Both the position numbers and the translations under genes were made by a program. A stretch of DNA of 64,000 nucleotides from Pyropia yezoensis. Lineage: Eukaryota; Rhodophyta; Bangiophyceae; Bangiales; Bangiaceae. The notes under the pieces are model-generated. The model was given only the letters and a program-made list of their open reading frames with translations. It was not told the DNA's origin and did not search any database. Where the stretch lies: positions 7,084,545 to 7,148,544 of the forward strand of contig CM020620.1 of the NCBI GenBank assembly GCA_009829735.1, in the 5' to 3' direction. Below are positions 1-64,000 of this stretch, piece by piece (positions within the stretch are counted from its first letter, which is position 1; each line of letters opens with the position of its first letter).

Positions 1-40
1 GGGCCTTGGGAAGGTCTGCCCGATAGGCCAAACAGCAACG

Positions 41-71
41 AGGCACTTCGTGCACTAAGCACGAAGTGCCT
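41..71. repeat. perfect 13 bp hairpin in R1 copy 1
   Basis: AGGCACTTCGTGC (41-53) pairs with GCACGAAGTGCCT (59-71) around a 5 nt loop. The same stem recurs intact at 15750-15780 in the inverted R1 copy with a different loop, so the stem is conserved while the loop varies. Confidence 0.85.
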
Positions 72-553
72 TGATGCGATGTCGTGCACTTCCGCCCCTT
101 CTTGAGGCATGACCCCCCCCCCACGCCACGCACACAGGAGACGCCTTCCCCCTTGCTTCCTGGGTTCGCGCACTGTCGGCGCCTGTGGAGAACCCACTCC
201 ACCTGGGCACGCCCCCCAGCACTGCACTCCACCTGCCAAAGGTAGAACCGCCAGAGGGAAGCGGGCTTGGGGGGGGTTGCCTCCCTGATGTGCCTGGTCA
301 AGAAGAGGGGTCCACGAGGGGAAGGGGGGGGAGACGCCGCTTCGTCAGGAGCATGAGGGGCACCTGCCCGAGATGCCTCAATGAGCACTGGACACATGAG
401 GACCAGGCTTCTTCGTGGACCAACCAGGCGACCCCATGACATGGAACATTTATCTCAAGAACGGCCATCTAAGAAACGGTGACCCGCACACGGAAAAAGG
501 TCCTCAAAACAATGGCCTCCAGCCGTCCCTTTGCTCCTCTCTAAAATCGACTA

Positions 554-750
554 CAGTCTTTCTCCATTGTTGGGCACCCTTTGTGGCGACCGTAAGCCCA
601 AGGATTTAACTTGATTCCGCCCTCTGATTGGTCGGTGACAACGATCGAATGCTGACACATGCGTTGATCGCACCGTAGAGGTCGGTCGACCTGCATTGGT
701 TACTAGACACCGTGCCCAAGAAAGGATGTCACAGCAATGGAGAAAGACTG
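554..750. mobile_element. 197 bp MITE, Tc1/mariner type, TA target duplication
   Basis: The ends are CAGTCTTTCTCCATTG (554-569) and its reverse complement (735-750), with one mismatch just inside. The element is flanked by TA at 552-553 and 751-752. R1 copy 2 holds the empty site: the equivalent position, 15269-15270, has a single TA and no insert. The interior has no coding capacity. A TA duplication with termini starting CAGT is typical of Tc1/mariner-derived MITEs. Confidence 0.9.
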
Positions 751-1037
751 TACCCCTCTTCCAAGCCTCAGTTAGCACATGGGCCCGGACCCACCCCCGA
801 GCCGGGCAAATCAATGCGAAAAGGATGGCCCCATTTCAGGTTCGACAGCAGCCGGTCCACCTAGGGTGTCCCTGAAAGCGGTACACCGTCCAGGGGACCC
901 AAGGACCTCATGAGTTCGCATGGGGCTATGTGATCCTTCTGTCAGCATGGCCACCGTGGACTCCGCTGCGGCCGGTGCGGAGCCCGGGCCCGAGCCGAGA
1001 AAAACCTCCATGTATCTTTTTTGTGCAACGTACCGTA

Positions 1038-2633
1038 TGAGAGCGCATCAGACATAAAAGCTCCACACCGTGAACATAGCGGCTGTTTTTTCATCACTTT
1101 TCCGTCGTTTCTCCCCGGCGGCAACCAGGTACCGCTTTCTGGCGAAGTGGCGTTGACTCCGATTGCGTCTTCACATGCATGTGATGCCATCATCCGTTTG
1201 GTAGCGTTCAGCAGGAGCGTGATAGCACGTACAGGGCAGTACAACTTTGGGCTTCCATCCGATGTCGATAGCTTAAGATCAAAGTAGACCCCCGTGCTTG
1301 CGCCGGATGCTCTGATATGGGGCCCGCTGGAAGAGGTAGCAGAGGAGGCCAGACCGAGAGTGTCCTTGGGAAGATAGGTATGTACAGTACATGCGTACGA
1401 GACGCCAGCACTACACCTCCGGGCCCATATGACAAGCTGTGTATGAGAAGTCTACCACAGGGCACTCATGCGCCTACCTGCCAAGTTTGGAGCGGAGAGC
1501 TGCAGACTTCCTTCTGCACGGGGCCTTTTCTCAGGCGTCTAGCTATCGTCGGCTGCCTGCGCGGCGCCCTGAGGGGCGACGCATGCGTCGCAGGACGGAG
1601 GGCAGCATAGAACGTAGGGGCTGTGACGGCTTGACATGAGCCCCCCCCCCGCTGTGAATTCCCCCCTCCTCTTGGTCAATTGCACCCACGCCGGGTTGCC
1701 GCCTCGGTTGCTGCCGCCCACCGCGCGCGCGAGGCACAAGCCTTCCGCTCTCGCGCTTCACCCTGGCAGGACGCTACACCGGCGCGGTCATCAGCGAGGG
1801 ACTGAATCCCGCTCTTCCGCCGTTGGCGTGGAGACCAAAACATGTCAACGCCGATGACTTAACAGGTACAGTGCCCGCGGCAGGGGCGCCTGCTGGTCGC
1901 CGGTGGAGTCCCCCAGGCGAAAGGCACTCACTGGACGGCTGCGAGCCACGCTACAATAGGAGAATTCCCCCATGCACAGCAGATAACAGCACGATCCATC
2001 TCCACCCTGGGCTCTAAAAAAGGGCTACGCCCAACGGGAACAGGTACACAAACGCGTGCAGCCAAAAAAGAAAAAAGAGCACATGGTTGCAAGAGGTTCA
2101 CAGCCAGCGCCCCGAAAGTCGACCTGCCGCCCACTCACTCCCCGGCGTGAAAGCAACGGGCACAGTATGTACAGCCGCCGGCAAGCGAGCAGGGGTGACG
2201 GCGAGACGCACTCAGAAAGAAGGGAGAAGGGAAAGGAGGCCAGCGTTGACGGGAAACGCAGCCATGCGAAGAGAGGGTGCAAGTGAAGACGGCGTCGGAT
2301 GAAAAAAACGCAGCAAAGCGGGGAAAAACAGCTGCGGCTGAAAAGGACCCACAGCCGGCCGCAATAGTATGGACAGGACGCCGCGAGGCCCACTGCCCTG
2401 CCCCCCTCCATCAGAAAAAGGGCAGCCCCATCCTGGCCAATGCACCCAGATGGCAGCGGGGAGAGGCAGCCTGTCGGCCCGTGGGGTGGCACCAGTCAGT
2501 CAGTGGTGGTTGTAAGCAGCAATGACGCAATCGGAGAGGACGCCAAAAAATGGTGCAGCAGGGAACGCCGGCTGGGCGAGGCCGACGTTGACGAGAACAG
2601 GGAGAGGTTGAGCCGAGCACGCCACGGCGACGC
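1038..2633. other. intergenic, no gene recognised
   Basis: About 1.6 kb between R1 copy 1 and the armadillo-like gene. Short open frames exist on both strands, but none shows a recognisable domain or plausible protein composition. The part from about 2040 to 2330 is purine-rich on the plus strand. It probably contains the 3' flank of the minus-strand gene at 2634-4730. Confidence 0.5.
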
Positions 2634-4730
2634 TCAGGGCCCGTGAAATGAGTCGCTGCCAAACGACACGCGCTTACGCCCCCCCCCCCCTAGGTGCAGT
2701 GCGCGGAGATGCCGCGACGCTCCGCGTCCCGACGGAGAAGGGTGGCACGTGCGAGGCCCACAGGGCGGTGGGGAGGCACCGCCGCCACCACCCCCACCCA
2801 CCCCCTTTGGGTCGGCGGCGTGCACGACGCCGAGGATGTCGGACGCGAGCTTGGCCAGCGACGGGTGGAGCCCCGGCCGCGCCAGCAGCAGCCCAATCGC
2901 GTCGGCCACCGACGCGTCTGCGACGGGAGTAACGCCCACGAGGCCGGCAAGGGTCGCAAGCGCCGCGTCCACAACTCCATCGTCCGTGGAGGCCAGCGCG
3001 GCGACCGCAACGCCCAGTGCAGCGGTTGCGTCAGAGGCGGTGGCGTCGGTAGACGGCGGCAGCACCACCGCCGAGCCGATCGCTGCCAGCGCCAGCCGGT
3101 ACAGCCTCGGTGACGGGGGGACGCTAGCAACAGCGGCCGCGAGAACGCATCCAACAGAGCCCTCTTCGTCTCCGGCCTTTGCGGAAGAAGAGAAGAAAAA
3201 TAGCCGCCGCGCAATGCCCACCGCCGCCAACGCTGCGAGGCCCGCCTCGACAAGCGACGACGGCGGAGGCGGCACGACCGCCGCAGCGCGCGACAGCAGG
3301 CCAAGCAGCGCACAGCGGCCACCCTCGTCGAGCAGGGCAGTTCGCATCGTGGCCGACGCGGTGGCCACAACATGGACCGTATGGCATGCGGCGATGGCTA
3401 CCTCTGGCGGGGCGGCCGCCACGTCTGCCACGCGTACCCAATGGAGGAGGGCGCGGAGGAACCGGGCCGATGGTTCCACCGGCCGCAAGTCCCACGCATC
3501 CGCGTCCACCCCACAGGGGCGGAGGATGCACTGCAGCCATGCATGGAAATCGTCGCCATAGAGCGCATCGCTGCCCCGCACCCGGCCGCCTGAACAAGCG
3601 GCGTTACCCATGGGCGACGGCGGCGCAGCCGGCACCAAGGCGACACCACCGCGGCCAACTAATGGCGGCCGGCCGGCCACCGGCAACAGAGCCACCACAT
3701 CCACCGCGCACGCCAGCGACAGCGCAGACACCAGGATTCTGGGCGGGGTGCACTTGCCCTCCAACACGCCAAGCAGCGCCAGCAGAAGGCCGGGAGGCGG
3801 CGGCACGGGCACCTCCACGGGAGTGCCCGCCCCCGCGCCAGTCAACACACCGAGGACAGCCAGCGCGGGTCGGACCACCCCCTCCACGGCGGGATACGCG
3901 GCCACAGCGGCCACCAGGCCGGCCGCTGCGGGATCAACGCCACGAAGAGCCATCGCACGCAGGGAGGGCGTGCACGCCACCCCCTCCAGGGCGGTCGCAG
4001 CGGCAGCCGCAAGGGCCTCATCGGGGCCCCACCCCTTAGCCCCCAGCCCGCCCCACGCCCCCCCTGCAGGCCGCAGTGCAGTCACCGCCAGCGCGGCCGT
4101 CGCGGCCGCTGCCGCACCTACCCCTTCCAGGTCCCCACCCCCCCCGTCCTCCCCCAGCGCCACAGCTGCAAGGCGCAGCACCCCCTCCTGCACCGCCGTC
4201 CGCCCAGGGCCAGTGCACACCCCCGCGGCGGTCGCCAAGCTGGGTAAGCCGCGCATCACCAGCGCCCGGCCAGGTGGCGTCGAAGCCAGGGCGGACGCCG
4301 CGTCCACGGCAGGGGCCAGGCCACGCTCGGTGCCCACGCTGAGCCGTGCCGCGGCGGCCACGTAGGATGTAGGCGGCCGAGCCGCGGTTGAAATCAGGCG
4401 CAGCAGGGGGGGGACCGCACCCGCAACCGCCGCTGTGGCCGCCAGCCCCGCATCATGCGGCGCATGCCGCGCGAGCGCGGTCGCCAAGCGGACGGCCGCG
4501 ACAAGCTGTCCACCTTCGACGGGACCGTCATCCCCGCCACCAGCGTCGGACCCCGTCCCCACCCCGGCTACCAACCCCGCGACGTACGCCACCGCTGCCA
4601 CCCACTCGTCCATACGCGCTTGGCAAAGATGTTCTCTGTCCTCCGCTCCCCCTTCCCCGTCCCCCACATCCCCTCTGTCGGCGGCGGCCAGCCGCCCCTC
4701 TAACGCATCCAATGGGCTCGGGCCCGCCAT
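2634..4730 (-). CDS. armadillo/HEAT-like repeat protein, hypothetical
   Basis: Single-exon frame of 698 codons. I take ATG at 4730 as start (context CGACAATGGC); the open frame extends upstream only with a GTG at 4853, next to a possible splice-donor-like GTACGT. The protein is almost wholly amphipathic Ala/Leu/Val helices in tandem, each with a Gly/Pro turn and a small-residue second helix, which is how armadillo-like alpha solenoids look. A less repetitive insert near the middle contains DDFHAWLQC. The C-terminal 70 residues are Gly-rich and cross a C10 tract (2681-2690), so the exact end may be affected by homopolymer length. No signal peptide or membrane segment is evident. Function unknown; the family usually makes protein-protein scaffolds. 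It is divergently placed from the plastid gene at 5903. Confidence 0.7.
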   Translation of the reverse strand: MAGPSPLDALEGRLAAADRGDVGDGEGGAEDREHLCQARMDEWVAAVAYVAGLVAGVGTGSDAGGGDDGPVEGGQLVAAVRLATALARHAPHDAGLAATAAVAGAVPPLLRLISTAARPPTSYVAAAARLSVGTERGLAPAVDAASALASTPPGRALVMRGLPSLATAAGVCTGPGRTAVQEGVLRLAAVALGEDGGGGDLEGVGAAAAATAALAVTALRPAGGAWGGLGAKGWGPDEALAAAAATALEGVACTPSLRAMALRGVDPAAAGLVAAVAAYPAVEGVVRPALAVLGVLTGAGAGTPVEVPVPPPPGLLLALLGVLEGKCTPPRILVSALSLACAVDVVALLPVAGRPPLVGRGGVALVPAAPPSPMGNAACSGGRVRGSDALYGDDFHAWLQCILRPCGVDADAWDLRPVEPSARFLRALLHWVRVADVAAAPPEVAIAACHTVHVVATASATMRTALLDEGGRCALLGLLSRAAAVVPPPPSSLVEAGLAALAAVGIARRLFFFSSSAKAGDEEGSVGCVLAAAVASVPPSPRLYRLALAAIGSAVVLPPSTDATASDATAALGVAVAALASTDDGVVDAALATLAGLVGVTPVADASVADAIGLLLARPGLHPSLAKLASDILGVVHAADPKGVGGGGGGGASPPPCGPRTCHPSPSGRGASRHLRALHLGGGGRKRVSFGSDSFHGP

Positions 4731-5902
4731 TGTCGCACGACCCCCGTTGGACGTCTGCGAAGCACCCGCCGGTCCGGCCGCATCGCCGAGCGCAGACGGG
4801 GCCGCCCCGCGGGGAGGGGGCGCCGCCGGAGGGGGCGCCGCGTCACGTACCACGCAGGGCCCGCAGAGACCAAGTAATCAAGGAGAGAGGGGGGTATGGT
4901 AGGGGGAAGGAGGGGGGGAGGGAGGGCAACACGACACTTGCGGTGATTGAGAGTGCAGCACCGGCAACCGAGGCGGCGGTGGCGGGGGTTCGAGGCGCCG
5001 GCAGGCAGGGGCAGAGACAGATGGAGGGCGTCGGCACGACCACGCAGGCGCAACCCTGTGCGCGGCGGGGGACAGAAGCCCTCGCCAAGAAACCACAACA
5101 CAGCGCCACGACACCTGGTTGGTAGACAGCCGGGCGGGTGGCGTGGGCGAGGAGGGGGAGTGCGCACGTCGACGGCGGCACGGCCGGGCGCCGAGAGGTG
5201 GCGTCGGCCAGTTCGGCGGCGCGCGCGGCTGCACCCCGCCGTCGGGAGGGGGGAGAGGGCCGGGCCGGCGCGCACGCAGCCTTGCGCGGAGAGGCGGCGA
5301 GCGCGCCGCCCGCCCTTCGGGGGCCCGCCACGCGGCCGCACGCTGGCGCCTCGGTGGGCATCGCGTCAGCGGCAGCTTGGGGGAGGGTTGAAAACGCACA
5401 CGTGTACTGTACGTATCTCATCGTCTCTCGCCGTTGCATTGACCAGACGTGGGAATGAGAGAGTTGCCCTGTTTTGTCGCCAAAACTTTGAATTATGAAA
5501 ACGGCTTTAATTCAGACAAGCGCACGAGTGAGTCCTCTATTTTGGGAGGCCACGTGCAAAACGTCGCAGGTGCGCTGGGGGGGATTGCGCGGGCGGGAGC
5601 TGCCCGGGAGGGCGCCCCCCGTCCAGACAGTCCTCCTGCCATCGTGGACCATTCGCTCACGAGGCCATCGCGGTCCGAGGGGCAATGGCGCCGGAAGGTG
5701 ATCCGTGGCGTTCTCTGCCTGCGCTGAGCTGCGCCCAACCAAACCTCATCCGCCCCCTCTTCCCCAGCACCTGTCCCCGCCACCCGGGTTTCCCTCCACG
5801 ACGCTAGACCGGGTATTCCGCCACGAATCCAGCACCTGAGCCGTCCATTCCCATCTCTCCCTCCCCCGCCTCCCCCCAGCGGGTCCCACTTGCCTGCTCT
5901 CT
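4731..5902. other. intergenic region between divergent genes
   Basis: About 1.2 kb separating the minus-strand armadillo-like gene from the plus-strand plastid gene; it should hold both promoters. The overlapping GC-rich open frames on both strands are repetitive in composition and have no recognisable domain. A lower-GC stretch around 5390-5530 interrupts the GC-rich background. No specific control site can be named. Confidence 0.45.
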
Positions 5903-7099
5903 ATGGCGTTTGTGGGCGCCCCCCTCGTTGCCCCCGCCCCGTCTGCTACTCGGGCCCTACGCTGCGGATGGGCGGGCGGTCAGGCGGCTCCCATGGCCGC
6001 CCGGCGGCGGCGAGTCGTTGTTGCTGACGCTCCCCCCCCTCCCCCTTCTTCCCTGCCGATGGTCATGTCGATTGTCATCACCGTTGGGGATGTGGTGGTC
6101 CTCCGTCCAACAAAGTCCTCCACGGGCAAGCCCTCCCTTGCTCTGGTGACGGGTGTTGCGAGCAGCGGTACAACTGCCGACATCGAGACTTTGGACGAGT
6201 TTGTGCGCTCCTTGTACGTTCGTTCAGGCGACTCAACGTACGTGGCGGTGAAGGAGATGCGGCCCATTAAGGCGGACTATGTGGACGCACAGGATGGTTG
6301 GATTGTGCTGCCCGAAGACGTGGAGTCAGTCGCGTCTTCCTTTCAGGCGGTGCCCCTGGACGAAAGCGTTGAGTCTTCCAGCGAGCCGGAGGTCAAGGTG
6401 GTGGCCGCCACCCCCAAAGAGGTCCCAGAGGAGTTGCAGGGCGGGCCCACCCCGTTCCCGATGCCGACTAAGTCACAGGCGTTGCGGGGGGCAGGTGTGG
6501 CGGCGGTCGTTGGGTTCCTGCTATACCTTGGCTACTCCAACGTCCAGGGGACGTTTGCGTCCAGCCCGCTGTCCTTTGACGAGGGCACCCAGGGGGCCAA
6601 TGTCGCTACTTCGTACGTTGAGTTATTTGCGTGTTTCCGGGGCTCAGCAGTGATGGGGGATGGCGGTGGTGGTGGCAGCGGCGGGGGCTGGTGTTGCGTT
6701 CGTCTTTTGTGCTTGGACGCTTTCTTGAGAACGCTGGGCGGCTGCAGGTGCCGATGCCCCCGGCGGAACGGACTGTTATCTCAGTTATTCCGGTAGGTGT
6801 CTAGCACACAGTTGGTGCGAGAGGAGGTGCCATGGTGACTAGCATGTCGTCGTTGGCACGACGGTGGTGGAACGGTGTCGGAGGCGCATTGCTAACACAA
6901 GACCTGGTGGTTCCTTTTCTCACGGCGATGCTGTGTGCTCGCTCACGATGGTTCATCATTCTCTCTTCAACGCCACAGCTTCCGGTCTATTGTGCTGTTT
7001 TTGGCGGGCGGCTCCTCCGCTCTGGCTTTCTTTGCTGCGGGCGGTCTTGCAGTCTGGGCGGTGTCGGGTGGCGCTGATGCGGACGGGGGGGCCAAGTAG
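5903..7099 (+). CDS. plastid-targeted two-helix membrane protein, unknown function, two exons
   Basis: Proposed join of 5903-6612 and 6979-7099 (276 aa). The intron begins GTACGT at 6613 and ends CCACAG at 6978; the phase agrees (TC + C gives Ser), and without splicing the frame degenerates after residue 237. The N-terminus MAFVGAP, then Ala/Arg-rich sequence, resembles a red algal plastid transit peptide. Residues about 50-130 form a beta-rich soluble part starting GDVVVLRPTKS, perhaps SH3-like. After an acidic linker come two hydrophobic segments, about 196-214 (GAGVAAVVGFLLYLGY) and about 240-266 in exon 2 (SIVLFLAGGSSALAFF). A thylakoid or envelope membrane protein with a stromal or lumenal beta domain is likely. 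I do not recognise the family. Confidence 0.7.
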
Positions 7100-7657
7100 C
7101 AGTTCCTGCGTGACATTCGCACGCTGGGTTGTGTTGCCCGCTGCAGGCGCAACACTGGCAGTCCCCGTGGATGATAGATACCCTTTGGGTTCCGAAGTTT
7201 GCAGTCCGCGCCCGTATCAGCGGTTTGTGGGGTTTTCGGCACTGCACTCGTCGTGCTCTTCCTTCTTCTGTGTGGCCTCTGTGTCGTGCAGTTGTTTTAT
7301 TGTTGCTTTTGCGTTCTTGTTACAAGCCGATAGCTGTCTTGTTGGTCTTCGGCTGGCGCCCCCCGATTCCTTTACCACTCGTTTTCATGCACGCGCTCCC
7401 GAGTTTGTATGGGCCGTAGCATCCTGTTCGGCAGCCTGGATTGATGAGAAAGATGTGCACAAGCGTTCCCGGTTGATGTGTGTTCCAGAGGGTGCCGATA
7501 TAGAGTTGCGGCTTGCAAGAGGGAATTCAAACAGAGCAGCACATGCCAGAGTATCGCAAGCAATAAAATGTGGGAAGACACTGCATACCGCGGACCAGAG
7601 CAGGCATATGTGCGACTCGTCGTCGAACAGCCGAGCCTCCCTGCAGCAAACGGCGCA
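7100..7657. other. intergenic between convergent genes
   Basis: About 560 bp between the plastid membrane protein gene (plus) and the proposed last FKBP exon (minus). T- and G-rich compared with the genes, probably two 3' untranslated regions. An AATAAA-like motif on plus lies at 7562-7567 (caataaaat). No coding signal seen. Confidence 0.45.
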
Positions 7658-8841
7658 TCAATACACTTGCGCACCCTGACAGGAGAGAAAACGACCGTGC
7701 ACAGGATGCACCAGCAGAAGGGTCCCAGCAAGCCACGCAACCATAAGCAAGGTGAGGCCGTCGTCCTGGAATTAGCATTCACAGACGACATCAGTCGTCT
7801 CTCCCCCGCGTTCTGTGCACCTTCTCTCGGGACCCATCGGCAAGTCTTACAAACACCCCCCTCCCCGTCGCCCCCCCGCACGGTGCCGTCCAAGCGGCAC
7901 AGAAGGCCCAAACATGGACGCCACCGCCCCGCCCCACATACCATATTGATGACGCTGTTGGGGTTTGTCCCCGACCGCCGCACTGAGAGGAGTGACACGG
8001 CAAACTCAACCGTGGAGTTTGGAGGAACCAGCGGGGGCTTTCCCCGTGAGCCGTACGCAAACTCAGGGGGCACAACCAGTAGCCGCTGGCCGCCCACCTT
8101 CATGCCCTCCATGCCTGTGCGTCAGCACCGACAGGTTGGAAAAACGGGAGGGAGCAAGTAGGCAAGAGTAGCGCCAACTCGGTGAGTTCCAATGCATCCA
8201 ACACGTGAGCCAACGGTCCACAATGGTCAAGGCATCTGCAAGAGACCGCTTTGCACAGCACACACAGCACTCTCCCTTGGTCGTTTCCGTTCGCGGGACT
8301 AATGGATGTCATCAAGGCTCGGAGCCCGCGCCACCCGCAAGACTAACCCACTCAACTTACCCAGGTTAATGCCCTTGAGCACAGCACCCGCCCCCGACTC
8401 TGCGCCATAGGTAAAGCCGACCGGGGTAGCGGCCAGGCCCTGGCTCTCCCGGCTGCTCTCAACCTCAATATCTCCACAGTACAGACTGTAATGGATGGCG
8501 ACGGTGTCCCCAGGATTGGGCTCAAAGCCCTTGCCAATAATGACCTCGCGGTAGCGGATACCGCTGCCCTCCATCACCTGCTCGGGGCCCGCCTTCTTCA
8601 TCAGCCTCCCAATGCTGATGGCCTCCGCGGGTGGGGCAGGAGCGGCCACAGCTGCTGCCGCCACCGCGGCGGCGGCGAGAAGCGCAGACCTGCGGCTGAC
8701 CACAGGGGAAGGCGTGGAGGGGGAGGGGCTTCCCGCAGGGGGGGCCCCCATCGTCACCCAGCGGCCGACCCGTTGGGCATCGCGGCAGGCGCCCAGGGGC
8801 AGGCCGACCCCGGCCGCACAGAACGCGGTGAAAGGGGGCAT
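7658..8841 (-). CDS. FKBP-type peptidyl-prolyl isomerase, thylakoid lumen type, three exons
   Basis: Exons on minus: 8841-8361, 8114-7942, and a proposed third 7765-7658 (253 aa in total). Intron 1 starts GTAAGT (8360) and ends CACAG (8115); intron 2 starts GTATGT (7941) and ends TTCCAG (7766) with a TGCTAAT branch-like motif just upstream. Residues 1-74 are a bipartite target signal: a transit region, then SRRSALLAAAAV (Arg50-Arg51, twin-arginine) and a cleavage site after AEA (72-74), as in Tat-dependent lumen proteins. The isomerase domain follows with GDTVAIHYSLY, GMEGMKVGGQR across the exon junction, PPEFAYGS and PPNSTVEFAVSLL. Exon 3 would add a hydrophobic tail (LTLLMVAWLAGTLLLV), odd for a soluble lumen protein; it rests on splice signals only. 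The start is the ATG at 8841; the frame upstream lacks an ATG that fits better. Confidence 0.85.
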
Positions 8842-9909
8842 GGTCGAGTATGTGGCGACAGAGACAGCGGAACAAGTAAGGGGCGGCAGTGAGCACGGTC
8901 GGGGGGCGAGGTCAGCGGGGTGGGGCCACGAGGATGACACAGGGTTCCAACGTTGCTTGCAATGCGCTTCTTCGGGTCAACCAACGAGAACGAGTGTAGG
9001 CCTGGAGAGGTCGCCTGAGGGATCTGGCCATATCTCCGGTGTGGAGCAACTATGCAAGTAAATAACGTTTTTTTGTGAAAATCACTAGTATGCAGATTGC
9101 AGACCGAAGACGCGGACGCCCTCCTTGTTCCGCGCGGCGCGACGGTGGAGAGGGGTGGGCATGTCGTCCACGCGAGAGCAGCAACATGGACAAGGCCCCT
9201 TCGGCAACTGAGCAATGATTAGCGAGGAGCACGGTTGGGCACAGACCCGCGCGCCGGCGGGACTCCTCTAATTAAAGAAAATTCTTAGGCAGCGGCAGCT
9301 CGTTACATTGGGCTGACGATGACGCCCGCGGATGTGCCGCAATCGGCCAGGGAAAAGAGACGGTCAAGCCACTGCTGCTGCATCTGAAACTCTTCAGGCT
9401 GAGTAGTAGCGGCAGGGCCTCGCCGTCACCCATTAATCCCCGCAACAATCCCCGCAGGTGGGGGCAGCGGCAGCTTGCGCGGGAGAGTCTGCCGCTACTT
9501 CTCCCCCGCCCAGTCCACTCGGTACACTTTTTGACGACGGCACACCCCCTGCAGGCCGCGCCTGTATGCCACGCACAGCGAGGCCTACAACGGCTCGCCC
9601 CCACCCCCTACCCCCTCCCCACCCATGGGAAAGAGAGAAAGTGCCTAAAACTTTAGGCCGCCCCAGCGTGACACCGCCACGCCGCTGAGCCCCCACAGTG
9701 GCATGAGCAATGGGGGGGTTGCGGCGCGCTACTGGCTGGCTGCCACCCGAGATCCAGTAGGGAGTGGGGCGGTCAAATTCCTCGCCCAACGGCCAGCGAG
9801 AGGTGGGGAAGTGGAAGAAGAGCCACGGAATCTCCACAAGGCACATATGATCTGTGGATGATCCCGTCTCACTGGAATGTGGATGGCCAGCCCCGCCAAA
9901 GATGACTGT
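8842..9909. other. upstream region of FKBP gene, no gene recognised
   Basis: About 1.1 kb of mixed composition. The first few hundred bases should contain the FKBP promoter. Open frames on minus at 9433-9846 and 9272-9604 have no recognisable domain, and I do not call them genes. Confidence 0.4.
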
Positions 9910-10263
9910 CTATGGAGGAAAGGGTGTCTGGGAAGCGCCGTCACGAAAAGAATTGGCGATGATGAAGTCTAACAGTCGGGGCGGAGTGGAGAACGACCCC
10001 CACCTGACGCGGGATTTACGTAGGCCTGGCGTTCCGTCCCCACCCGCCACGCCAGGGGGACCCTTGACCAGGCGGGAGCGTGACCGTTGGTCCAGACTGC
10101 ACTTCACCGCGTCAACGGCGGGTGCCCCAGAGAGCCTCCACGGCACATGGCCATCGCGGCGGCCAGGCGGCCGCGGGTAGCTCGCCACGCCGCGTGGTGG
10201 CGCGGCGGGGGGCTTCGGTGCGTAGCCGCTCCCCCAGCTACCGGAGGAGACGACCATGCTCAT
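9910..10263 (-). CDS. small hypothetical ORF, weak support
   Basis: A 117-codon ATG-initiated frame (ATG at 10263). The product starts MSMVVSSGSWGSGYAPKPP and is rich in Gly, Pro, Arg and Ser, with no membrane segment or known motif. The composition is less extreme than surrounding noise frames, but there is no domain, no neighbouring operon-like context and no splice evidence. It may equally be the 5' exon of a longer minus-strand gene or a chance frame. Confidence 0.2.
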   Translation of the reverse strand: MSMVVSSGSWGSGYAPKPPAAPPRGVASYPRPPGRRDGHVPWRLSGAPAVDAVKCSLDQRSRSRLVKGPPGVAGGDGTPGLRKSRVRWGSFSTPPRLLDFIIANSFRDGASQTPFPP

Positions 10264-10515
10264 GCTGGCCGGCGGCCGTCAGGGCGGCATGGTAGCCGTC
10301 TTCTCTTCACCGTGGTTGGGCGCCCTCCGAGGTGTGCGCAGCAGAGGTCGGCCTAATGATGAGTGTGCTCGGCTGGCTTTTTTTGCGCGGGAGTGGGGGA
10401 TAACGAGGCGTGGGGTGATAACGCACGGGACGTGTTGGGGACGTCGCATCCCCCCGAAGCTGGTATGCAGCTCCGCGATGATTCTGTTGTTGTCTCAGCG
10501 GCGTGTATGTGTGTA

Positions 10516-11272
10516 CAGTTGGTACCCAATATTATTTGCCCACCCCAACCGTCAGATCCTGAGATTTATATTGACTCGATGCGACCGTCCGTTTCCAGTG
10601 CAAGAAACGCACTAATACTTGGTGCTAGACCCGTTCGCTTCCACCACCCCCCGCACACGGCGGCACATGCTCTCGGTCAGGTGCTTGAAATAGGCGCTCG
10701 GTATCGACGCCCACTCTTCCTGCAGGGCAGTGAACAGCTCGTCCTTCGTCTTGGGGAGGGGGGGCCCGACTGCGGTGCTGGTTCGTCCCTGGTTGACCTT
10801 TTCGGCGATTTCCGCCGTTGAGGCGAAAGGGTTGCCGTCCACCACCCGGCGGAGCCCGCGCAGCTCTCGAGGGCTAAGGAGCTTCGGCCGACCTCGGTTG
10901 TCCTGGCGCGCAGTGGCCGCCGCCCGCCGCGCGTTGGCTGCGTGGTAGCTGACCACCGTCTTGGGGATGCCGAGCGCGGTGGCGATGGCCCCATTGGACT
11001 TCTTGTTCGTGACCATGGTCTTGATGGCGCCGACTTCCTGTGGGCACAGGGGGGTCCTGCCCTTGCCCCCCATGGTGCTGCTTTTTTTTTTTCTTCGCTG
11101 GGAGAGAAGCTATGGGCGCTTCTTCATAGCACCATGCCCCGCAACGCTGCGCCCAAGTGACTGCAATGCGCCAGAGCGGCACCACTGAGGCCGGTTTTTG
11201 GATCTTGTCCGTGGTCGATTTGGTGTAAAAAGTGATCCGCCAGGGTGGGCAAATAACATTGGGTACCAACTG
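10516..11272 (-). mobile_element. Tc1/mariner transposon, internally deleted
   Basis: Terminal inverted repeats of about 30 bp: CAGTTGGTACCCAAT starts at 10516 and its complement ends at 11272; inside one mismatch both ends continue with TTATTTGCCCACCC. The element is flanked by TA at 10514-10515 and 11273-11274, the canonical Tc1/mariner target duplication. The total length of 757 bp, against about 1.3-2 kb for a full element, fits the shortened transposase frame inside. Confidence 0.92.
10612..11073 (-). pseudogene. Tc1-type transposase with the catalytic domain deleted in frame
   Basis: Uninterrupted 153-codon frame, ATG at 11073. Residues about 5-60 resemble the first helix-turn-helix of Tc1-type transposases (IATALGIPKTVVSYH), and about 60-95 the second (GRPKLLSPRELRGLRR, STAEIAEKV), so the bipartite DNA-binding region is kept. 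From about residue 100 it jumps to the C-terminal tail, where EEWASIP, a Met-Cys-Arg-Arg segment and the terminal G-S-S-T-K-Y match the usual Tc1 ending. The whole DDE/D catalytic core of roughly 200 residues is missing, yet the frame stays open across the join. It cannot catalyse transposition; it could in principle still bind TIRs. Confidence 0.85.
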
Positions 11273-12301
11273 TACATAAATACATCTCATTCCATCGAGT
11301 TTGAAAATAAACTGACCATGACTGCGTCGCTGAGCACCGTCGTCTCTTCCCCATTCCCCGTCCGTAGCTGCTGTTGTTCCGGCACGTACAGTCACGCTTT
11401 CCAGCTGCTGCCCCGTGGGGCAACGGCGTTAGGCTTGTGCTGCACGCCCCTTTTTCAGGGGCGTGCAGGCGTGACACGCCCTAAACACGCCTTAAGCACG
11501 CCCTCAAAAGATCATCCCGCCCTGCACGCGCCAAGAAATTAACACAACTTTACCAGACGAGTGCAAATTATGAAGAAGCTCTGCCACCATGGACGGCTGC
11601 TTCAGGTGGTTGCTTGGGTCGCGCCGGACTCTTTTTTTCAGAATCGGGCACACTCGCTGCAGTCACTCGTGGCGGCGCCCGTGGAGCACACATGCCTGCT
11701 CTGGCCCCCACTGCGCCAGGAAAGCGAGAAAGCAGACAGCCACGTCCGGCGCGCCCGCCTCGAAGGTCTCACGACAAGCACGGCATGTGCGTGAGCTGGG
11801 TGCAGGCAATCCCAGACTGGATGCTCGTAACGCTGCTCTCGCCCGGTATACAGAACTGGATGGCCTCTGTGGCGGGGCTCTTGACAACCATTCAATTAGG
11901 GCTTCATTGCGCGATGCGAAGTCTGAGAACTTATGCAAGTCTATCGAAAGTACGATCCCGCCCTAGTGCACGCCCCGAATCTCGGGCGTGCAGGCGTGAC
12001 ACGCCCTAAAACACGCCTAATCCCGCCCGGGTCGTGCACATCTTAGAGCATGTCTATCGGTGGAACCCAAAACCCATACTATTATGGGTTATAGCTCAGA
12101 TCATGTCTATCGGTGCACCTATAACCCATAAAAAATAGCTCTGAGCTATTTGCGGGGCCAAATCCGGGCTCGGATAGCGCAGAGGATAGCTCAGAGCTAT
12201 CCTCTGAGCTACTATAGCCAAGCCAATCAGATGGTTCCATCCCAGGAATGAGCGGCGGTGGCACAATTTCTGTTCAGAAGTAAAGAAGAAGTGGCACAAA
12301 T

Positions 12302-13489
12302 ATGGTCAGAGTGACACTCGCAACTGCAAAGCCCGCCTGTCCCTCCGTCCAACCCATGGCACTACCCGCCGTCTTCGTTGGAGCTGCGACTCTCGAGTGG
12401 CCGCCCCCCCTTCGCATGTCAGCGAGGACCATGGCATCGTCGGCGGACAGCCCGAGTTCCCCCGCCGTGACTGATCCCAATCCTGTGCCTGTCTCTCCCC
12501 GTTCTCGTTCATCTGGTCCGCCGGATTCAACGGTGTCGCCTGCAGCGAGCGCCACCACTGCGCGAGGCCCCAACATTTCCCCCGAGGAGGACCTGGCTTT
12601 GGCGCGGTCGTGGATCAACGTGTCGGAGTATATTGTCGACATGGACAGGGACTGCTTTTGGGAAAAAGTGGCGGACGTGTTTGTCAAGCAGCCGGAGGTC
12701 TCGGAGCAGCGGACACCCGGGAGCCTGCGGTCGCGGTTTTCGACTTTGCAGAAGCAATCCCAGAAGTACAATGCTGCGGAAGCCAAGTATCGTAGCGCCA
12801 TCCCGTCCGGTGAGTCAGAGGCGGAAACGGTCAAGAACATTATGACGTACTACCGAGTCTCCAACAAAGTTTTGAACAAGAAGAAAGAACGTGTACCCGC
12901 CCCCATGTTCAAGAGTGTCGCTGCGGCGCACCTTCTCGCCACGTGTCCCAAGTTTTCTTCCAAGGTTCTGGCGTCTTCTACCGGCGGCAGGGCGGAACCT
13001 GGAGCGCCGTCAGCGGAGCGGCGCGAGTCAGTGGCTGGACCGTCAGAGGCTGGGACGACACCTGACACCACCAGTCCGCCTCGGGTCGCACCAGGAACAG
13101 CTGAGCCACCAGCTGTGGAACCAGCCATCCCGGCTGTCAAGCCGAGCGCGGCTCGCCCTCGGGGCGTCAAACGCACGAAGGCCTCTTTGGTGGACCCCAA
13201 CCCCGCTGGTGCCGCCGTCGAGCGCTTGGCTACTTCCGTGACGAGCATGAAAGAGGCAATGGTCTCTTCCAACCGGCGGAAGGTGGACTTGGCGGGGTTG
13301 GCGCTAGAGGCGAAGCTGGTGGACATGCTGGACGAGGGAGCCGAGAAGCAGACGATGGTGAGGGATTTACTGCGTAGGACCAGGCAGGCCAGCACAGCAA
13401 CTGACAGCGCAACCGCGTCCGCGCAGCAGCGCACACCGACCGAGGTCCCTCGTGAAGTGGACGACAATGATGAGGAAGAGGAGGGTTAG
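12302..13489 (+). CDS. Harbinger ORF1-type Myb/SANT-like DNA-binding protein
   Basis: 395-codon intact frame; ATGs at 12302, 12416 and 12431 are all in frame, and the start at 12431 (MASSADSPSS) is plausible because the first 40 residues look unlike the rest. A Ser/Pro-rich leader is followed at about residues 90-170 by a trihelix Myb/SANT-like domain: EEDLALARSWINVSEY, then FWEKVADVF, RTPGSLRSRFSTLQK and ETVKNIMTYYR. This layout is the one seen in PIF/Harbinger accessory proteins. After a long Pro/Ala/Ser linker comes a helical segment (about 305-365) and an acidic end (DDNDEEEEG). In these elements the Myb-like protein helps recruit the transposase to the ends and to the nucleus. It is the only intact gene of the element. 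Confidence 0.8.
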   Translation: MVRVTLATAKPACPSVQPMALPAVFVGAATLEWPPPLRMSARTMASSADSPSSPAVTDPNPVPVSPRSRSSGPPDSTVSPAASATTARGPNISPEEDLALARSWINVSEYIVDMDRDCFWEKVADVFVKQPEVSEQRTPGSLRSRFSTLQKQSQKYNAAEAKYRSAIPSGESEAETVKNIMTYYRVSNKVLNKKKERVPAPMFKSVAAAHLLATCPKFSSKVLASSTGGRAEPGAPSAERRESVAGPSEAGTTPDTTSPPRVAPGTAEPPAVEPAIPAVKPSAARPRGVKRTKASLVDPNPAGAAVERLATSVTSMKEAMVSSNRRKVDLAGLALEAKLVDMLDEGAEKQTMVRDLLRRTRQASTATDSATASAQQRTPTEVPREVDDNDEEEEG

Positions 13490-14383
13490 CGGGAACTTGT
13501 GCTTGCCTTTGTTTGTCTCATGTCAGCGACAGTTATCTGTTGCAATGACTTGCTTTCCAGTCGTTTTCAATAATCTCCATTTTTTGTCTTTTTGGGCCAC
13601 GTGTACCACAGTCCTTCGAACTTTTCTTGTGTTTCTGGGGCTTCAAACATGGCATTGTGCGGAGAACCGTGAAGCGCACCCCGCTGTCAGACGTTCCGCG
13701 CCCCCCACCTGCCCTTCCAAAATCCTCAATGAGATCCGGCCGCCTGGCTCCAACCCCCCCCCCCCCCCCGCGTGGTCCCCCCTGCCCGCCCCCCCCATGC
13801 GAATGGTGGCTTTTTCGTGACCACCGCCACAGCGGCAACACGGCACAGACCCTACCTACGCGGCCGCAACTACTCGCTCGTCCAGTCTCAGCCTCCTCAG
13901 CAACGGCGCCGGCGCCGCAGACGCCACCGCACCCCCTCGCTCTACCAGCAAGCGTCCCCCTTCCGAGATTCGGCCGCCCCTCTCGAAGAACCTTCCCCCC
14001 CCCCTCCGTACCCGAATGGTGGCTTTTTGGCGGCCACCGCCGCAACGACAACAGCGGCACAGAGCCTACCTACGCCGTCGCCTCCATTGACTGGTCCCGT
14101 TCCGCTCATCCTGACCCGCCCTTATCAGCAATGGTGCCGACGCATCCGACGCCACCGCATCCCGTCGCTCCCCCCACCCCCCCCCTGCCAGGCATCCCCC
14201 CCTAGATACGCGCACCCCCGGGAAGTGAGCTGTTTTCTCTGCCCTGGCGACAAACGGCGACGCCGCCGCCGTCACCGCCTCGGCTGCCGCGGCCGACACG
14301 ATCCCTGGTCCCGTCGACGGGGGCCGTTGTGCGCACGAGAATTGCTGATATTCACAGAATTTTGGATTGTTTTGGATTTGGGC

Positions 14384-14644
14384 CTAATGTGCATTTTGTG
14401 GGGTACTTCCGGACCCGGAATTCATGAGAGGCTTAGACCGTGCATGGTGTGCGCGCTCGTGGCATTCAGTCAAAGCGCTCTTGCTCTGGCTTATGTTCGA
14501 AGCCGACCCTACCTGCCGCCCGCCCCACACTGCTGGTACTGGCTCGAGCGCAGCCCCGCCGGCCGTTGCAGCAGCTAAGCATACTTCGATAACAGCCTCC
14601 TCCTCGTCATCGTCGCTCAACAGGTGCGTAAATAGGTCGTCCAT
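14384..14644 (-). pseudogene. N-terminal stub of a Harbinger-type transposase
   Basis: ATG at 14644 opens MDDLFTHLLSDDDEEEAV, an acidic Leu-rich start common in PIF/Harbinger (DDE_Tnp_4) transposases, and the frame goes on for 86 residues to RSKPLMNSGSG before losing similarity and stopping. The catalytic region is absent; the DNA beyond is C-rich low-complexity sequence. It faces the Myb-like ORF, a common gene arrangement in the superfamily. Assignment rests on composition and context, not a domain hit. Confidence 0.5.
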
Positions 14645-15749
14645 TGGAAAAAAAACGGGGGGGGGGCGGGGGTAGGGAAGGTCGGAGGGTGAGACGGGTC
14701 ACGCAATGACAGGCAGGCAGGGATGTCGGCAGCGATTCACGAGCGTGTGCGTTGTCTCGCCACTCTTCAAACCCTTCAGACTTCGCAAATTAAATAGAAT
14801 TCCACATCAAGTGGCTCTCATTTCGACATGCAAGTCTGCTGAAGACGCCAGGATGGCTCAGGACCGATAGACATGCTCGGAGCTATCGCTATAAAAAGTA
14901 GCTGAATGGGTATGGGTTTTAGCTCCACCGATAGACATGCTCTTAGTGCATGCCGTGGGCGTGCAGCACAAGCCTAAACGGCGTATGGTACGTTGCACAA
15001 AAAAGATACATGGAGGTTTTTCTCGGCTCGGGCCCGGGCTCCACACCGGCCGTGGCGGGGTCCACGGGCGCCATGCTGACAGAAGGATCACAGAGCCCCA
15101 TACGAACTCATGAGGTCCTTGGGTCCCCGGGACGGCGTACCGCTTTCAGGGACACCCTGGGTGGACCGGCTGCTGTCGACCCTGAAATGGGGGCATCCTT
15201 TTCGCATTGATTTGCCCGGCTCGGGGGTCGGTCCTGGCCTACGTGCTAACTGAGGCTTGGCAGAGGGGTAGTCGATTTTAGAGAGGAGCCATGGGACGGC
15301 TGGAGGCCATTGTTTTGAGGACTTTTTTCCGTGTGCGGGTCACCGTTTTTGAGGTCGCCGTTCTTGGGGTAAATGTTCCATGTCATGGGGTCGCCTGATT
15401 GGTCCACGAAGAAGCCTGGTCCTCATGTGTCCAGTGCCCGTTGTGGCATCTTGGGCAGGTGCCCCTTATGCTCCTGATGAAGCGGGCCTCTCCCCCCCCT
15501 TCCCCTCGTGGACTCCTCTCCTGGACCAGGCACATCAGGGAGGCAACCCCCCCCAGCCCGCTTCCCTCTGGCGGTTCCACCTTTGGCAGGTGGAGTGCAG
15601 TGCGGGGGGGCATGCCCAGGTGGAGTGGGTTCTCGACAGGCGCGGACAGTGCACGGGCCCAGGAGGCAAGGGGGAAAGCGTCTCACATGTGCGTGGCGTG
15701 GGGGGGGGTCATGCCTCGAGAAGAGGTGAAAGTGCACGACATCGCATCA

Positions 15750-15780
15750 AGGCACTTCGTGCTTTGAGCACGAAGTGCCT
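15750..15780. repeat. perfect 13 bp hairpin in R1 copy 2
   Basis: AGGCACTTCGTGC (15750-15762), loop TTTGA, then the complementary arm (15768-15780). Same stem as 41-71. Confidence 0.85.
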
Positions 15781-16789
15781 CGATGCTGTTTGGCCTATCG
15801 GGCAGACCATCCCATGCCCCCCCCCAAAATGGGGCCCGCACGACGCCCTGCACCATCCCGACACCACCTTCCTCCCTGTCCTGCTGCACCAGAATTTACC
15901 CGCCCCGTCCCTCATATCCCTTCTGCCCAGTGGAGCCACCGCGCCTGCCCCCCTGCGCCCGCAATGGAAAGAAAAGCGCCTGCGCTGACGCGGGCGCCGG
16001 CGCCGGCGGCTAGCACCAATGCCACTGTTGTCGCCGCCACCCGCTCCACTCCAATTCAAACAATGACTTTACCCTGCCCGTTTCTCCTTACGCCTACGGA
16101 CCCTCCCCCCGCCCCCGCATCCAGCTATCGAACCGCCCGCCATCGCCGCAGCCGCCCTCGCCCAAACAAAACACCGCCGCCATGCGTCACTAGAATGCCC
16201 CCAACGCAGAAAACCATCAACGTCCCCAGCCCGCCCCCTCCAAAAATGGGCAGCTACCAGCCCTTGGAGCCCTCCCCCTCCACCCCCTGGCGCTGCTACC
16301 GCCACCACACCCCCCAGCGAAAAAAACCGACCCCGCCGTTCCCAGCGACCTGCCCGACCCCCTCACAAAGCGTCCCCGCCGTCCCCCCACCCTCCCCCTG
16401 CGAACCGTCCCCGCGGCCGCCTGCCGCCCTGCTCTCCCTCTCCCACAACGGCGGCGGCACCACCGCCGCCCAAAAAAACGTGGCCACATCTTCCTGTGGC
16501 CTGCCTCACCCCCACCAAAAAGTCTACACGGCCGTCTGCCCGCCGCCCCCCCCCCCCCCCCCCAAAACACCGTCCCCGCCGCCGGCCCTCCCCCCCCCCC
16601 CCTAAACACGCCGTCGTCGCTGCTGTCGTCCATTCCGCCGCCGCCGCTGACGTCGCCGCCGCCGTCCCCCCGCTCCCCCCCAAAAAACTCGTCATCGCCG
16701 CCGCCACCGCCGCCGCGGCCATCGCCGTCGCCGCCGCCGCCACTGCCGTCCCCCCCCTCCCCCCCCCAAACTCGCCGTCGTCGCCGCTG

Positions 16790-16886
16790 CTGCCGACGTG
16801 GCCACCGCCGCCGACGTTGCCGCTGCTGCCGACGTTGCCGCCGCCGCCGACGTTGCCGCCGCCGCCGACGTTGCCGCCGCCGCCGA

Positions 16887-16917
<31 letters not shown>

Positions 16918-16920
16918 GTG
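16790..16920. repeat. 15 bp minisatellite grading into GCC triplets
   Basis: About six to seven near-identical copies of the 15-mer GTTGCCGCCGCCGAC, grading at the right end into uninterrupted CCG/GCC triplets. It lies within R1 copy 2 and is not part of a convincing gene. Confidence 0.85.
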
Positions 16921-17232
16921 ACTGCTGCTGCCGCCGCCGTCGTCGCCATCGTCGTCGTCGTCGTCACCGTCGTCACCGTCGTCGTCGCTGTGCAGCACCG
17001 GCCCGACCCCCCGTGTCGTGGCCTACCCCACCGCGTGTGCCCCCATCCCGCTGTCCCTCTTGATGAGCACGCTGGCAGGGTTTCCCGAAAGGGACCCACC
17101 ACCGCTCATGTGGGGCCCATTACACCGGGGCATACCGTCAAGGCACCTGATTGGCTCAGGCCTGTGGCCCAAAGGTTCTCGGAGGAATGAGAAAAGAGCG
17201 CTCCGTGTATCTTTTTTCTGCAACCTACCATA

Positions 17233-17653
17233 TATCTCATTTCGTGCTTTTTCCTAAAGGGCGGTGAAAATACGAAAGTTGTCTCACGTCCGGTCTCAAC
17301 CAGCTTACAGTTGATGTCATGGGGTGCCACGCATGCTCGTCTTCTTGACGACTGCTTGCAAGCTTCGAAGCGACTACTGGCCTTGCTTGCGGGTCATCGC
17401 CCGCCTTGCGCGAAAACGCTGCTGCTGGGACCGTACCAATCGCCAGAAGCCGCTGGCTGCACGGCAGCTGGGCGGCTTCCGGCTTCTTCTCTCCCGCGTC
17501 CATTGGCTCCCCGCTGTGCGCAACCATCTCCATTCCCCACTGTTGCTACCCACCCTTACATATGCCCCACCCGTCGCTTCTTGTACCCTCCCCCGCTGCT
17601 TTGTCCGCCCTGCCATATCCGTCCGCCCCCTTTTTTTTCTCCCGCCCACCACC
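17233..17653. other. upstream region of the phosphodiesterase gene
   Basis: About 420 bp between the R1 end and the ATG at 17654. The in-frame extension from 17324 has poor protein character and is taken as 5' untranslated region. Immediately before the start lies a pyrimidine-rich stretch (about 17560-17645) of mostly C and T, ending in CCACCACCATG, a favourable start context. Confidence 0.55.
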
Positions 17654-19120
17654 ATGCACAAGACCGTCGTCATCAACGTGGTGGGCCTGACCGCTGACCT
17701 CGTCGGCGTCCACACTCCCCGTTTTTCTGCGTGGCTAGCCGGTGGGAGCGCTGCCCCCCCGGCAACCGATGGCACCCCGCCCCCGCCCCCCGTCGGCGGG
17801 CCCGAGGCCCGCCGGGCGTTTATCCGCCCCGTCCTCCCCGCGGTCACCTGCTCCGCCCAGTCCACCTACCTGACGGGCAAGCTCCCTTCTGAGCACGGCA
17901 TTGTCGGCAATGGGTGGTACTTTCGGGACGATGCTGAGGTGCGCTTTTGGCGCCAGTCCAACGCGCTGGTGCAGGCGCCCAAGGTGTGGGACGCGGCGCG
18001 GGCGGCGGACCCGTCCTTTACGGTTGCCAACCTCTTTTGGTGGTACGCCATGTACTCGTCGGCCGACATTAGCGTCACCCCCCGGCCGTGCTACCCCGCC
18101 GACGGCCGCAAGCTGCCCGACATCCACACCAAGCCCGCGGACCTGCGGGACAGCCTGCAGGCCTCGCTGGGGCAGTTTCCCCTCTTCTCCTTTTGGGGGC
18201 CCGCCACCAACATCTCGGCCAGCCGGTGGATTGCCGACGCGGCGCTGGCGGTGGACGCCGCGTCCGACCCGACGCTGACGCTCATCTACCTGCCCCACTT
18301 GGACTATGTGCTGCAACGGGAAGGTCCCGGTGTAGAGACGGCCGCGTCTGACCTGGCCGAGATTGACACCGTCCTCGCCGACCTCATCGCCCACTACGAG
18401 GCCGCCGGCGCGCGGGTGGTGGTGCTCAGCGAGTATGGCATCACCGCCGTCGACACGCCCGTGCACATCAACCGGGCGCTGCGGGCGGCGGGCCTTCTGG
18501 CGGTCCGGGTGGAGGACGGGCGGGAGCTGCTTGACGCGGGCGCGTCGGCGGCGTTTGCCGTGGCGGACCACCAGGTGGCGCACATCTACCTCAACGACCG
18601 GGACCCCGCGGTGGCGGAGCGGGTGCGGTCGCTGGTCGCCGCCCTGCCGGGCGTGGACCGGGTGCTCGACGCGGGCGGCAAGGCCGCCGAGGGGCTGGAC
18701 CACCCCCGCGCGGGGGACCTTGTGGCCGTCGCCACCCCGGCCGCCTGGTTCACCTACTACTACTGGCCCGCCGGCGCGGACGAGGTGGCCCCCGACTTTG
18801 CCCGCACCGTCGACATCCACCGTAAGCCCGGCTACGACCCGGTGGAGCTGTTCCTAGACCCGGACCTGACGTTTGCCAAGGGCCGCGTCGCGTGGCGGCT
18901 CGCCCAAAAGGTTCTTGGCATGCGCTACCTAATGGACGTCATCCCCCTCGACGCGGGGCTGGTCAAGGGCAGTCACGGCGCCACGGGGGGGGCGCCGTCG
19001 TCGGGGGCGGTGCTGTACACCAAGACCGGTGGGGTGCTGGACGGCAAGGTTGGTGCCGATGGGAGCGTCGACGCCACCGCCGTGTACGAAATCATCCTCG
19101 AGACGCTGCAGCGCAAGTGA
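17654..19120 (+). CDS. type I phosphodiesterase / nucleotide pyrophosphatase family protein, EboF-like
   Basis: 488 aa, intronless, start ATG at 17654 (MHKTVVINVVGLTADL) chosen because family similarity begins there. It is an alkaline-phosphatase-superfamily hydrolase. Thr65 in VTCSAQSTYLTG is the expected nucleophile; metal-ligand motifs are LPHLDYVLQ, SEYGI, VADHQVAHIY and a C-terminal KGSHG. PSEHGIVGNGWYFRD, FWRQSNALVQAPKVWD and FTYYYW are the blocks I associate with the subgroup in bacterial ebo clusters (eboF). There is no signal peptide, so it is probably cytosolic or organellar without a classical signal. Codon use is strongly GC-rich like the host genes, so any bacterial acquisition is old. 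No other ebo gene lies in the window. The substrate is unknown; the subgroup is linked to secondary metabolite processing in bacteria. A Pro-rich insert at about residues 33-45 is host-like. Confidence 0.88.
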   Translation: MHKTVVINVVGLTADLVGVHTPRFSAWLAGGSAAPPATDGTPPPPPVGGPEARRAFIRPVLPAVTCSAQSTYLTGKLPSEHGIVGNGWYFRDDAEVRFWRQSNALVQAPKVWDAARAADPSFTVANLFWWYAMYSSADISVTPRPCYPADGRKLPDIHTKPADLRDSLQASLGQFPLFSFWGPATNISASRWIADAALAVDAASDPTLTLIYLPHLDYVLQREGPGVETAASDLAEIDTVLADLIAHYEAAGARVVVLSEYGITAVDTPVHINRALRAAGLLAVRVEDGRELLDAGASAAFAVADHQVAHIYLNDRDPAVAERVRSLVAALPGVDRVLDAGGKAAEGLDHPRAGDLVAVATPAAWFTYYYWPAGADEVAPDFARTVDIHRKPGYDPVELFLDPDLTFAKGRVAWRLAQKVLGMRYLMDVIPLDAGLVKGSHGATGGAPSSGAVLYTKTGGVLDGKVGADGSVDATAVYEIILETLQRK

Positions 19121-19559
19121 CTGGCCGTTCGCGTGGGGGGAGGGGGCGGGGGGGGGAGCCAACCCTTTAGAACGCAAGAGGGGTGTGTGTCGGGCGTCGG
19201 TGGGAGTCCGAGTAGGTAGTGTCTTTGCAAACGGAGCGGCACGGGCGTGCGGCCGCCGGCCGCCCCTGCCCGTGGTGCAGCCTGCCGTCCCAGCAGAGGC
19301 GGCATGACCCCGTCCGCCGCCGGTCGCCCGTTTTTAGGCGGTCCGCGGGGCAAAAGGGGGGGGAGGAGGTGGCGCGTGCCGCCCCCCCCCCCCCCCGCCC
19401 CCCCCCGCGCCCCTGGACCCTCGATGGTATACACGGCGGTGGCGGTGTCTTCTTTTTTCTTTTGTCGCATGGAGGCACAGCCCGCCCCCCCCCCCCCCCC
19501 CCCCCCGGCCCCTCCCTTCCCACCAAGACCATGCGTCCCGACCGCTGCGCCCACCCCCC
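19121..19559. other. intergenic between convergent genes, C-tract rich
   Basis: About 440 bp holding several C-runs (for example 19380-19396 and 19485-19506). It separates the 3' ends of the phosphodiesterase gene (plus) and the TPR gene (minus). No gene or clear terminator motif. Confidence 0.5.
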
Positions 19560-20648
19560 TTACTCGACCGCCTCCTCTGCCGCAACGGCGGCAACGGCGT
19601 CGGCCTTGAGCAGGTCCCCCCCAGGACCGCCCCCCCCTCCCCCCCCCCCGCCCTCCCCGCCCTCCCCTCCCCCTCTGGCGGCACCCCCCCCGGCCGCCGC
19701 CGCCGCCGCCGCCACCACCGCCGGCAGCGACCGCCGCGCCACCCGCCCGGCCGACGGCACCGCCGCCACCGGCGGCAGCGGCGGCGGCGGCGGCGGCGCC
19801 TCCCCCCCCCCCCCGCCCCCCCCCCCCCCCGACGGCGGGGCGCCCGCCGCGCTCCCCGCACCCGGCGGGGCGCCCAACGACGCGCGCGCCGCCCCCCCCA
19901 CCGGCCGCCGCAGCCGCGAGAAGAGGGTGCCCGCGGCGCTGAGGTCTGGGCGGCCGCCGGGCACGCCCCCCCCCCCGCCCCCCCCGCCGCCGCCGGGCGT
20001 GCCGGGCATGCCGGGCGTGCCGGGCGTGCCGGGCGTGCCGGGCGTGCCGGGGGTGCCGGGGGCGGTGCCCCCCCCCCCCCCCATGCCGGCCACCCCCGCC
20101 CCCCCCCCCCCGGGCGTCTGCCCCCCGCGTCGCGGCGGTCCTCCCCCCCGCCACGGCCGGCGGGGAAGGGCAGCGAGTGCGACCGCGACGGGTCCCGGCC
20201 GACGCCGCCGCGGCCGTCGGCGAGGCGCTTGCCGTCGGTGGCGGCGGCGGCGCCGACCGCGCTCGGCCGCCGCACCAGCTGCCGCATCGCCTCCTTCCAG
20301 CCATCGTCCGCGCCGCCGCCGCCGCCGCCACCCCCCCCCCCGCCACCACCAACCGCCCCACCACCGCCAACGCCACCGCCAACGCCACCGCCACCGCCGC
20401 CGCCGCCGCCGCCGCTACCGCCGCCAACGACACCGCCGCCGCCCTTGCCGGCCGCCGCCGCGGCAATGGCCGCGACAGAGACGGCGTCCGCGGCGCCGGG
20501 CGGCGCCCGCCGGGGGATGCCCGACACCCCGCGGGCCGCCGCGGCGGCTGTCGTGGCAGTCGGCCCGCCGTTTGGTGGGGGCGCCACCGCCGCCGTCGCC
20601 CCGAGCGCCGCCGCCGCCGCCCCAATGGGCCGTGGCTCCCGAAGGCGG

Positions 20649-20679
<31 letters not shown>

Positions 20680-21236
20680 CGCTTCCGTCGCCGTCGCCGC
20701 TGCTGCCAACGGTGCCGGCGACGGCACCTCGGGGGGAGCTCGGGGGGGACGACCCGCCCACGGGCGGCTCATCCCCCACGGCAGGGGGAGCCGCCGCGGG
20801 CGGCCGCCCGCCCGCAGCGGCCGCGTCGGTCGGGCCCTCTGGGGGCGGGCGCCCCCCACCGGCCGACGCGGGGGACACGGGTGGCGAGCCGGCACAGCGT
20901 GTCGCGGCGTCCCCCGCGGGAGAGGCCGGCGCCAGCGCCGGCCCACCCCCACCCCCGCCACCGCCACCGCCGTCGCCGTCGGCACCCCCTCCCCGACGCC
21001 GCCTCTGGCCATCGTCGTGGGTGGGCACCGCCGGCGGGGACGGGGCGGGGGACCCGCCGCCGTCATCCGCCTCGCGGCGGCGCGCGGCGGCGGGCGTCCC
21101 CCGGCCGGCCGCCCCCTCTGCGGGGGGAGCCGTCGGCCGCTCGCCGCGGGGGACGACCACGTCGTTGGGCACCATATAGGGCGCCCGGATGCGGCGGGCC
21201 GCCGACGACCCGCCACGCCCCCCACCGCCACCGCCA

Positions 21237-21268
<32 letters not shown>

Positions 21269-21399
21269 GCCACCGCCACCGCCACCGCCACCGCCACCGC
21301 CACCGCCGGCGGCGGCCGCCGCGTCGCCGTGCCTGCCGCCCCCCGGGTGTGGCCGCAACGGCACGCCGGCCGGCTGGCCCGGGTGCGCCGCAGGCGCCA

Positions 21400-21442
<43 letters not shown>

Positions 21443-22370
21443 GGCCATGCCCATGGGCGGCGCCGACACGGGCCGGCGGCGCCCCCCCCCGCTCCCCCCC
21501 CCCTTCCCCCCCCCCCCCCCTTGGAGGACAGCGTCACAATGGCGGTGGTGGTGATCTGCTGCTTTTGCTGGTTGAGCGCCAGGTTCTTGCGCGCCGCCGC
21601 GACGCGGGCGTCCTTGCCGACGCTCCCCCCCTCGTAGGCGCGGATGGCGTCGCGGTAGGCGCGCTCGGCGGGCGCCAGCCGCCGCTGGCAGTCGAGGACC
21701 ACCCCCAGGTCCAGGAGGGTGTCCCCCAGGCTGGCCAGCGCGTCCCCCACCGACCCGGCGGGGACGTCCAGGATGTGGTGGTCCCACACCCGCAGCGCGT
21801 CGCGGAGGTGCGCCTCCGCGCGTTTCAACTTGCCCGACCGGGACAGCAGCGCCGCCTGCATGCGGTGGCCCTCGGCTAGGCGGGCGGCCTCGGCCGACGC
21901 GGCCGCCGCCTTGGCCGCCGCCGCCTTGACGTCCATCTCGTCCACGGGGGGGGGCGGCGGGGGGGGGGTGGCCGGCAGCCGCGCGTGCCCGCCGCCGCCG
22001 CCGCCGCCCCCACGGCCGCCGTACGCATGGTGGTGGTGGTGCTGGTGGTGGTGCTGGTGCCCATAGGGGGACGCCGCGTGGCCGGGCAGAGCCGACTCGG
22101 ACGGCGAGTCGGACCGCCCCCGCGGCGGCAGCGGCTGCGGCGACGGGTGCTGCGACCGGGGGTGCGGAGGGGCGCCACCGGGGGGGGTCCCCGCCCCCGA
22201 CGCCGCCTCCCCCGCCACCGTCGAGCGGCTGCGGGGGAGGCCGCGGCCGCCCCCGCCCGCCCCCGACGCGTTGCCCGCCGACGGCGGCGGCGCGAGGCCC
22301 CCAACCGTCGCCGCCGCCGCCACGGCGGTGGCCGCCGCGGCGGCCGCCGCGCTGCCGCCCCCCCCACCCC

Positions 22371-22401
<31 letters not shown>

Positions 22402-22795
22402 CTTGGTGCGGTCCCCAAACGGCCCGCCCGCCACCACCCGGCGGCCCAGCGACAGGCGCGGCCGCCAGGTGCCGGCGGTGAAGGAGAAGGAGCGGGGCGC
22501 AAAGTCCTTGCCCCGCCGCCCCGCCGGCGGCGCCGCCGCCGCGTCGCTGCCGCCGTCCGCGTCGCCCCGCGCCCCCCCCCCGCCGCGGCCGCCGCCGCCG
22601 CCGTCGCCGCCGCCGTCGCCGCCCCCATCCGACGGGGCCCGTGGCACGGCGGCGGCGGCGGCGGCGGCCTTGCCCCCCATCCGGTGGGCGCTCGGCCAGC
22701 GGGCGCCGAGGAAGCTGCCCCCCCGGGGCACCCGCGGGCCCACCACCATGGACGGGCTGGTGGGGGCGGCGGCGGCGGCGGCGGCGGCGGAGGCG

Positions 22796-22828
<33 letters not shown>

Positions 22829-23489
22829 CCCCCCGCCCCGCCCTTGGCCCCCGCCGCCGACGGGGGCGCCTTGAGCAGCCGCTGCATCCGCCGCATCCGC
22901 CCGCCGCCGTCGGCCGCCCGTGGCGGCCGCGGCGGCCGCGGCGGCAGCGCGTCGGTGGGCGGCGCACCCGCGGCGGTGGGGCGGCGGCCACCGCCGGCAG
23001 CCGCCGCCGGCCGGCCGCCGCCCCCCGGCGGCGGCGGCACGGGCACCGCCGCCGGCAGGGCGGGGGCGACCAGCTCGTCGGGCTGCAGGCCCGCCTCTTT
23101 AAACGCCAGCGCCGTGTCCTCTAGCCGCCGGGACCGCCGCAGCGGCGCGGGGGGGAGCTTGGTCTTGCCCCCCCCCCCCCCCCCCCCCCGCCGCCGCCGC
23201 CGCCGCCTCCACCTCCTCCTCCCCCCGCGCCGCCGCCGCCGCCGCCGCCGCCACCGCCACCGGCGTCGAGGCGTTTGCCGCTCCGGCGACGGCCGCCGCC
23301 GGCACCCCCGCCGCCGTCACCACCCCCCCCACCCGCGCCGGCTAGGCCACCAGCAATGGCGCCATACAGGAGCGACGCCCCGCCCACCGTGTCGCCGCTG
23401 GCGGCGGAGAAGGTCGACGCCGTGTCGGGGGAGCGGGTGTGGCGGCCGCTCCGGCGGAGCATGCCGCCCAGCGACAGGGGCGTCCTCAT
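19560..23489 (-). CDS. TPR-containing low-complexity protein, reading frame broken at C-tracts
   Basis: ATG at 23489 starts MRTPLSLGGMLRRSGR and reads well to about 23190. A 20 bp C-tract (23170-23189) then separates it from the next frame, which resumes with KTKLPPAPLRRSRRLEDTA and runs to about 21520. That part contains the only folded domain, about 90 residues encoded near 21880-21550: HRMQAALLSRSGKLKRAEAHL, a GDTLLDLGVVLDCQRR helix and PAERAYRDAIRAYEGG, a kinesin-light-chain-like TPR pair. After C-tracts near 21487-21521 the sensible sequence continues in a third frame (PNDVVVPRGE, DDGWKEAMRQLVRR), and after tracts at 20069-20110 in a fourth, ending DLLKADAVAAVAAEEAVE at 19560. Between domains the protein is polyglycine, polyalanine, a His-rich run and a GTP-triplet repeat. 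Whether the shifts are real, introns or assembly errors is open; homopolymer length error is the simplest view. Confidence 0.6.
19990..20070. repeat. 9 bp minisatellite encoding Gly-Thr-Pro triplets
   Basis: About eight copies of a 9-mer, GGGCGTGCC or close variants. On the minus strand within the TPR gene they encode a Gly-Thr-Pro collagen-like run. Confidence 0.85.
21224..21308. repeat. CCACCG hexanucleotide microsatellite
   Basis: About fourteen units of CCACCG with a few CCACCA variants. Read in the sensible minus frame it encodes polyglycine in the TPR protein; in the other frame it encodes Ala-Val runs. A GGC triplet run follows at about 21404-21441. Confidence 0.85.
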
Positions 23490-24688
23490 GATGGTGGGTC
23501 ACGCACGAAAAAAAAAAAAATGGGGGGGGGGGGGGGTAGGGGGGGGGGGGGGGGGATGGACGGGGGAAGGGAAGGGGAGTTGCCACGGCGAAAGAGAGGT
23601 GCGGGGAGGTGGGAAAGGGGGTGGGCGGGAAAAAGACACCAAAAACACACACCACTCTCACGCAGCGGTCCCGGCCGCGCTGCGCCCCTCTCCCGACGCG
23701 CGGCGGCCTACCCCCGCAGACTCTCCAAGCGGGAGAAGGCCGGTCCTCAGCGGTGACGGGCGGCCCGCAGGGGCGTCACCCGCCGCGGGCGCGTCGCCCG
23801 CCGGTGGGGGAGCCAGCCACGCGGCCGCCGCCGCTGCCGCCGCCGCCACCGCTGTCCGCGGTCGCGCCGCCAACGGGGCGCGCGCCCTGCACCGCCTCCG
23901 CCACCGCCACCGCCGCCGGCGGCTGTCGTCCAGGGGGCGGGCGTGGGCGCCCTTTGCGCGCGGCGCGCACCCCGACGCGAGCGCACCCCCGCTCGCTCCG
24001 ACAGGCACCCACCGACGGCCCGCGGCGGGGGCGTCGCGCCCGCCCCCGAGGCCGCCGCGCCCCCCTCCGCGGGGTGCCGCGTCCGCGTGCGGCGGGTGCG
24101 GGTGCGGGTCACCACCGCTGTGTGGGCGGCGGGTGCGCGCGCGGGTACCGCCTGGGGATCCCCGCTTGGCGCTTGGCCGGTCGGAACCGCACCCCCCCTC
24201 CTCCTCGGCCGCTGCGCGTCGATGGGGGCGCACGCACGCCAGCAGGCGCGCTTCCCCCCCCAACCACCCACGCCCCTCTACCCCGACACACCTCCTCACC
24301 GCCGCCCCGCCCGCCCACCCCGCCCGCCCACCTGGCCTCCCGCCCGCCGCCGTCGATGCGTGCCGCGGGCACCGCGGTGCGGGCCGCTGTGGCAACCGCA
24401 GGGGGCAGACGACGGGGGACAAGCACGGGGCTGGGCCACCCACCGCCCCTCCCGGGTCTTCGGGGGAAACAAGTCACGGCGGCGGGCGTCTTTTTGTGTC
24501 GCCGCCCCCCCGGCGGCCGGCGCCGCGCGCGCGCCAACGGGCGCCACGGGACAACGCTGCCGGTGAAGGCGGGGGGGGCAAGGCGGGGGGCAGAGGAGGA
24601 GGGGTGGGGGGCGCCCCGCGCCGCACCAGGCCGCGGTGCCGTGCCAGCGGTGCCGCCGCATCTGCGCGGAGAACAGACGGGAGGGGGG

Positions 24689-24722
<34 letters not shown>

Positions 24723-25469
24723 CGGTGGCTGCCCAACGCCAAGTGGGCGTTTTCCTCGGCTTGTTTGGGCGGTGGGTGGGGGGGGGCGCGGGGGCAGGAG
24801 GAGTTGGGGGCGTGTAGGGCGACCACCGCGCAGAGACGGTCCGGTCAGTCCCTCCCAGCTTGCGGGGTGCACCGCCGCTGGGGGGCGCCAGACGGGGGCA
24901 GCCACGACTGGGGAAACGTCCCACCCCCCCGCCCTTCTGCCCCCCCCCTCTTTCGCGCAGCGCGTTTGACGCACCGCCGCCGCCGCCGCCGCGGCTGCCG
25001 CTGCCCGCCGCCGCCGACTTGATCCCGCCACACCCGCGCCGTCAGCCGTCGCGGTGCGGGGCCGCTGCGGGGCGGGGCGGCGGCGTGGGTGGGGGGTGCG
25101 GCCGCCAACCCCGCCCCCCCCCCCGGCTCCTCACGCCCCACCCCCCCCCACCCCCCCGTCCCCGCTGCACGCGCGCCGCCCCGCCGCAGCACGCGCCCTT
25201 GCAGTGCAGTGCGTGGGTCCCACAGCACGACGACTGGGAGCGGGCGGGGAGACGCGCACACTCGCCAGGACGCCCGTCCTCCGTCAGTCCCCAGTCATAT
25301 GGCCCTTCCACGACCTCCCCCCCACCCCATTCCCCCGCCCCCCCTCACGTGGCCACTCGCACTGGCCCTCCCAGAGGCTCCCTCTCCCCAGAGTGGCACG
25401 CCACCGCCGGGTCAACGTAGGGCCGCGCGGCTGACCGCCGCCGCCACGTTTGGCGCCCCGCCGAGGGCC
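23490..25469. other. GC-rich stretch without a recognised gene
   Basis: Nearly 2 kb of extreme GC content with long overlapping frames in all six frames. None shows a domain or non-repetitive protein character, so I call none. Contains an A13 tract at 23508-23520 followed by G-tracts, and a GGC run at about 24694-24721. It should include the promoter of the minus-strand TPR gene. Confidence 0.45.
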
Positions 25470-27201
25470 ATCGTCACAAGAGTGTGTTTTCTCAACGAGT
25501 CCCAACGACAGGCCCTCGTTGGCCATCGAGCATCAAAACAGGGCTTCGTTGAGGGCTCGAATGGCCAATCGAGGCTCCTGCGTTGCGTCAACGAAAGCGC
25601 TTTTCGATGGGCCGTTTCATTCGCCTAGACCCGCGCGAACGCCTGTCTGAGGCATCCGTGTTCGCAATAAATCTCGTGCTGCGGCCGCGCCGCGATCAGT
25701 TCTGAGCCCTCATTGGCTACCAGTCTTCCGCCCGTCAGCCTCCAGAGGAGACTCCTGGCGCGCACACCAGCGACAACTTCAAAGTGAGCACACAGGGGCC
25801 TTCGACTGCCCGTTCGGTGCACTCATTGGTGCAGTCGGCTGTCAGCATGCTCAGCACGCGCAGGCAGACGGCAATCTTCGGAAATCTCCTACGCGCGCTG
25901 TGGGCACGGGGCCTTTGCTCCCGTGTCGGATCACATCAAATCTAACTACATGAACTACAGTCACAGGTAGGTCAGAGGGAGGGTGGAGTTTGCCCGCCCA
26001 CCTGCGATACCGCCTGACTCGCGCACCAGAGGGGTCCCCCCCTCAGGGGCACCAGGAAGAGGGGCGCCCGGTGTGCTTGGGCAGCAGCCCCTTGTGCACG
26101 CGCGCGCTGTCGCGTGAAGCCGCGCCGTACACGACGAAGTCGAGACGCGCGCGCACTTCGCCGTGCTCCGTGCCTGTGCTGCGCGCGCGGCGCGTTGCTC
26201 TTGTCCTATTCCCCCCCCTTCTTGCACCCCCCTTTCGAACACCACTCGCTCTTCTATTCCTCCCCCGGCGTTGTGCAATATGTGGAGCTGCCGGCCGTGC
26301 TTTTGCTGTTGATTGTGTTTGCATCTGGGAGTGCGATCTTTCGTGCAGGTGGTTGAGTGAGTTCGGCTGGCTGCTGTTTGTGCATGCTTTGATCATCTGT
26401 AAGTGGATCGTTGCCCTTGTTGTCCTCTTCTTTTTGTCTGGACGTGTTTTTGTGCGGGATGCTGCTGTTCGTGTGCGATCTATTTGTTTCCCGATGACAC
26501 CCACGTAGAAGTTGTGCGATCTTGTCTATGTGGGTGGTTGTGCCTGTGTTCAGTCTTTCTGTCTCTTGTGCACACGGGCCGGGGTATGTTGTTGACGTTG
26601 TACGTGTTGTGCTTTGCTCGTTGTGCTTGTGCCCTGTGGCGCCTTGAGCAACGTATGTTTGGTCTTGTTGTGTGCAGGGATGAAGAGTGCAGTCAGCTGC
26701 TGTTTTTCGTGTTGTGTCTGTTTCTTCTTTGCTTTACGTTACTTCTCTTTTTTCTCTTTCCTCTTTCATGTTGTCGCTGTGGTGGTGAGTGTAGGGCGGC
26801 GCGTACGTGTTCGTACATTTTGCCTTGAGGGCGTGGGCGAGGGCGAGAGGGAGGGCGCGTGCGTGGGCGTGGGCGTGGGCGTTGTTGCGGTCGGGGGGGT
26901 CGGACAGCGGGAAGAATTCAGGCTGGACGCTCGCAGCAGTTCAGAACTGTACTGTATTTCACCGACGTATGAAGTACAATTGTCGGCAACCCGCGACGTC
27001 GACGGCATTGCTGTTCTTTGTTGCGGCGTGCACTTTACAGCCATCCAACGCGGGGGATATCGAGATTGTAGCCGTTTTGCGTCAACGAAGCCAAAACCTC
27101 ACCGAGAATCCCCAACGATCAACATCGAGCACCCCCTTCGTTGACCAACGCAGGCCTCAACGAAACCGGCCTTCGTTGAGAAAACATACTCTTGTGACGA
27201 T
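25470..27201. mobile_element. unclassified TIR element, non-autonomous, 1.7 kb
   Basis: 29 bp terminal inverted repeats with one mismatch: ATCGTCACAAGAGT at 25470 continues with GTGTTTTCTCAACGA, and the complement of the right end reads ATCGTCACAAGAGT then ATGTTTTCTCAACGA. Just inside both ends the motif TCAACGA/TCGTTGA recurs several times, like transposase-binding subterminal repeats. The outer 8-mers CGAGGGCC and CGAGCGGC agree at six of eight positions, a possible decayed hAT-type duplication. The interior (about 26270-26830) is unusually T/G-rich and has no transposase; the hydrophobic frames there are composition artefacts. Confidence 0.75.
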
Positions 27202-30200
27202 CGAGCGGCCGCGCAAGGAGGAGGGGGGTGGGGTGGCGAGGGGGCAGTGCGGAGAGCGTGACGAGGGGCGGGGGCGTGTGCCACAGACGACGGGTGGGGA
27301 CCCACCGGGGTGGGCCGGTCCAATGGGAGGACCACTTTGTCGGCTCTCCAAGCCGGGGAGGCGTCCGCTGGCGTCGCTGGTGTGGAGGAGGAGGGGGGGT
27401 GGGAAGGAATGCGGGGGGAGAGGAGGGGGTCTGGCACGTCTGCTCCCCAACACGAGCGCTGCGTGTTGGTGGTTGGCGGTGCGCCGCCATCCGCACGGGC
27501 GCACTGCACTTGAGGGAGTGGGGGTGCGGGGAGCGCCACTGGCGGTATCCGCGCAGCCGCCCCCCGCGGCGGTCGGGCCAGGCGGGCGCTGACACTGGCC
27601 CACGGGCGGGGACGGCCGCTGGGGTCCGTCGGCTGTTCTCCCCCCGCATCCCCCCGCCTGGGTCTCCTCCTGACGATTCAACTCCACCAGCGCGACCCCC
27701 CTCCCCACGAGGGGTCGCGCTTGGGGGGAGGGGTTGGGCTCCCCGGCTCACTTGGAAACGCCCGTGCCGATCCCGTGCACCCCCCCCCCCGCACTCGGAG
27801 ACCCTGTGCCCGAGCAGACACGTACGCTCGTCAGCTGCCGCCCCCCCACCCCCTCCCAACACCCTCTCTTGGCACACACGGCATCTCACACAGAGGAATT
27901 GGAGAGGAGGGGGGGGTCCACCCCTCTCTTTCTCCGGAGTGGGGCTGCCGGGCCTGTCGCGGAGCCCGCGACGGGGTGTGGCAAGACCGGAGAGAGGCGG
28001 CGGGCCCCGCGGGGCGGCCAGAGGGCCCTGGACGCAATCGTGCACTAGAGTGCCGCCAAATCCTCTGGGGACCTTGTCCGTCTGAAACTAGATTTTCACA
28101 ATCCGCATACGAGGGAAGGTTGCCAGGCTGCTTTTTTCTCGAAAAATATATTAGCGGACTCGGCAGTACGTCAGGAGTCCGGCCGTCTTGTCCGTTTCTG
28201 CGGGCAATGCCTGGTTGCCGAGGAAAAATGTACCCTCGTTTGGGGGAGTACACCAGTTTTTCACAACTCTCGTTTACATATCAGGGCAGCCATCTGGGGC
28301 ACTTCTTACAAAGATACAGCAGAGAAAACTTGATTGTATTTGTAGTCGTGGAGCATCTTTTCACGTCCGTCGACCAATGAGAGCGAAGAGAGCTGAAGCA
28401 GCACGACCCCTTCGCGATCGTGACGTCCAGCATCACAGCACCTGAGCTCCAAAAAGCATCCCTCCATGCTCCGGGGTGGCTACGCTTCGCCCCCCCCGCC
28501 CCCCCACAGCGACGGAGCTCGCTGGGACTTGCGGCTGGTAGAGATGCTCGCCTGCTCCTCGGGTACCGCTTTGCGTCTGAAAGAACATGGGAACAGATGC
28601 TCTTTTCCCACTTCAATGAGTCTGATGATAGCACCTCCTTCGCCCCTCGCTGACAGCGACGCGTCCGTGAGGGACGGTGGCCGTGCTGGGGAAAGCGTGG
28701 GGCAGCCAGTTGTTGTGCAGCGGTGTGGGGCGCGCCCGCTGCCTCCCGCCAACACCCTATCAAGAACAGCCGGGGGGGTTAAGGGGGGAAGGTGGGGAGT
28801 GTGAGGGCAAGCGGAAAAAGTCGCTTGCGCCACCGTCAGCCCACTGCAGCAAATAGAGAGGTCCTGGTAGGCCGGGACAGGCCCATAGACGTGTTCTGCT
28901 CTTCTAATGACTCTGCCAAGTAGCTCAAACCCGGGATAGGAGGAGAAAGAGGGCAGCTGGGCACAGGTGGGGCGAGCGGGACGCGCAGATGCTTACACCT
29001 CTTCCACCCCTGCGGAGGAGAAAGAGGGCAGCTGGGCACAGGTGGGGCGACTGGGACGCGCGGATGCGTTGCAAAGAAGTCCGGTTCGGGAAAACAGTCG
29101 GCCAGATGAGCGTTCTGGGGCGGTAATTAGAACCAATTTGACGTCTGCGAGAGAGCTCTCTTTTACGCCCGTGAAGCCCACTGACACTGCTCCCACTGGT
29201 CGCTGGCCGCCTCTTCAGCCGCAACTGTCCCGTTGCGCAGCACCGCGTCACTGCGGCATCGATGCGTGCCCCGCGCAGCACAGCTTATCGCCTGTCAAAC
29301 TTTTCTTGCTTTCTTGGGAAATTCTCGAGCAAAAACCTGCATAAAACCTGCATTGACCCCCCCTCAAGGCATCATAGACACCGCTTTTCCCCCCTCTTCT
29401 TGCTTTCTACCTATAACAGCTCGGGCGATTGGTGGTCGCCACCTCCCTTGGTATGACCGGAAGCGCACGAGGCAGGAGAGCACTCTCGTGAAGCGCAAAG
29501 AAGCGACCGACCATCGCTGCACCTGGGTGCAATGTTTATACAATCGCGTTAAAAACCGCGCAATCTCTCGCACTGGTTGAGCAAAAACCTGCGCGAGGAC
29601 AGCTTTCAAGGGTCTGCTTGGAAAAATCTCTCCACCTTGCTCGACATCTACGGCGTCAATTCTGACCAATGGAACGCTCTATCCAGCAAACAGCAGCGCC
29701 ACCGCTGTTGTCATTGGTTGACAGAACACCGACAGCGGCCGTTGTGTCGGTCATCCTGGGGGAGATTCTTTGGCCTCAGCCCAGCCCCTCGATCAGAAAA
29801 GCAAAATCGTTCTCGAGCTGATCATTTTCGTGCTCGAGCAGGGCGAGAATTTGCACAACGAAGCAAGAGATCTGGCCAAAATCGGGCTTGTATCTTGACA
29901 GGGGACAAGCAGTGCTGCGCCGTGGCTAACGGCAGTACGCCCGACATACGTCAAGGCTATCCTCTCTGCCTCATTGTCGCCTGCCCCTATGCCCACCCCC
30001 GTGCCTCGATGGCACACACGGTTTTTTTCACCGCTCGGCCCCCCTAATCTCTGTCCCCGGCACTGTTCTCGTTTCGCTTCGCCCTCCTCCGATACCCTGC
30101 AGCGCACGGGCAAGGTGAGTTTCGACGCTTGGGACTGGGGGGGACTGGGGAGGTGTGGTATGCGATCAAGCGCTGCGGGCCCTAGACGATGTAGATGCGG

Positions 30201-31805
30201 ACTCTGGCAGCCATTGGTGTCCATCCTTCTGCCCACACTGCCTCGCTTTCTGTCCGGGTTTCGTGCGTCCAACGCTGGCAGCGCGTCCCCATTCACTTCC
30301 TCAACAGAGCTTCCCGCATGCTTCCCCCATGCTGTCCCTGTGAGCGCAACTCATCAGAACTTACGCGCGGTATGTTCGCATCGGCTGCATGGCGCAACCA
30401 ACGCGACCCCATTGGTACTACTCCTCTGGGCCCCGACGTCCATGCTACGGCTACGGCGCGATGACCGTCTACGTTGTCTTGCCTGGTGCGTGTCAACATA
30501 TTTATATATGTGTGTTGAGGGGCTCGTGGCAGGCGCTTCTTGGGTGGGTCGCGTGCGAGGCATTGGACTGATGTGCCAGCTCTGCTGCGACGCTTCGCCA
30601 TAGCTTGTTCATTTGTCACACGGCTTGTGATTTTTCATCTTGATTGTTGCTGCTGCTGGGTACTGATGGTGTCGATGGTCTTGCAAGGGGTGGATGTCTT
30701 GGTGTATTGGCGACCGGAAGAGAGAGTAGGACGGGGCGGGAGTGTGCTTTGGGTGGGCGCGGGGCACGCAGGAGGACGCGGGAGAACACGGGAGACGGGC
30801 CGGTGCACACCGCTGCAGAAGGACCTTTGAGCACACGATGTCAAGTCATTGAGAAGCACTCGTGAAAAGAGCACCATGCATGTCCACCATGGGCAAGCGG
30901 CACTATAGTGCTCCTTGCCACAATGGCCAGTTGGGAATACTCCCACAAGGACCTTTTTCCATGCCAGTCGAACAGTTCTTCAAATGTCCTACCCATCACT
31001 TTAACGCCGAGTCGTATGTCTTAGTCATTACAGATTGCCACGATAGTGGGACCTCTGACGAAGACTTGGGAATCGGAACTGGACAATATCACCAGGACCT
31101 TCACGAAGGTTTTTTAGTCCAAATTTGACAGTCTAGTATGGCGGATCTCCCCACACCCCGCCCGCCTCCCTGAACACCCCCCCCCCCATGGCAGTCGTGC
31201 TTAAAGGGAGGTTCAGGAAAAGCCTGTCTTGACCTGTTCATGAATCCGCAAGCGAGTTTACAGACGCTTTGCGCATGGCCGTGTCACGCCGTTTTCTCTC
31301 GGTTTTTGCGCAAACGCTACGGGCCCTATGCAAACTTTTGCGGGGCACACGTTTGCGGGAAGGCTCCGGGTAACGACGGCGTGAGGATCAACGAGTAAAA
31401 CCCAGCACGCGGTCTGTTCTTGAGGACTTGGCGACAATCAGACAACCAACACCCTTTAACGTCCAGCACCTCCATCTGAGAAGTGCGCGTTTTTAGGCCG
31501 CTTTTACAGCGGGTTTCTCGTTTCCACAATATTCTGCGGGTCTGTTTTGACAGCTGCTGTGGGGCGCACACGACGGTGATGGTCGGGAGACGTCGGGAGA
31601 CATACGCCCTGCTGCGTTATATGCTCTTGCAGCACAGCGCATGGTGCTCCACGTGATGGTCGTATGCAGCGCATACGTCGCCCGACGAAGCGGCCACAGA
31701 AAGCACGCAAAAAAAAAAGGAAATGCTCGGGCGGACGGTAACGGGGGTCCGCAATCGCATCCGCAACCGGCAAACCCGATTTAGGGCGTTTTCCTAAACC
31801 TATTC
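27202..31805. other. intergenic, no gene recognised
   Basis: About 4.6 kb. The first 850 bases are GC-rich with long noise frames on both strands; from about 28100 the composition is more balanced and frames are short. No domain, no convincing exon pair. It contains a tandem duplication (28939-29067) and a possible degenerate MITE (31208-31800). Confidence 0.45.
28939..29067. repeat. 54 bp direct duplication with 21 bp spacer
   Basis: Two copies (28939-28992 and 29014-29067) that begin GGAGGAGAAAGAGGGCAGCT and end CGC(A/G)GATGC, differing at only two positions. Non-coding context. Confidence 0.85.
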
Positions 31806-32515
31806 AGGCCCGAGCTATGGGCCGTGCCAAGAAGAATGCACTTCACTCTTTTGGGCACAAAGCGGAGTGGGATGGAACTCCCCCCCTCCGTGTCTTTGAG
31901 TTTCGACGTCGTTTCACAAAAGCCTGTGACGACAATACCATAAGTGAAGGCATGGCTTTCTATATGCTACAGGAGTTTACCAAGGGCGTCCTACGGACAG
32001 AGCTCATGTCCGTCACGCCCAGTTCCTCAAGTGGAGGCGCTGGTGAGGTGACGTCCTACTTTGAGCTCGTCAACTGGTTGTTGAGAGCTACGGTGGATGA
32101 AGCCGCGTTGGCTTCTCAAGTCGAGGAGTTTACGCAAGCTCATCAAGCAGAGACTGAGGACGAGTTGTCCTTTGCGGAGCGAGTCCGTAAGCCCAATAAT
32201 CTTTGTGGCTTTCTTCATCCACAAGCTGTGGTGAAGAGTCGGTCTGTGGAGGGACTCCATTGGTCAGTCCGGATGGAGACCCGGGAGTCTAGTACTGCTC
32301 GGGCGACGCTAGCCGAGTTTGCTAGGTTCGCCTTCCGCAGAGGTGAGGCCTACAGCAAGTTGCGGGAGGAGCAACATCAGGAGCTTCAGGCCGTGTTGGC
32401 CAAGGAGCGAAAGGAGGCGCGTCAGGCCAGAGAGCTACGAGAGGCACGCCGAGTCCGCAAGGATAAGGTAGTAGCTGCCGTGGGAACTTCACAGGGTACC
32501 TCATCTAATTCTTAA
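31806..32515 (+). pseudogene. gag fragment of element A
   Basis: Corresponds to the capsid-like C-terminal half of the B gag. Ends at TAA 32513-32515 where B has CAA; after the stop the sequence still encodes the remaining gag tail with the zinc knuckle. The N-terminal half is missing by truncation. Confidence 0.85.
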
Positions 32516-32796
32516 GTCGGGAAGACTCCGCCGGGAACCGACCATCGGTGCTGGAACTGCAACGCCGATGGACACTGGGCATATGACTGCCCTATGTTGA
32601 GTAAACGCATTCAACAACTCGTTAAGAATGCGAGTAAGAAGTCGGCTACGAACGAAGTACGTTCGCGCCGCGAGGGTGGACCTCGACCGGTAGTGGCGGT
32701 GGCCACCCCCTCGGCGGAGGAGGCGGACACGTCGTCCTCGGACTCGTCGTCTTCCCCTTCGCCCTCGGATTCAGACGCCAAGTCGACGGGAACCGA

Positions 32797-33611
32797 GTGA
32801 CCGTTGGAGCTGGCCGTCCTAAGCTCATAACGGCAACCTTGGCCAAGTTGGCCAAGAGGACGAACCAACCCTGTCGGATACTCTGCCGACCTAAGGGAGT
32901 CCGCCCACCTCGGGTAGGACTCCCCAAGAACGTAAACCCACGTCGGGTCATCGCGGTGCTGACGGGTGAGAACTTCCAGGTGGCTGGCCGGGTGCAACTA
33001 GCCCCCGGCCGTGCCTGTTGTGCCCGTATCGTACTTGATACCGGTTCAGGAGCCTCTTTGATACGCAAGTCGCTGTTGCCCAAGAAGGTGACGCACAAAC
33101 GTTGGAGGTCCAAGGCCGACCATATGATCGACATCAATGGTGGGGTACTTCCCATTGTTGGCGCCGTAACCCTACCAACTAGGCCAGGGTCCCTTGAGGT
33201 CGTCGTGACCTATGGAGTAGTTGCTAACATGTCGGTACCCCTGCCTCTGGGTACCTTCTACGTTGTAACACAAGTGCCTTTGATTTGTGGACCCGAGTAT
33301 TGGGTCAAGCTGATCAATGGGGAGACCATCCCCATCCTTCATAAGGGAAAGTGTGTGGCTCCTGTGACAGTATCACAGTCGAAGCCTGTTTGTTCCGTGA
33401 GAGAAGGGTTTACAGCTACCCTGCGTTTAGCCCGTAAAGTCACGTTGCCTCCCAACTCGGTGGCACACGTTGACGTTGTAACTGATTTCTCGGGGAACGG
33501 GTTGGTGCACCCCCACCCCCGTCTAGCTCGTAAGCACCAAGTGCATGTTGCCCTTGGCCCGATGGACTCCACAGCCGGAGTCCCGTGGAAGGTCCAGGTG
33601 ATGAACCTCAG
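32797..33611 (+). pseudogene. pol (protease region) fragment of element A
   Basis: Retroviral-type aspartic protease segment with LDTGSGAS near the start. It is cut off at the junction with the LTR at 33615, so reverse transcriptase and integrase are absent. The codon that overlaps the gag stop in B as ATG is GTG here. Confidence 0.85.
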
Positions 33612-33614
33612 TTC

Positions 33615-34082
33615 TGTGGCAGTATTGACCCCCAGGTCGGGGGCCACACGTGCCATGCAAGGGGCGGCAGGCCACTAGCCTGACCCGTTCCTCCCCCTGC
33701 ATTTGGGGCCATATTCCCTAGGTTTGGGATAGTTAGCTTAGTAGTAAATCCAACTTGGATTTGAGGGTTTTCTGCATTTATCGTCTTGAATTTTCGTGTA
33801 GCCCGGTGGGCAGGTGCTGGGGTGGGAGATTCTGAGTGGCGAGATTCTGAGGGGACCCTGGGGGGATAAGGGGAGGGACAGCGGGGCTTGGCCTTGCTTC
33901 CCCGTCCAGACCAAGAAACTGTTGGACCACACACCATCTTCTTGTTTGTCCGTGGGGGGATTGCCCCACAACAGGGATAGAGTGTGTGCGACTTGCACTT
34001 CTTCCGGTTCCCCCGAAACGGGAGGCAGCCCTTGCGCACCGCCCCAACTTGGGTGTCGCGTGTAGGAGAGGTTTTTGCCACA
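33615..34082 (+). repeat. 5' LTR of element B
   Basis: 468 bp, begins TGTGGCAG and ends TTTGCCACA, the usual TG...CA with short inverted ends. Matches 42516-42981 throughout with scattered substitutions and small indels. Confidence 0.93.
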
Positions 34083-34084
34083 TT

Positions 34085-34102
34085 TGGTGGAGCAGCAGGG
34101 GA
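34085..34102 (+). other. candidate primer binding site of element B
   Basis: Two bases after the LTR the sequence reads TGGTGGAGCAGCAGGGGA. It starts with TGG as required to pair with a tRNA 3' CCA. It is not the initiator-Met type; the matching tRNA is not identified. Confidence 0.5.
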
Positions 34103-34201
34103 CAGAGGCAAACTTTACCTCCGGGTGCACCCGGGTGTAGGGGGCCCTCTGTCTCAGAGGAACGGTGGACTTGGACCGTGTCATACGGATCGTTAGCCAA
34201 C

Positions 34202-36148
34202 ATGGCCGGTTCGGACCCCCCGTCGTCTGGGGAGTACACGGGTGACGCACGTACTTCAGTGCCTGCGAATACCGGTGAGACACAGGTAGGTGTACCTGGG
34301 GTCGCAGAGGGACTAGAGGTCCCTCAAGCCAGCAGGGCTGGAAGTACGGGCGGGCAACAGGCCACCCAGACTCAGTCGGGAGTTCATTCGAGTGACACTT
34401 CTGATGTGGGTGTGCCGAAGTCTGGCCACCGCGTGGTATACTCAACGGGAACGTCCCAAGGTGAGAGGACTGTCCCCGCGGGCTCCACCCGGGTTGGAGC
34501 CAACTTTGGCATGGAGCCGTCACCAACTAGGCTTTCGGAGGACGGCGGACCTCCGTTGGTCGGCGATGGGCTCGCGCCCATGCCCCCGGTTGAGACCCCT
34601 GAGGATCGTGGTTACCCCTCAGGTGGACTCCCGGAGGCGGACCGAGACTCAACTGGAGTCGACAATCCACTCCTCGCGGAAACTGTCCGTCGGGAGGCGA
34701 CCAATGTGTTACGGCAGACTTTGCCAGACCTGGTGGTCACGATGACGAATACTCTTCTGAATCAGATTGTGGCGAGTTTGCCAGATGGCCTTAATGTCCA
34801 GACCGGATTGGGGCTTTCGAGCCCGCAGGCGCAGGGGGAATCCCTCCTCACGCCTATCTCGGGTCGCCCCGAACAGGGGGCGACCCCTGTGACTCCCAGC
34901 GAGGGAGCCACACCATTCTCGGTGGGGCGTACGCCCTTCGCGGGGGAGTTTCCCTCGGAAACGCCGGCGGCTACACCAAGCTCGCCGCGACAGACGACAG
35001 GCACTGCGGGTCAACTTACCCCAGTGCCTCAGCGGCTTTTCCCTCAACGTGAGGTGCCGCCCAAGGTCCAAGTTGCCAACCCGGTCTACCAAAGGATCTT
35101 TGACTGTGAGACCTACGCCCTCCACAACAAGTCGGTGGCGTACGGTCCTGTCCAGGCCCGAGCCATGGGCCGTGCCAAGAAGAATGCACTTCACTCTTTT
35201 GGGCACAAAGCGGAGTGGGATGGAACTCCCCCCCTCCGTGTCTTTGAGTTTCGACGTCGTTTCACAAAAGCCTGTGACGACAATACCATAAGTGAAGGCA
35301 TGGCTTTCTATATGCTACAGGAGTTTACGAAGGGCGACCTGCGGACAGAACTTATGTCCGTCACGCCCAGTTCCTCAAGTGGAGGCGCTGGTGAGGTGAC
35401 GTCCTACTTTGAGCTCGTCAACTGGTTGTTGAGAGCTACGGTGGATGAAGCCGCGTTGGCTTCTCAAGTCGAGGAGTTTACGCAAGCTCATCAAGCAGAG
35501 ACTGAGGACGAGCTGTCCTTTGCGGAGCGAGTCCGTAAGCTCAATAATCTTTGTGGCTTTCTTCATCCACAAGCTGTGGTGAAGAGTCGGTTTGTGGAGG
35601 GACTCCATTGGCCAGTCCGGATGGAGACCCGGGAGCATAACACTGCCCGGGCGACCCTGGCCGAGTTTGCTAGGTTCGCCTACCGCAGAGGTGAGGCCTA
35701 TCGCAAGTTGCGGGAGGAACAACGCCAGGAGCGTCAGGCCGAATTGGCCAAGGAACGCGAGGAGGCGCGCCAGGCCAGAGAGTTGCGAGAGGCACGCCGA
35801 ATTCGCAAGGAGAGGGTAGTAGCTGCCGTGGGAACTTCCCAGGGTACCTCTTCGGCTTCCCAAGTCGGGGAGACCCCTCCGGGAACTGACAATCGGTGTT
35901 GGAACTGCAACTCCGATGGACACTGGGCATATGATTGCCCCATGTTGAGTAAACGCATTCAACAACTTGTGAAGAATGCGAGTAAGAAGTCGGCTACGAA
36001 CGAAGTACGTTCGCGCCGCGAGGGTGGACCTCGACCGGTAGTGGCGGTGGCCACCCCCTCGGCGGAGGAGGCGGACACGTCGTCCTCGGACTCGTCGTCT
36101 TCCCCTTCGCCCTCGGATTCAGACGCCAAGTCGACGGGAACCGAATGA
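34202..36148 (+). CDS. gag of element B
   Basis: 648 aa from ATG 34202; the open frame extends upstream into the LTR but the first suitable ATG after the PBS is this one. The N-terminal 300 residues are Ser/Thr/Pro/Gly-rich and probably disordered. A helical capsid-like region begins near residue 310 (RIFDCETYALHNKSVAYGP, FEFRRRFTKACDD, LVNWLLRATVDE, DELSFAERVRKLNNLCGF). A basic coiled segment rich in Arg and Glu follows, then one CCHC zinc knuckle beginning Cys566 (CWNCNSDGHWAYDCP). A Ser/Asp tail ends at TGA 36146-36148, which overlaps the pol ATG as ATGA. The frame is intact, in contrast to pol. Confidence 0.88.
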   Translation: MAGSDPPSSGEYTGDARTSVPANTGETQVGVPGVAEGLEVPQASRAGSTGGQQATQTQSGVHSSDTSDVGVPKSGHRVVYSTGTSQGERTVPAGSTRVGANFGMEPSPTRLSEDGGPPLVGDGLAPMPPVETPEDRGYPSGGLPEADRDSTGVDNPLLAETVRREATNVLRQTLPDLVVTMTNTLLNQIVASLPDGLNVQTGLGLSSPQAQGESLLTPISGRPEQGATPVTPSEGATPFSVGRTPFAGEFPSETPAATPSSPRQTTGTAGQLTPVPQRLFPQREVPPKVQVANPVYQRIFDCETYALHNKSVAYGPVQARAMGRAKKNALHSFGHKAEWDGTPPLRVFEFRRRFTKACDDNTISEGMAFYMLQEFTKGDLRTELMSVTPSSSSGGAGEVTSYFELVNWLLRATVDEAALASQVEEFTQAHQAETEDELSFAERVRKLNNLCGFLHPQAVVKSRFVEGLHWPVRMETREHNTARATLAEFARFAYRRGEAYRKLREEQRQERQAELAKEREEARQARELREARRIRKERVVAAVGTSQGTSSASQVGETPPGTDNRCWNCNSDGHWAYDCPMLSKRIQQLVKNASKKSATNEVRSRREGGPRPVVAVATPSAEEADTSSSDSSSSPSPSDSDAKSTGTE

Positions 36149-39100
36149 CCGTTGGAGCTGGCCGTCCTAAGCTCATAACGGCAACCTTGGCCAAGTGGGT
36201 CAAGAGGACAAATCAACCCTGCCGGATACTGCGCCGACCTAAGGGAGTCCGCCCACCTCGGGTAGGACTCCCCAAGAACGTAAACCCACGTCGGGTCATC
36301 GCGGTGCTGACGGGTGAGAACTTCCAGGTGGCTGGCCGGGTGCAACTAGCCCCCGGCCGTGCCGGTTGCGCCCGTATCGTACTTGATACCGGGTCAGGAG
36401 CCTCCTCGATACACAAGACGCTATTACCAAAGGAGATGAAGCTCCAACGCTGGAAGTCGAAAGCTGACCATCTGATCGACATCAATGGTGGGGTACTGCC
36501 CATCGTTGGTGCTGTGACCCTACCAACTAGGTTGGGATCCCATGAGGTCGTCGTGACCTATGGAGTAGCTGAGAATATGTCGGTACCCCTGCTTCTGGGT
36601 ACCCCTTATGTTGTAACACAAGTGCCTTTGACTTGTGGCCCTGAGTATTGGGTCAAGTTGATGAATGGGGAGACCATCCCCATCTTTGGTAAGGGAACGT
36701 CTGTGGCTCCTGTGACAGTCTCACAGTCGAAGCCTGTTTGCTCTGTGAGGGAAGGGTTTACTGCTACCCTGCGTTTAGCCCGTAAAGTCACGTTGCCTCC
36801 CAGCTCGGTGGCGCACGTTGACGTTGTAACTGATTATACGGGGAACGGGTTGGTGCACCCTGACCCCCGTCTTGCTCGCATGCACCAAGTGCATGTTGCC
36901 CTTGGCCCGATGGACTCCAAAGCCGGGGTCCCATTGAGGATCCAGGATATGAACCTGAGCTCGTCGCCCAAGTACTTCAAGTCGGGAGCCAAGCTCGGCT
37001 ATATCGACCAACATGAGGGACCGGTAGTAGCGGTTACCCTCAATGCGGGCGCGAGTAGCGACCCGAAGTCCAGAAAGGAGAAGCACCAAGCCAAGTCGGC
37101 TGCCTCTCCTCGGCCCCATGTGAACATGGAGAGTGTTCCACCCAGGTTGAGGGTTCAAGTTGAATGCCTCTTGGACCAATATCACAAGTTGTGGGATGGT
37201 CAATTGGGACTCATGAGAGCCACCCAACACCGGATCGAGTTGAAACCCGGTGCACCCCCTATACGCCAACAACCGTATAGGGAAGGACCCCGTTCAAGGG
37301 CCCTCGTTAAGGAGCAAGTCGCTCGCATGGAGGCCCTCGATGTGATCGAGGCCAGCAACGCCGAGTGGGCGAGTCCGGTGGTTATTGTCCCCAAAGTTGA
37401 TGGGACCCCACGGTTCTGTATGGACTACCGTAAGCTCAACGAGAGCACGGTGAAGGACAGTTATCCCCTACCTAGGATGGACGACTGTCTGGACTCTCTG
37501 GGGGACGCAAACGAGTTCTCCACCCTAGACTGTAACGCGGGGTGTCAGCAAGTTCCCATTGCCCCGGAAGACAGGCATAAAACTACCTTTACCTGTCACT
37601 GTGGTACCTATCAGTGCAAGCGACTACCGTTTGGACTGTGCAACGCGCCGGCAACTTTCCAGCGCGCTATGGACATGATTCTGGCCGGAGTACGGTGGCA
37701 AATTTGTCTCGTGTACCTAGACGATATTATTGTGTTCTCCCGAAGTCCGGAGGAACACATTGGCCATCTTGGCCAGGTGTTCAAGCTACTTGCTGACGCC
37801 AGTGTATCACTGAAGGCGAGTAAGTGCCACCTCTTCACTCAGGAGGTGGAATACTTGGGACATGTTGTCCGTCCGGGGCGTCTCAACGTCAACGAGAAGA
37901 ACTTGAGGGCCATCCGTAAGGCTCAGTACCCCCGGACCCAGACCCAGATGAGGAGCTTCCTCTGGATGTGTAACGTGTACCGACGTTTCACCAAGGGCTT
38001 CGCCAAGGTGGCGAAGCCGTTGAATGCGCTAGTTAGCTCAACGCTACCGAAGCACCTGCCTCCCCCGAGTCGGGTGGAGCAGGACTCCTTTGAGACTCTT
38101 CGGGACCTTCTGCTGAAGCCCCCTATCTTGGCTATTCCCAGGTTGGGAGGCCACTACATCCTGGACGTGGACGCTAGCCACGACCAACTTGGGTGTGTGT
38201 TGCTTCAGCAGCAGCCGGACAACGAGTACTTGCCGGTGGGATACTTTAGTAAGGGGCTGAACTCGGCCGAGAAGAACTACGGAGTCACCGAGTTGGAAGG
38301 ACTCGCAGTGGTGTGGGCGGTGACGTCACTTCGTCACTACCTAGAGGGTGAGAAGTTCCTTATCCGCTGTGACCACCGCGCGTTGAAGTTCATCTTCAAG
38401 ACGGGTTGCACGAACACACGCCTCAACAGGTGGAGGGTGCGACTGGCACCCTTCAACTTTGATATTGAAAACCGACCTGGCAGGCAACATGCCCTTGCCG
38501 ACGGCCTTTCTCGGGTACCTACCGAGGGGCTGGACACTAACTCAGTCGATGAGGACATCCCCGTCCGGGGGGTAGTTACGCGCTCGGGTCAGACGTGGGA
38601 CCCTGAGACGCCAGGGAACAAGAAGTACTTGCCCCTATCGCTGGACGAGGTGGTGAAGGCCCAGGCCGAGGACCCCTTCTGCAAGTCGCAGAGGGATACG
38701 CTGGATATGGTGGCGGAGACGCGGTTCTTTGTCGGAGACGATGGCCTCCTCATGAGGAGGGGGGTAATCCAGGGGACCGAATAACTTGTCGTCACCGCAT
38801 CCCTCAAGGACAGAATTCTTGAGAGGGAGCATAACGCTCCTACAGGCGGACACCTGGGGTCTAGTAAACTCCACCAGACCCTAAGGACCAGGTACTACTG
38901 GCCGTCCATGGTGGTGGACATCGATAGTTGGGTGGCTGCCTGCACAAGTTGTGCGCAGAACCGTCTGATGGAACGGCGGCCTACTACGGCTATGCTACTG
39001 TTCCCGGCCAAGGAGCCTTTTGCCGCGTTGGCAATGGACATCCGTGGGCCCCTGCCAGTAACAGAGGATGGCAACCAGTACCTCCTGGTCATCGGCGATC

Positions 39101-40126
39101 GCTTCACGAAACTTACGCGAGCGATCCCACTAGCAGAGATCACGACCATGTCGATCGTGTCAGCCTTCCCAGATCATTAGTTTGCCGCGTATGGATGGCA
39201 TCCGGGACATCATATTGTCGGACAACGGACCGCAGATTGCGTCCGTACTGTTTCATGTAGTGCTGGATATGTTGGGTTTTCACTATGCCACCCCCTACCA
39301 CCCACAAGCTAATGAGCAGGTGCAGCGCTTCAACAAAACTATTGTTCGACAGCTGCGCCACTATGTGAGCGATCTCGTGAAAACTTGGGACCAATACATT
39401 TCTATTCTTACAACTGCCTACAATTCGCAGGTTCACTCATCTACCGGGGAAGTACCTCTCGTTTTTGTGACCCCACGTCGCGTGCGGTCTATTGCCGTAC
39501 GGCGGCCGCTTCCAACTAGGGAGGCCGATGGCAGTACACCTACTCCCACTGAGAGTAAGGCGGAGGTCGCCGCTAGGCTCGAGAAACTCATCCCTAAAGT
39601 CAGGGCTGAGATGGACCAAGTGCAAATGCGCTAGAAACGTACTTTTGACAAGAAGGTGCGTAATGCCAAGCACATCCCCGAACAGGGTGACTAGGTGCTG
39701 GCACACTCACATACCCCAACTGGGGGTAAGTTGGTGTTCCAAACGAAGGGGCCATACCAAGTCCTTCGTACGGATGGGCGACGATTTACCATCATAAGTG
39801 ACGATGGGGTCTGCACAGTAAACGGACAGGAAGTGGTAAAAGTTGCACCACCTCTGGCAGGCGATCCGGCTTGGGCGCGTGCGGTAAAAGCGTGGCGCCT
39901 GCCTTCGCTACCTGCGACCAAACAGGGCCCGCAGGAGTACGTGTTCGATAAGTTCAGCGACCACGGGTGGGATGAGGACACTAACGGCCTCATGTTGAGG
40001 GTGTGTTGGTTCGGCTATAAGGCCAAAGGTGATACGTGGAAGTACGCGGAGGATCTTCCTGCTGAGAAGGTCCGGGCGTGCTGCGCTTGGAATGATGTGG
40101 ACCCCAACTGCCCTGCCTCAATGTGA
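36145..40126 (+). pseudogene. pol of element B: protease, RT, RNase H, integrase, chromodomain; five lesions
   Basis: ATG 36145 overlaps the gag stop, suggesting termination-reinitiation. Visible: protease LDTGSGAS (Asp81); reverse transcriptase with FCMDYRKLNE, LPFGLCNAPATFQ and YLDD (from Tyr524); RNase H DVDASHDQLG; integrase zinc-binding region (HNAPTGGHLG, then CTSCAQNR); integrase core with DIRGPLP and LSDNGPQ; chromodomain-like end with WDEDTNGLMLRVCWFGYKA and DTWKYAEDLPAE. Lesions: TAA at 38782-38784 (CAA in D); TAG 39178-39180 (also in D); a 4 bp ATGG duplication about 39191-39198 shifting the frame; TAG 39632-39634 (also in D); TAG 39692-39694 (TGG in D). Confidence 0.9.
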
Positions 40127-40237
40127 GAGAAGGTCATGTGACGGTGCCAAGAGAGTGCTCCAAGTCGAAGTGGTACGCAGAGTGGCTCTTATCTACAGCC
40201 ATAACCCACAAACTCTCACATCCAAGGCAGCTGGCAA

Positions 40238-42139
40238 CTAGGCACGCATGCTAGACTCCCCAACACCACGACCCTCGCCCTCACGCGGAGGCGAGCGGCG
40301 AGACCCACGCCGATAACATTCTCCATTCGTTGGAGGGGGCGGTGGCTCCAAGTCGGAACCGTCGCGCCCCTCACGGTCGCGCAAGTGGCGATGACCGCGG
40401 CTACCCTTCTGCTTGGTCTTGCACGCAAGTTGGCGACGCAGAGGCCGGACAGACTCCGTCTCCGACGGGGTAGAGGACTCCGAGGCGGATTAAGACAACT
40501 CGTCTTCCGACACGTAGGGAGAGCGCCGCGAGTGACGGCGACGATGGCGAGGAGACGAGTATGCCCGGCTTGCTCGACGCGTGCCGCGCCCTAGTGGGGC
40601 CGACTGGGGCACCATGGACCCGATACGAGCCACCTCGGTCGTCATGAACCCCGCTACCGACTCGCACCTCGCGGTCGCCACAGCAGTGCGAACGCGCTCT
40701 TCAAGTTTAGGAGTCTCGGATACTTGGAGTGTTGCAGCCGACGCGGCCAACCAAGGAATGGTGCGCACCAACGTGGTGATCATCATATCGGAAGTCAAGG
40801 GCGCGGCCGGCAGTACCAACTTGGGGTAGACCGTGAGTAGGGTGGCCCCCAAATTGGGGGCTACCGGAGTGGATGTCTTAACAGCAACGCCTATCGGGAT
40901 GTCCTCGTGCGGCTGGAACGGGACGGGAGGAAGCGGAGGGGCTCGCCGAGTGGGCGGAGCCCGAGAGTAACTGCGATCCCTACTCGGGGCCCCCGCAGTG
41001 GGTTGAGTCATGTACTCGTCGTGGGAGGCCACGGCCACCACGATTGCCTTGTCCGGGGGAGGCGCAGTGAGGCGTTCCACCACCGGGGCATACGGGTAGT
41101 CGCCGATGCCCAACCCCTCCTTGAGTACCACGCGGCCGTCGTGAAGTTCACGGCCGACCCAGACGAACAAGCGAAGTGGGCTATCGTCCTTGGGCCCGCG
41201 GGAAGATCGGCGCCACTTGTGCTCGATGCTCTCCCACTCGATGAGCTTGTGGAGACGCAGCATCTCCACGAGTAGAGTGAGCTGTCCCGATGGGCACCCC
41301 TCAGCAACTAGCTGAGGGGTTAGCTGCTCCAAACCTTGGATAAGCCGGGGGGATAGATGCCAGAACATCCCCCGCCGCTTGACACAAGACACCCAGGTCG
41401 ACATGACCTCGAGGAGCCACTGGGTTGCCAACATGGCGAACACCAGGTGGTCCGGGCTAGCCGTGAACATGACAAAGCCGAAGTGGTCGATCAACCGTGG
41501 TAGTAGCGCCGGGAACCCATAGGGGACCTCGACTTGAGGCCACCACTTGGGCTTCTTGGGGTAGCATTGCTCCTTGATTGCAGGTGACTGCTGCGGAAAC
41601 TCGAGTTGAGACGAGGTCACCATGTAGAGACCTCGCCGGTAGTCCTTCTCAATCCGCACGTCGAAGTGATGACTGTGCGGATCGAAGTCGCGTAGGTACG
41701 GGGGGCGAGTTGCCACCACATCCGAAGTGAAGGTCGGCACGTCGCCGGTACCCGCGATAGTACCCCCGCGGGCCAACAAATTCTTGGCCCGCTGCACGTC
41801 TTCGACCTCTACATCATCCAGGAGGGCGAGCTGGTCCGTCTTGAAATCGGCAGGAAACCCGGCCCTACGAGGGAACTTCTCCCGTAGGCGGTCCTAGACG
41901 CGACTCATCGCTGTGCCAAGTCGGCCACAGCGAATAACCGTCAACTCCTCCTCGTACAGGGGCCAAGGGGGGTAGAACCACCTCCCCAAGGCCTCCCGTG
42001 GAACAAGCGGGCCTACCTCCGGGGGAGATCCCGCCGCCAGCCCAAAGCCGGGTGACGCGAGCATCCCATCCCCTGGAGCGACCCCGGAGCCCCTGCCGGA
42101 GGTCCCTGCGGGCGCCACATCGCAGGATGTACCCTCCAT
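40238..42139 (-). CDS. antisense ORF (aORF) of element B, unknown protein with RS-rich C-terminus
   Basis: 634 codons in one frame on the strand opposite gag-pol, from ATG 42139 to TAG 40238-40240, with only two nonsense codons (TAG 41894-41896, TGG in D; TAA 40490-40492, TAC in D). The frame stays open upstream of the ATG. The stop is 111 bp from the pol stop, tail-to-tail. Regions: an N-terminal block with REALGRWFYPPWPLYEE; a middle block with RPPYL, EKDYRRGLYMV, QVEVPYGFPALLPR and LATQWLLEVMSTWV; a Pro-rich linker; then a helix (MMITTLVRTIPWLAASA) and an Arg/Ser-rich tail (HRRRHSRRSP) typical of nuclear or RNA-binding proteins. Element D encodes a close homologue in the same place. No known domain recognised; not gag, pol or env by any motif I can see. 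Confidence 0.75.
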
Positions 42140-42502
42140 CCGTTCGTACAGGGAGTCAGTCTCCAACCCCTGGGTCACTATGGCTCTCCCCAAGTTAGGG
42201 AAGGACAGCTCGGCTGCAGCTGCACAAGACCCGCCTCGAGTTGAGGGGGACTAGGAACGCGGGGAGACGGGTGGCCTCCCCAGCGTGGAGTGGCCCAGGG
42301 TAATGTGAAGGGGATGTGTGGGTGGTGGTAAGCTGACCATGGTTGAGAGCAAGCTGCCAAGTGGGCAAGCTTGAGGAGAGGGGCGGTCGATGTGACCGCC
42401 TCCACGCCCGCGTGACGTACCGGGGGTCAGCGAGTCCCGCCCTCAACGCCGCGATATGCGTTTCTATAACCCCTCGCAGGGCCGACCGGGTCGGTCGGAA
42501 CT

Positions 42503-42515
42503 GAGGAGAGGGGAG
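42503..42515 (+). other. polypurine tract of element B
   Basis: GAGGAGAGGGGAG directly before the 3' LTR, the expected plus-strand primer. Confidence 0.85.
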
Positions 42516-42981
42516 TGTGGCAGTACTGACCCGCAGGTCGGGGGGCAACACGTGCCATGCAAGGGGCGGCAGGCCACTAGCCTGACCCGTTCCTGCCCCT
42601 GCATTTGGAGCCATATTCCCTAGGTTTGGGATAGTTAGCTTAGTAGTAAATCCAACTTGGATTTGAGGGTTTTCTGCATTTTATCGTCTTGAATTTTCGT
42701 GTGGCCCGGTGGGCCGGTGCTGGGGTGGGAGATTCCGAGTGGCGAGACTCTGAGGGGACCCTGGGGGGATAAGGGGAGGTACAGCGGGGCTTGGCCTTGC
42801 TTTCCCGTCCCGACGAAGAAACTGTTGGCCCACACACCATCTTCTTGTTTACTGGTGGGGGGATCGCCCCACAACAGGGACAGCGTGCGTGCGACTTGCA
42901 CTTCTTCCGGTCCCCCCGAAACGGGAGCCCTTGCGCACCGCCCCAACTTGGGTGCCGTGTGTGCGAGTTGTTTTCGCCACA
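42516..42981 (+). repeat. 3' LTR of element B
   Basis: 466 bp, starts TGTGGCAG, ends CGCCACA. Compared with the 5' LTR there are scattered substitutions and small indels, including a 4 bp loss near 42928. Confidence 0.93.
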
Positions 42982-43224
42982 ATGTGGAAGGCGCGTCTGG
43001 ACCCGGGAACGGGCAATTGACTCGGTGCCAATCGAGTGCCACCTCCCCTCCTGGCCATTCGCTCGGCAAATCGCTCCATTGACGCACGCCGGCGCTCTGA
43101 ACACTGCTTACTACCCTCCCACCCGACCACATTTCGGCAATCTGACCCGTCCGCCTACACCATAACGCCGGTCTCGGTGCACCCCCCCCCATCTTCATAC
43201 ACACAGCCGGCCCTCCGCCATGAC

Positions 43225-43590
43225 CACCTGACCCACCTTTGGGGCCTAGGCGCTGCCCCCCCCCTCTCCCGACCTATGTTCGACGCCTCTTCCCACCCAC
43301 GTGCACTGCTACGGAGGTCTGGGAGTCGTTCCCGACCCTCCCAACCATTATTTGGCGTCTCTACCCGCCCACCTGCCCCATTGTAGCGGTCTGGGCGTCG
43401 CCCCTTTCCCTTCCAGCCATCATCTGGCGCCTCGCCCCACCCACCAACACCACCACGGCAGTCTGAGCGTCGCCCCCGTACCGTCCCAAAATCCATTTGG
43501 CGTCTCGCCCCGCCCACCTGCACCACTGAAGCGGTCTGGGCGTCGCCCCCCCACCCTCCCAAGAACTTGTTTGCGCCTCGCCCCGGGCAA
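43225..43590. repeat. minisatellite with units of about 75 bp
   Basis: About five diverged units, each containing a variant of GTCTGGGCGTCGCCCC followed by a CCAACC...TTTGGCGTCTCGCCCC-like block and a CACCTGC-type block. Unit length is close to 75 bp, a multiple of three, so frames stay open across it on both strands. It lies between the B 3' LTR and the truncated 5' end of element C. Confidence 0.7.
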
Positions 43591-43623
43591 GTTCCGGCAA
43601 CCCAAGGCCCTTATAGCTCCCAT

Positions 43624-44095
43624 GGTATCAACTCCCAAACCGTTGTCGCGAGTTCTTCCCGGACCCGTCAAGTATAAGCGAGGTGATAGCTCTGCACCGG
43701 TACTGGCAGTTGGCGAGACCTCACCCGTGGTGTCAGAAGACAAGTGGGGCGGCTTTGTCTCTAAGGAGTAACCTTCCTTGGTCGCCCCCAAGCAGGTCAA
43801 GAACCAGCGGTTCCGGTCTGGTTGGCTGTGCCAGAAGGAGGACTACATGTCCTACCAGTGCCAGACCATCCCCAAGGACCTCCAGGAGAAGCTCAAGCGT
43901 CAAGGATTAGTGTTTGCGAAGACAGTCAACGGGGCTGACCGGCAAGCACCCTCCAAGACGGACAAGGCACAGGTACACGCAATCCAGGTGGCAAATTTGC
44001 AGGGCATCACGGAGGCTCTGGCCAAGGAAGCTCCTACCGACTTTGACCTGGAGACCGAGACCTCAAAGGAATCCTCAGACCCGGGAAACGAGTAG
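43624..44095 (+). pseudogene. gag C-terminal fragment of element C
   Basis: One frame broken by TAA 43769-43771. Contains a degenerate zinc-knuckle-like stretch (WLCQKEDYMSYQCQ) with Tyr where His is expected, followed by an acidic tail ending ESSDPGNE. The N-terminal capsid part is absent. Confidence 0.6.
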
Positions 44096-44179
44096 GGCAG
44101 GCGCTCTCCCTAAGTGTCTTCACGATTCCTCAGATCCGGGAAAAGAGTAGGGCAGGCGCTCTCCCCAAGTGTCTTCACG
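44072..44179. repeat. 54 bp tandem duplication in element C
   Basis: Two adjacent copies starting TCCTCAGA(C/T)CCGGGAAA and running to GTGTCTTCACGA. The gag frame ends inside the first copy. Confidence 0.85.
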
Positions 44180-44278
44180 AGTCTCCGACGGCAGGGTACT
44201 TCTACCCGTCCTCCCCCGGCGTAGCGAAAGAAAGGACGGCAGTTACCTGCTCAACTGGTAGCTGCCTGGGCACCGTGT

Positions 44279-44929
44279 TTGTTCAAGGGGACCTTGCTCG
44301 TCCTGCGTAGTAAACACCTCAAGATCAATGCTCGTATGCTTGTGGGGGATAGCCTCCCCCAAGCTGTGTCTCCGGTGGTTGACACGGGAGCCGGACCAAG
44401 CGTCATCACTGAAAACCTGCTACCGACGGGCTGGCGTCGACATGCCTGGAAAGCTCCTACCAAGACCCGGATTGTAGACGCTTCGGGTCAGACCCTACGA
44501 CCGCTTGGCCGCCTTCTTGTCGCCATCTATGTCAACAATAAACCAATGCTTTTTCCCTTTCTAGGAGTCAAGACCCTCGCAGTCCCCCTCATCCTAGGCT
44601 GGGACTTCCAGAAGCAGCATGTCAAGAGTATCCTGCCCGGAGAAGGAAAGGTGCGGTTCAATTACGGCTTTGTGTCGCCGGTGCTGGAGCACCTGGACGC
44701 CAAGGTTCATGTAGTCAAGAACAAGAAGGAGCGCATCCCACGCTCTACCTTGAATCTCTTCAAACCGGTGCTCCTCCCTCCTCGTTCGGAGACCAAGGTC
44801 CAAGTAACCACTCGGAATACGGGTCAATGCCTGATCTACGGACGTAAGGAACTTCTGGCGAAACACCGGTTATACTTGGCCCACGGACATCACAAGAAGG
44901 TGGAGGGCACACTCCATTCTCGGTGCTAA
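44279..44929 (+). pseudogene. protease domain of element C pol
   Basis: Aspartic protease with VVDTGAGPSVI and the distal LILGWDF motif. The frame ends at TAA 44927-44929; the linker to RT then continues in another frame until an A8 run (45161-45168), after which the RT frame is open. Start GTG/ATG uncertain because the upstream junction is damaged. Confidence 0.75.
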
Positions 44930-45106
44930 TCGTCAACGTGAGCCGGTAGCCGATAACTCTCGCCAAGGGCACTCGAGTTGGAACAGCAGAACCTTACCGA
45001 GGGTCTGCCCGTGCCCTGAGCAACGAGGACCTTTTGAACCTGCGACAAGAGCTGGCATGCAACCTAACCGCCCTAGACGTACCTCCGGGACAAGAGCAGG
45101 CCGGCA

Positions 45107-48100
45107 TTGTTACCCCGAAACCCGATCAAGCACCACCTAGGACGACGAATGTCAACCAAGAAAAAAAATGTCCCTCCCGACCTGAAGGAGGCACTGGAGG
45201 AGCTTCCTCAGGAATATCGGCACCTGTGGTCTGGAGAGCTGGGCAAGATGGACGCCACCCTACACCGGGTTCAACTCAAGCCGGATGCCAAGCCAGTGCA
45301 CCTGCAACCGTACCGGATTGGACGACCTCGCCGGGATGAGATTGAGAAGCAGGTAAACAAGATGCTCAAGATGGATGTTATCGAGCTGTCTGATGGCGAG
45401 TGGACTTTCCCGGTGGTAGTCGTCCCGAAACCTGGCGGTCACTTCCGTTTCTGCGTCGATTACAGACGCCTCAACGAGATGACAGTCAAGGATGTATGCC
45501 CGATACCCCGGATGGACGATTGCATCGACTTCCTTGGTGATGCCACCCTCTTCTCGACGCTGGATTGTAATGCCGGTCACTGGCAGTTCTCTCAGGCCGA
45601 CGATGACAAGGACAAGACCACCTTCACGTGCCATATGGGGCTATTCCGGCGTAAGTGTCTTCCTTTTGGTCTCACCAATGCTCCGGCTACTTTCCAGCGA
45701 GCCATTGGCATTATCCTGTCGGGGCTGAGGTGGAGAACATGTTCGGTCTACCTGGACGACATCATCGTTCTCTCCAAGACCCCAGCGGAACACCTGGAGC
45801 ACCTTCAAGAGGTTCTGGCTCTCCTGTCCAAGGCTGTTGTTACCCTAAAGGCCGAGAAGTGTCACCTGTTTGAGACGGAAGTGGAGCACCTGGGGCACGT
45901 GCTGAGTGCGGGGGAGCTCCGGGTCAGCGAAAAGAATATCAAGGCTCTTCGGCAAGCCCGGCAACCTAAGACCCAGACGGAACTCAACAGCTTTCTGGGT
46001 ATGTGCAACGTTTACCGCCGGGTCGTACGGGACTATGCCGTGATTATTCCGCCATTGACCAAGCTCACCAGCAAGAAGCTCGCCGCACAACCCCCGGTAT
46101 TCGACGAGAAGCAGACCGCTGCCTTCGTGGAGCTCAAGAAGCGCCTGACCGCGACTCCAGTACTGGCGTTACCCAAGCGGGAGGGCCAATTTTTCCTAGA
46201 GACTGATGCCTGCGGCGTCCAGGTAGGGTGCTCTCTACTCCAGCAACAATTTGATGGGCACTTGCTCCCGATAGGCTACTATAGTCGCGTTCTGACTCCA
46301 GCCGAGAAGAACTGTTCCACATCGGAGCGCCAATGCTTGGCGGTCGTCTGGGCTTGCTTTTCGTTACGCCCCTATCTGGAAGGACAAGAGTTCCTCACCC
46401 GGACGGACCACGCCAGCTTAAGGTGGCTGCTATGCATGGACAGCAGCCAAAGAAGGGTCCCCCGGTGGCGTCTACGCCTCTTGGAATTAAACTACAAGGT
46501 GTGCACCAGAGCAGGGAGGGAGCACAACTGCGCCGACACCATGTCCCGGTTGGAGACTCCTGCAGCCGACACAGGCCCTATCCCGGAGAAAATACCTTGA
46601 TGCATCCTCCCGAATGTGGGACGTGGCTGGCATGCTCTCTTGTATGAGACACCTGAAGCTCACCAACCGGCTACAATTCATCGGATGCTGGAGGCACAGC
46701 TTACGGATCCTCATTGCTTGGAGCTTCGCCACCAGATGGACCTGAACCGGAATAGTCGCTTCTTTGAGTCTACGGATGGACTCCTGATACGCGTGTCACC
46801 CTTCGATGGAGCAACTCAAGTCTACGTACCCCGAAGTCTACGAGCTGACATCCTCCGCCTGGAATATAAGTCTCCCCAGGCCGGACACCTTGGCATCAAC
46901 CGGATATATGCCTCGATGCGGCGACACTCATACTGGGAAACCATGGCAAGTGACGTTTACACACATCGAGAGGCTTGTGTCTCCTGTGCAAGAAACCGGC
47001 TGACCCAGAGGAAGAAGACTTCTAAGCTACGCCTGTTCCCGGCGGCGGAGCTCTTTGCAAGCTTAAGCATGGACATCCTGGGGCCCCTACTTGAGACATA
47101 CAGTGGCAACAAATACCTGCTCATCATTTGTGACCAGTTCTCCAAGTTCACCCTAGCGATGCCGCTGGGGACCATCACGGCCCTGGATGTTACGTCAGCC
47201 TTCTGCGAGACCTGTATAGCTGCCTATGACCCTCCAGACTCCGTCTTAACCGACAATGGTCCCCAGTTTGCATCCCTGGTCTTCTAAAGAGTCTGTGACC
47301 TGATGGGTAACAAGATCTTGTTCACTACGACGTATCACCCCCAAACGAACGGCAATGTGGAACGATTTAACCGGACCCTGGTGGACATGCTACGGCACTA
47401 CGTTAAGGAGCATCAAGAAGACTGGGACGAGCTCCTGGCCGTCCTCACGCTAGCCTACAACTCTCTGGTTCACCGGACAACGGGGGCCGCTCCACTAGAC
47501 TCTGTCACCCCAAGACGGCATACCAAATTCTCCCTAGAAAGAATACCAGACGGTCTCCAGCCTGCCCTGAAGTCGGGTCCCAAGGCAAAGGATGAGTTCC
47601 TGGAACAACTGAAGCTCCTGCTCCCAAGAGTCAAGAAGTCAATCGCGAAGGCCCAGGAGCAACACAAGCGGGACTATGACAAGGGTGTTCCGGAGAAGAT
47701 TAAGGAACTGGGTGGTGGCGACTGGGGTTTTGCGGACAATGTTTAGCAAGACCCGGAGGAAGCTGGACTTCAACACGTACGGGCCCTATGAGATCCTGAG
47801 TACGGACGGCTGGACACTCCTTCTAGACGTGGATGGCTCCCCGTACCGGGTGAGCAGCGACCATGTCACCCGAGCTCCACCGCCACGCAAACAGGACCTG
47901 ACAAGGCGCGAGCGTGCCGCAGTACTCTGGTTATCCCAAGAAGAAGGCCGAGAATATGACTACGTCAAGTTCGTTGACCATTCCCGGAGGGACGGGCGCA
48001 TGTACCTGCGAGTACGCTGGTTTCTTTTCAACCCGGCTTATGATACTCGGGAACTCTCCAACCGGTTGCCCATTGCGGAAGTTTGCGCATACACGCGTCG

Positions 48101-48242
48101 TAACGGGATTGAAGGCACTCCAGTGGCCAGAGCAGGCAAGATCCTGGAGTCGGACTCGAGGGATGACGAGAAGGAAGGAGCTGATCAAGACCCGCGCGAC
48201 GAGCCGAGCTCACCCGCAACGGACGCGGAACAAGATGATTGA
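45107..48242 (+). pseudogene. RT, RNase H, integrase and chromodomain of element C pol
   Basis: Reverse transcriptase has FCVDYRRLNE, LPFGLTNAPATFQ and YLDD; RNase H has ETDACGVQVG and TDHASL; integrase has HLGINRIY / CVSCARNR zinc ligands, SMDILGP and LTDNGPQF. The C-terminal tail has YDYVKFVDHSRRDGRMYLRVRW, a chromodomain-like block at the same place as in B. The frame is interrupted by TGA 46598-46600 and TAA 47285-47287 and shifts near 47735, otherwise intact. The better preservation and the low similarity to B indicate an independent family. Confidence 0.85.
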
Positions 48243-48389
48243 GAAAAAAGGAACGGGTGTATCAAGGAAAACAAGCAATACAAGCATGGAACTACCAGAA
48301 AACAAGCAAGCACCCGCTCGAGCAACCCTTCTCTCAGCCTCTTCCCCCCTCCCTTCTTCCTGGACTCTCACCCTCCTTGCCTCCAAGTG

Positions 48390-50696
48390 CTAATCCCGGC
48401 GCGGACGATTCGCCGCGGGAGCGTCCTCTAGCGCCGCCTCCGCAGCACGACAGGACGCTGAGGACGATGGGGTGACGTAGTGCGGCGGGCGAGGCGCTTC
48501 CACGTACTTCGCCATCGGAGCAGCACCCGTAGTCGCCGGGCGCTCCCGCTCCTCCAGATTCGCCTGCCTGCGTCCCTGGAAGCTAGTGAAGGTCCCCGAC
48601 CAACGCTGGGCCAAGCCATGCCGGGACAGGATGGCCAGAAGCTTACCAACCACCGGACTGTCCGACGCCTGGCCGCTATCCGCGCAAGCAAACACCTGGT
48701 CGACTATGTCGCTCTAGACGCTGTCACATGTGCCCAGCACCAAGGAAGACCCGACGCCCTCGACCTGCACCGGATGACGGCCCCGCTGGTCCTCGATCAT
48801 GGCGACGTCGTACTGGTCGCACGTCGGGCCACCCTGGGTCAGGTACCAATCGGGCGCCCGACAGCGGGAAAGGCGCAGAGTCGGCGCCGGGATCTCGAAC
48901 CGACCCGAGGTTTCCACACCCAGACGGTTTACAGCGGCGTTCGAAACCGGAGTTCCCAACTCGAGGGTGGGCACCGGGCCGCCACCAGGCGTAGAAGGCG
49001 CCCGAGGAGGAACGGCCGGAGTAGCCGGCGACCGGATGGCAACGCCAAGAGCCGCAGCAGACAAGCGCGGTGCCGGAGGAGCGTGAAGCACCGGCACAGG
49101 TAGGGCTTTGCGCATACGCGCCGGCCACGGCCAAGGCGAAACAACTGGTGCGACGGGCGCAACTGGAGGAAGTTGAGCCGCTGCAGACGCCCGACCGGCC
49201 GCCGGGGCCCATCCTGACTCTTGCACAGGCGGCCTAGTCGGCAAAAGATCAAGAGAGACCGGCGCACGTCGAACTTCCAGCTGCGGCCACGCCGGCAGCG
49301 GCGTTGCCAGCTGCACCTTGGCCGGAGAAGACTGGTAGACCACCTGCACCCAACCCGAGCCATCCCGACGCGGGCTCTTCTGGTCGGCGATCATGTTTGA
49401 GAAGCTCCGGTCATGCACCAGGAGTCGACGCCGGAAGTCAATCAGCGCCTGGAAAAGCTCCTTGTACTCCTCGTCCTGGATGCACAGGACGTCGACGGTC
49501 AACTTGTCGACGATCCATACCATCATGAGGTCTGGGAGAAGCCAGAGCTGGTTGGACACCAAGACCTCGTGGAGCCAGTGGTTGGCAGCCAAGACCTTCA
49601 TCTCGGAGGTGTACATCATGTACGGGATGAAATGGAAGAAGTTCTTGATCGACGCCTGGGTCAAGGCGTCCAGGAAGTACCAGGTGAAGGGAATGCTGGG
49701 CGGAGCAAACCCGACCGGGATCTCGACTTCCTCCTGATGCAGGATGACCTGGGGGTAGTACGCCGCCCTGTTAGCCTTGTCCAGCTTCCAGAACTCCTGG
49801 TGTTTGCAGCTCACGATGCAGTCCCGCTGGCGCCCACGCCGCTCGCCTTGCTCCCGCGCCGGCGACAACATGGAGTACATCCGGGTTTAAAAAGACGGCT
49901 CCAGAGCGACCATGCTCGGACGGTGATCGCAAGTCAGGCTCCTCGACCCCTTGAGCGCCTCGTCCCAAAATTGAAGCGCCCCGTGGACGTAAGCTTCCTC
50001 CTCTGGCCACCGGAGAACGGATGCACACACGCGGCAGTGGGTCAAGGGGAGATCCAGCACCAGCGCAAAGGGGAGATCCTTCAGACGGGCAACCCAAGAG
50101 GAACCCCAAAAGCTCTGGGAGCGGTCTTGAGCGAGGCGCATCTGGTCCGCCGCGTGGAGACGCGTCTTGTCCATCTCCGTAAAGACCCCGCGCTGGAGTT
50201 CCTTGCGCCGGATGATCAGACAATCTTGCTGGCACTGGGCCGCGCTGGCGCTGCCGACCACCGCGGAGTAACGCCGGGCCGCCAGAGGATCCTGCCCAAG
50301 AAGCAACTCCGGGAGACCCGCCGAAGGGGTCTCGACCGAGCGCGACGCTGAAGCCGGAGGTACTCGATCCGCCTCTGCCGTGACGACCGACGCCGGCACC
50401 GACATCCGAAGAGCCGGAGGCAGGAGAGGTGCACAGCCACCCGAGCTCTCCTCCGCAACGCTCGCCGCCACGGCCGCGGACTCAACCAGGATCTCGGAGC
50501 TGGACGTGTCGTCCAGAGTCCGGGGGAACGGGAAGGTCAAGGTGAAGGAGGGGGGGGGGCAAGGCTGGAGAAGGTGATCACGCCCGGGGAACGGACGCTC
50601 AACCTCGGCACCGGTGTGGACGTGCTCGAGACTGTCCACGGTGGCGCCTGGTACGGCCCGAGGACGTGCCGGACTACGGAGGGAGCTATGTAGCAT
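48390..50696 (-). CDS. antisense ORF (aORF) of element C, distant relative of the B aORF
   Basis: 769 codons in one minus-strand frame from ATG 50696 to the stop at 48390, with two nonsense codons: TAA 49887-49889 and TAG 48714-48716. The stop lies about 150 bp from the pol stop, tail-to-tail. The product has a Pro/Ser N-terminal part, a block with SQSFWGSSWVARL and VLRWPEEEAYVHGALQFW, then CIVSCKHQEFWKL, EVEIPVGFAPPSIPF and VLAANHWLHEVLVSN, then helical and Pro/Ala-rich parts. The last three blocks line up in order and spacing with MVTSSQLEFPQQ, QVEVPYGFPALLP and MLATQWLLEVMST of the B protein. It lacks the RS-rich tail. Function unknown. The two stops may mean that two proteins are made or that the copy is decaying. 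Confidence 0.65.
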
Positions 50697-50831
50697 CCCT
50701 GGCCCCGACTCGGCCTCGACCCGGGATGGCGACCAGAGGGCACCAGGTGCCAGAACACGCCCGCCGTGTGGGGATGGTTGGCGGCCGTGGCCCGGGCCCG
50801 GCACTGGGAAGCTCTGCACTACGCTACCCAC

Positions 50832-51324
50832 ACGTGAGAGTGGTATTTCTGTTGGGATTTTGCATATTTGTGAGGAACTTGATTTGAGAGAATTCGAGTG
50901 TGAGATTAGTGAGTGCGAATTGAGTTAGAAGTGATAGTGTCCCCCGACCGGACGAGATTAGACTCGGGTCGGGGCCACTCGGGGGTATGGGGGGGCTCCC
51001 TGGCCAACGTGCCGAGGCTCCCCCAGATGCGCGTTAATCGGGACAGCGAGGCGCCCTTGGCCCGCGCCCTCAGGAAAAAGACAGCTGCGCGTTTGCTTTC
51101 CTTTTCCCCGTGTGCACTACCGTGCGTGGTTGTTTTCTCTGCGAGCAGGCACGTGAGGCAACAGGCATACCACTCTCGTAGTTACCCCTTCTGTGTTACC
51201 TGACCCTTTCCCCCGACGGATATTGACACGTGTCTGAGAGGATCGAGCTTTATACCACACGCCCCGCGTTGCAGCACCCTTTGGGGCTTCTGGCGGGTGC
51301 TCCGCGGTTGTCCTAAGGGATAGA
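50832..51324. other. junction region between elements C and D
   Basis: About 490 bp without a coding frame. It may contain the 3' LTR of C and/or the region upstream of the D antisense ORF. No repeat with the B LTR is seen. A lower-GC stretch with TGTGAG/GTGAGT-like repeats lies at about 50840-50945. Confidence 0.4.
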
Positions 51325-53150
51325 ATGCCTTCGTCACCCGACTTTGGGCTAGCGGTGGGCGCTCCCCCGGAGGAAGGCCCCGTTAGTCCTCGGGAGGCCT
51401 TGGGGTGGTGGCTCTACCCTTCCTGGCCCCTGTATGAAGGCTGCCTGGCGGTGACTCGCTGTGGCCGAATGTGCGCAGCGATGAGTCGCGTCTGGGGGCG
51501 CCTACGGGCGAAGCTCCTCCGTAGGGTCGGGCTCCCCCCCGATTTCAAGCCGGACGAGTTTGCCTTCCTTGACGACGAGGAGGTCACAGACGTGCAGCGG
51601 TTCATCAACTTGATGATGCACGGGGGCATTACCGAGGGCCCCGTCGACACTCCATCCTTCACTGGAGACGCGGTGGCAACTCGCCCCCCCTACGTCCGGT
51701 CGTCGGACGCGCACGTTCATCACTTTGACAGGCGGTTCGAGAAAGACATCTGACGGGGTCCCTTCTTTGTGATCTTGGCTTAACTTGCGCTTGCGTTCCA
51801 AGCGCCGGCGACAAAGGAGAAAAACTGCCCCAAGAAACTGGAATGGTGGCCTCAGGTTGAGGTCCCCTTTGGGTTTCCCGCGTTACTGCCGCGGTTAGTG
51901 GACCCCTTTGGCTTTTCTTTGTTAACGGCTAGCCCGGACCACTTCGTGTTTGCCATGTTGGCTGCTCTGTGGCTCCTCGATGTCATGTCGACCTGGGTGT
52001 GTTGCGTGCGAGAGCGCGGGATGCTTTGACTTGTACCACCCCGCCTGATCCGAGGTCTGGAGCAGCTCACATTTTTGAAAGCTGCTGAGGGGAGCTCGGC
52101 AAGCCATCTCACTCTACTGGGGAAGACGTTGAAGCAACATCGACTTAGTCAGTGCAAGAGTGTCGATCACAAGTTTCGCCGACCCTCACAAAGGACCAAG
52201 GCTCAAGGCGCACCTCGCGAATTCCTCTGGGTCGCCCCCGAGCTCCAAGACGGAAGGGTTGTTCTCAAGGAGGGTTTGGGGATCGAGCACTACCCTTACG
52301 CCTCTGGCGTGGGGAGCAACACTGCACCACCCCTAGAGAAGAGCTCTGTTGTGGCTGGCGCCCACCCGGAGGATTATTCCGCGCAAGGAGCCGCAGCAGC
52401 TTCAAATAAGGGTCGCGGCTACGCTCGGGCTCCGCCAACTCGGCAGGCCCCTCCTATTCCGCTTTTTCCCTTCCAACCGCATGTGGACATCTCGATTGGC
52501 GTGGCAGTTGAGTCGCGCACGCCTGTGTCCCCGCACTTGGAGGCCACACTACGTACGGTCTACTCCAAGTTGGTGTTGCCGTCCGCGCCCTTAACTATTG
52601 CCATGATGATCACCACGTTGATGCGCACCATGTCGTGGTGGGACGCGTCCGCGGCGACTCTCCAGATGTCGGAGATCCTTCACTTTGGGAGCGCGCTCAG
52701 GCGGTCGGGGCGACTGCGAGTAGCGAGTCGGTCGCTGAGTTTGTGACGGGCGAGTTGGCTCGTATTGGCTCCCTTATGCCCTTGTCGGCCCCAAGGGGGC
52801 GTAGTAAGCGTCGGGCGAGCCGTGGATACTCTCCTCCTCGTCATCGTCGCCGCCACTCGCGGCGTTCTCCCACGGTTTCGGAAGGCGAGTCGTCTTACTC
52901 CGCGTCGGAGTCATCGACTCCTTCTGAGACCGTTTCAGGCCGGCGTCTGCGTCGCCAACTCGTGCGCAGGACCAAGCAGTCTAGCGGTCGCGGTCGTCGT
53001 CACACACGCGACCGTAGCAGTCATAACGGGTCTGACTTGCAGTCGCCGGCTCCACCGACAAGTGATAATCGTCACCAACGTGGGTCTCGTCGCTCGCCTC
53101 CACGTGAGGGCGAGGGTCGCGGTGTTGGGGAGTCTAGCATGCGTGCCTAG
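51325..53150 (+). pseudogene. antisense ORF remnant of element D
   Basis: Homologue of the B aORF in the same relative position. ATG 51325 (MPSSPDFGLAVG) opens 142 codons; the frame is then lost near 51753-52075 and resumes in pieces at 52075-52746 and 52635-53150, ending ESSMRA and TAG just as in B. It keeps TGG and TAC at the two sites where B has stops, and a complete Arg/Ser-rich tail with an extended SASESSTPSETVSG segment. The stop is 45 bp from the pol stop on the other strand. Confidence 0.8.
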
Positions 53151-53195
53151 ATGGCAGCTGCCCTTGTTGTGAGAGTGAGAGGGTAAGGCCTGTAG

Positions 53196-53815
53196 TCAAA
53201 AGCTACTTTGCGCACCACTTCGACTTGAAGCACTCTCTTGGCACAGCCACTTGGCCCTCGCTGACGTTGAGGGAGGGAAGTCAGGGTCGATGTTATTCCG
53301 GGCGCAGTAAGCCCGGACCTCCTCAGCGGGGAGGTCCTCCAGGTACTTCCATGTGTCATCTTTGGCGCGGAAGCCAAACCAACGCACCCTCAGCATGTGG
53401 CGGTTATTGTCCTCATCCCAGCAGTGGTGGATAAATTTATCGAACATGTACTCCTGCAAGCCCTGTTTGGCCGCAGTCAACGAAGGCAGAGGCCACGCCT
53501 TGAGCGCGCGCGCCTGAGCTGGGTTGCCTGGAGGGGTCAGTGCAACTTTTACCACGTCCTGTCGGTTTACTGTACGGACGCCATCGTCCCTATCGATGGT
53601 GAGCTGTCTCCCATACACACAAAGCACATGGTATGATTTCTTCGTTTGGAAGACCAGCTCTCCCCCAGTTGGGGCATGCGAATATGCTAGCACCCAGTCA
53701 CCCTGCTCGGGGACGTGCTGGGCATTACGCACCTTCTTGTCAAAAGTACGTTTCTAGCGCTTTTGCGCTTGGTCCATCTCAGCCCTGACTTTCGGGATGA
53801 GTTTTTCGAGCCTAG
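53196..53815 (-). pseudogene. C-terminal part of element D pol (integrase end and chromodomain)
   Basis: Contains TAG at 53754-53756 (same site as B 39632-39634), then VRNAQHVPEQGDWVLAYSH and a chromodomain-like block (WDEDNNRHMLRVRWFGFRA, DTWKYLEDLPAEEV). It is cut from the rest of pol by the piggyBac insertion at the CTAG site. Confidence 0.85.
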
Positions 53816-56800
53816 TGTCTATTCTACCATTGGGATCAATTGATCCTTACAGGATCATATGATACTTGTTTTCAACTCCAAACTGTGGACGTCTGAGAGG
53901 TCCCACAACCATTTTGACCGCGGAAGCAGACGCAGCGCTGTTCGTTTGCCCTTGGGGTCCAAGAACGTCCTTAAACTACATGTATTTGCAAAACTGTGTG
54001 CATTTCTGTGACAGTCCCCAGAAGGCACAGCCGACTGAGCCCCCGCGCCTGACGAGTGCCTGATGCGCGCGCTCCCCACCCAAACGGCTCAGCGCACAGC
54101 ATCTGGCCCTGTCTGCAGCCGTCTGTGAAAGGCCACCTCTTGCTGGATGACACCTATGCAACCGCGCTTTTCCTTCCAGAGCAGCGCGCGATACCGTTTT
54201 GGCGCCACCTTCCCCCTCCTCTCGCGCTGCTCTCGAGCTAACGACCAGTACGTTTCAGCTTCCAATGTGTGCAGGCGCGCCTCTGCTTCGAATCAGGCCC
54301 TGCCAGTCCTGACGGCTGAATACCTGACTTTCGCCGGTGGCGAGGACCCTTGACCCCTTCTGCCTTCCCCCTCCTCCTCCTCTGGTCTGCCCCACTCCCC
54401 TCACTACATTTTCCGGTGCGCCTCCTTACTTGCTGTACGCATGGCGCCTCTGTCTGACCCCCGTCTCGTGATCAATACTTCCGTCCATGCCAAGGCCATC
54501 CACGTCAAGAACTTTGCGGAATGTGCGCGCTTGTACGGCAGCGCCGCGACCACGAAGCTGGTGGATGGACGCGTGACTGCGTTTCGTCGCGACAAGAATA
54601 AGAACAACCGCCTGGTGACAACCGTCACGGCACGGTGGCGGATGTCGGGGTATGAGGTGGTCAAGTGTCTGGGATTGCGGTGTGTGCGTGCTGGTGCCGC
54701 CCCTGCGCCAGCGGGACAGCCAGGGCCGCTGCCTTCCAGTGGCGTTGCCGATGCGGCCTTACCCTCCCCTCTGCAGACCTTCGCAGGTGCGGCCAGCCAA
54801 GCACGCGAGCCTGCGGAGCCTACCCCTCCTGATGTTCCTGATGCGGACCGACTGCCCCCGGATGGCAGCCTACCCCCCACTGCCATGAACAACGAGGCCG
54901 ATCCGTCCAGCCAATCGTGTGACGTGGCGGCCGGCTGCCCACTGGCTCTCGCGGAACCGCTGGCCGGGCCGGCGAATGGGCCTGCTGCCCCCGCGTCTGT
55001 TGTGGTGCACGGCTTTGAATGGCGTGATGCGGACGTTCTGCAGCCGATCGGAGGGCCTTTCACGCGACGGGCGTGGTCGGTGCGCTCGCTGGGCGACGAG
55101 CTTATTACGGAAGGTGGAGACGCTATGGGCTTTGGGCGGTCTCGTACGCCGCTGGACTACTTCCTTGCTGTCTTCCCACAAGATCAGCTGGCGAGGATGG
55201 TGCGTCTCACGTCAGCCAAGCTGGAGGCGGCGGGCGTACAGCCTACGTCTCCTGGGGAGCTGGTAAAGTTTTTTGGTGTGCTCCTGCTGTCCACGCGGTT
55301 TGAGTTTGGGTCGCGAGCCGAGCTGTGGTCTACCACCCAACGGACAAAGCACCTGCCCGCCCCTGCATTTGGGAGCCGAACCGGCATGCCTCGACGGCGC
55401 TTTGATCTTCTGTGGTCGTCGCTGACATTCAGTGGAGGAGCCCCCGACGCGCAACCGGCGCCCGGCTTGGGGTCTGAGCAGCGGCGATGGGCAAGGGTCA
55501 ACGACTTAGTGGAATCCATAAACGCCCATCGTTCATCCCGTGTCACATCTGCAGACACCATCTGCGTTGACGAGTCCATCTCGCGATGGTGCGGGCAAGG
55601 CGGCCACTGGATATCCCGCGGGCTCCCGATGTATGTGGCGATTGACCGCAAGCCGGAGAACGGGTGCGAGATCCAAGACGCAGCGTGCGGCCGCAGCGGA
55701 CTGACGCTGCAGCTGCGCATCGTCACCTCCGCAGCCGACCAACACGCCAACATGACTGCTGAGGAGCTTGCTGGCTCCCACGGCACTGCCGTACTTATGC
55801 GGCTGGTGCGATCATGGGCGGGGACGGACCGCATCGTCTGTGCGGATTCGTACTTCGCCAGCGTTGCAACCGCACTGGCGCTCAACGAGGTCGGCCTGCG
55901 CTTCACCGGCGTGATCAAGAATGCACACCGGCGCTTCCCATTGGCCAGCCTGGCATCTCGCGAGCTGGGTTCCAGAGGTGACCAACACTCGATGGTTCAT
56001 CTCGACGCCACCGGTCGGCCTGATATGCTGGCACTCGTGTGAGTGGATCGGGAGCGGCGCTACTTTGTGTCAACTGCTGGCAGCAGTCAGCCCGGCATCC
56101 CCTTGGAGCGCGTGCGATGGAGGGAGATGGAGGACGGGGCTGGCGCGCAACGCGTGGCGCTGACGGTGAGGCAGCCTGAGGTGGCAGAGCTCTACTACGG
56201 GTGCTGCTCCCAGATCGACCGCCACAATCGCTGTCGGCAGGACGACCTACGCCTGGAGCGGAAGTTGGGGACGCACGACTGGTCCATGCGCGTGAACATT
56301 TCCCTGCTGGGGATTTGCATCGTCGACGCATGGCTGCTCCATCACGGGGCGAGGGGGCCGGCGGCATCTCTGTTGCAGTCCAATTTCTACGAGCAGCTGG
56401 CATCTGAGATGATTGACAACACTCTCAATGCCGTTGGGACACGTGTGAGGGCGCTCCCGGACGGACCAGGCCAGGCAGCCTCGAGTCCAGCATACGGGGT
56501 GGGGACGTACCTGACACCCACGTCCAAGAGGCGCAAGACGCCATCGGGTCGCAGGACATCCGACCACTTGGCGCAACGTGGTTGTCGAGCATGTCGTGCC
56601 CGGACCACTCTCGTGTGCTCTACATGCAGGGACACTCCTGATGTGGGAGAGGTGTTTCTTTGCGGTGCCCGATCTGGCCGCTTTTGTTTCGCGGAGCACA
56701 TGCGTGCTGTGCACGAGATGGTTGTGTGACCAACTCGGGGAAGGGGTGGGGGGCGCGGGAGTGGAGAGGGTGCACCGGGGGCGTATTGTGGCGGCCGCCA

Positions 56801-57680
56801 GGTGAGGAGGTCATGGGGGGTGGGGTGGGAGGTGCAGACGGGGTGGGGTTGCACCGGAGTCTGGAAATGGAGCGTGCGTGGAGGGCACTGAGATGAACAT
56901 TGGGGAGCACCAAGCGTCGATGAGACTGTCGTTCGTTCATTGTCCAGTAGGGCCACGCACGAGATGATGGGGACCACCCCCTCACCCGTCGCAGCACGTG
57001 AACAGATCGTGCAGAGCTGGCACTGCAAAAGGGGACTGATGCAGTGCAGGCCTTCGAGCGGGCGGGCTGATCGTGCACGTGTCAGCTGGGCATGCTCCCT
57101 GGCATTCTCTCATGTCTGTCATACTTTGCATTCTGAGAGGAGTCGCACCAGGTGCAATGGCGGCCGTCGCGGCGATGGACACGAGTCTCTGCGGCTGTGC
57201 GCAGAGTAGGGGCTGTACCGTTCCCCCTCCCCCTCCCCTCCTGATTAGGTCTGAATTGCGCACACAGCGACGCGATGCGCATGGTGGAACGGTGGCCGAC
57301 GCCGACATGGGACCCGTCTCAAGGGCCGTGCATAAATGGGATCCTCCCCGGCTTCCCCCCCCCCCCCCCTTGCTCGGGTTCTGAATTCGCGCGGCCAGCA
57401 GCAGCGCCTGAAGCGGCGTTGATGGAGCGCAGCTGCTGGTATCGCGAGATCTCGCGACAACAGAGGCGTTTGCGGAATGGCCAACCTCTGGTCACTCGCG
57501 TTACAGCCGAGCCAGCCCCGTTCGTGCCAGCTGAGCGGTCGTGAAGCGCAGGCAGGAAATTGTGTATGACGCACGGAGTCCGAAATATATGGACGAGAGG
57601 TGGAATCGACGATTGCCAGAGGGGATCATATGATCCTCGGGTGGGGATCAATTGATTCTCACCTCAAGGTAGAATAGACA
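53816..57680 (+). mobile_element. piggyBac-type transposon inserted in element D, CTAG duplication
   Basis: 3865 bp bounded by 13 bp inverted repeats TGTCTATTCTACC (53816-53828 and inverted at 57668-57680). CTAG is present on both sides (53812-53815, 57681-57684), while the uninterrupted B sequence has a single CTAG at the same site (about 39570). Mirrored subterminal palindromes occur near both ends: GATCAATTGATC-type (53834-53845, 57646-57657) and GATCATATGATC-type (53853-53864, 57624-57635). It encodes a piggyBac-like transposase. Classic piggyBac elements use TTAA, so the target is atypical. Confidence 0.9.
54441..56729 (+). pseudogene. piggyBac-type transposase with one internal TGA
   Basis: ATG 54441, total 762 codons, intact apart from TGA at 56040-56042 (codon 534), after which the same frame continues to TGA 56727-56729. 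The first 85 residues form a small beta-like basic domain; then a Pro/Ala linker. The core begins near residue 230 with RTPLDYFLAVFPQDQLARM and FFGVLLLSTRFEFG. The three expected catalytic aspartates are Asp377 (ICVDESISRW), Asp469 (CADSYFAS) and Asp593 (SQIDRHNRCRQDD). The C-terminus holds a Cys/His cluster (CRACRARTTLVCSTC ... FCFAEHMRAVH), like the cysteine-rich DNA-binding domain of piggyBac transposases. The stop separates the second and third aspartates, so the copy should be inactive unless read through. Confidence 0.88.
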
Positions 57681-60396
57681 CTAGCAGCGAGCTCCGCCTT
57701 ACTCTCAGTGGGAGTAGGTGTACTGCCATAGGCCTCCCTACTTGCCAGCGGCCGCTGTACAACAATGCACTGCACACGGCGCGGGGTCACGAAAGCAAGG
57801 GGTGCTTCCCCCGTAGATGAGTGAGCCTGCGAGTTGTGGGCGGTACTCAGAATAGAAATGTATTGGTGCCACGTTTTCACGGGGTCACTTACGTAGTGGT
57901 GCAGCTGCCGAACAATAGTTTTGTTGAAGCGCTCCACCAATGCATAAGTTTGTGGGTGGTAGGCAGTGGTAAAGTCTGCCGAAACCCGCAACAAATCCAG
58001 GACACCCTGATGCAGTACGGACGCAAATGTCGGTCCATTGTCCCACAGCGTACTATCCGGGATGCCATACGCGGCAAACTAATGATCTGGGAAGGCTGAC
58101 ACGATCGACATGGTCGCGATCTCTGCTAGTGGGATCACTCGCGTACGATTCGTGAAGCGATCGCCGATGACCAGGAGGTACTGGTTGCCCTTCTTGGTCA
58201 CTGGCAGTGGCCCAAGGATGTCCATCGCCAACGCGGCGAAGGGCTCCTTGGCCGGGAACAATAGCATAGCCGTACTAGGCCGCCGTTCCAGCAAACGGTT
58301 CTGTGCACAACCGGTGCAGGCAGCCACCCAACTGTAGATGTCCACCACCATGGACGGCCAGTAGTACCTGGTCCTCAGGGTCTGCTTACGTTTACTAGAC
58401 CCCAGGTGTCCGCCTGTAGGAGCGTTATGCTCCCTCTCAAGAATCTTGTCCTTGAGGGATGCGGGGACAACAAGTTGTTCAGTCTCCTGGATGGCCCCCG
58501 TCCACAAGAGGAGGCCTTCATTTTTCCGATGAAGAATTGCGTCTCCGCCACTGCGTCGAGCGCCTCCCTCTGCGACTTGCAGAAGGGATCTTTGGCCTCG
58601 GCCTTCACCACTAAGTCCACTGAAAGGGGCAAGTACTTCTTGCTCCCTGGCGCCTTGGGGTTCAACACCTGCCCCGAGCGCGTGACCACCCCCACGATGG
58701 CGATGTCCTCAGCGATTGGGCTAGTATCTGGCCCCTCGGTAGGTACCCGCGAGAGGCCGTCGGCCAAGGCATGTCGCCGGCCGCGACGGTACTCGATGTC
58801 AAAGCTGAATGGTGCAAGTCGCATCCTCCACCTGTTGAGGCGGGTGTTGGTGCAGTCCGTCTTGAATATGAACTGTAACGCGCGGTGGCCAAAGCGGATG
58901 AAGAGCTTCTCACCCTCCAGGTAGTGACGAAGTGATGTCACCACCCACACCACTGCGAGTCCCTCCCACTCTGTGACTCCATAGTTTCGCTCCGCCGAGT
59001 TCAGCCCCGTGCTTACGTATCCTACGGGCAATTACTCCTTGTCCGGCTGTTGATGTTGCAGCACAAAACCAAGTTGGTCGTAGCTAGCATGCACGTCCAC
59101 GACGTAGTGGCCTCCGAACCTGGGAATAGCCAAGATGGGAGGGTTCAGCAGTAGATCCCGAAGAGTCTCAAAGGATTCCTGCTCGACCCGAGTTGGCGGA
59201 CGCAGGTTCTTCGGTAGCGTTGAGCTCACTAACTCATTCAACGGCTTCGCCACCTTGGTGAAGCCCTTGGTGAAACGTCGGTACACGTTACACATCACGG
59301 GGAAGCTCCTCATCTCGGTTTGAGTCCGGGGGTACTGAGCCTCACGGATAGCCTTCAGATTCTTCTAGTTCACACTGAGGCCCCCGGGCGGACGACATGT
59401 CCCAAGTATTCCACCTCTTTGAGTAAAGGGGTGGCGTTTGCTTTCCTTCAGCGATCCACCGGCGTCAGCAAGTTGCTTAAACACCTGACCAAGAACGTCA
59501 ATGTGCACTTCCGAAGTTCGGGAGAACACGATGACATCGTCTAGGTCCGCAAGACAGATATGCCACCGTACTCTGGCCAGAGTCATGTTCATGGCGCGCT
59601 GAAGACTTCCGGCACGTTGCACAGCCCAAACGGTAGTCGTCAGCACTGGTAGGTACCCCAGTGACAGGTGAATGTAGTTTTATGCCCGTCTTCCGGGGCA
59701 ATGGGAACTTGCTGACACCCCGCGTTACAGTCTAGGGTGGAGAACTCGTTTGTCTCCCCCACCGAGTCCAGACAGTCATCCATCCTCGGAAGAGGATAAC
59801 TGTCCTTCATCGTGCTCTCGTTGAGCTGACGATAGTCTATTTTGAACCGTGGCGTCCCATCAGGTTTAGGGATGATCATCACCGGGCTCGCCCGCTCGGC
59901 GTTACAGGTTTCAATCACATCTAGGGCCTCCATGCGAGCAACTTTCTCCTTGACGAGGGCCGTCGAACGTGGTTCTTTCCTCTACGGTTCTTGACTTCTG
60001 GAAGCCACACCGGGTTTCAACTCGATTCGGTGTTCCGTGGTTTTCATGAGTCCCAATTGACCATCCCACAACTAGCGATATTGGTCTCATATGCGTTCCA
60101 TTTGAACCCATAACTTGAGCGGAACAATTTCCATGTCCACATAGGGTCGAGGAGAGGCTGCCGACTTGGCTTTGTCCTTCTCCTTCTCGGGCTTCATGCC
60201 GCCTGTCACTCCCCGATTGAAGGTGACCGCGACGACCGAACCCTCATACTCGTCGATATAGCCGTACTTGGCTCCCGACTTGAAGTACTTGGGTGAAAGG
60301 CTCAGGTTCATCACCTGGACCTTCCACGGGACTCCCGGTTTGGAGTCCATCGTGCCAAGGGCAACGTGCACTTTGTGCTTACGAGCAAGACGGGGG
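57681..60396 (-). pseudogene. protease to integrase part of element D pol, heavily broken
   Basis: Read on minus from 60396: end of protease region, RT (KIDYRQLNE, LADLDDVIVFS), RNase H (DVHASYDQLG), integrase zinc region (HNAPTGGHLGSS) and core (MDILGPLP, LWDNGP). Frames change several times between 59950 and 58500. TAG at 58079-58081 matches the B stop at 39178-39180. The sequence ends at the piggyBac junction. Confidence 0.85.
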
Positions 60397-61617
60397 TAAG
60401 TGTACCGTAATGAAACCCAGGTTCCCGAAACCACAAGCCACAAACGCACACACAGAGACCACAGTCCGAAGCCCAGGAAGGAACAGGTAAGAGCCCTTGC
60501 AGGTCCACTCGCCCGCCACGATACGAGGCAACGGTAAACAGGACAAGAGCACGAGGGAGAAGGAACCCAAAGCACTGTTGATTTTACAAGATGGCCCCGG
60601 GGAGAACCCCGGAGCACCCCTCAAGAACCTCCCCCCCCCTGGCCCCTCCAGGGGCCCAGAGCGAGGCCCCCAGAGGGCGCCCCCAGCGGGCCAAGTGCCA
60701 GCAAGGAATCGGCCGCTCACCGGGCCAACACACGGAAAGCAAGCGAAATCCCCCCACACACAAATGTCAATCCCCCAAAAAAACCCAGTGGGAAAAAGGG
60801 GAAAGACAAGAAATCACGCAAGGAAAATAAATGCGAAAAATCAAGCTAATATCCTGAAGGTCAGTATGCCCCCAACCGGGCAAGTCCTCCACTCCGGGGG
60901 ACCAATCCGGGCACCGGGCGTGTCGCCACTGCCCCGGGCCACCGATGCAGGGATCCCAAGCCAGCGCGTGGCTCCACGTAACGCAGCCAGTTGGGTCCCA
61001 AGTCAGCCTCCCGGGTCGCAACGGTACCTGAGGGCCACAACGACACATGGCCGCCTTACTAGGGCCGAGCGTCCCGCCGGCCAACAGGGAAACCGGGGAT
61101 AGGGACCGGAAAGGTTCCGACAGGGTTACCCTAGGGCCACAACGGACGGGACGTGGGACAAGTGTCTGCAAACAGGGTCCCCCCGACAAGTATCTCGAGG
61201 CAGAGGGTCCCGGGCAGACTGACCGAAGCGGTACAGGAGAGCCGAGCTCCACGCACAGGGTAACGAGCGGGGTGTGGCGTAGCTGGCGCCGGCCGCCCGT
61301 CTGCGTTCGTCCTCCCCTCGCCCTTCCCGTGTGGTACTCGGCCTCTCGGGTGGGTGAGGTGGCGTAGGGATGCCGACGGGGGCCGGCGGCACACGGGTGC
61401 AGCCTGGGTTCCGTTGGAGTTGGGGCCCAGGGATAGGAGGGCCCTCACGAGCTCCCTCGTTCCCCGCGACTGGGACCCCAACGCACCATCTTCCCCGCAA
61501 CGCTTCCCCGTGGGCTCCTCAATCGTTCCCTCTACCCGTTCCCCTTCCCAACGTTCCCACGCACCCGTTCCACCTGGTACCCTACTTCCCCACTCCGTGT
61601 CCTGTTACCCTGTCCCC
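60397..61617. other. region between element D and the E reading frame, possible LTR or leader
   Basis: About 1.2 kb without a supported gene. Plus-strand frames exist but lack domains. The stretch just before 61618 is C/T-rich. If E is a retroelement on the plus strand, its 5' LTR and leader should be here; the matching 3' LTR would be outside the window, so this cannot be tested. Confidence 0.4.
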
Positions 61618-63443
61618 ATGAAGTCCGGCCGCGCCGCGACGAGCGCGTCTGCTGGCAAGGGCTCGGCGGTATCCGGCAGTCCCAGCGTGCCTGTGGGTAT
61701 GGCGGTGCCTGCGGCCGAAGGCGGTCCCGGCGGTCAAGGAGGAGCGGGTCATCGGGCTCCCGGCGGTCAAGGCGTACCGGTCGCGGGGCCAGGCGGTGAC
61801 AACATGGAACAAGAGGAACGTGGTGTGGGTCAAGCGTACGTGACCGTCCATGGCATCGTACCCGAAGACTTTGGTCCGGAGACGGTCAACGCTTGGCGCC
61901 GGGAAGAGGATCGCGGTTGGGTCACGGGTACCATGGCTCACAAGGTCGTTCGGGTCGTGGATGGGTCCTTTCCCGCGAACGCGTTCCGGAAACAGATGGC
62001 CGCCATGCCCCAAGCTCGGATCCCTATCAAGACCGATCGATCCCAGTCGGTAACGGTGGTTCGGCACGCGGGAGAAGTCGCGTACGTGAAGCGGTTCAAG
62101 GGTATCCGTGTCGATGTTACCAAGGGGACCCTGCCTGCGGCCCCGGGTCCAATCTACATCGTGCTCCCCTCTTCCTACTTGGACCCCGCTTCCTTCAAGC
62201 CGTCCCATGGGAACCTGGTGATCAGTCGGCTCCATCGGAACAAGAACGGGATCCTTGTCGGCTGGCACCAGCAAGAGTTCCCAAGTTGCCCAGCTACCCT
62301 CCGTGGGCTCCACTCCCTCCGAGTAACCCACTGTTTTGGTCGCGTCAAGGTTCCTTTTGGGGCCCTGGTGGAGCTATCTCCGGTCCAGTGCTACTTCAGG
62401 GACCTCCTTTGTGCTTCGGATCCTTTCGCCTGGTTCGTGTTCTGGACCGAGTGGGCCACGAACTGTGCCCTGTATACCAAGGAGCGGGCCCGGGGTTCCG
62501 GTGAGATGCGCCCTCTTCCTCGTCTCCTTCTGACCTGGATCGACCGTGTCGGGTCCCGGATATTTGCAAGGGTCCCAGTGGCGTGGACGAGGGAGCGGCG
62601 CGGGACCTCAAGGCCTTTATGGTTCTTAGTGACCGGGTCGTCGGAGCCCCGGGGCTCCGTACGCGTTTGGGTCAGGCGGCATACAACCGCAAGGACCGTG
62701 CTTTCTATGTCCTGGTACGGTTCGAGACCCGGGACGGGACCTGAACGGCGCTCGTGGACGAGGATCTGGCTCCCTTGGACCTTCTTTCCTCGTCGGACAT
62801 CTTGAACTCTCGGGAGTTTGTCGGGCCCAACGACGGGAACGTGTGTCAGTCGGACGGGATTCTGCTTGTGAGTGGGTCCGGTGGTCCTGGTGCTCCCGGT
62901 GCCCCTGGTGCCCGGTCGTCGGGCGCCCTTGCTGAATGTGACCCGGCTCTGAGAAGCCGTACCGTCTACGTGGCCCACTTGTTGACCCATGGCGAGGTAC
63001 TGGATGAGGAGCTTCGAGACCTTGAGGGCAGCCTGGCTACCTTGACATTTCTGGGGCTCCGTAGTTTTTGTGGCGGGTCCGCGGACGTCTTGGCCCATGC
63101 TCACGTGCGGCCCTTGCTCTTGGCTTCCCTCCACACTACGGTCAGCATTGGGTCCTGTGTAGCCGAATGGACCCGGGTCCAGGCGGGCTCCTCGACGCCG
63201 GACTACAAGGGCCAGTTGGCAGTCGTGGACCGTAATGGTTTCCGTGGGGACCTGGGGTCAGAGTTGGCCACGGCCGAGGAGGAGGCCCGTAAGAATTGGC
63301 ATGGGGTCCGTGAGGGTTCCTGGGTCGAGGTCGGGACGATATGGACCAAGACACTGACCCTCGTGCCGAGAGCCGGGCCCGTTACCAGTGAGTCACGAAG
63401 AGGGGAGGGACCCGAGGTAGCAATGGATCGCTTTTGCATGTAG
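61618..63443 (+). pseudogene. element E: gag-like or unknown large ORF, broken by frameshift and stop
   Basis: ATG 61618 (MKSGRAATSASAGKG) opens a Gly-rich leader and then a globular part (YVTVHGIVPEDFGPETVN, VRHAGEVAYVKRFKGIRV, VLPSSYLDPASFKPSHGN, FGALVELSPVQCYFRDLLC). Near 62480-62540 the sensible sequence moves to another frame (DLKAFMVLSDRVVGA, YNRKDRAFYVLVRFETR), meets TGA at about 62741-62743, and continues (DEDLAPLDLLSS, VAHLLTHGEVLDEEL) to the stop at 63441-63443. The joined product would be about 600 residues. No zinc knuckle or catalytic motif is visible. A retroelement gag is guessed from the neighbourhood and decay; a host gene of unknown family is possible. Confidence 0.45.
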
Positions 63444-64000
63444 TAGTGATGTTGGTCCAAGGAATCATAAAGTCTCTTTGTTTGTCAGCTCCCTTGGAAC
63501 CCCTTCTTCAATGTTGACCATGGGGAACTCCTTCCGACTAAGCCGTAAAACTGGTTCAAAGGGACCCATGCCAGTCCAGACGGGAAAATGGGGAACAAAA
63601 GGGAGGGAACGGGGGGGCTCATAATCAAGGAGAAAAAAAGTAATTCTCCATTCAAAAAACCATTATCAAGAAAACCGTTCCTGTTGATTAGATGTTTCTC
63701 CAACCCACCCAGGTTGAACTCCTGACCTCCTTGTTGGCCCCTCCCGATGACTTGTCGTCCCATAGTTCGTTCCATTGACGGACCATCAGGCCTGCCTTTG
63801 TGTTTCCACTTCAGGATCAATAACGGGTCCACAGATCCGCACCCGGTTCAAGGTTCCAGGGCCACACAGCATAGACAGCCTGAAAGGGTTCCAGTAGTGC
63901 CACGGCCACTTCGTCCCGCAGTGGGGGTTCGGTACCAACACGTTCACCATACTGAACTACCTTAGCCCTGCCGAACTTATGGCACGGTTCAAAGGTGTCC
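63444..64000. other. right edge, no gene called
   Basis: Lower-GC sequence. On the minus strand a frame entering from the right edge stays open for about 60 codons and then stops near 63814 (TTATTGATCC context), which could be the end of a pol-like gene outside the window. Too short to name. Confidence 0.3.

Follow-up and report, generated by a model that had tools for sequence, protein, structure and literature searches.

Reports of antisense genes in LTR elements go back to the 1990s, and in the accessible text of PMC7264820 their function is given as not known. As the original prediction had stated, ORFs of this kind lie between pol and the 3' LTR of some plant elements. Among them are gene23 of Grande, which according to the accessible text of PMC7264820 has a nuclear product and its own promoter, and the TRP28 antisense ORFs of Retand, which the available part of PMC11963269 reports in 97% of Retand clusters and only from flowering plants. 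Retroviral antisense genes with a nuclear product, HBZ and APH-2 of HTLV, are described in the same part of PMC11963269, and the HTLV antisense promoter is placed in the 3' LTR by the accessible text of PMC7264820.

Here we describe an antisense gene (aORF) in a Ty3/gypsy element of Pyropia yezoensis, a red alga whose repeats are dominated by LTR elements (PMC7423979, accessible text); the earlier guess of an algal family was therefore right. The aORF is a real protein-coding accessory gene situated between pol and the 3' LTR; young subfamilies share it with a conserved protein sequence, and an internally deleted derivative carries it too. Like the aORF-3R genes of Grande (gene23), RIRE2, PvRetro13 and Boty, as presented in the available part of PMC7264820, it is antisense to gag-pol, occupies the interval between pol and the 3' LTR, is present in most copies and is conserved at the protein level, and its product, like those of the plant and fungal aORF-3R genes, has no clear homology to other proteins. 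This likeness is one of position and description; the hosts there are plants and fungi, whereas here the host is a red alga, and, unlike in the aORF-3R comparison elements, selection on the protein has been measured across copies. The likeness to HBZ and APH-2 of HTLV, also antisense genes, is likewise one of description. With Retand the element shares a long region between pol and the 3' LTR that holds an antisense gene, as well as some non-autonomous members (PMC11963269, available part). On the other hand, Retand is a non-chromovirus lineage, reported in the same part of that source only from Eudicotyledons and Liliopsida, whereas the pol described here ends in a chromodomain-like stretch, and TRP28 (PF04195) had no match in the aORF protein in 9 of 9 family members at E values up to 1. 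The aORF thus belongs to a known positional class and is not recognized as TRP28, and its host is a red alga. No antisense retroelement gene from red algae, or from Porphyra/Pyropia, was found in the literature searched, most subscription papers lying outside its scope, and in the accessible main text of PMC7423979 on P. yezoensis the word "antisense" is absent and "retrotransposon" occurs once.

The window, i.e., the whole 64,000-nucleotide stretch of DNA analysed, contains one decayed member of a large and abundant Ty3/gypsy family, element B. Its 5' LTR (33615..34082, plus strand) is 92.3% identical over 470 columns to its 466-bp 3' LTR (42516..42981, plus strand, TGTGGC...GCCACA), and no target-site duplication was seen at these LTRs. 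A pol-start-like piece lies just upstream of the 5' LTR (32797-33678); this piece, together with LTR flanks that do not match, shows element B to be nested or recombined. A gag-type ORF (33986..36148, plus strand), the 5' part of which overlaps the LTR, contains a CCHC zinc knuckle (PF00098, 25.1 bits; cut-off 20.8), and pol (36145..40126, plus strand) has Pfam matches to RT, RNase H, integrase and, weakly, a protease, and closes with a chromodomain-like stretch. In a young copy of the family, L029, the RT, RNase H and integrase are all above the Pfam cut-offs, the integrase core only in this copy, and the chromodomain-like end reaches 21.3 bits (PF00385, E 2.6e-4), below the cut-off of 25.1. 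The paired LTRs, a purine-rich tract (PPT) adjoining the 3' LTR (42498..42515, plus strand, block identity 0.98) and an RT-RNase H that precedes the integrase identify element B as Ty3/gypsy. Chromoviruses likewise have RT, RNase H and integrase, together with a chromodomain at the integrase C-terminus; the chromo match here is below the curated cut-off, and a chromodomain alone does not settle chromovirus membership, since the chromodomain Gypsy lineages of Ectocarpus are not chromoviruses (PMC12477816, accessible part). A further ORF with RT and RNase H (45107-46600; PF00078 and PF17917 above cut-off) is present near the 3' end of element B. A second, inverted and older element of the same lineage, also seen at about 53815-60278, holds an older broken relative of the aORF (51241..53147, plus strand; 58.7% and 70.1% amino acid identity in two pieces by tblastn). 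Inside this second element, a 533-aa ORF (54441-56042) matches DDE_Tnp_1_7, a piggyBac-type transposase, at 106.8 bits.

The aORF spans 40238..42181 on the minus strand; its young stop-free relatives have 647 codons followed by a stop. The 634-codon minus-strand frame with two nonsense codons that had first drawn attention was recovered at 40238-42139, where the window copy carries a terminal stop and two internal ones; its start requires correction, the family start codon being 14 codons further upstream, at about 42181. At this position the window copy has no ATG, and the ATG is kept in 25 of 29 copies. The aORF and pol were confirmed to lie tail-to-tail, the last pol ORF of the window copy (39695-40126) being separated from the aORF by 111 bp (40127..40237, from the ORF coordinates), and the five lesions attributed to pol correspond to four in-frame stops and one frame change relative to L029. 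Stops number 12, 22, 22, 17 and 15 in the other five frames of this segment. Each of 1000 shuffles that preserved dinucleotides, scored by the emptiest of its six frames, contained at least 6 stops (mean 11.4), compared with 3 in the antisense frame with the terminal stop included, in line with the openness originally noticed.

Own-genome searches, in which the best 40 of 1500, 97 of 2656, 68 of 3675 and 150 of 1645 candidates were scored, yielded merged lists with at least 284 distinct loci that match the aORF, decayed ones included. With the protein of a young copy as the query, all of the best 68 of 3675 candidates were stop-free, at an identity rounding to 100%, and with the core query 80 of the best 97 of 2656 were stop-free; these are best-scoring matches only, so stop-free copies are favoured. 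An RT query gave 86 listed matches, all stop-free, 38 of which have a listed aORF match alongside by their coordinates. Twelve of the other 48 RT loci were inspected: nine carry the aORF across the whole of the inspected span at >99.3% identity, eight of them with 671 codons open and the ninth broken, and in the remaining three the aORF is cut short or interrupted. The idea that young copies are often devoid of the aORF is not supported, as only the best-scoring matches had been listed. Eight of the 35 aORF matches without a listed RT match were also sampled, and six of them have an RT piece, one partial.

Selection was assessed on an alignment of 29 copies, 10 of which are stop-free over the frame. 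The original prediction implied protein-level constraint, which was borne out over all pairs of these copies by a median dN/dS of 0.42 in the antisense frame (5-95% range 0.21-0.73), whereas the medians of four further frames are 1.05, 1.52, 1.05 and 1.44; that of sense frame 1 is 0.51, yet this frame is full of stops. Between young subfamilies, dN/dS counted from the ATG is 0.05 for L029-L031, 0.04 for L029-L033 and 0.15 for L029-L037, and over the stop-to-stop frame the L029-L033 pair gives 0.10 for the antisense frame, compared with 0.24 for sense frame 1 and 2.4-3.9 for the four remaining frames. Values are higher for L029 against the older stop-free copies L019, L024, L028 and L032 (0.26-0.28) and among older pairs (0.47 for L020-L028 and 0.55 for L020-L024), as expected from decay after insertion. 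From the ATG on, the ratio of replacing to silent changes (N/S) in the 29 copies is 0.86 for variants found in two or more copies and 2.89 for private variants; the difference between shared and private variants is highly significant (Fisher p 2.4e-26, stop-to-stop frame), and the private variants provide a near-neutral control within the alignment, so the pattern is not explained by mutation bias. Five codons carry a stop in at least two copies and 32 in one copy, so some of the "shared" changes come from dead lineages. In 11 near-identical full-length copies the shared variants comprise 2 silent and 2 replacing changes, too few to tell.

Pol behaves in the same manner as the aORF, with N/S of 0.36 for shared and 2.14 for private variants in 14 copies, while the aORF gives 0.70 and 2.63 in the same 14 copies. 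From this comparison the aORF is constrained but faster-evolving than pol; across one set of 12 older copies, the aORF is 0.84-0.90 identical to that of L029, and pol 0.89-0.97. The high GC content of the region (0.63) and the reduced N/S of sense frame 1 (1.12 for shared variants) could be taken to mean that the antisense frame is open by chance, or that it mirrors constraint on a sense-coding sequence, but the low value of sense frame 1 is as expected from aligned third positions. Sense-strand coding as the source of constraint is rejected, since in seven stop-free copies sense frame 1 contains 25-32 stops (11-32 across the other frames). The stop-to-stop frame of L029 has 724 open codons, whereas 1000 shuffles of this frame reached a maximum of 402. 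Taken with the dN/dS of 0.04-0.15 between young subfamilies and the contrast between shared and private N/S, these results rule out a chance open frame, and we regard the probability of either version of this explanation as practically nil.

A different question is whether the antisense transcript itself, rather than the protein, is the functional product, through dsRNA or interference with the sense RNA. Such a role has been proposed for elements of this type (PMC7264820, accessible text), and the aORF is antisense to the genomic RNA; however, constraint is seen at the level of codons and begins at the ATG. Shared N/S is 1.83 before the ATG (private variants there, 2.31) and 0.59-1.15 after it, being lowest, at 0.59, in codons 278-440, where constraint is strongest, and third positions are freer, with column identities of 0.944, 0.960 and 0.896 at the three codon positions. 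A transcript function with the protein incidental is contradicted as the sole explanation and is very improbable. The non-coding stretch upstream of the antisense ATG (42182..42497) is a candidate antisense promoter; its column identity in 15-base blocks is 0.85-0.98 over 22 copies, overall no higher than in the coding part. Within 42182-42515, high-identity blocks reach 0.98 over 22 copies, and a CCGACC/GGTCGG inverted motif stands beside the PPT. We suggest that the aORF is made from its own antisense transcript, which would start in the 334 bp between the ATG and the 3' LTR, or within the 3' LTR.

A protein of 647 aa and about 72 kDa is predicted. It begins with a part rich in Gly and Pro, followed by a middle that contains Leu and Trp, then a linker rich in Pro and, last, a basic Arg/Ser tail. 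The tail (residues 530-647) has a pI of 11.6, a charge of +17 and an NLS-like stretch, KRRASRAYSPPRRRRR. The RS-rich tail that had been noted is confirmed in its composition (Arg 24%, Ser 18%), but with only 5 RS/SR dipeptides it is not a classical RS domain. Env-like third genes have sense orientation and transmembrane segments, whereas the aORF is antisense and no membrane span was found in its product (maximum 19-residue mean hydropathy 1.23). The Pfam profile check returned 0 families in 9 of 9 members at E values up to 1, PDB sequences gave no match, no likeness to the element's own gag was found, and 47 pattern matches among viral contigs included 0 relatives. Protein database searches matched only P0002, which is 97% identical and whose source is labelled lgn, and PHROGs gave no match with P0002, the only query used there; remote relatives may exist, because each of the two protein database searches scored the best 8000 candidates by common words. 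Structure prediction from two sequences gave a mean pLDDT of 32.6, with values <50 throughout bar 3 residues; the model renders much of the middle helical, to which no weight is given at pLDDT <50. With no domain match and a structure model of no use, any biochemical role is guesswork based on composition.

The orphan nature of the protein, which has no relative among the protein families or viral contigs searched, would also suit a gene taken up from the host, with a product that performs a host-like task. We consider such an origin improbable, since no host homologue was seen in the own-genome searches, where element copies could hide one, and an old relative of the aORF was already present in the diverged element. 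Our best guess, and the most likely reading, is instead a nuclear, nucleic-acid-binding accessory role, suggested by composition and analogy, namely the basic tail with its NLS-like stretch and the nuclear product of Grande gene23 (PMC7264820, accessible text). The roughly 72-kDa product would be nuclear, with the Arg/Ser tail providing nuclear import and binding nucleic acid, and it may act as a regulatory or transport factor on element RNA or cDNA. For the whole of this explanation, i.e., a real gene, its own antisense transcript and a nuclear nucleic-acid-binding regulatory or transport factor, we estimate a probability of about 0.6. The original proposal of an unrecognized accessory protein thus stands as far as the openness and dN/dS tests reach, and the interpretation as a whole is partly supported.

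The aORF is also retained in an internally deleted derivative. The locus L031, about 5.0 kb long, has both LTRs, which are 99.4% identical, so the copy is young. What it retains corresponds to positions 1-964, 3368-3701 and everything from 5710 onwards in element B, so that RT, RNase H and most of both gag and integrase are missing. The same deletion junction was found at 97-100% match in at least 40 loci (best 40 of 2599 candidates), and this common junction implies that each of them lacks RT, RNase H and the larger part of integrase, gag loss being observed in L031 only. Twelve of the other 39 junction loci were inspected, and 11 have the aORF at ≥90% length; of these 11, seven are stop-free (one with a 3-base gap) and four have one stop each. 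Because all of these copies were found via the aORF or the neighbouring junction, retention rates cannot be read from them.

These copies bear on whom the aORF serves, not on whether it is a gene. Its protein may work in trans for the whole family, e.g., by activating all LTRs or countering their silencing; the deleted derivative would then keep the aORF simply because this derivative arose recently and undergoes recombination with full-length copies. The youth of L031 fits this view, as does the retained pol piece, which is stop-free in the 11 deleted copies shown (2 with a one-base gap). Among the deleted copies (L031, L058-L069), several have an aORF pieced together from two types, which points to template exchange, and the conservation can also be explained by such exchange with full-length elements. 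On the other hand, in the deleted copies together with L031 the shared variants (silent:replacing) are 73:8 in the aORF and 27:11 in the retained pol piece, i.e., a shared N/S of 0.11 versus 0.41 (p 0.014), although in the five pairs with both measured, dN/dS is lower in the aORF in three and in the pol piece in two. In addition, another type of deletion that has the same left edge (L013, L015 and also L017; the LTRs of L013 and L015 are more diverged) keeps the aORF region, an observation biased by the finding of these copies via the aORF. Action in trans is a possibility to be taken seriously, though short of even odds. More doubtful is the reading that a red algal Ty3/gypsy lineage evolved an antisense accessory protein independently of flowering plants, that this protein acts preferentially on the copy encoding it, and that the aORF is needed for spread even by elements that have lost RT, RNase H and most of integrase.

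The family is abundant, has many young stop-free copies and shows measured protein-level selection, and a parasite derivative has kept the aORF while losing the enzymes; what the antisense protein does, and for whom, is thereby directly testable. The antisense aORF class, so far known mainly from flowering plants, now has a red algal member, which points to a class that is either very old or has arisen more than once.
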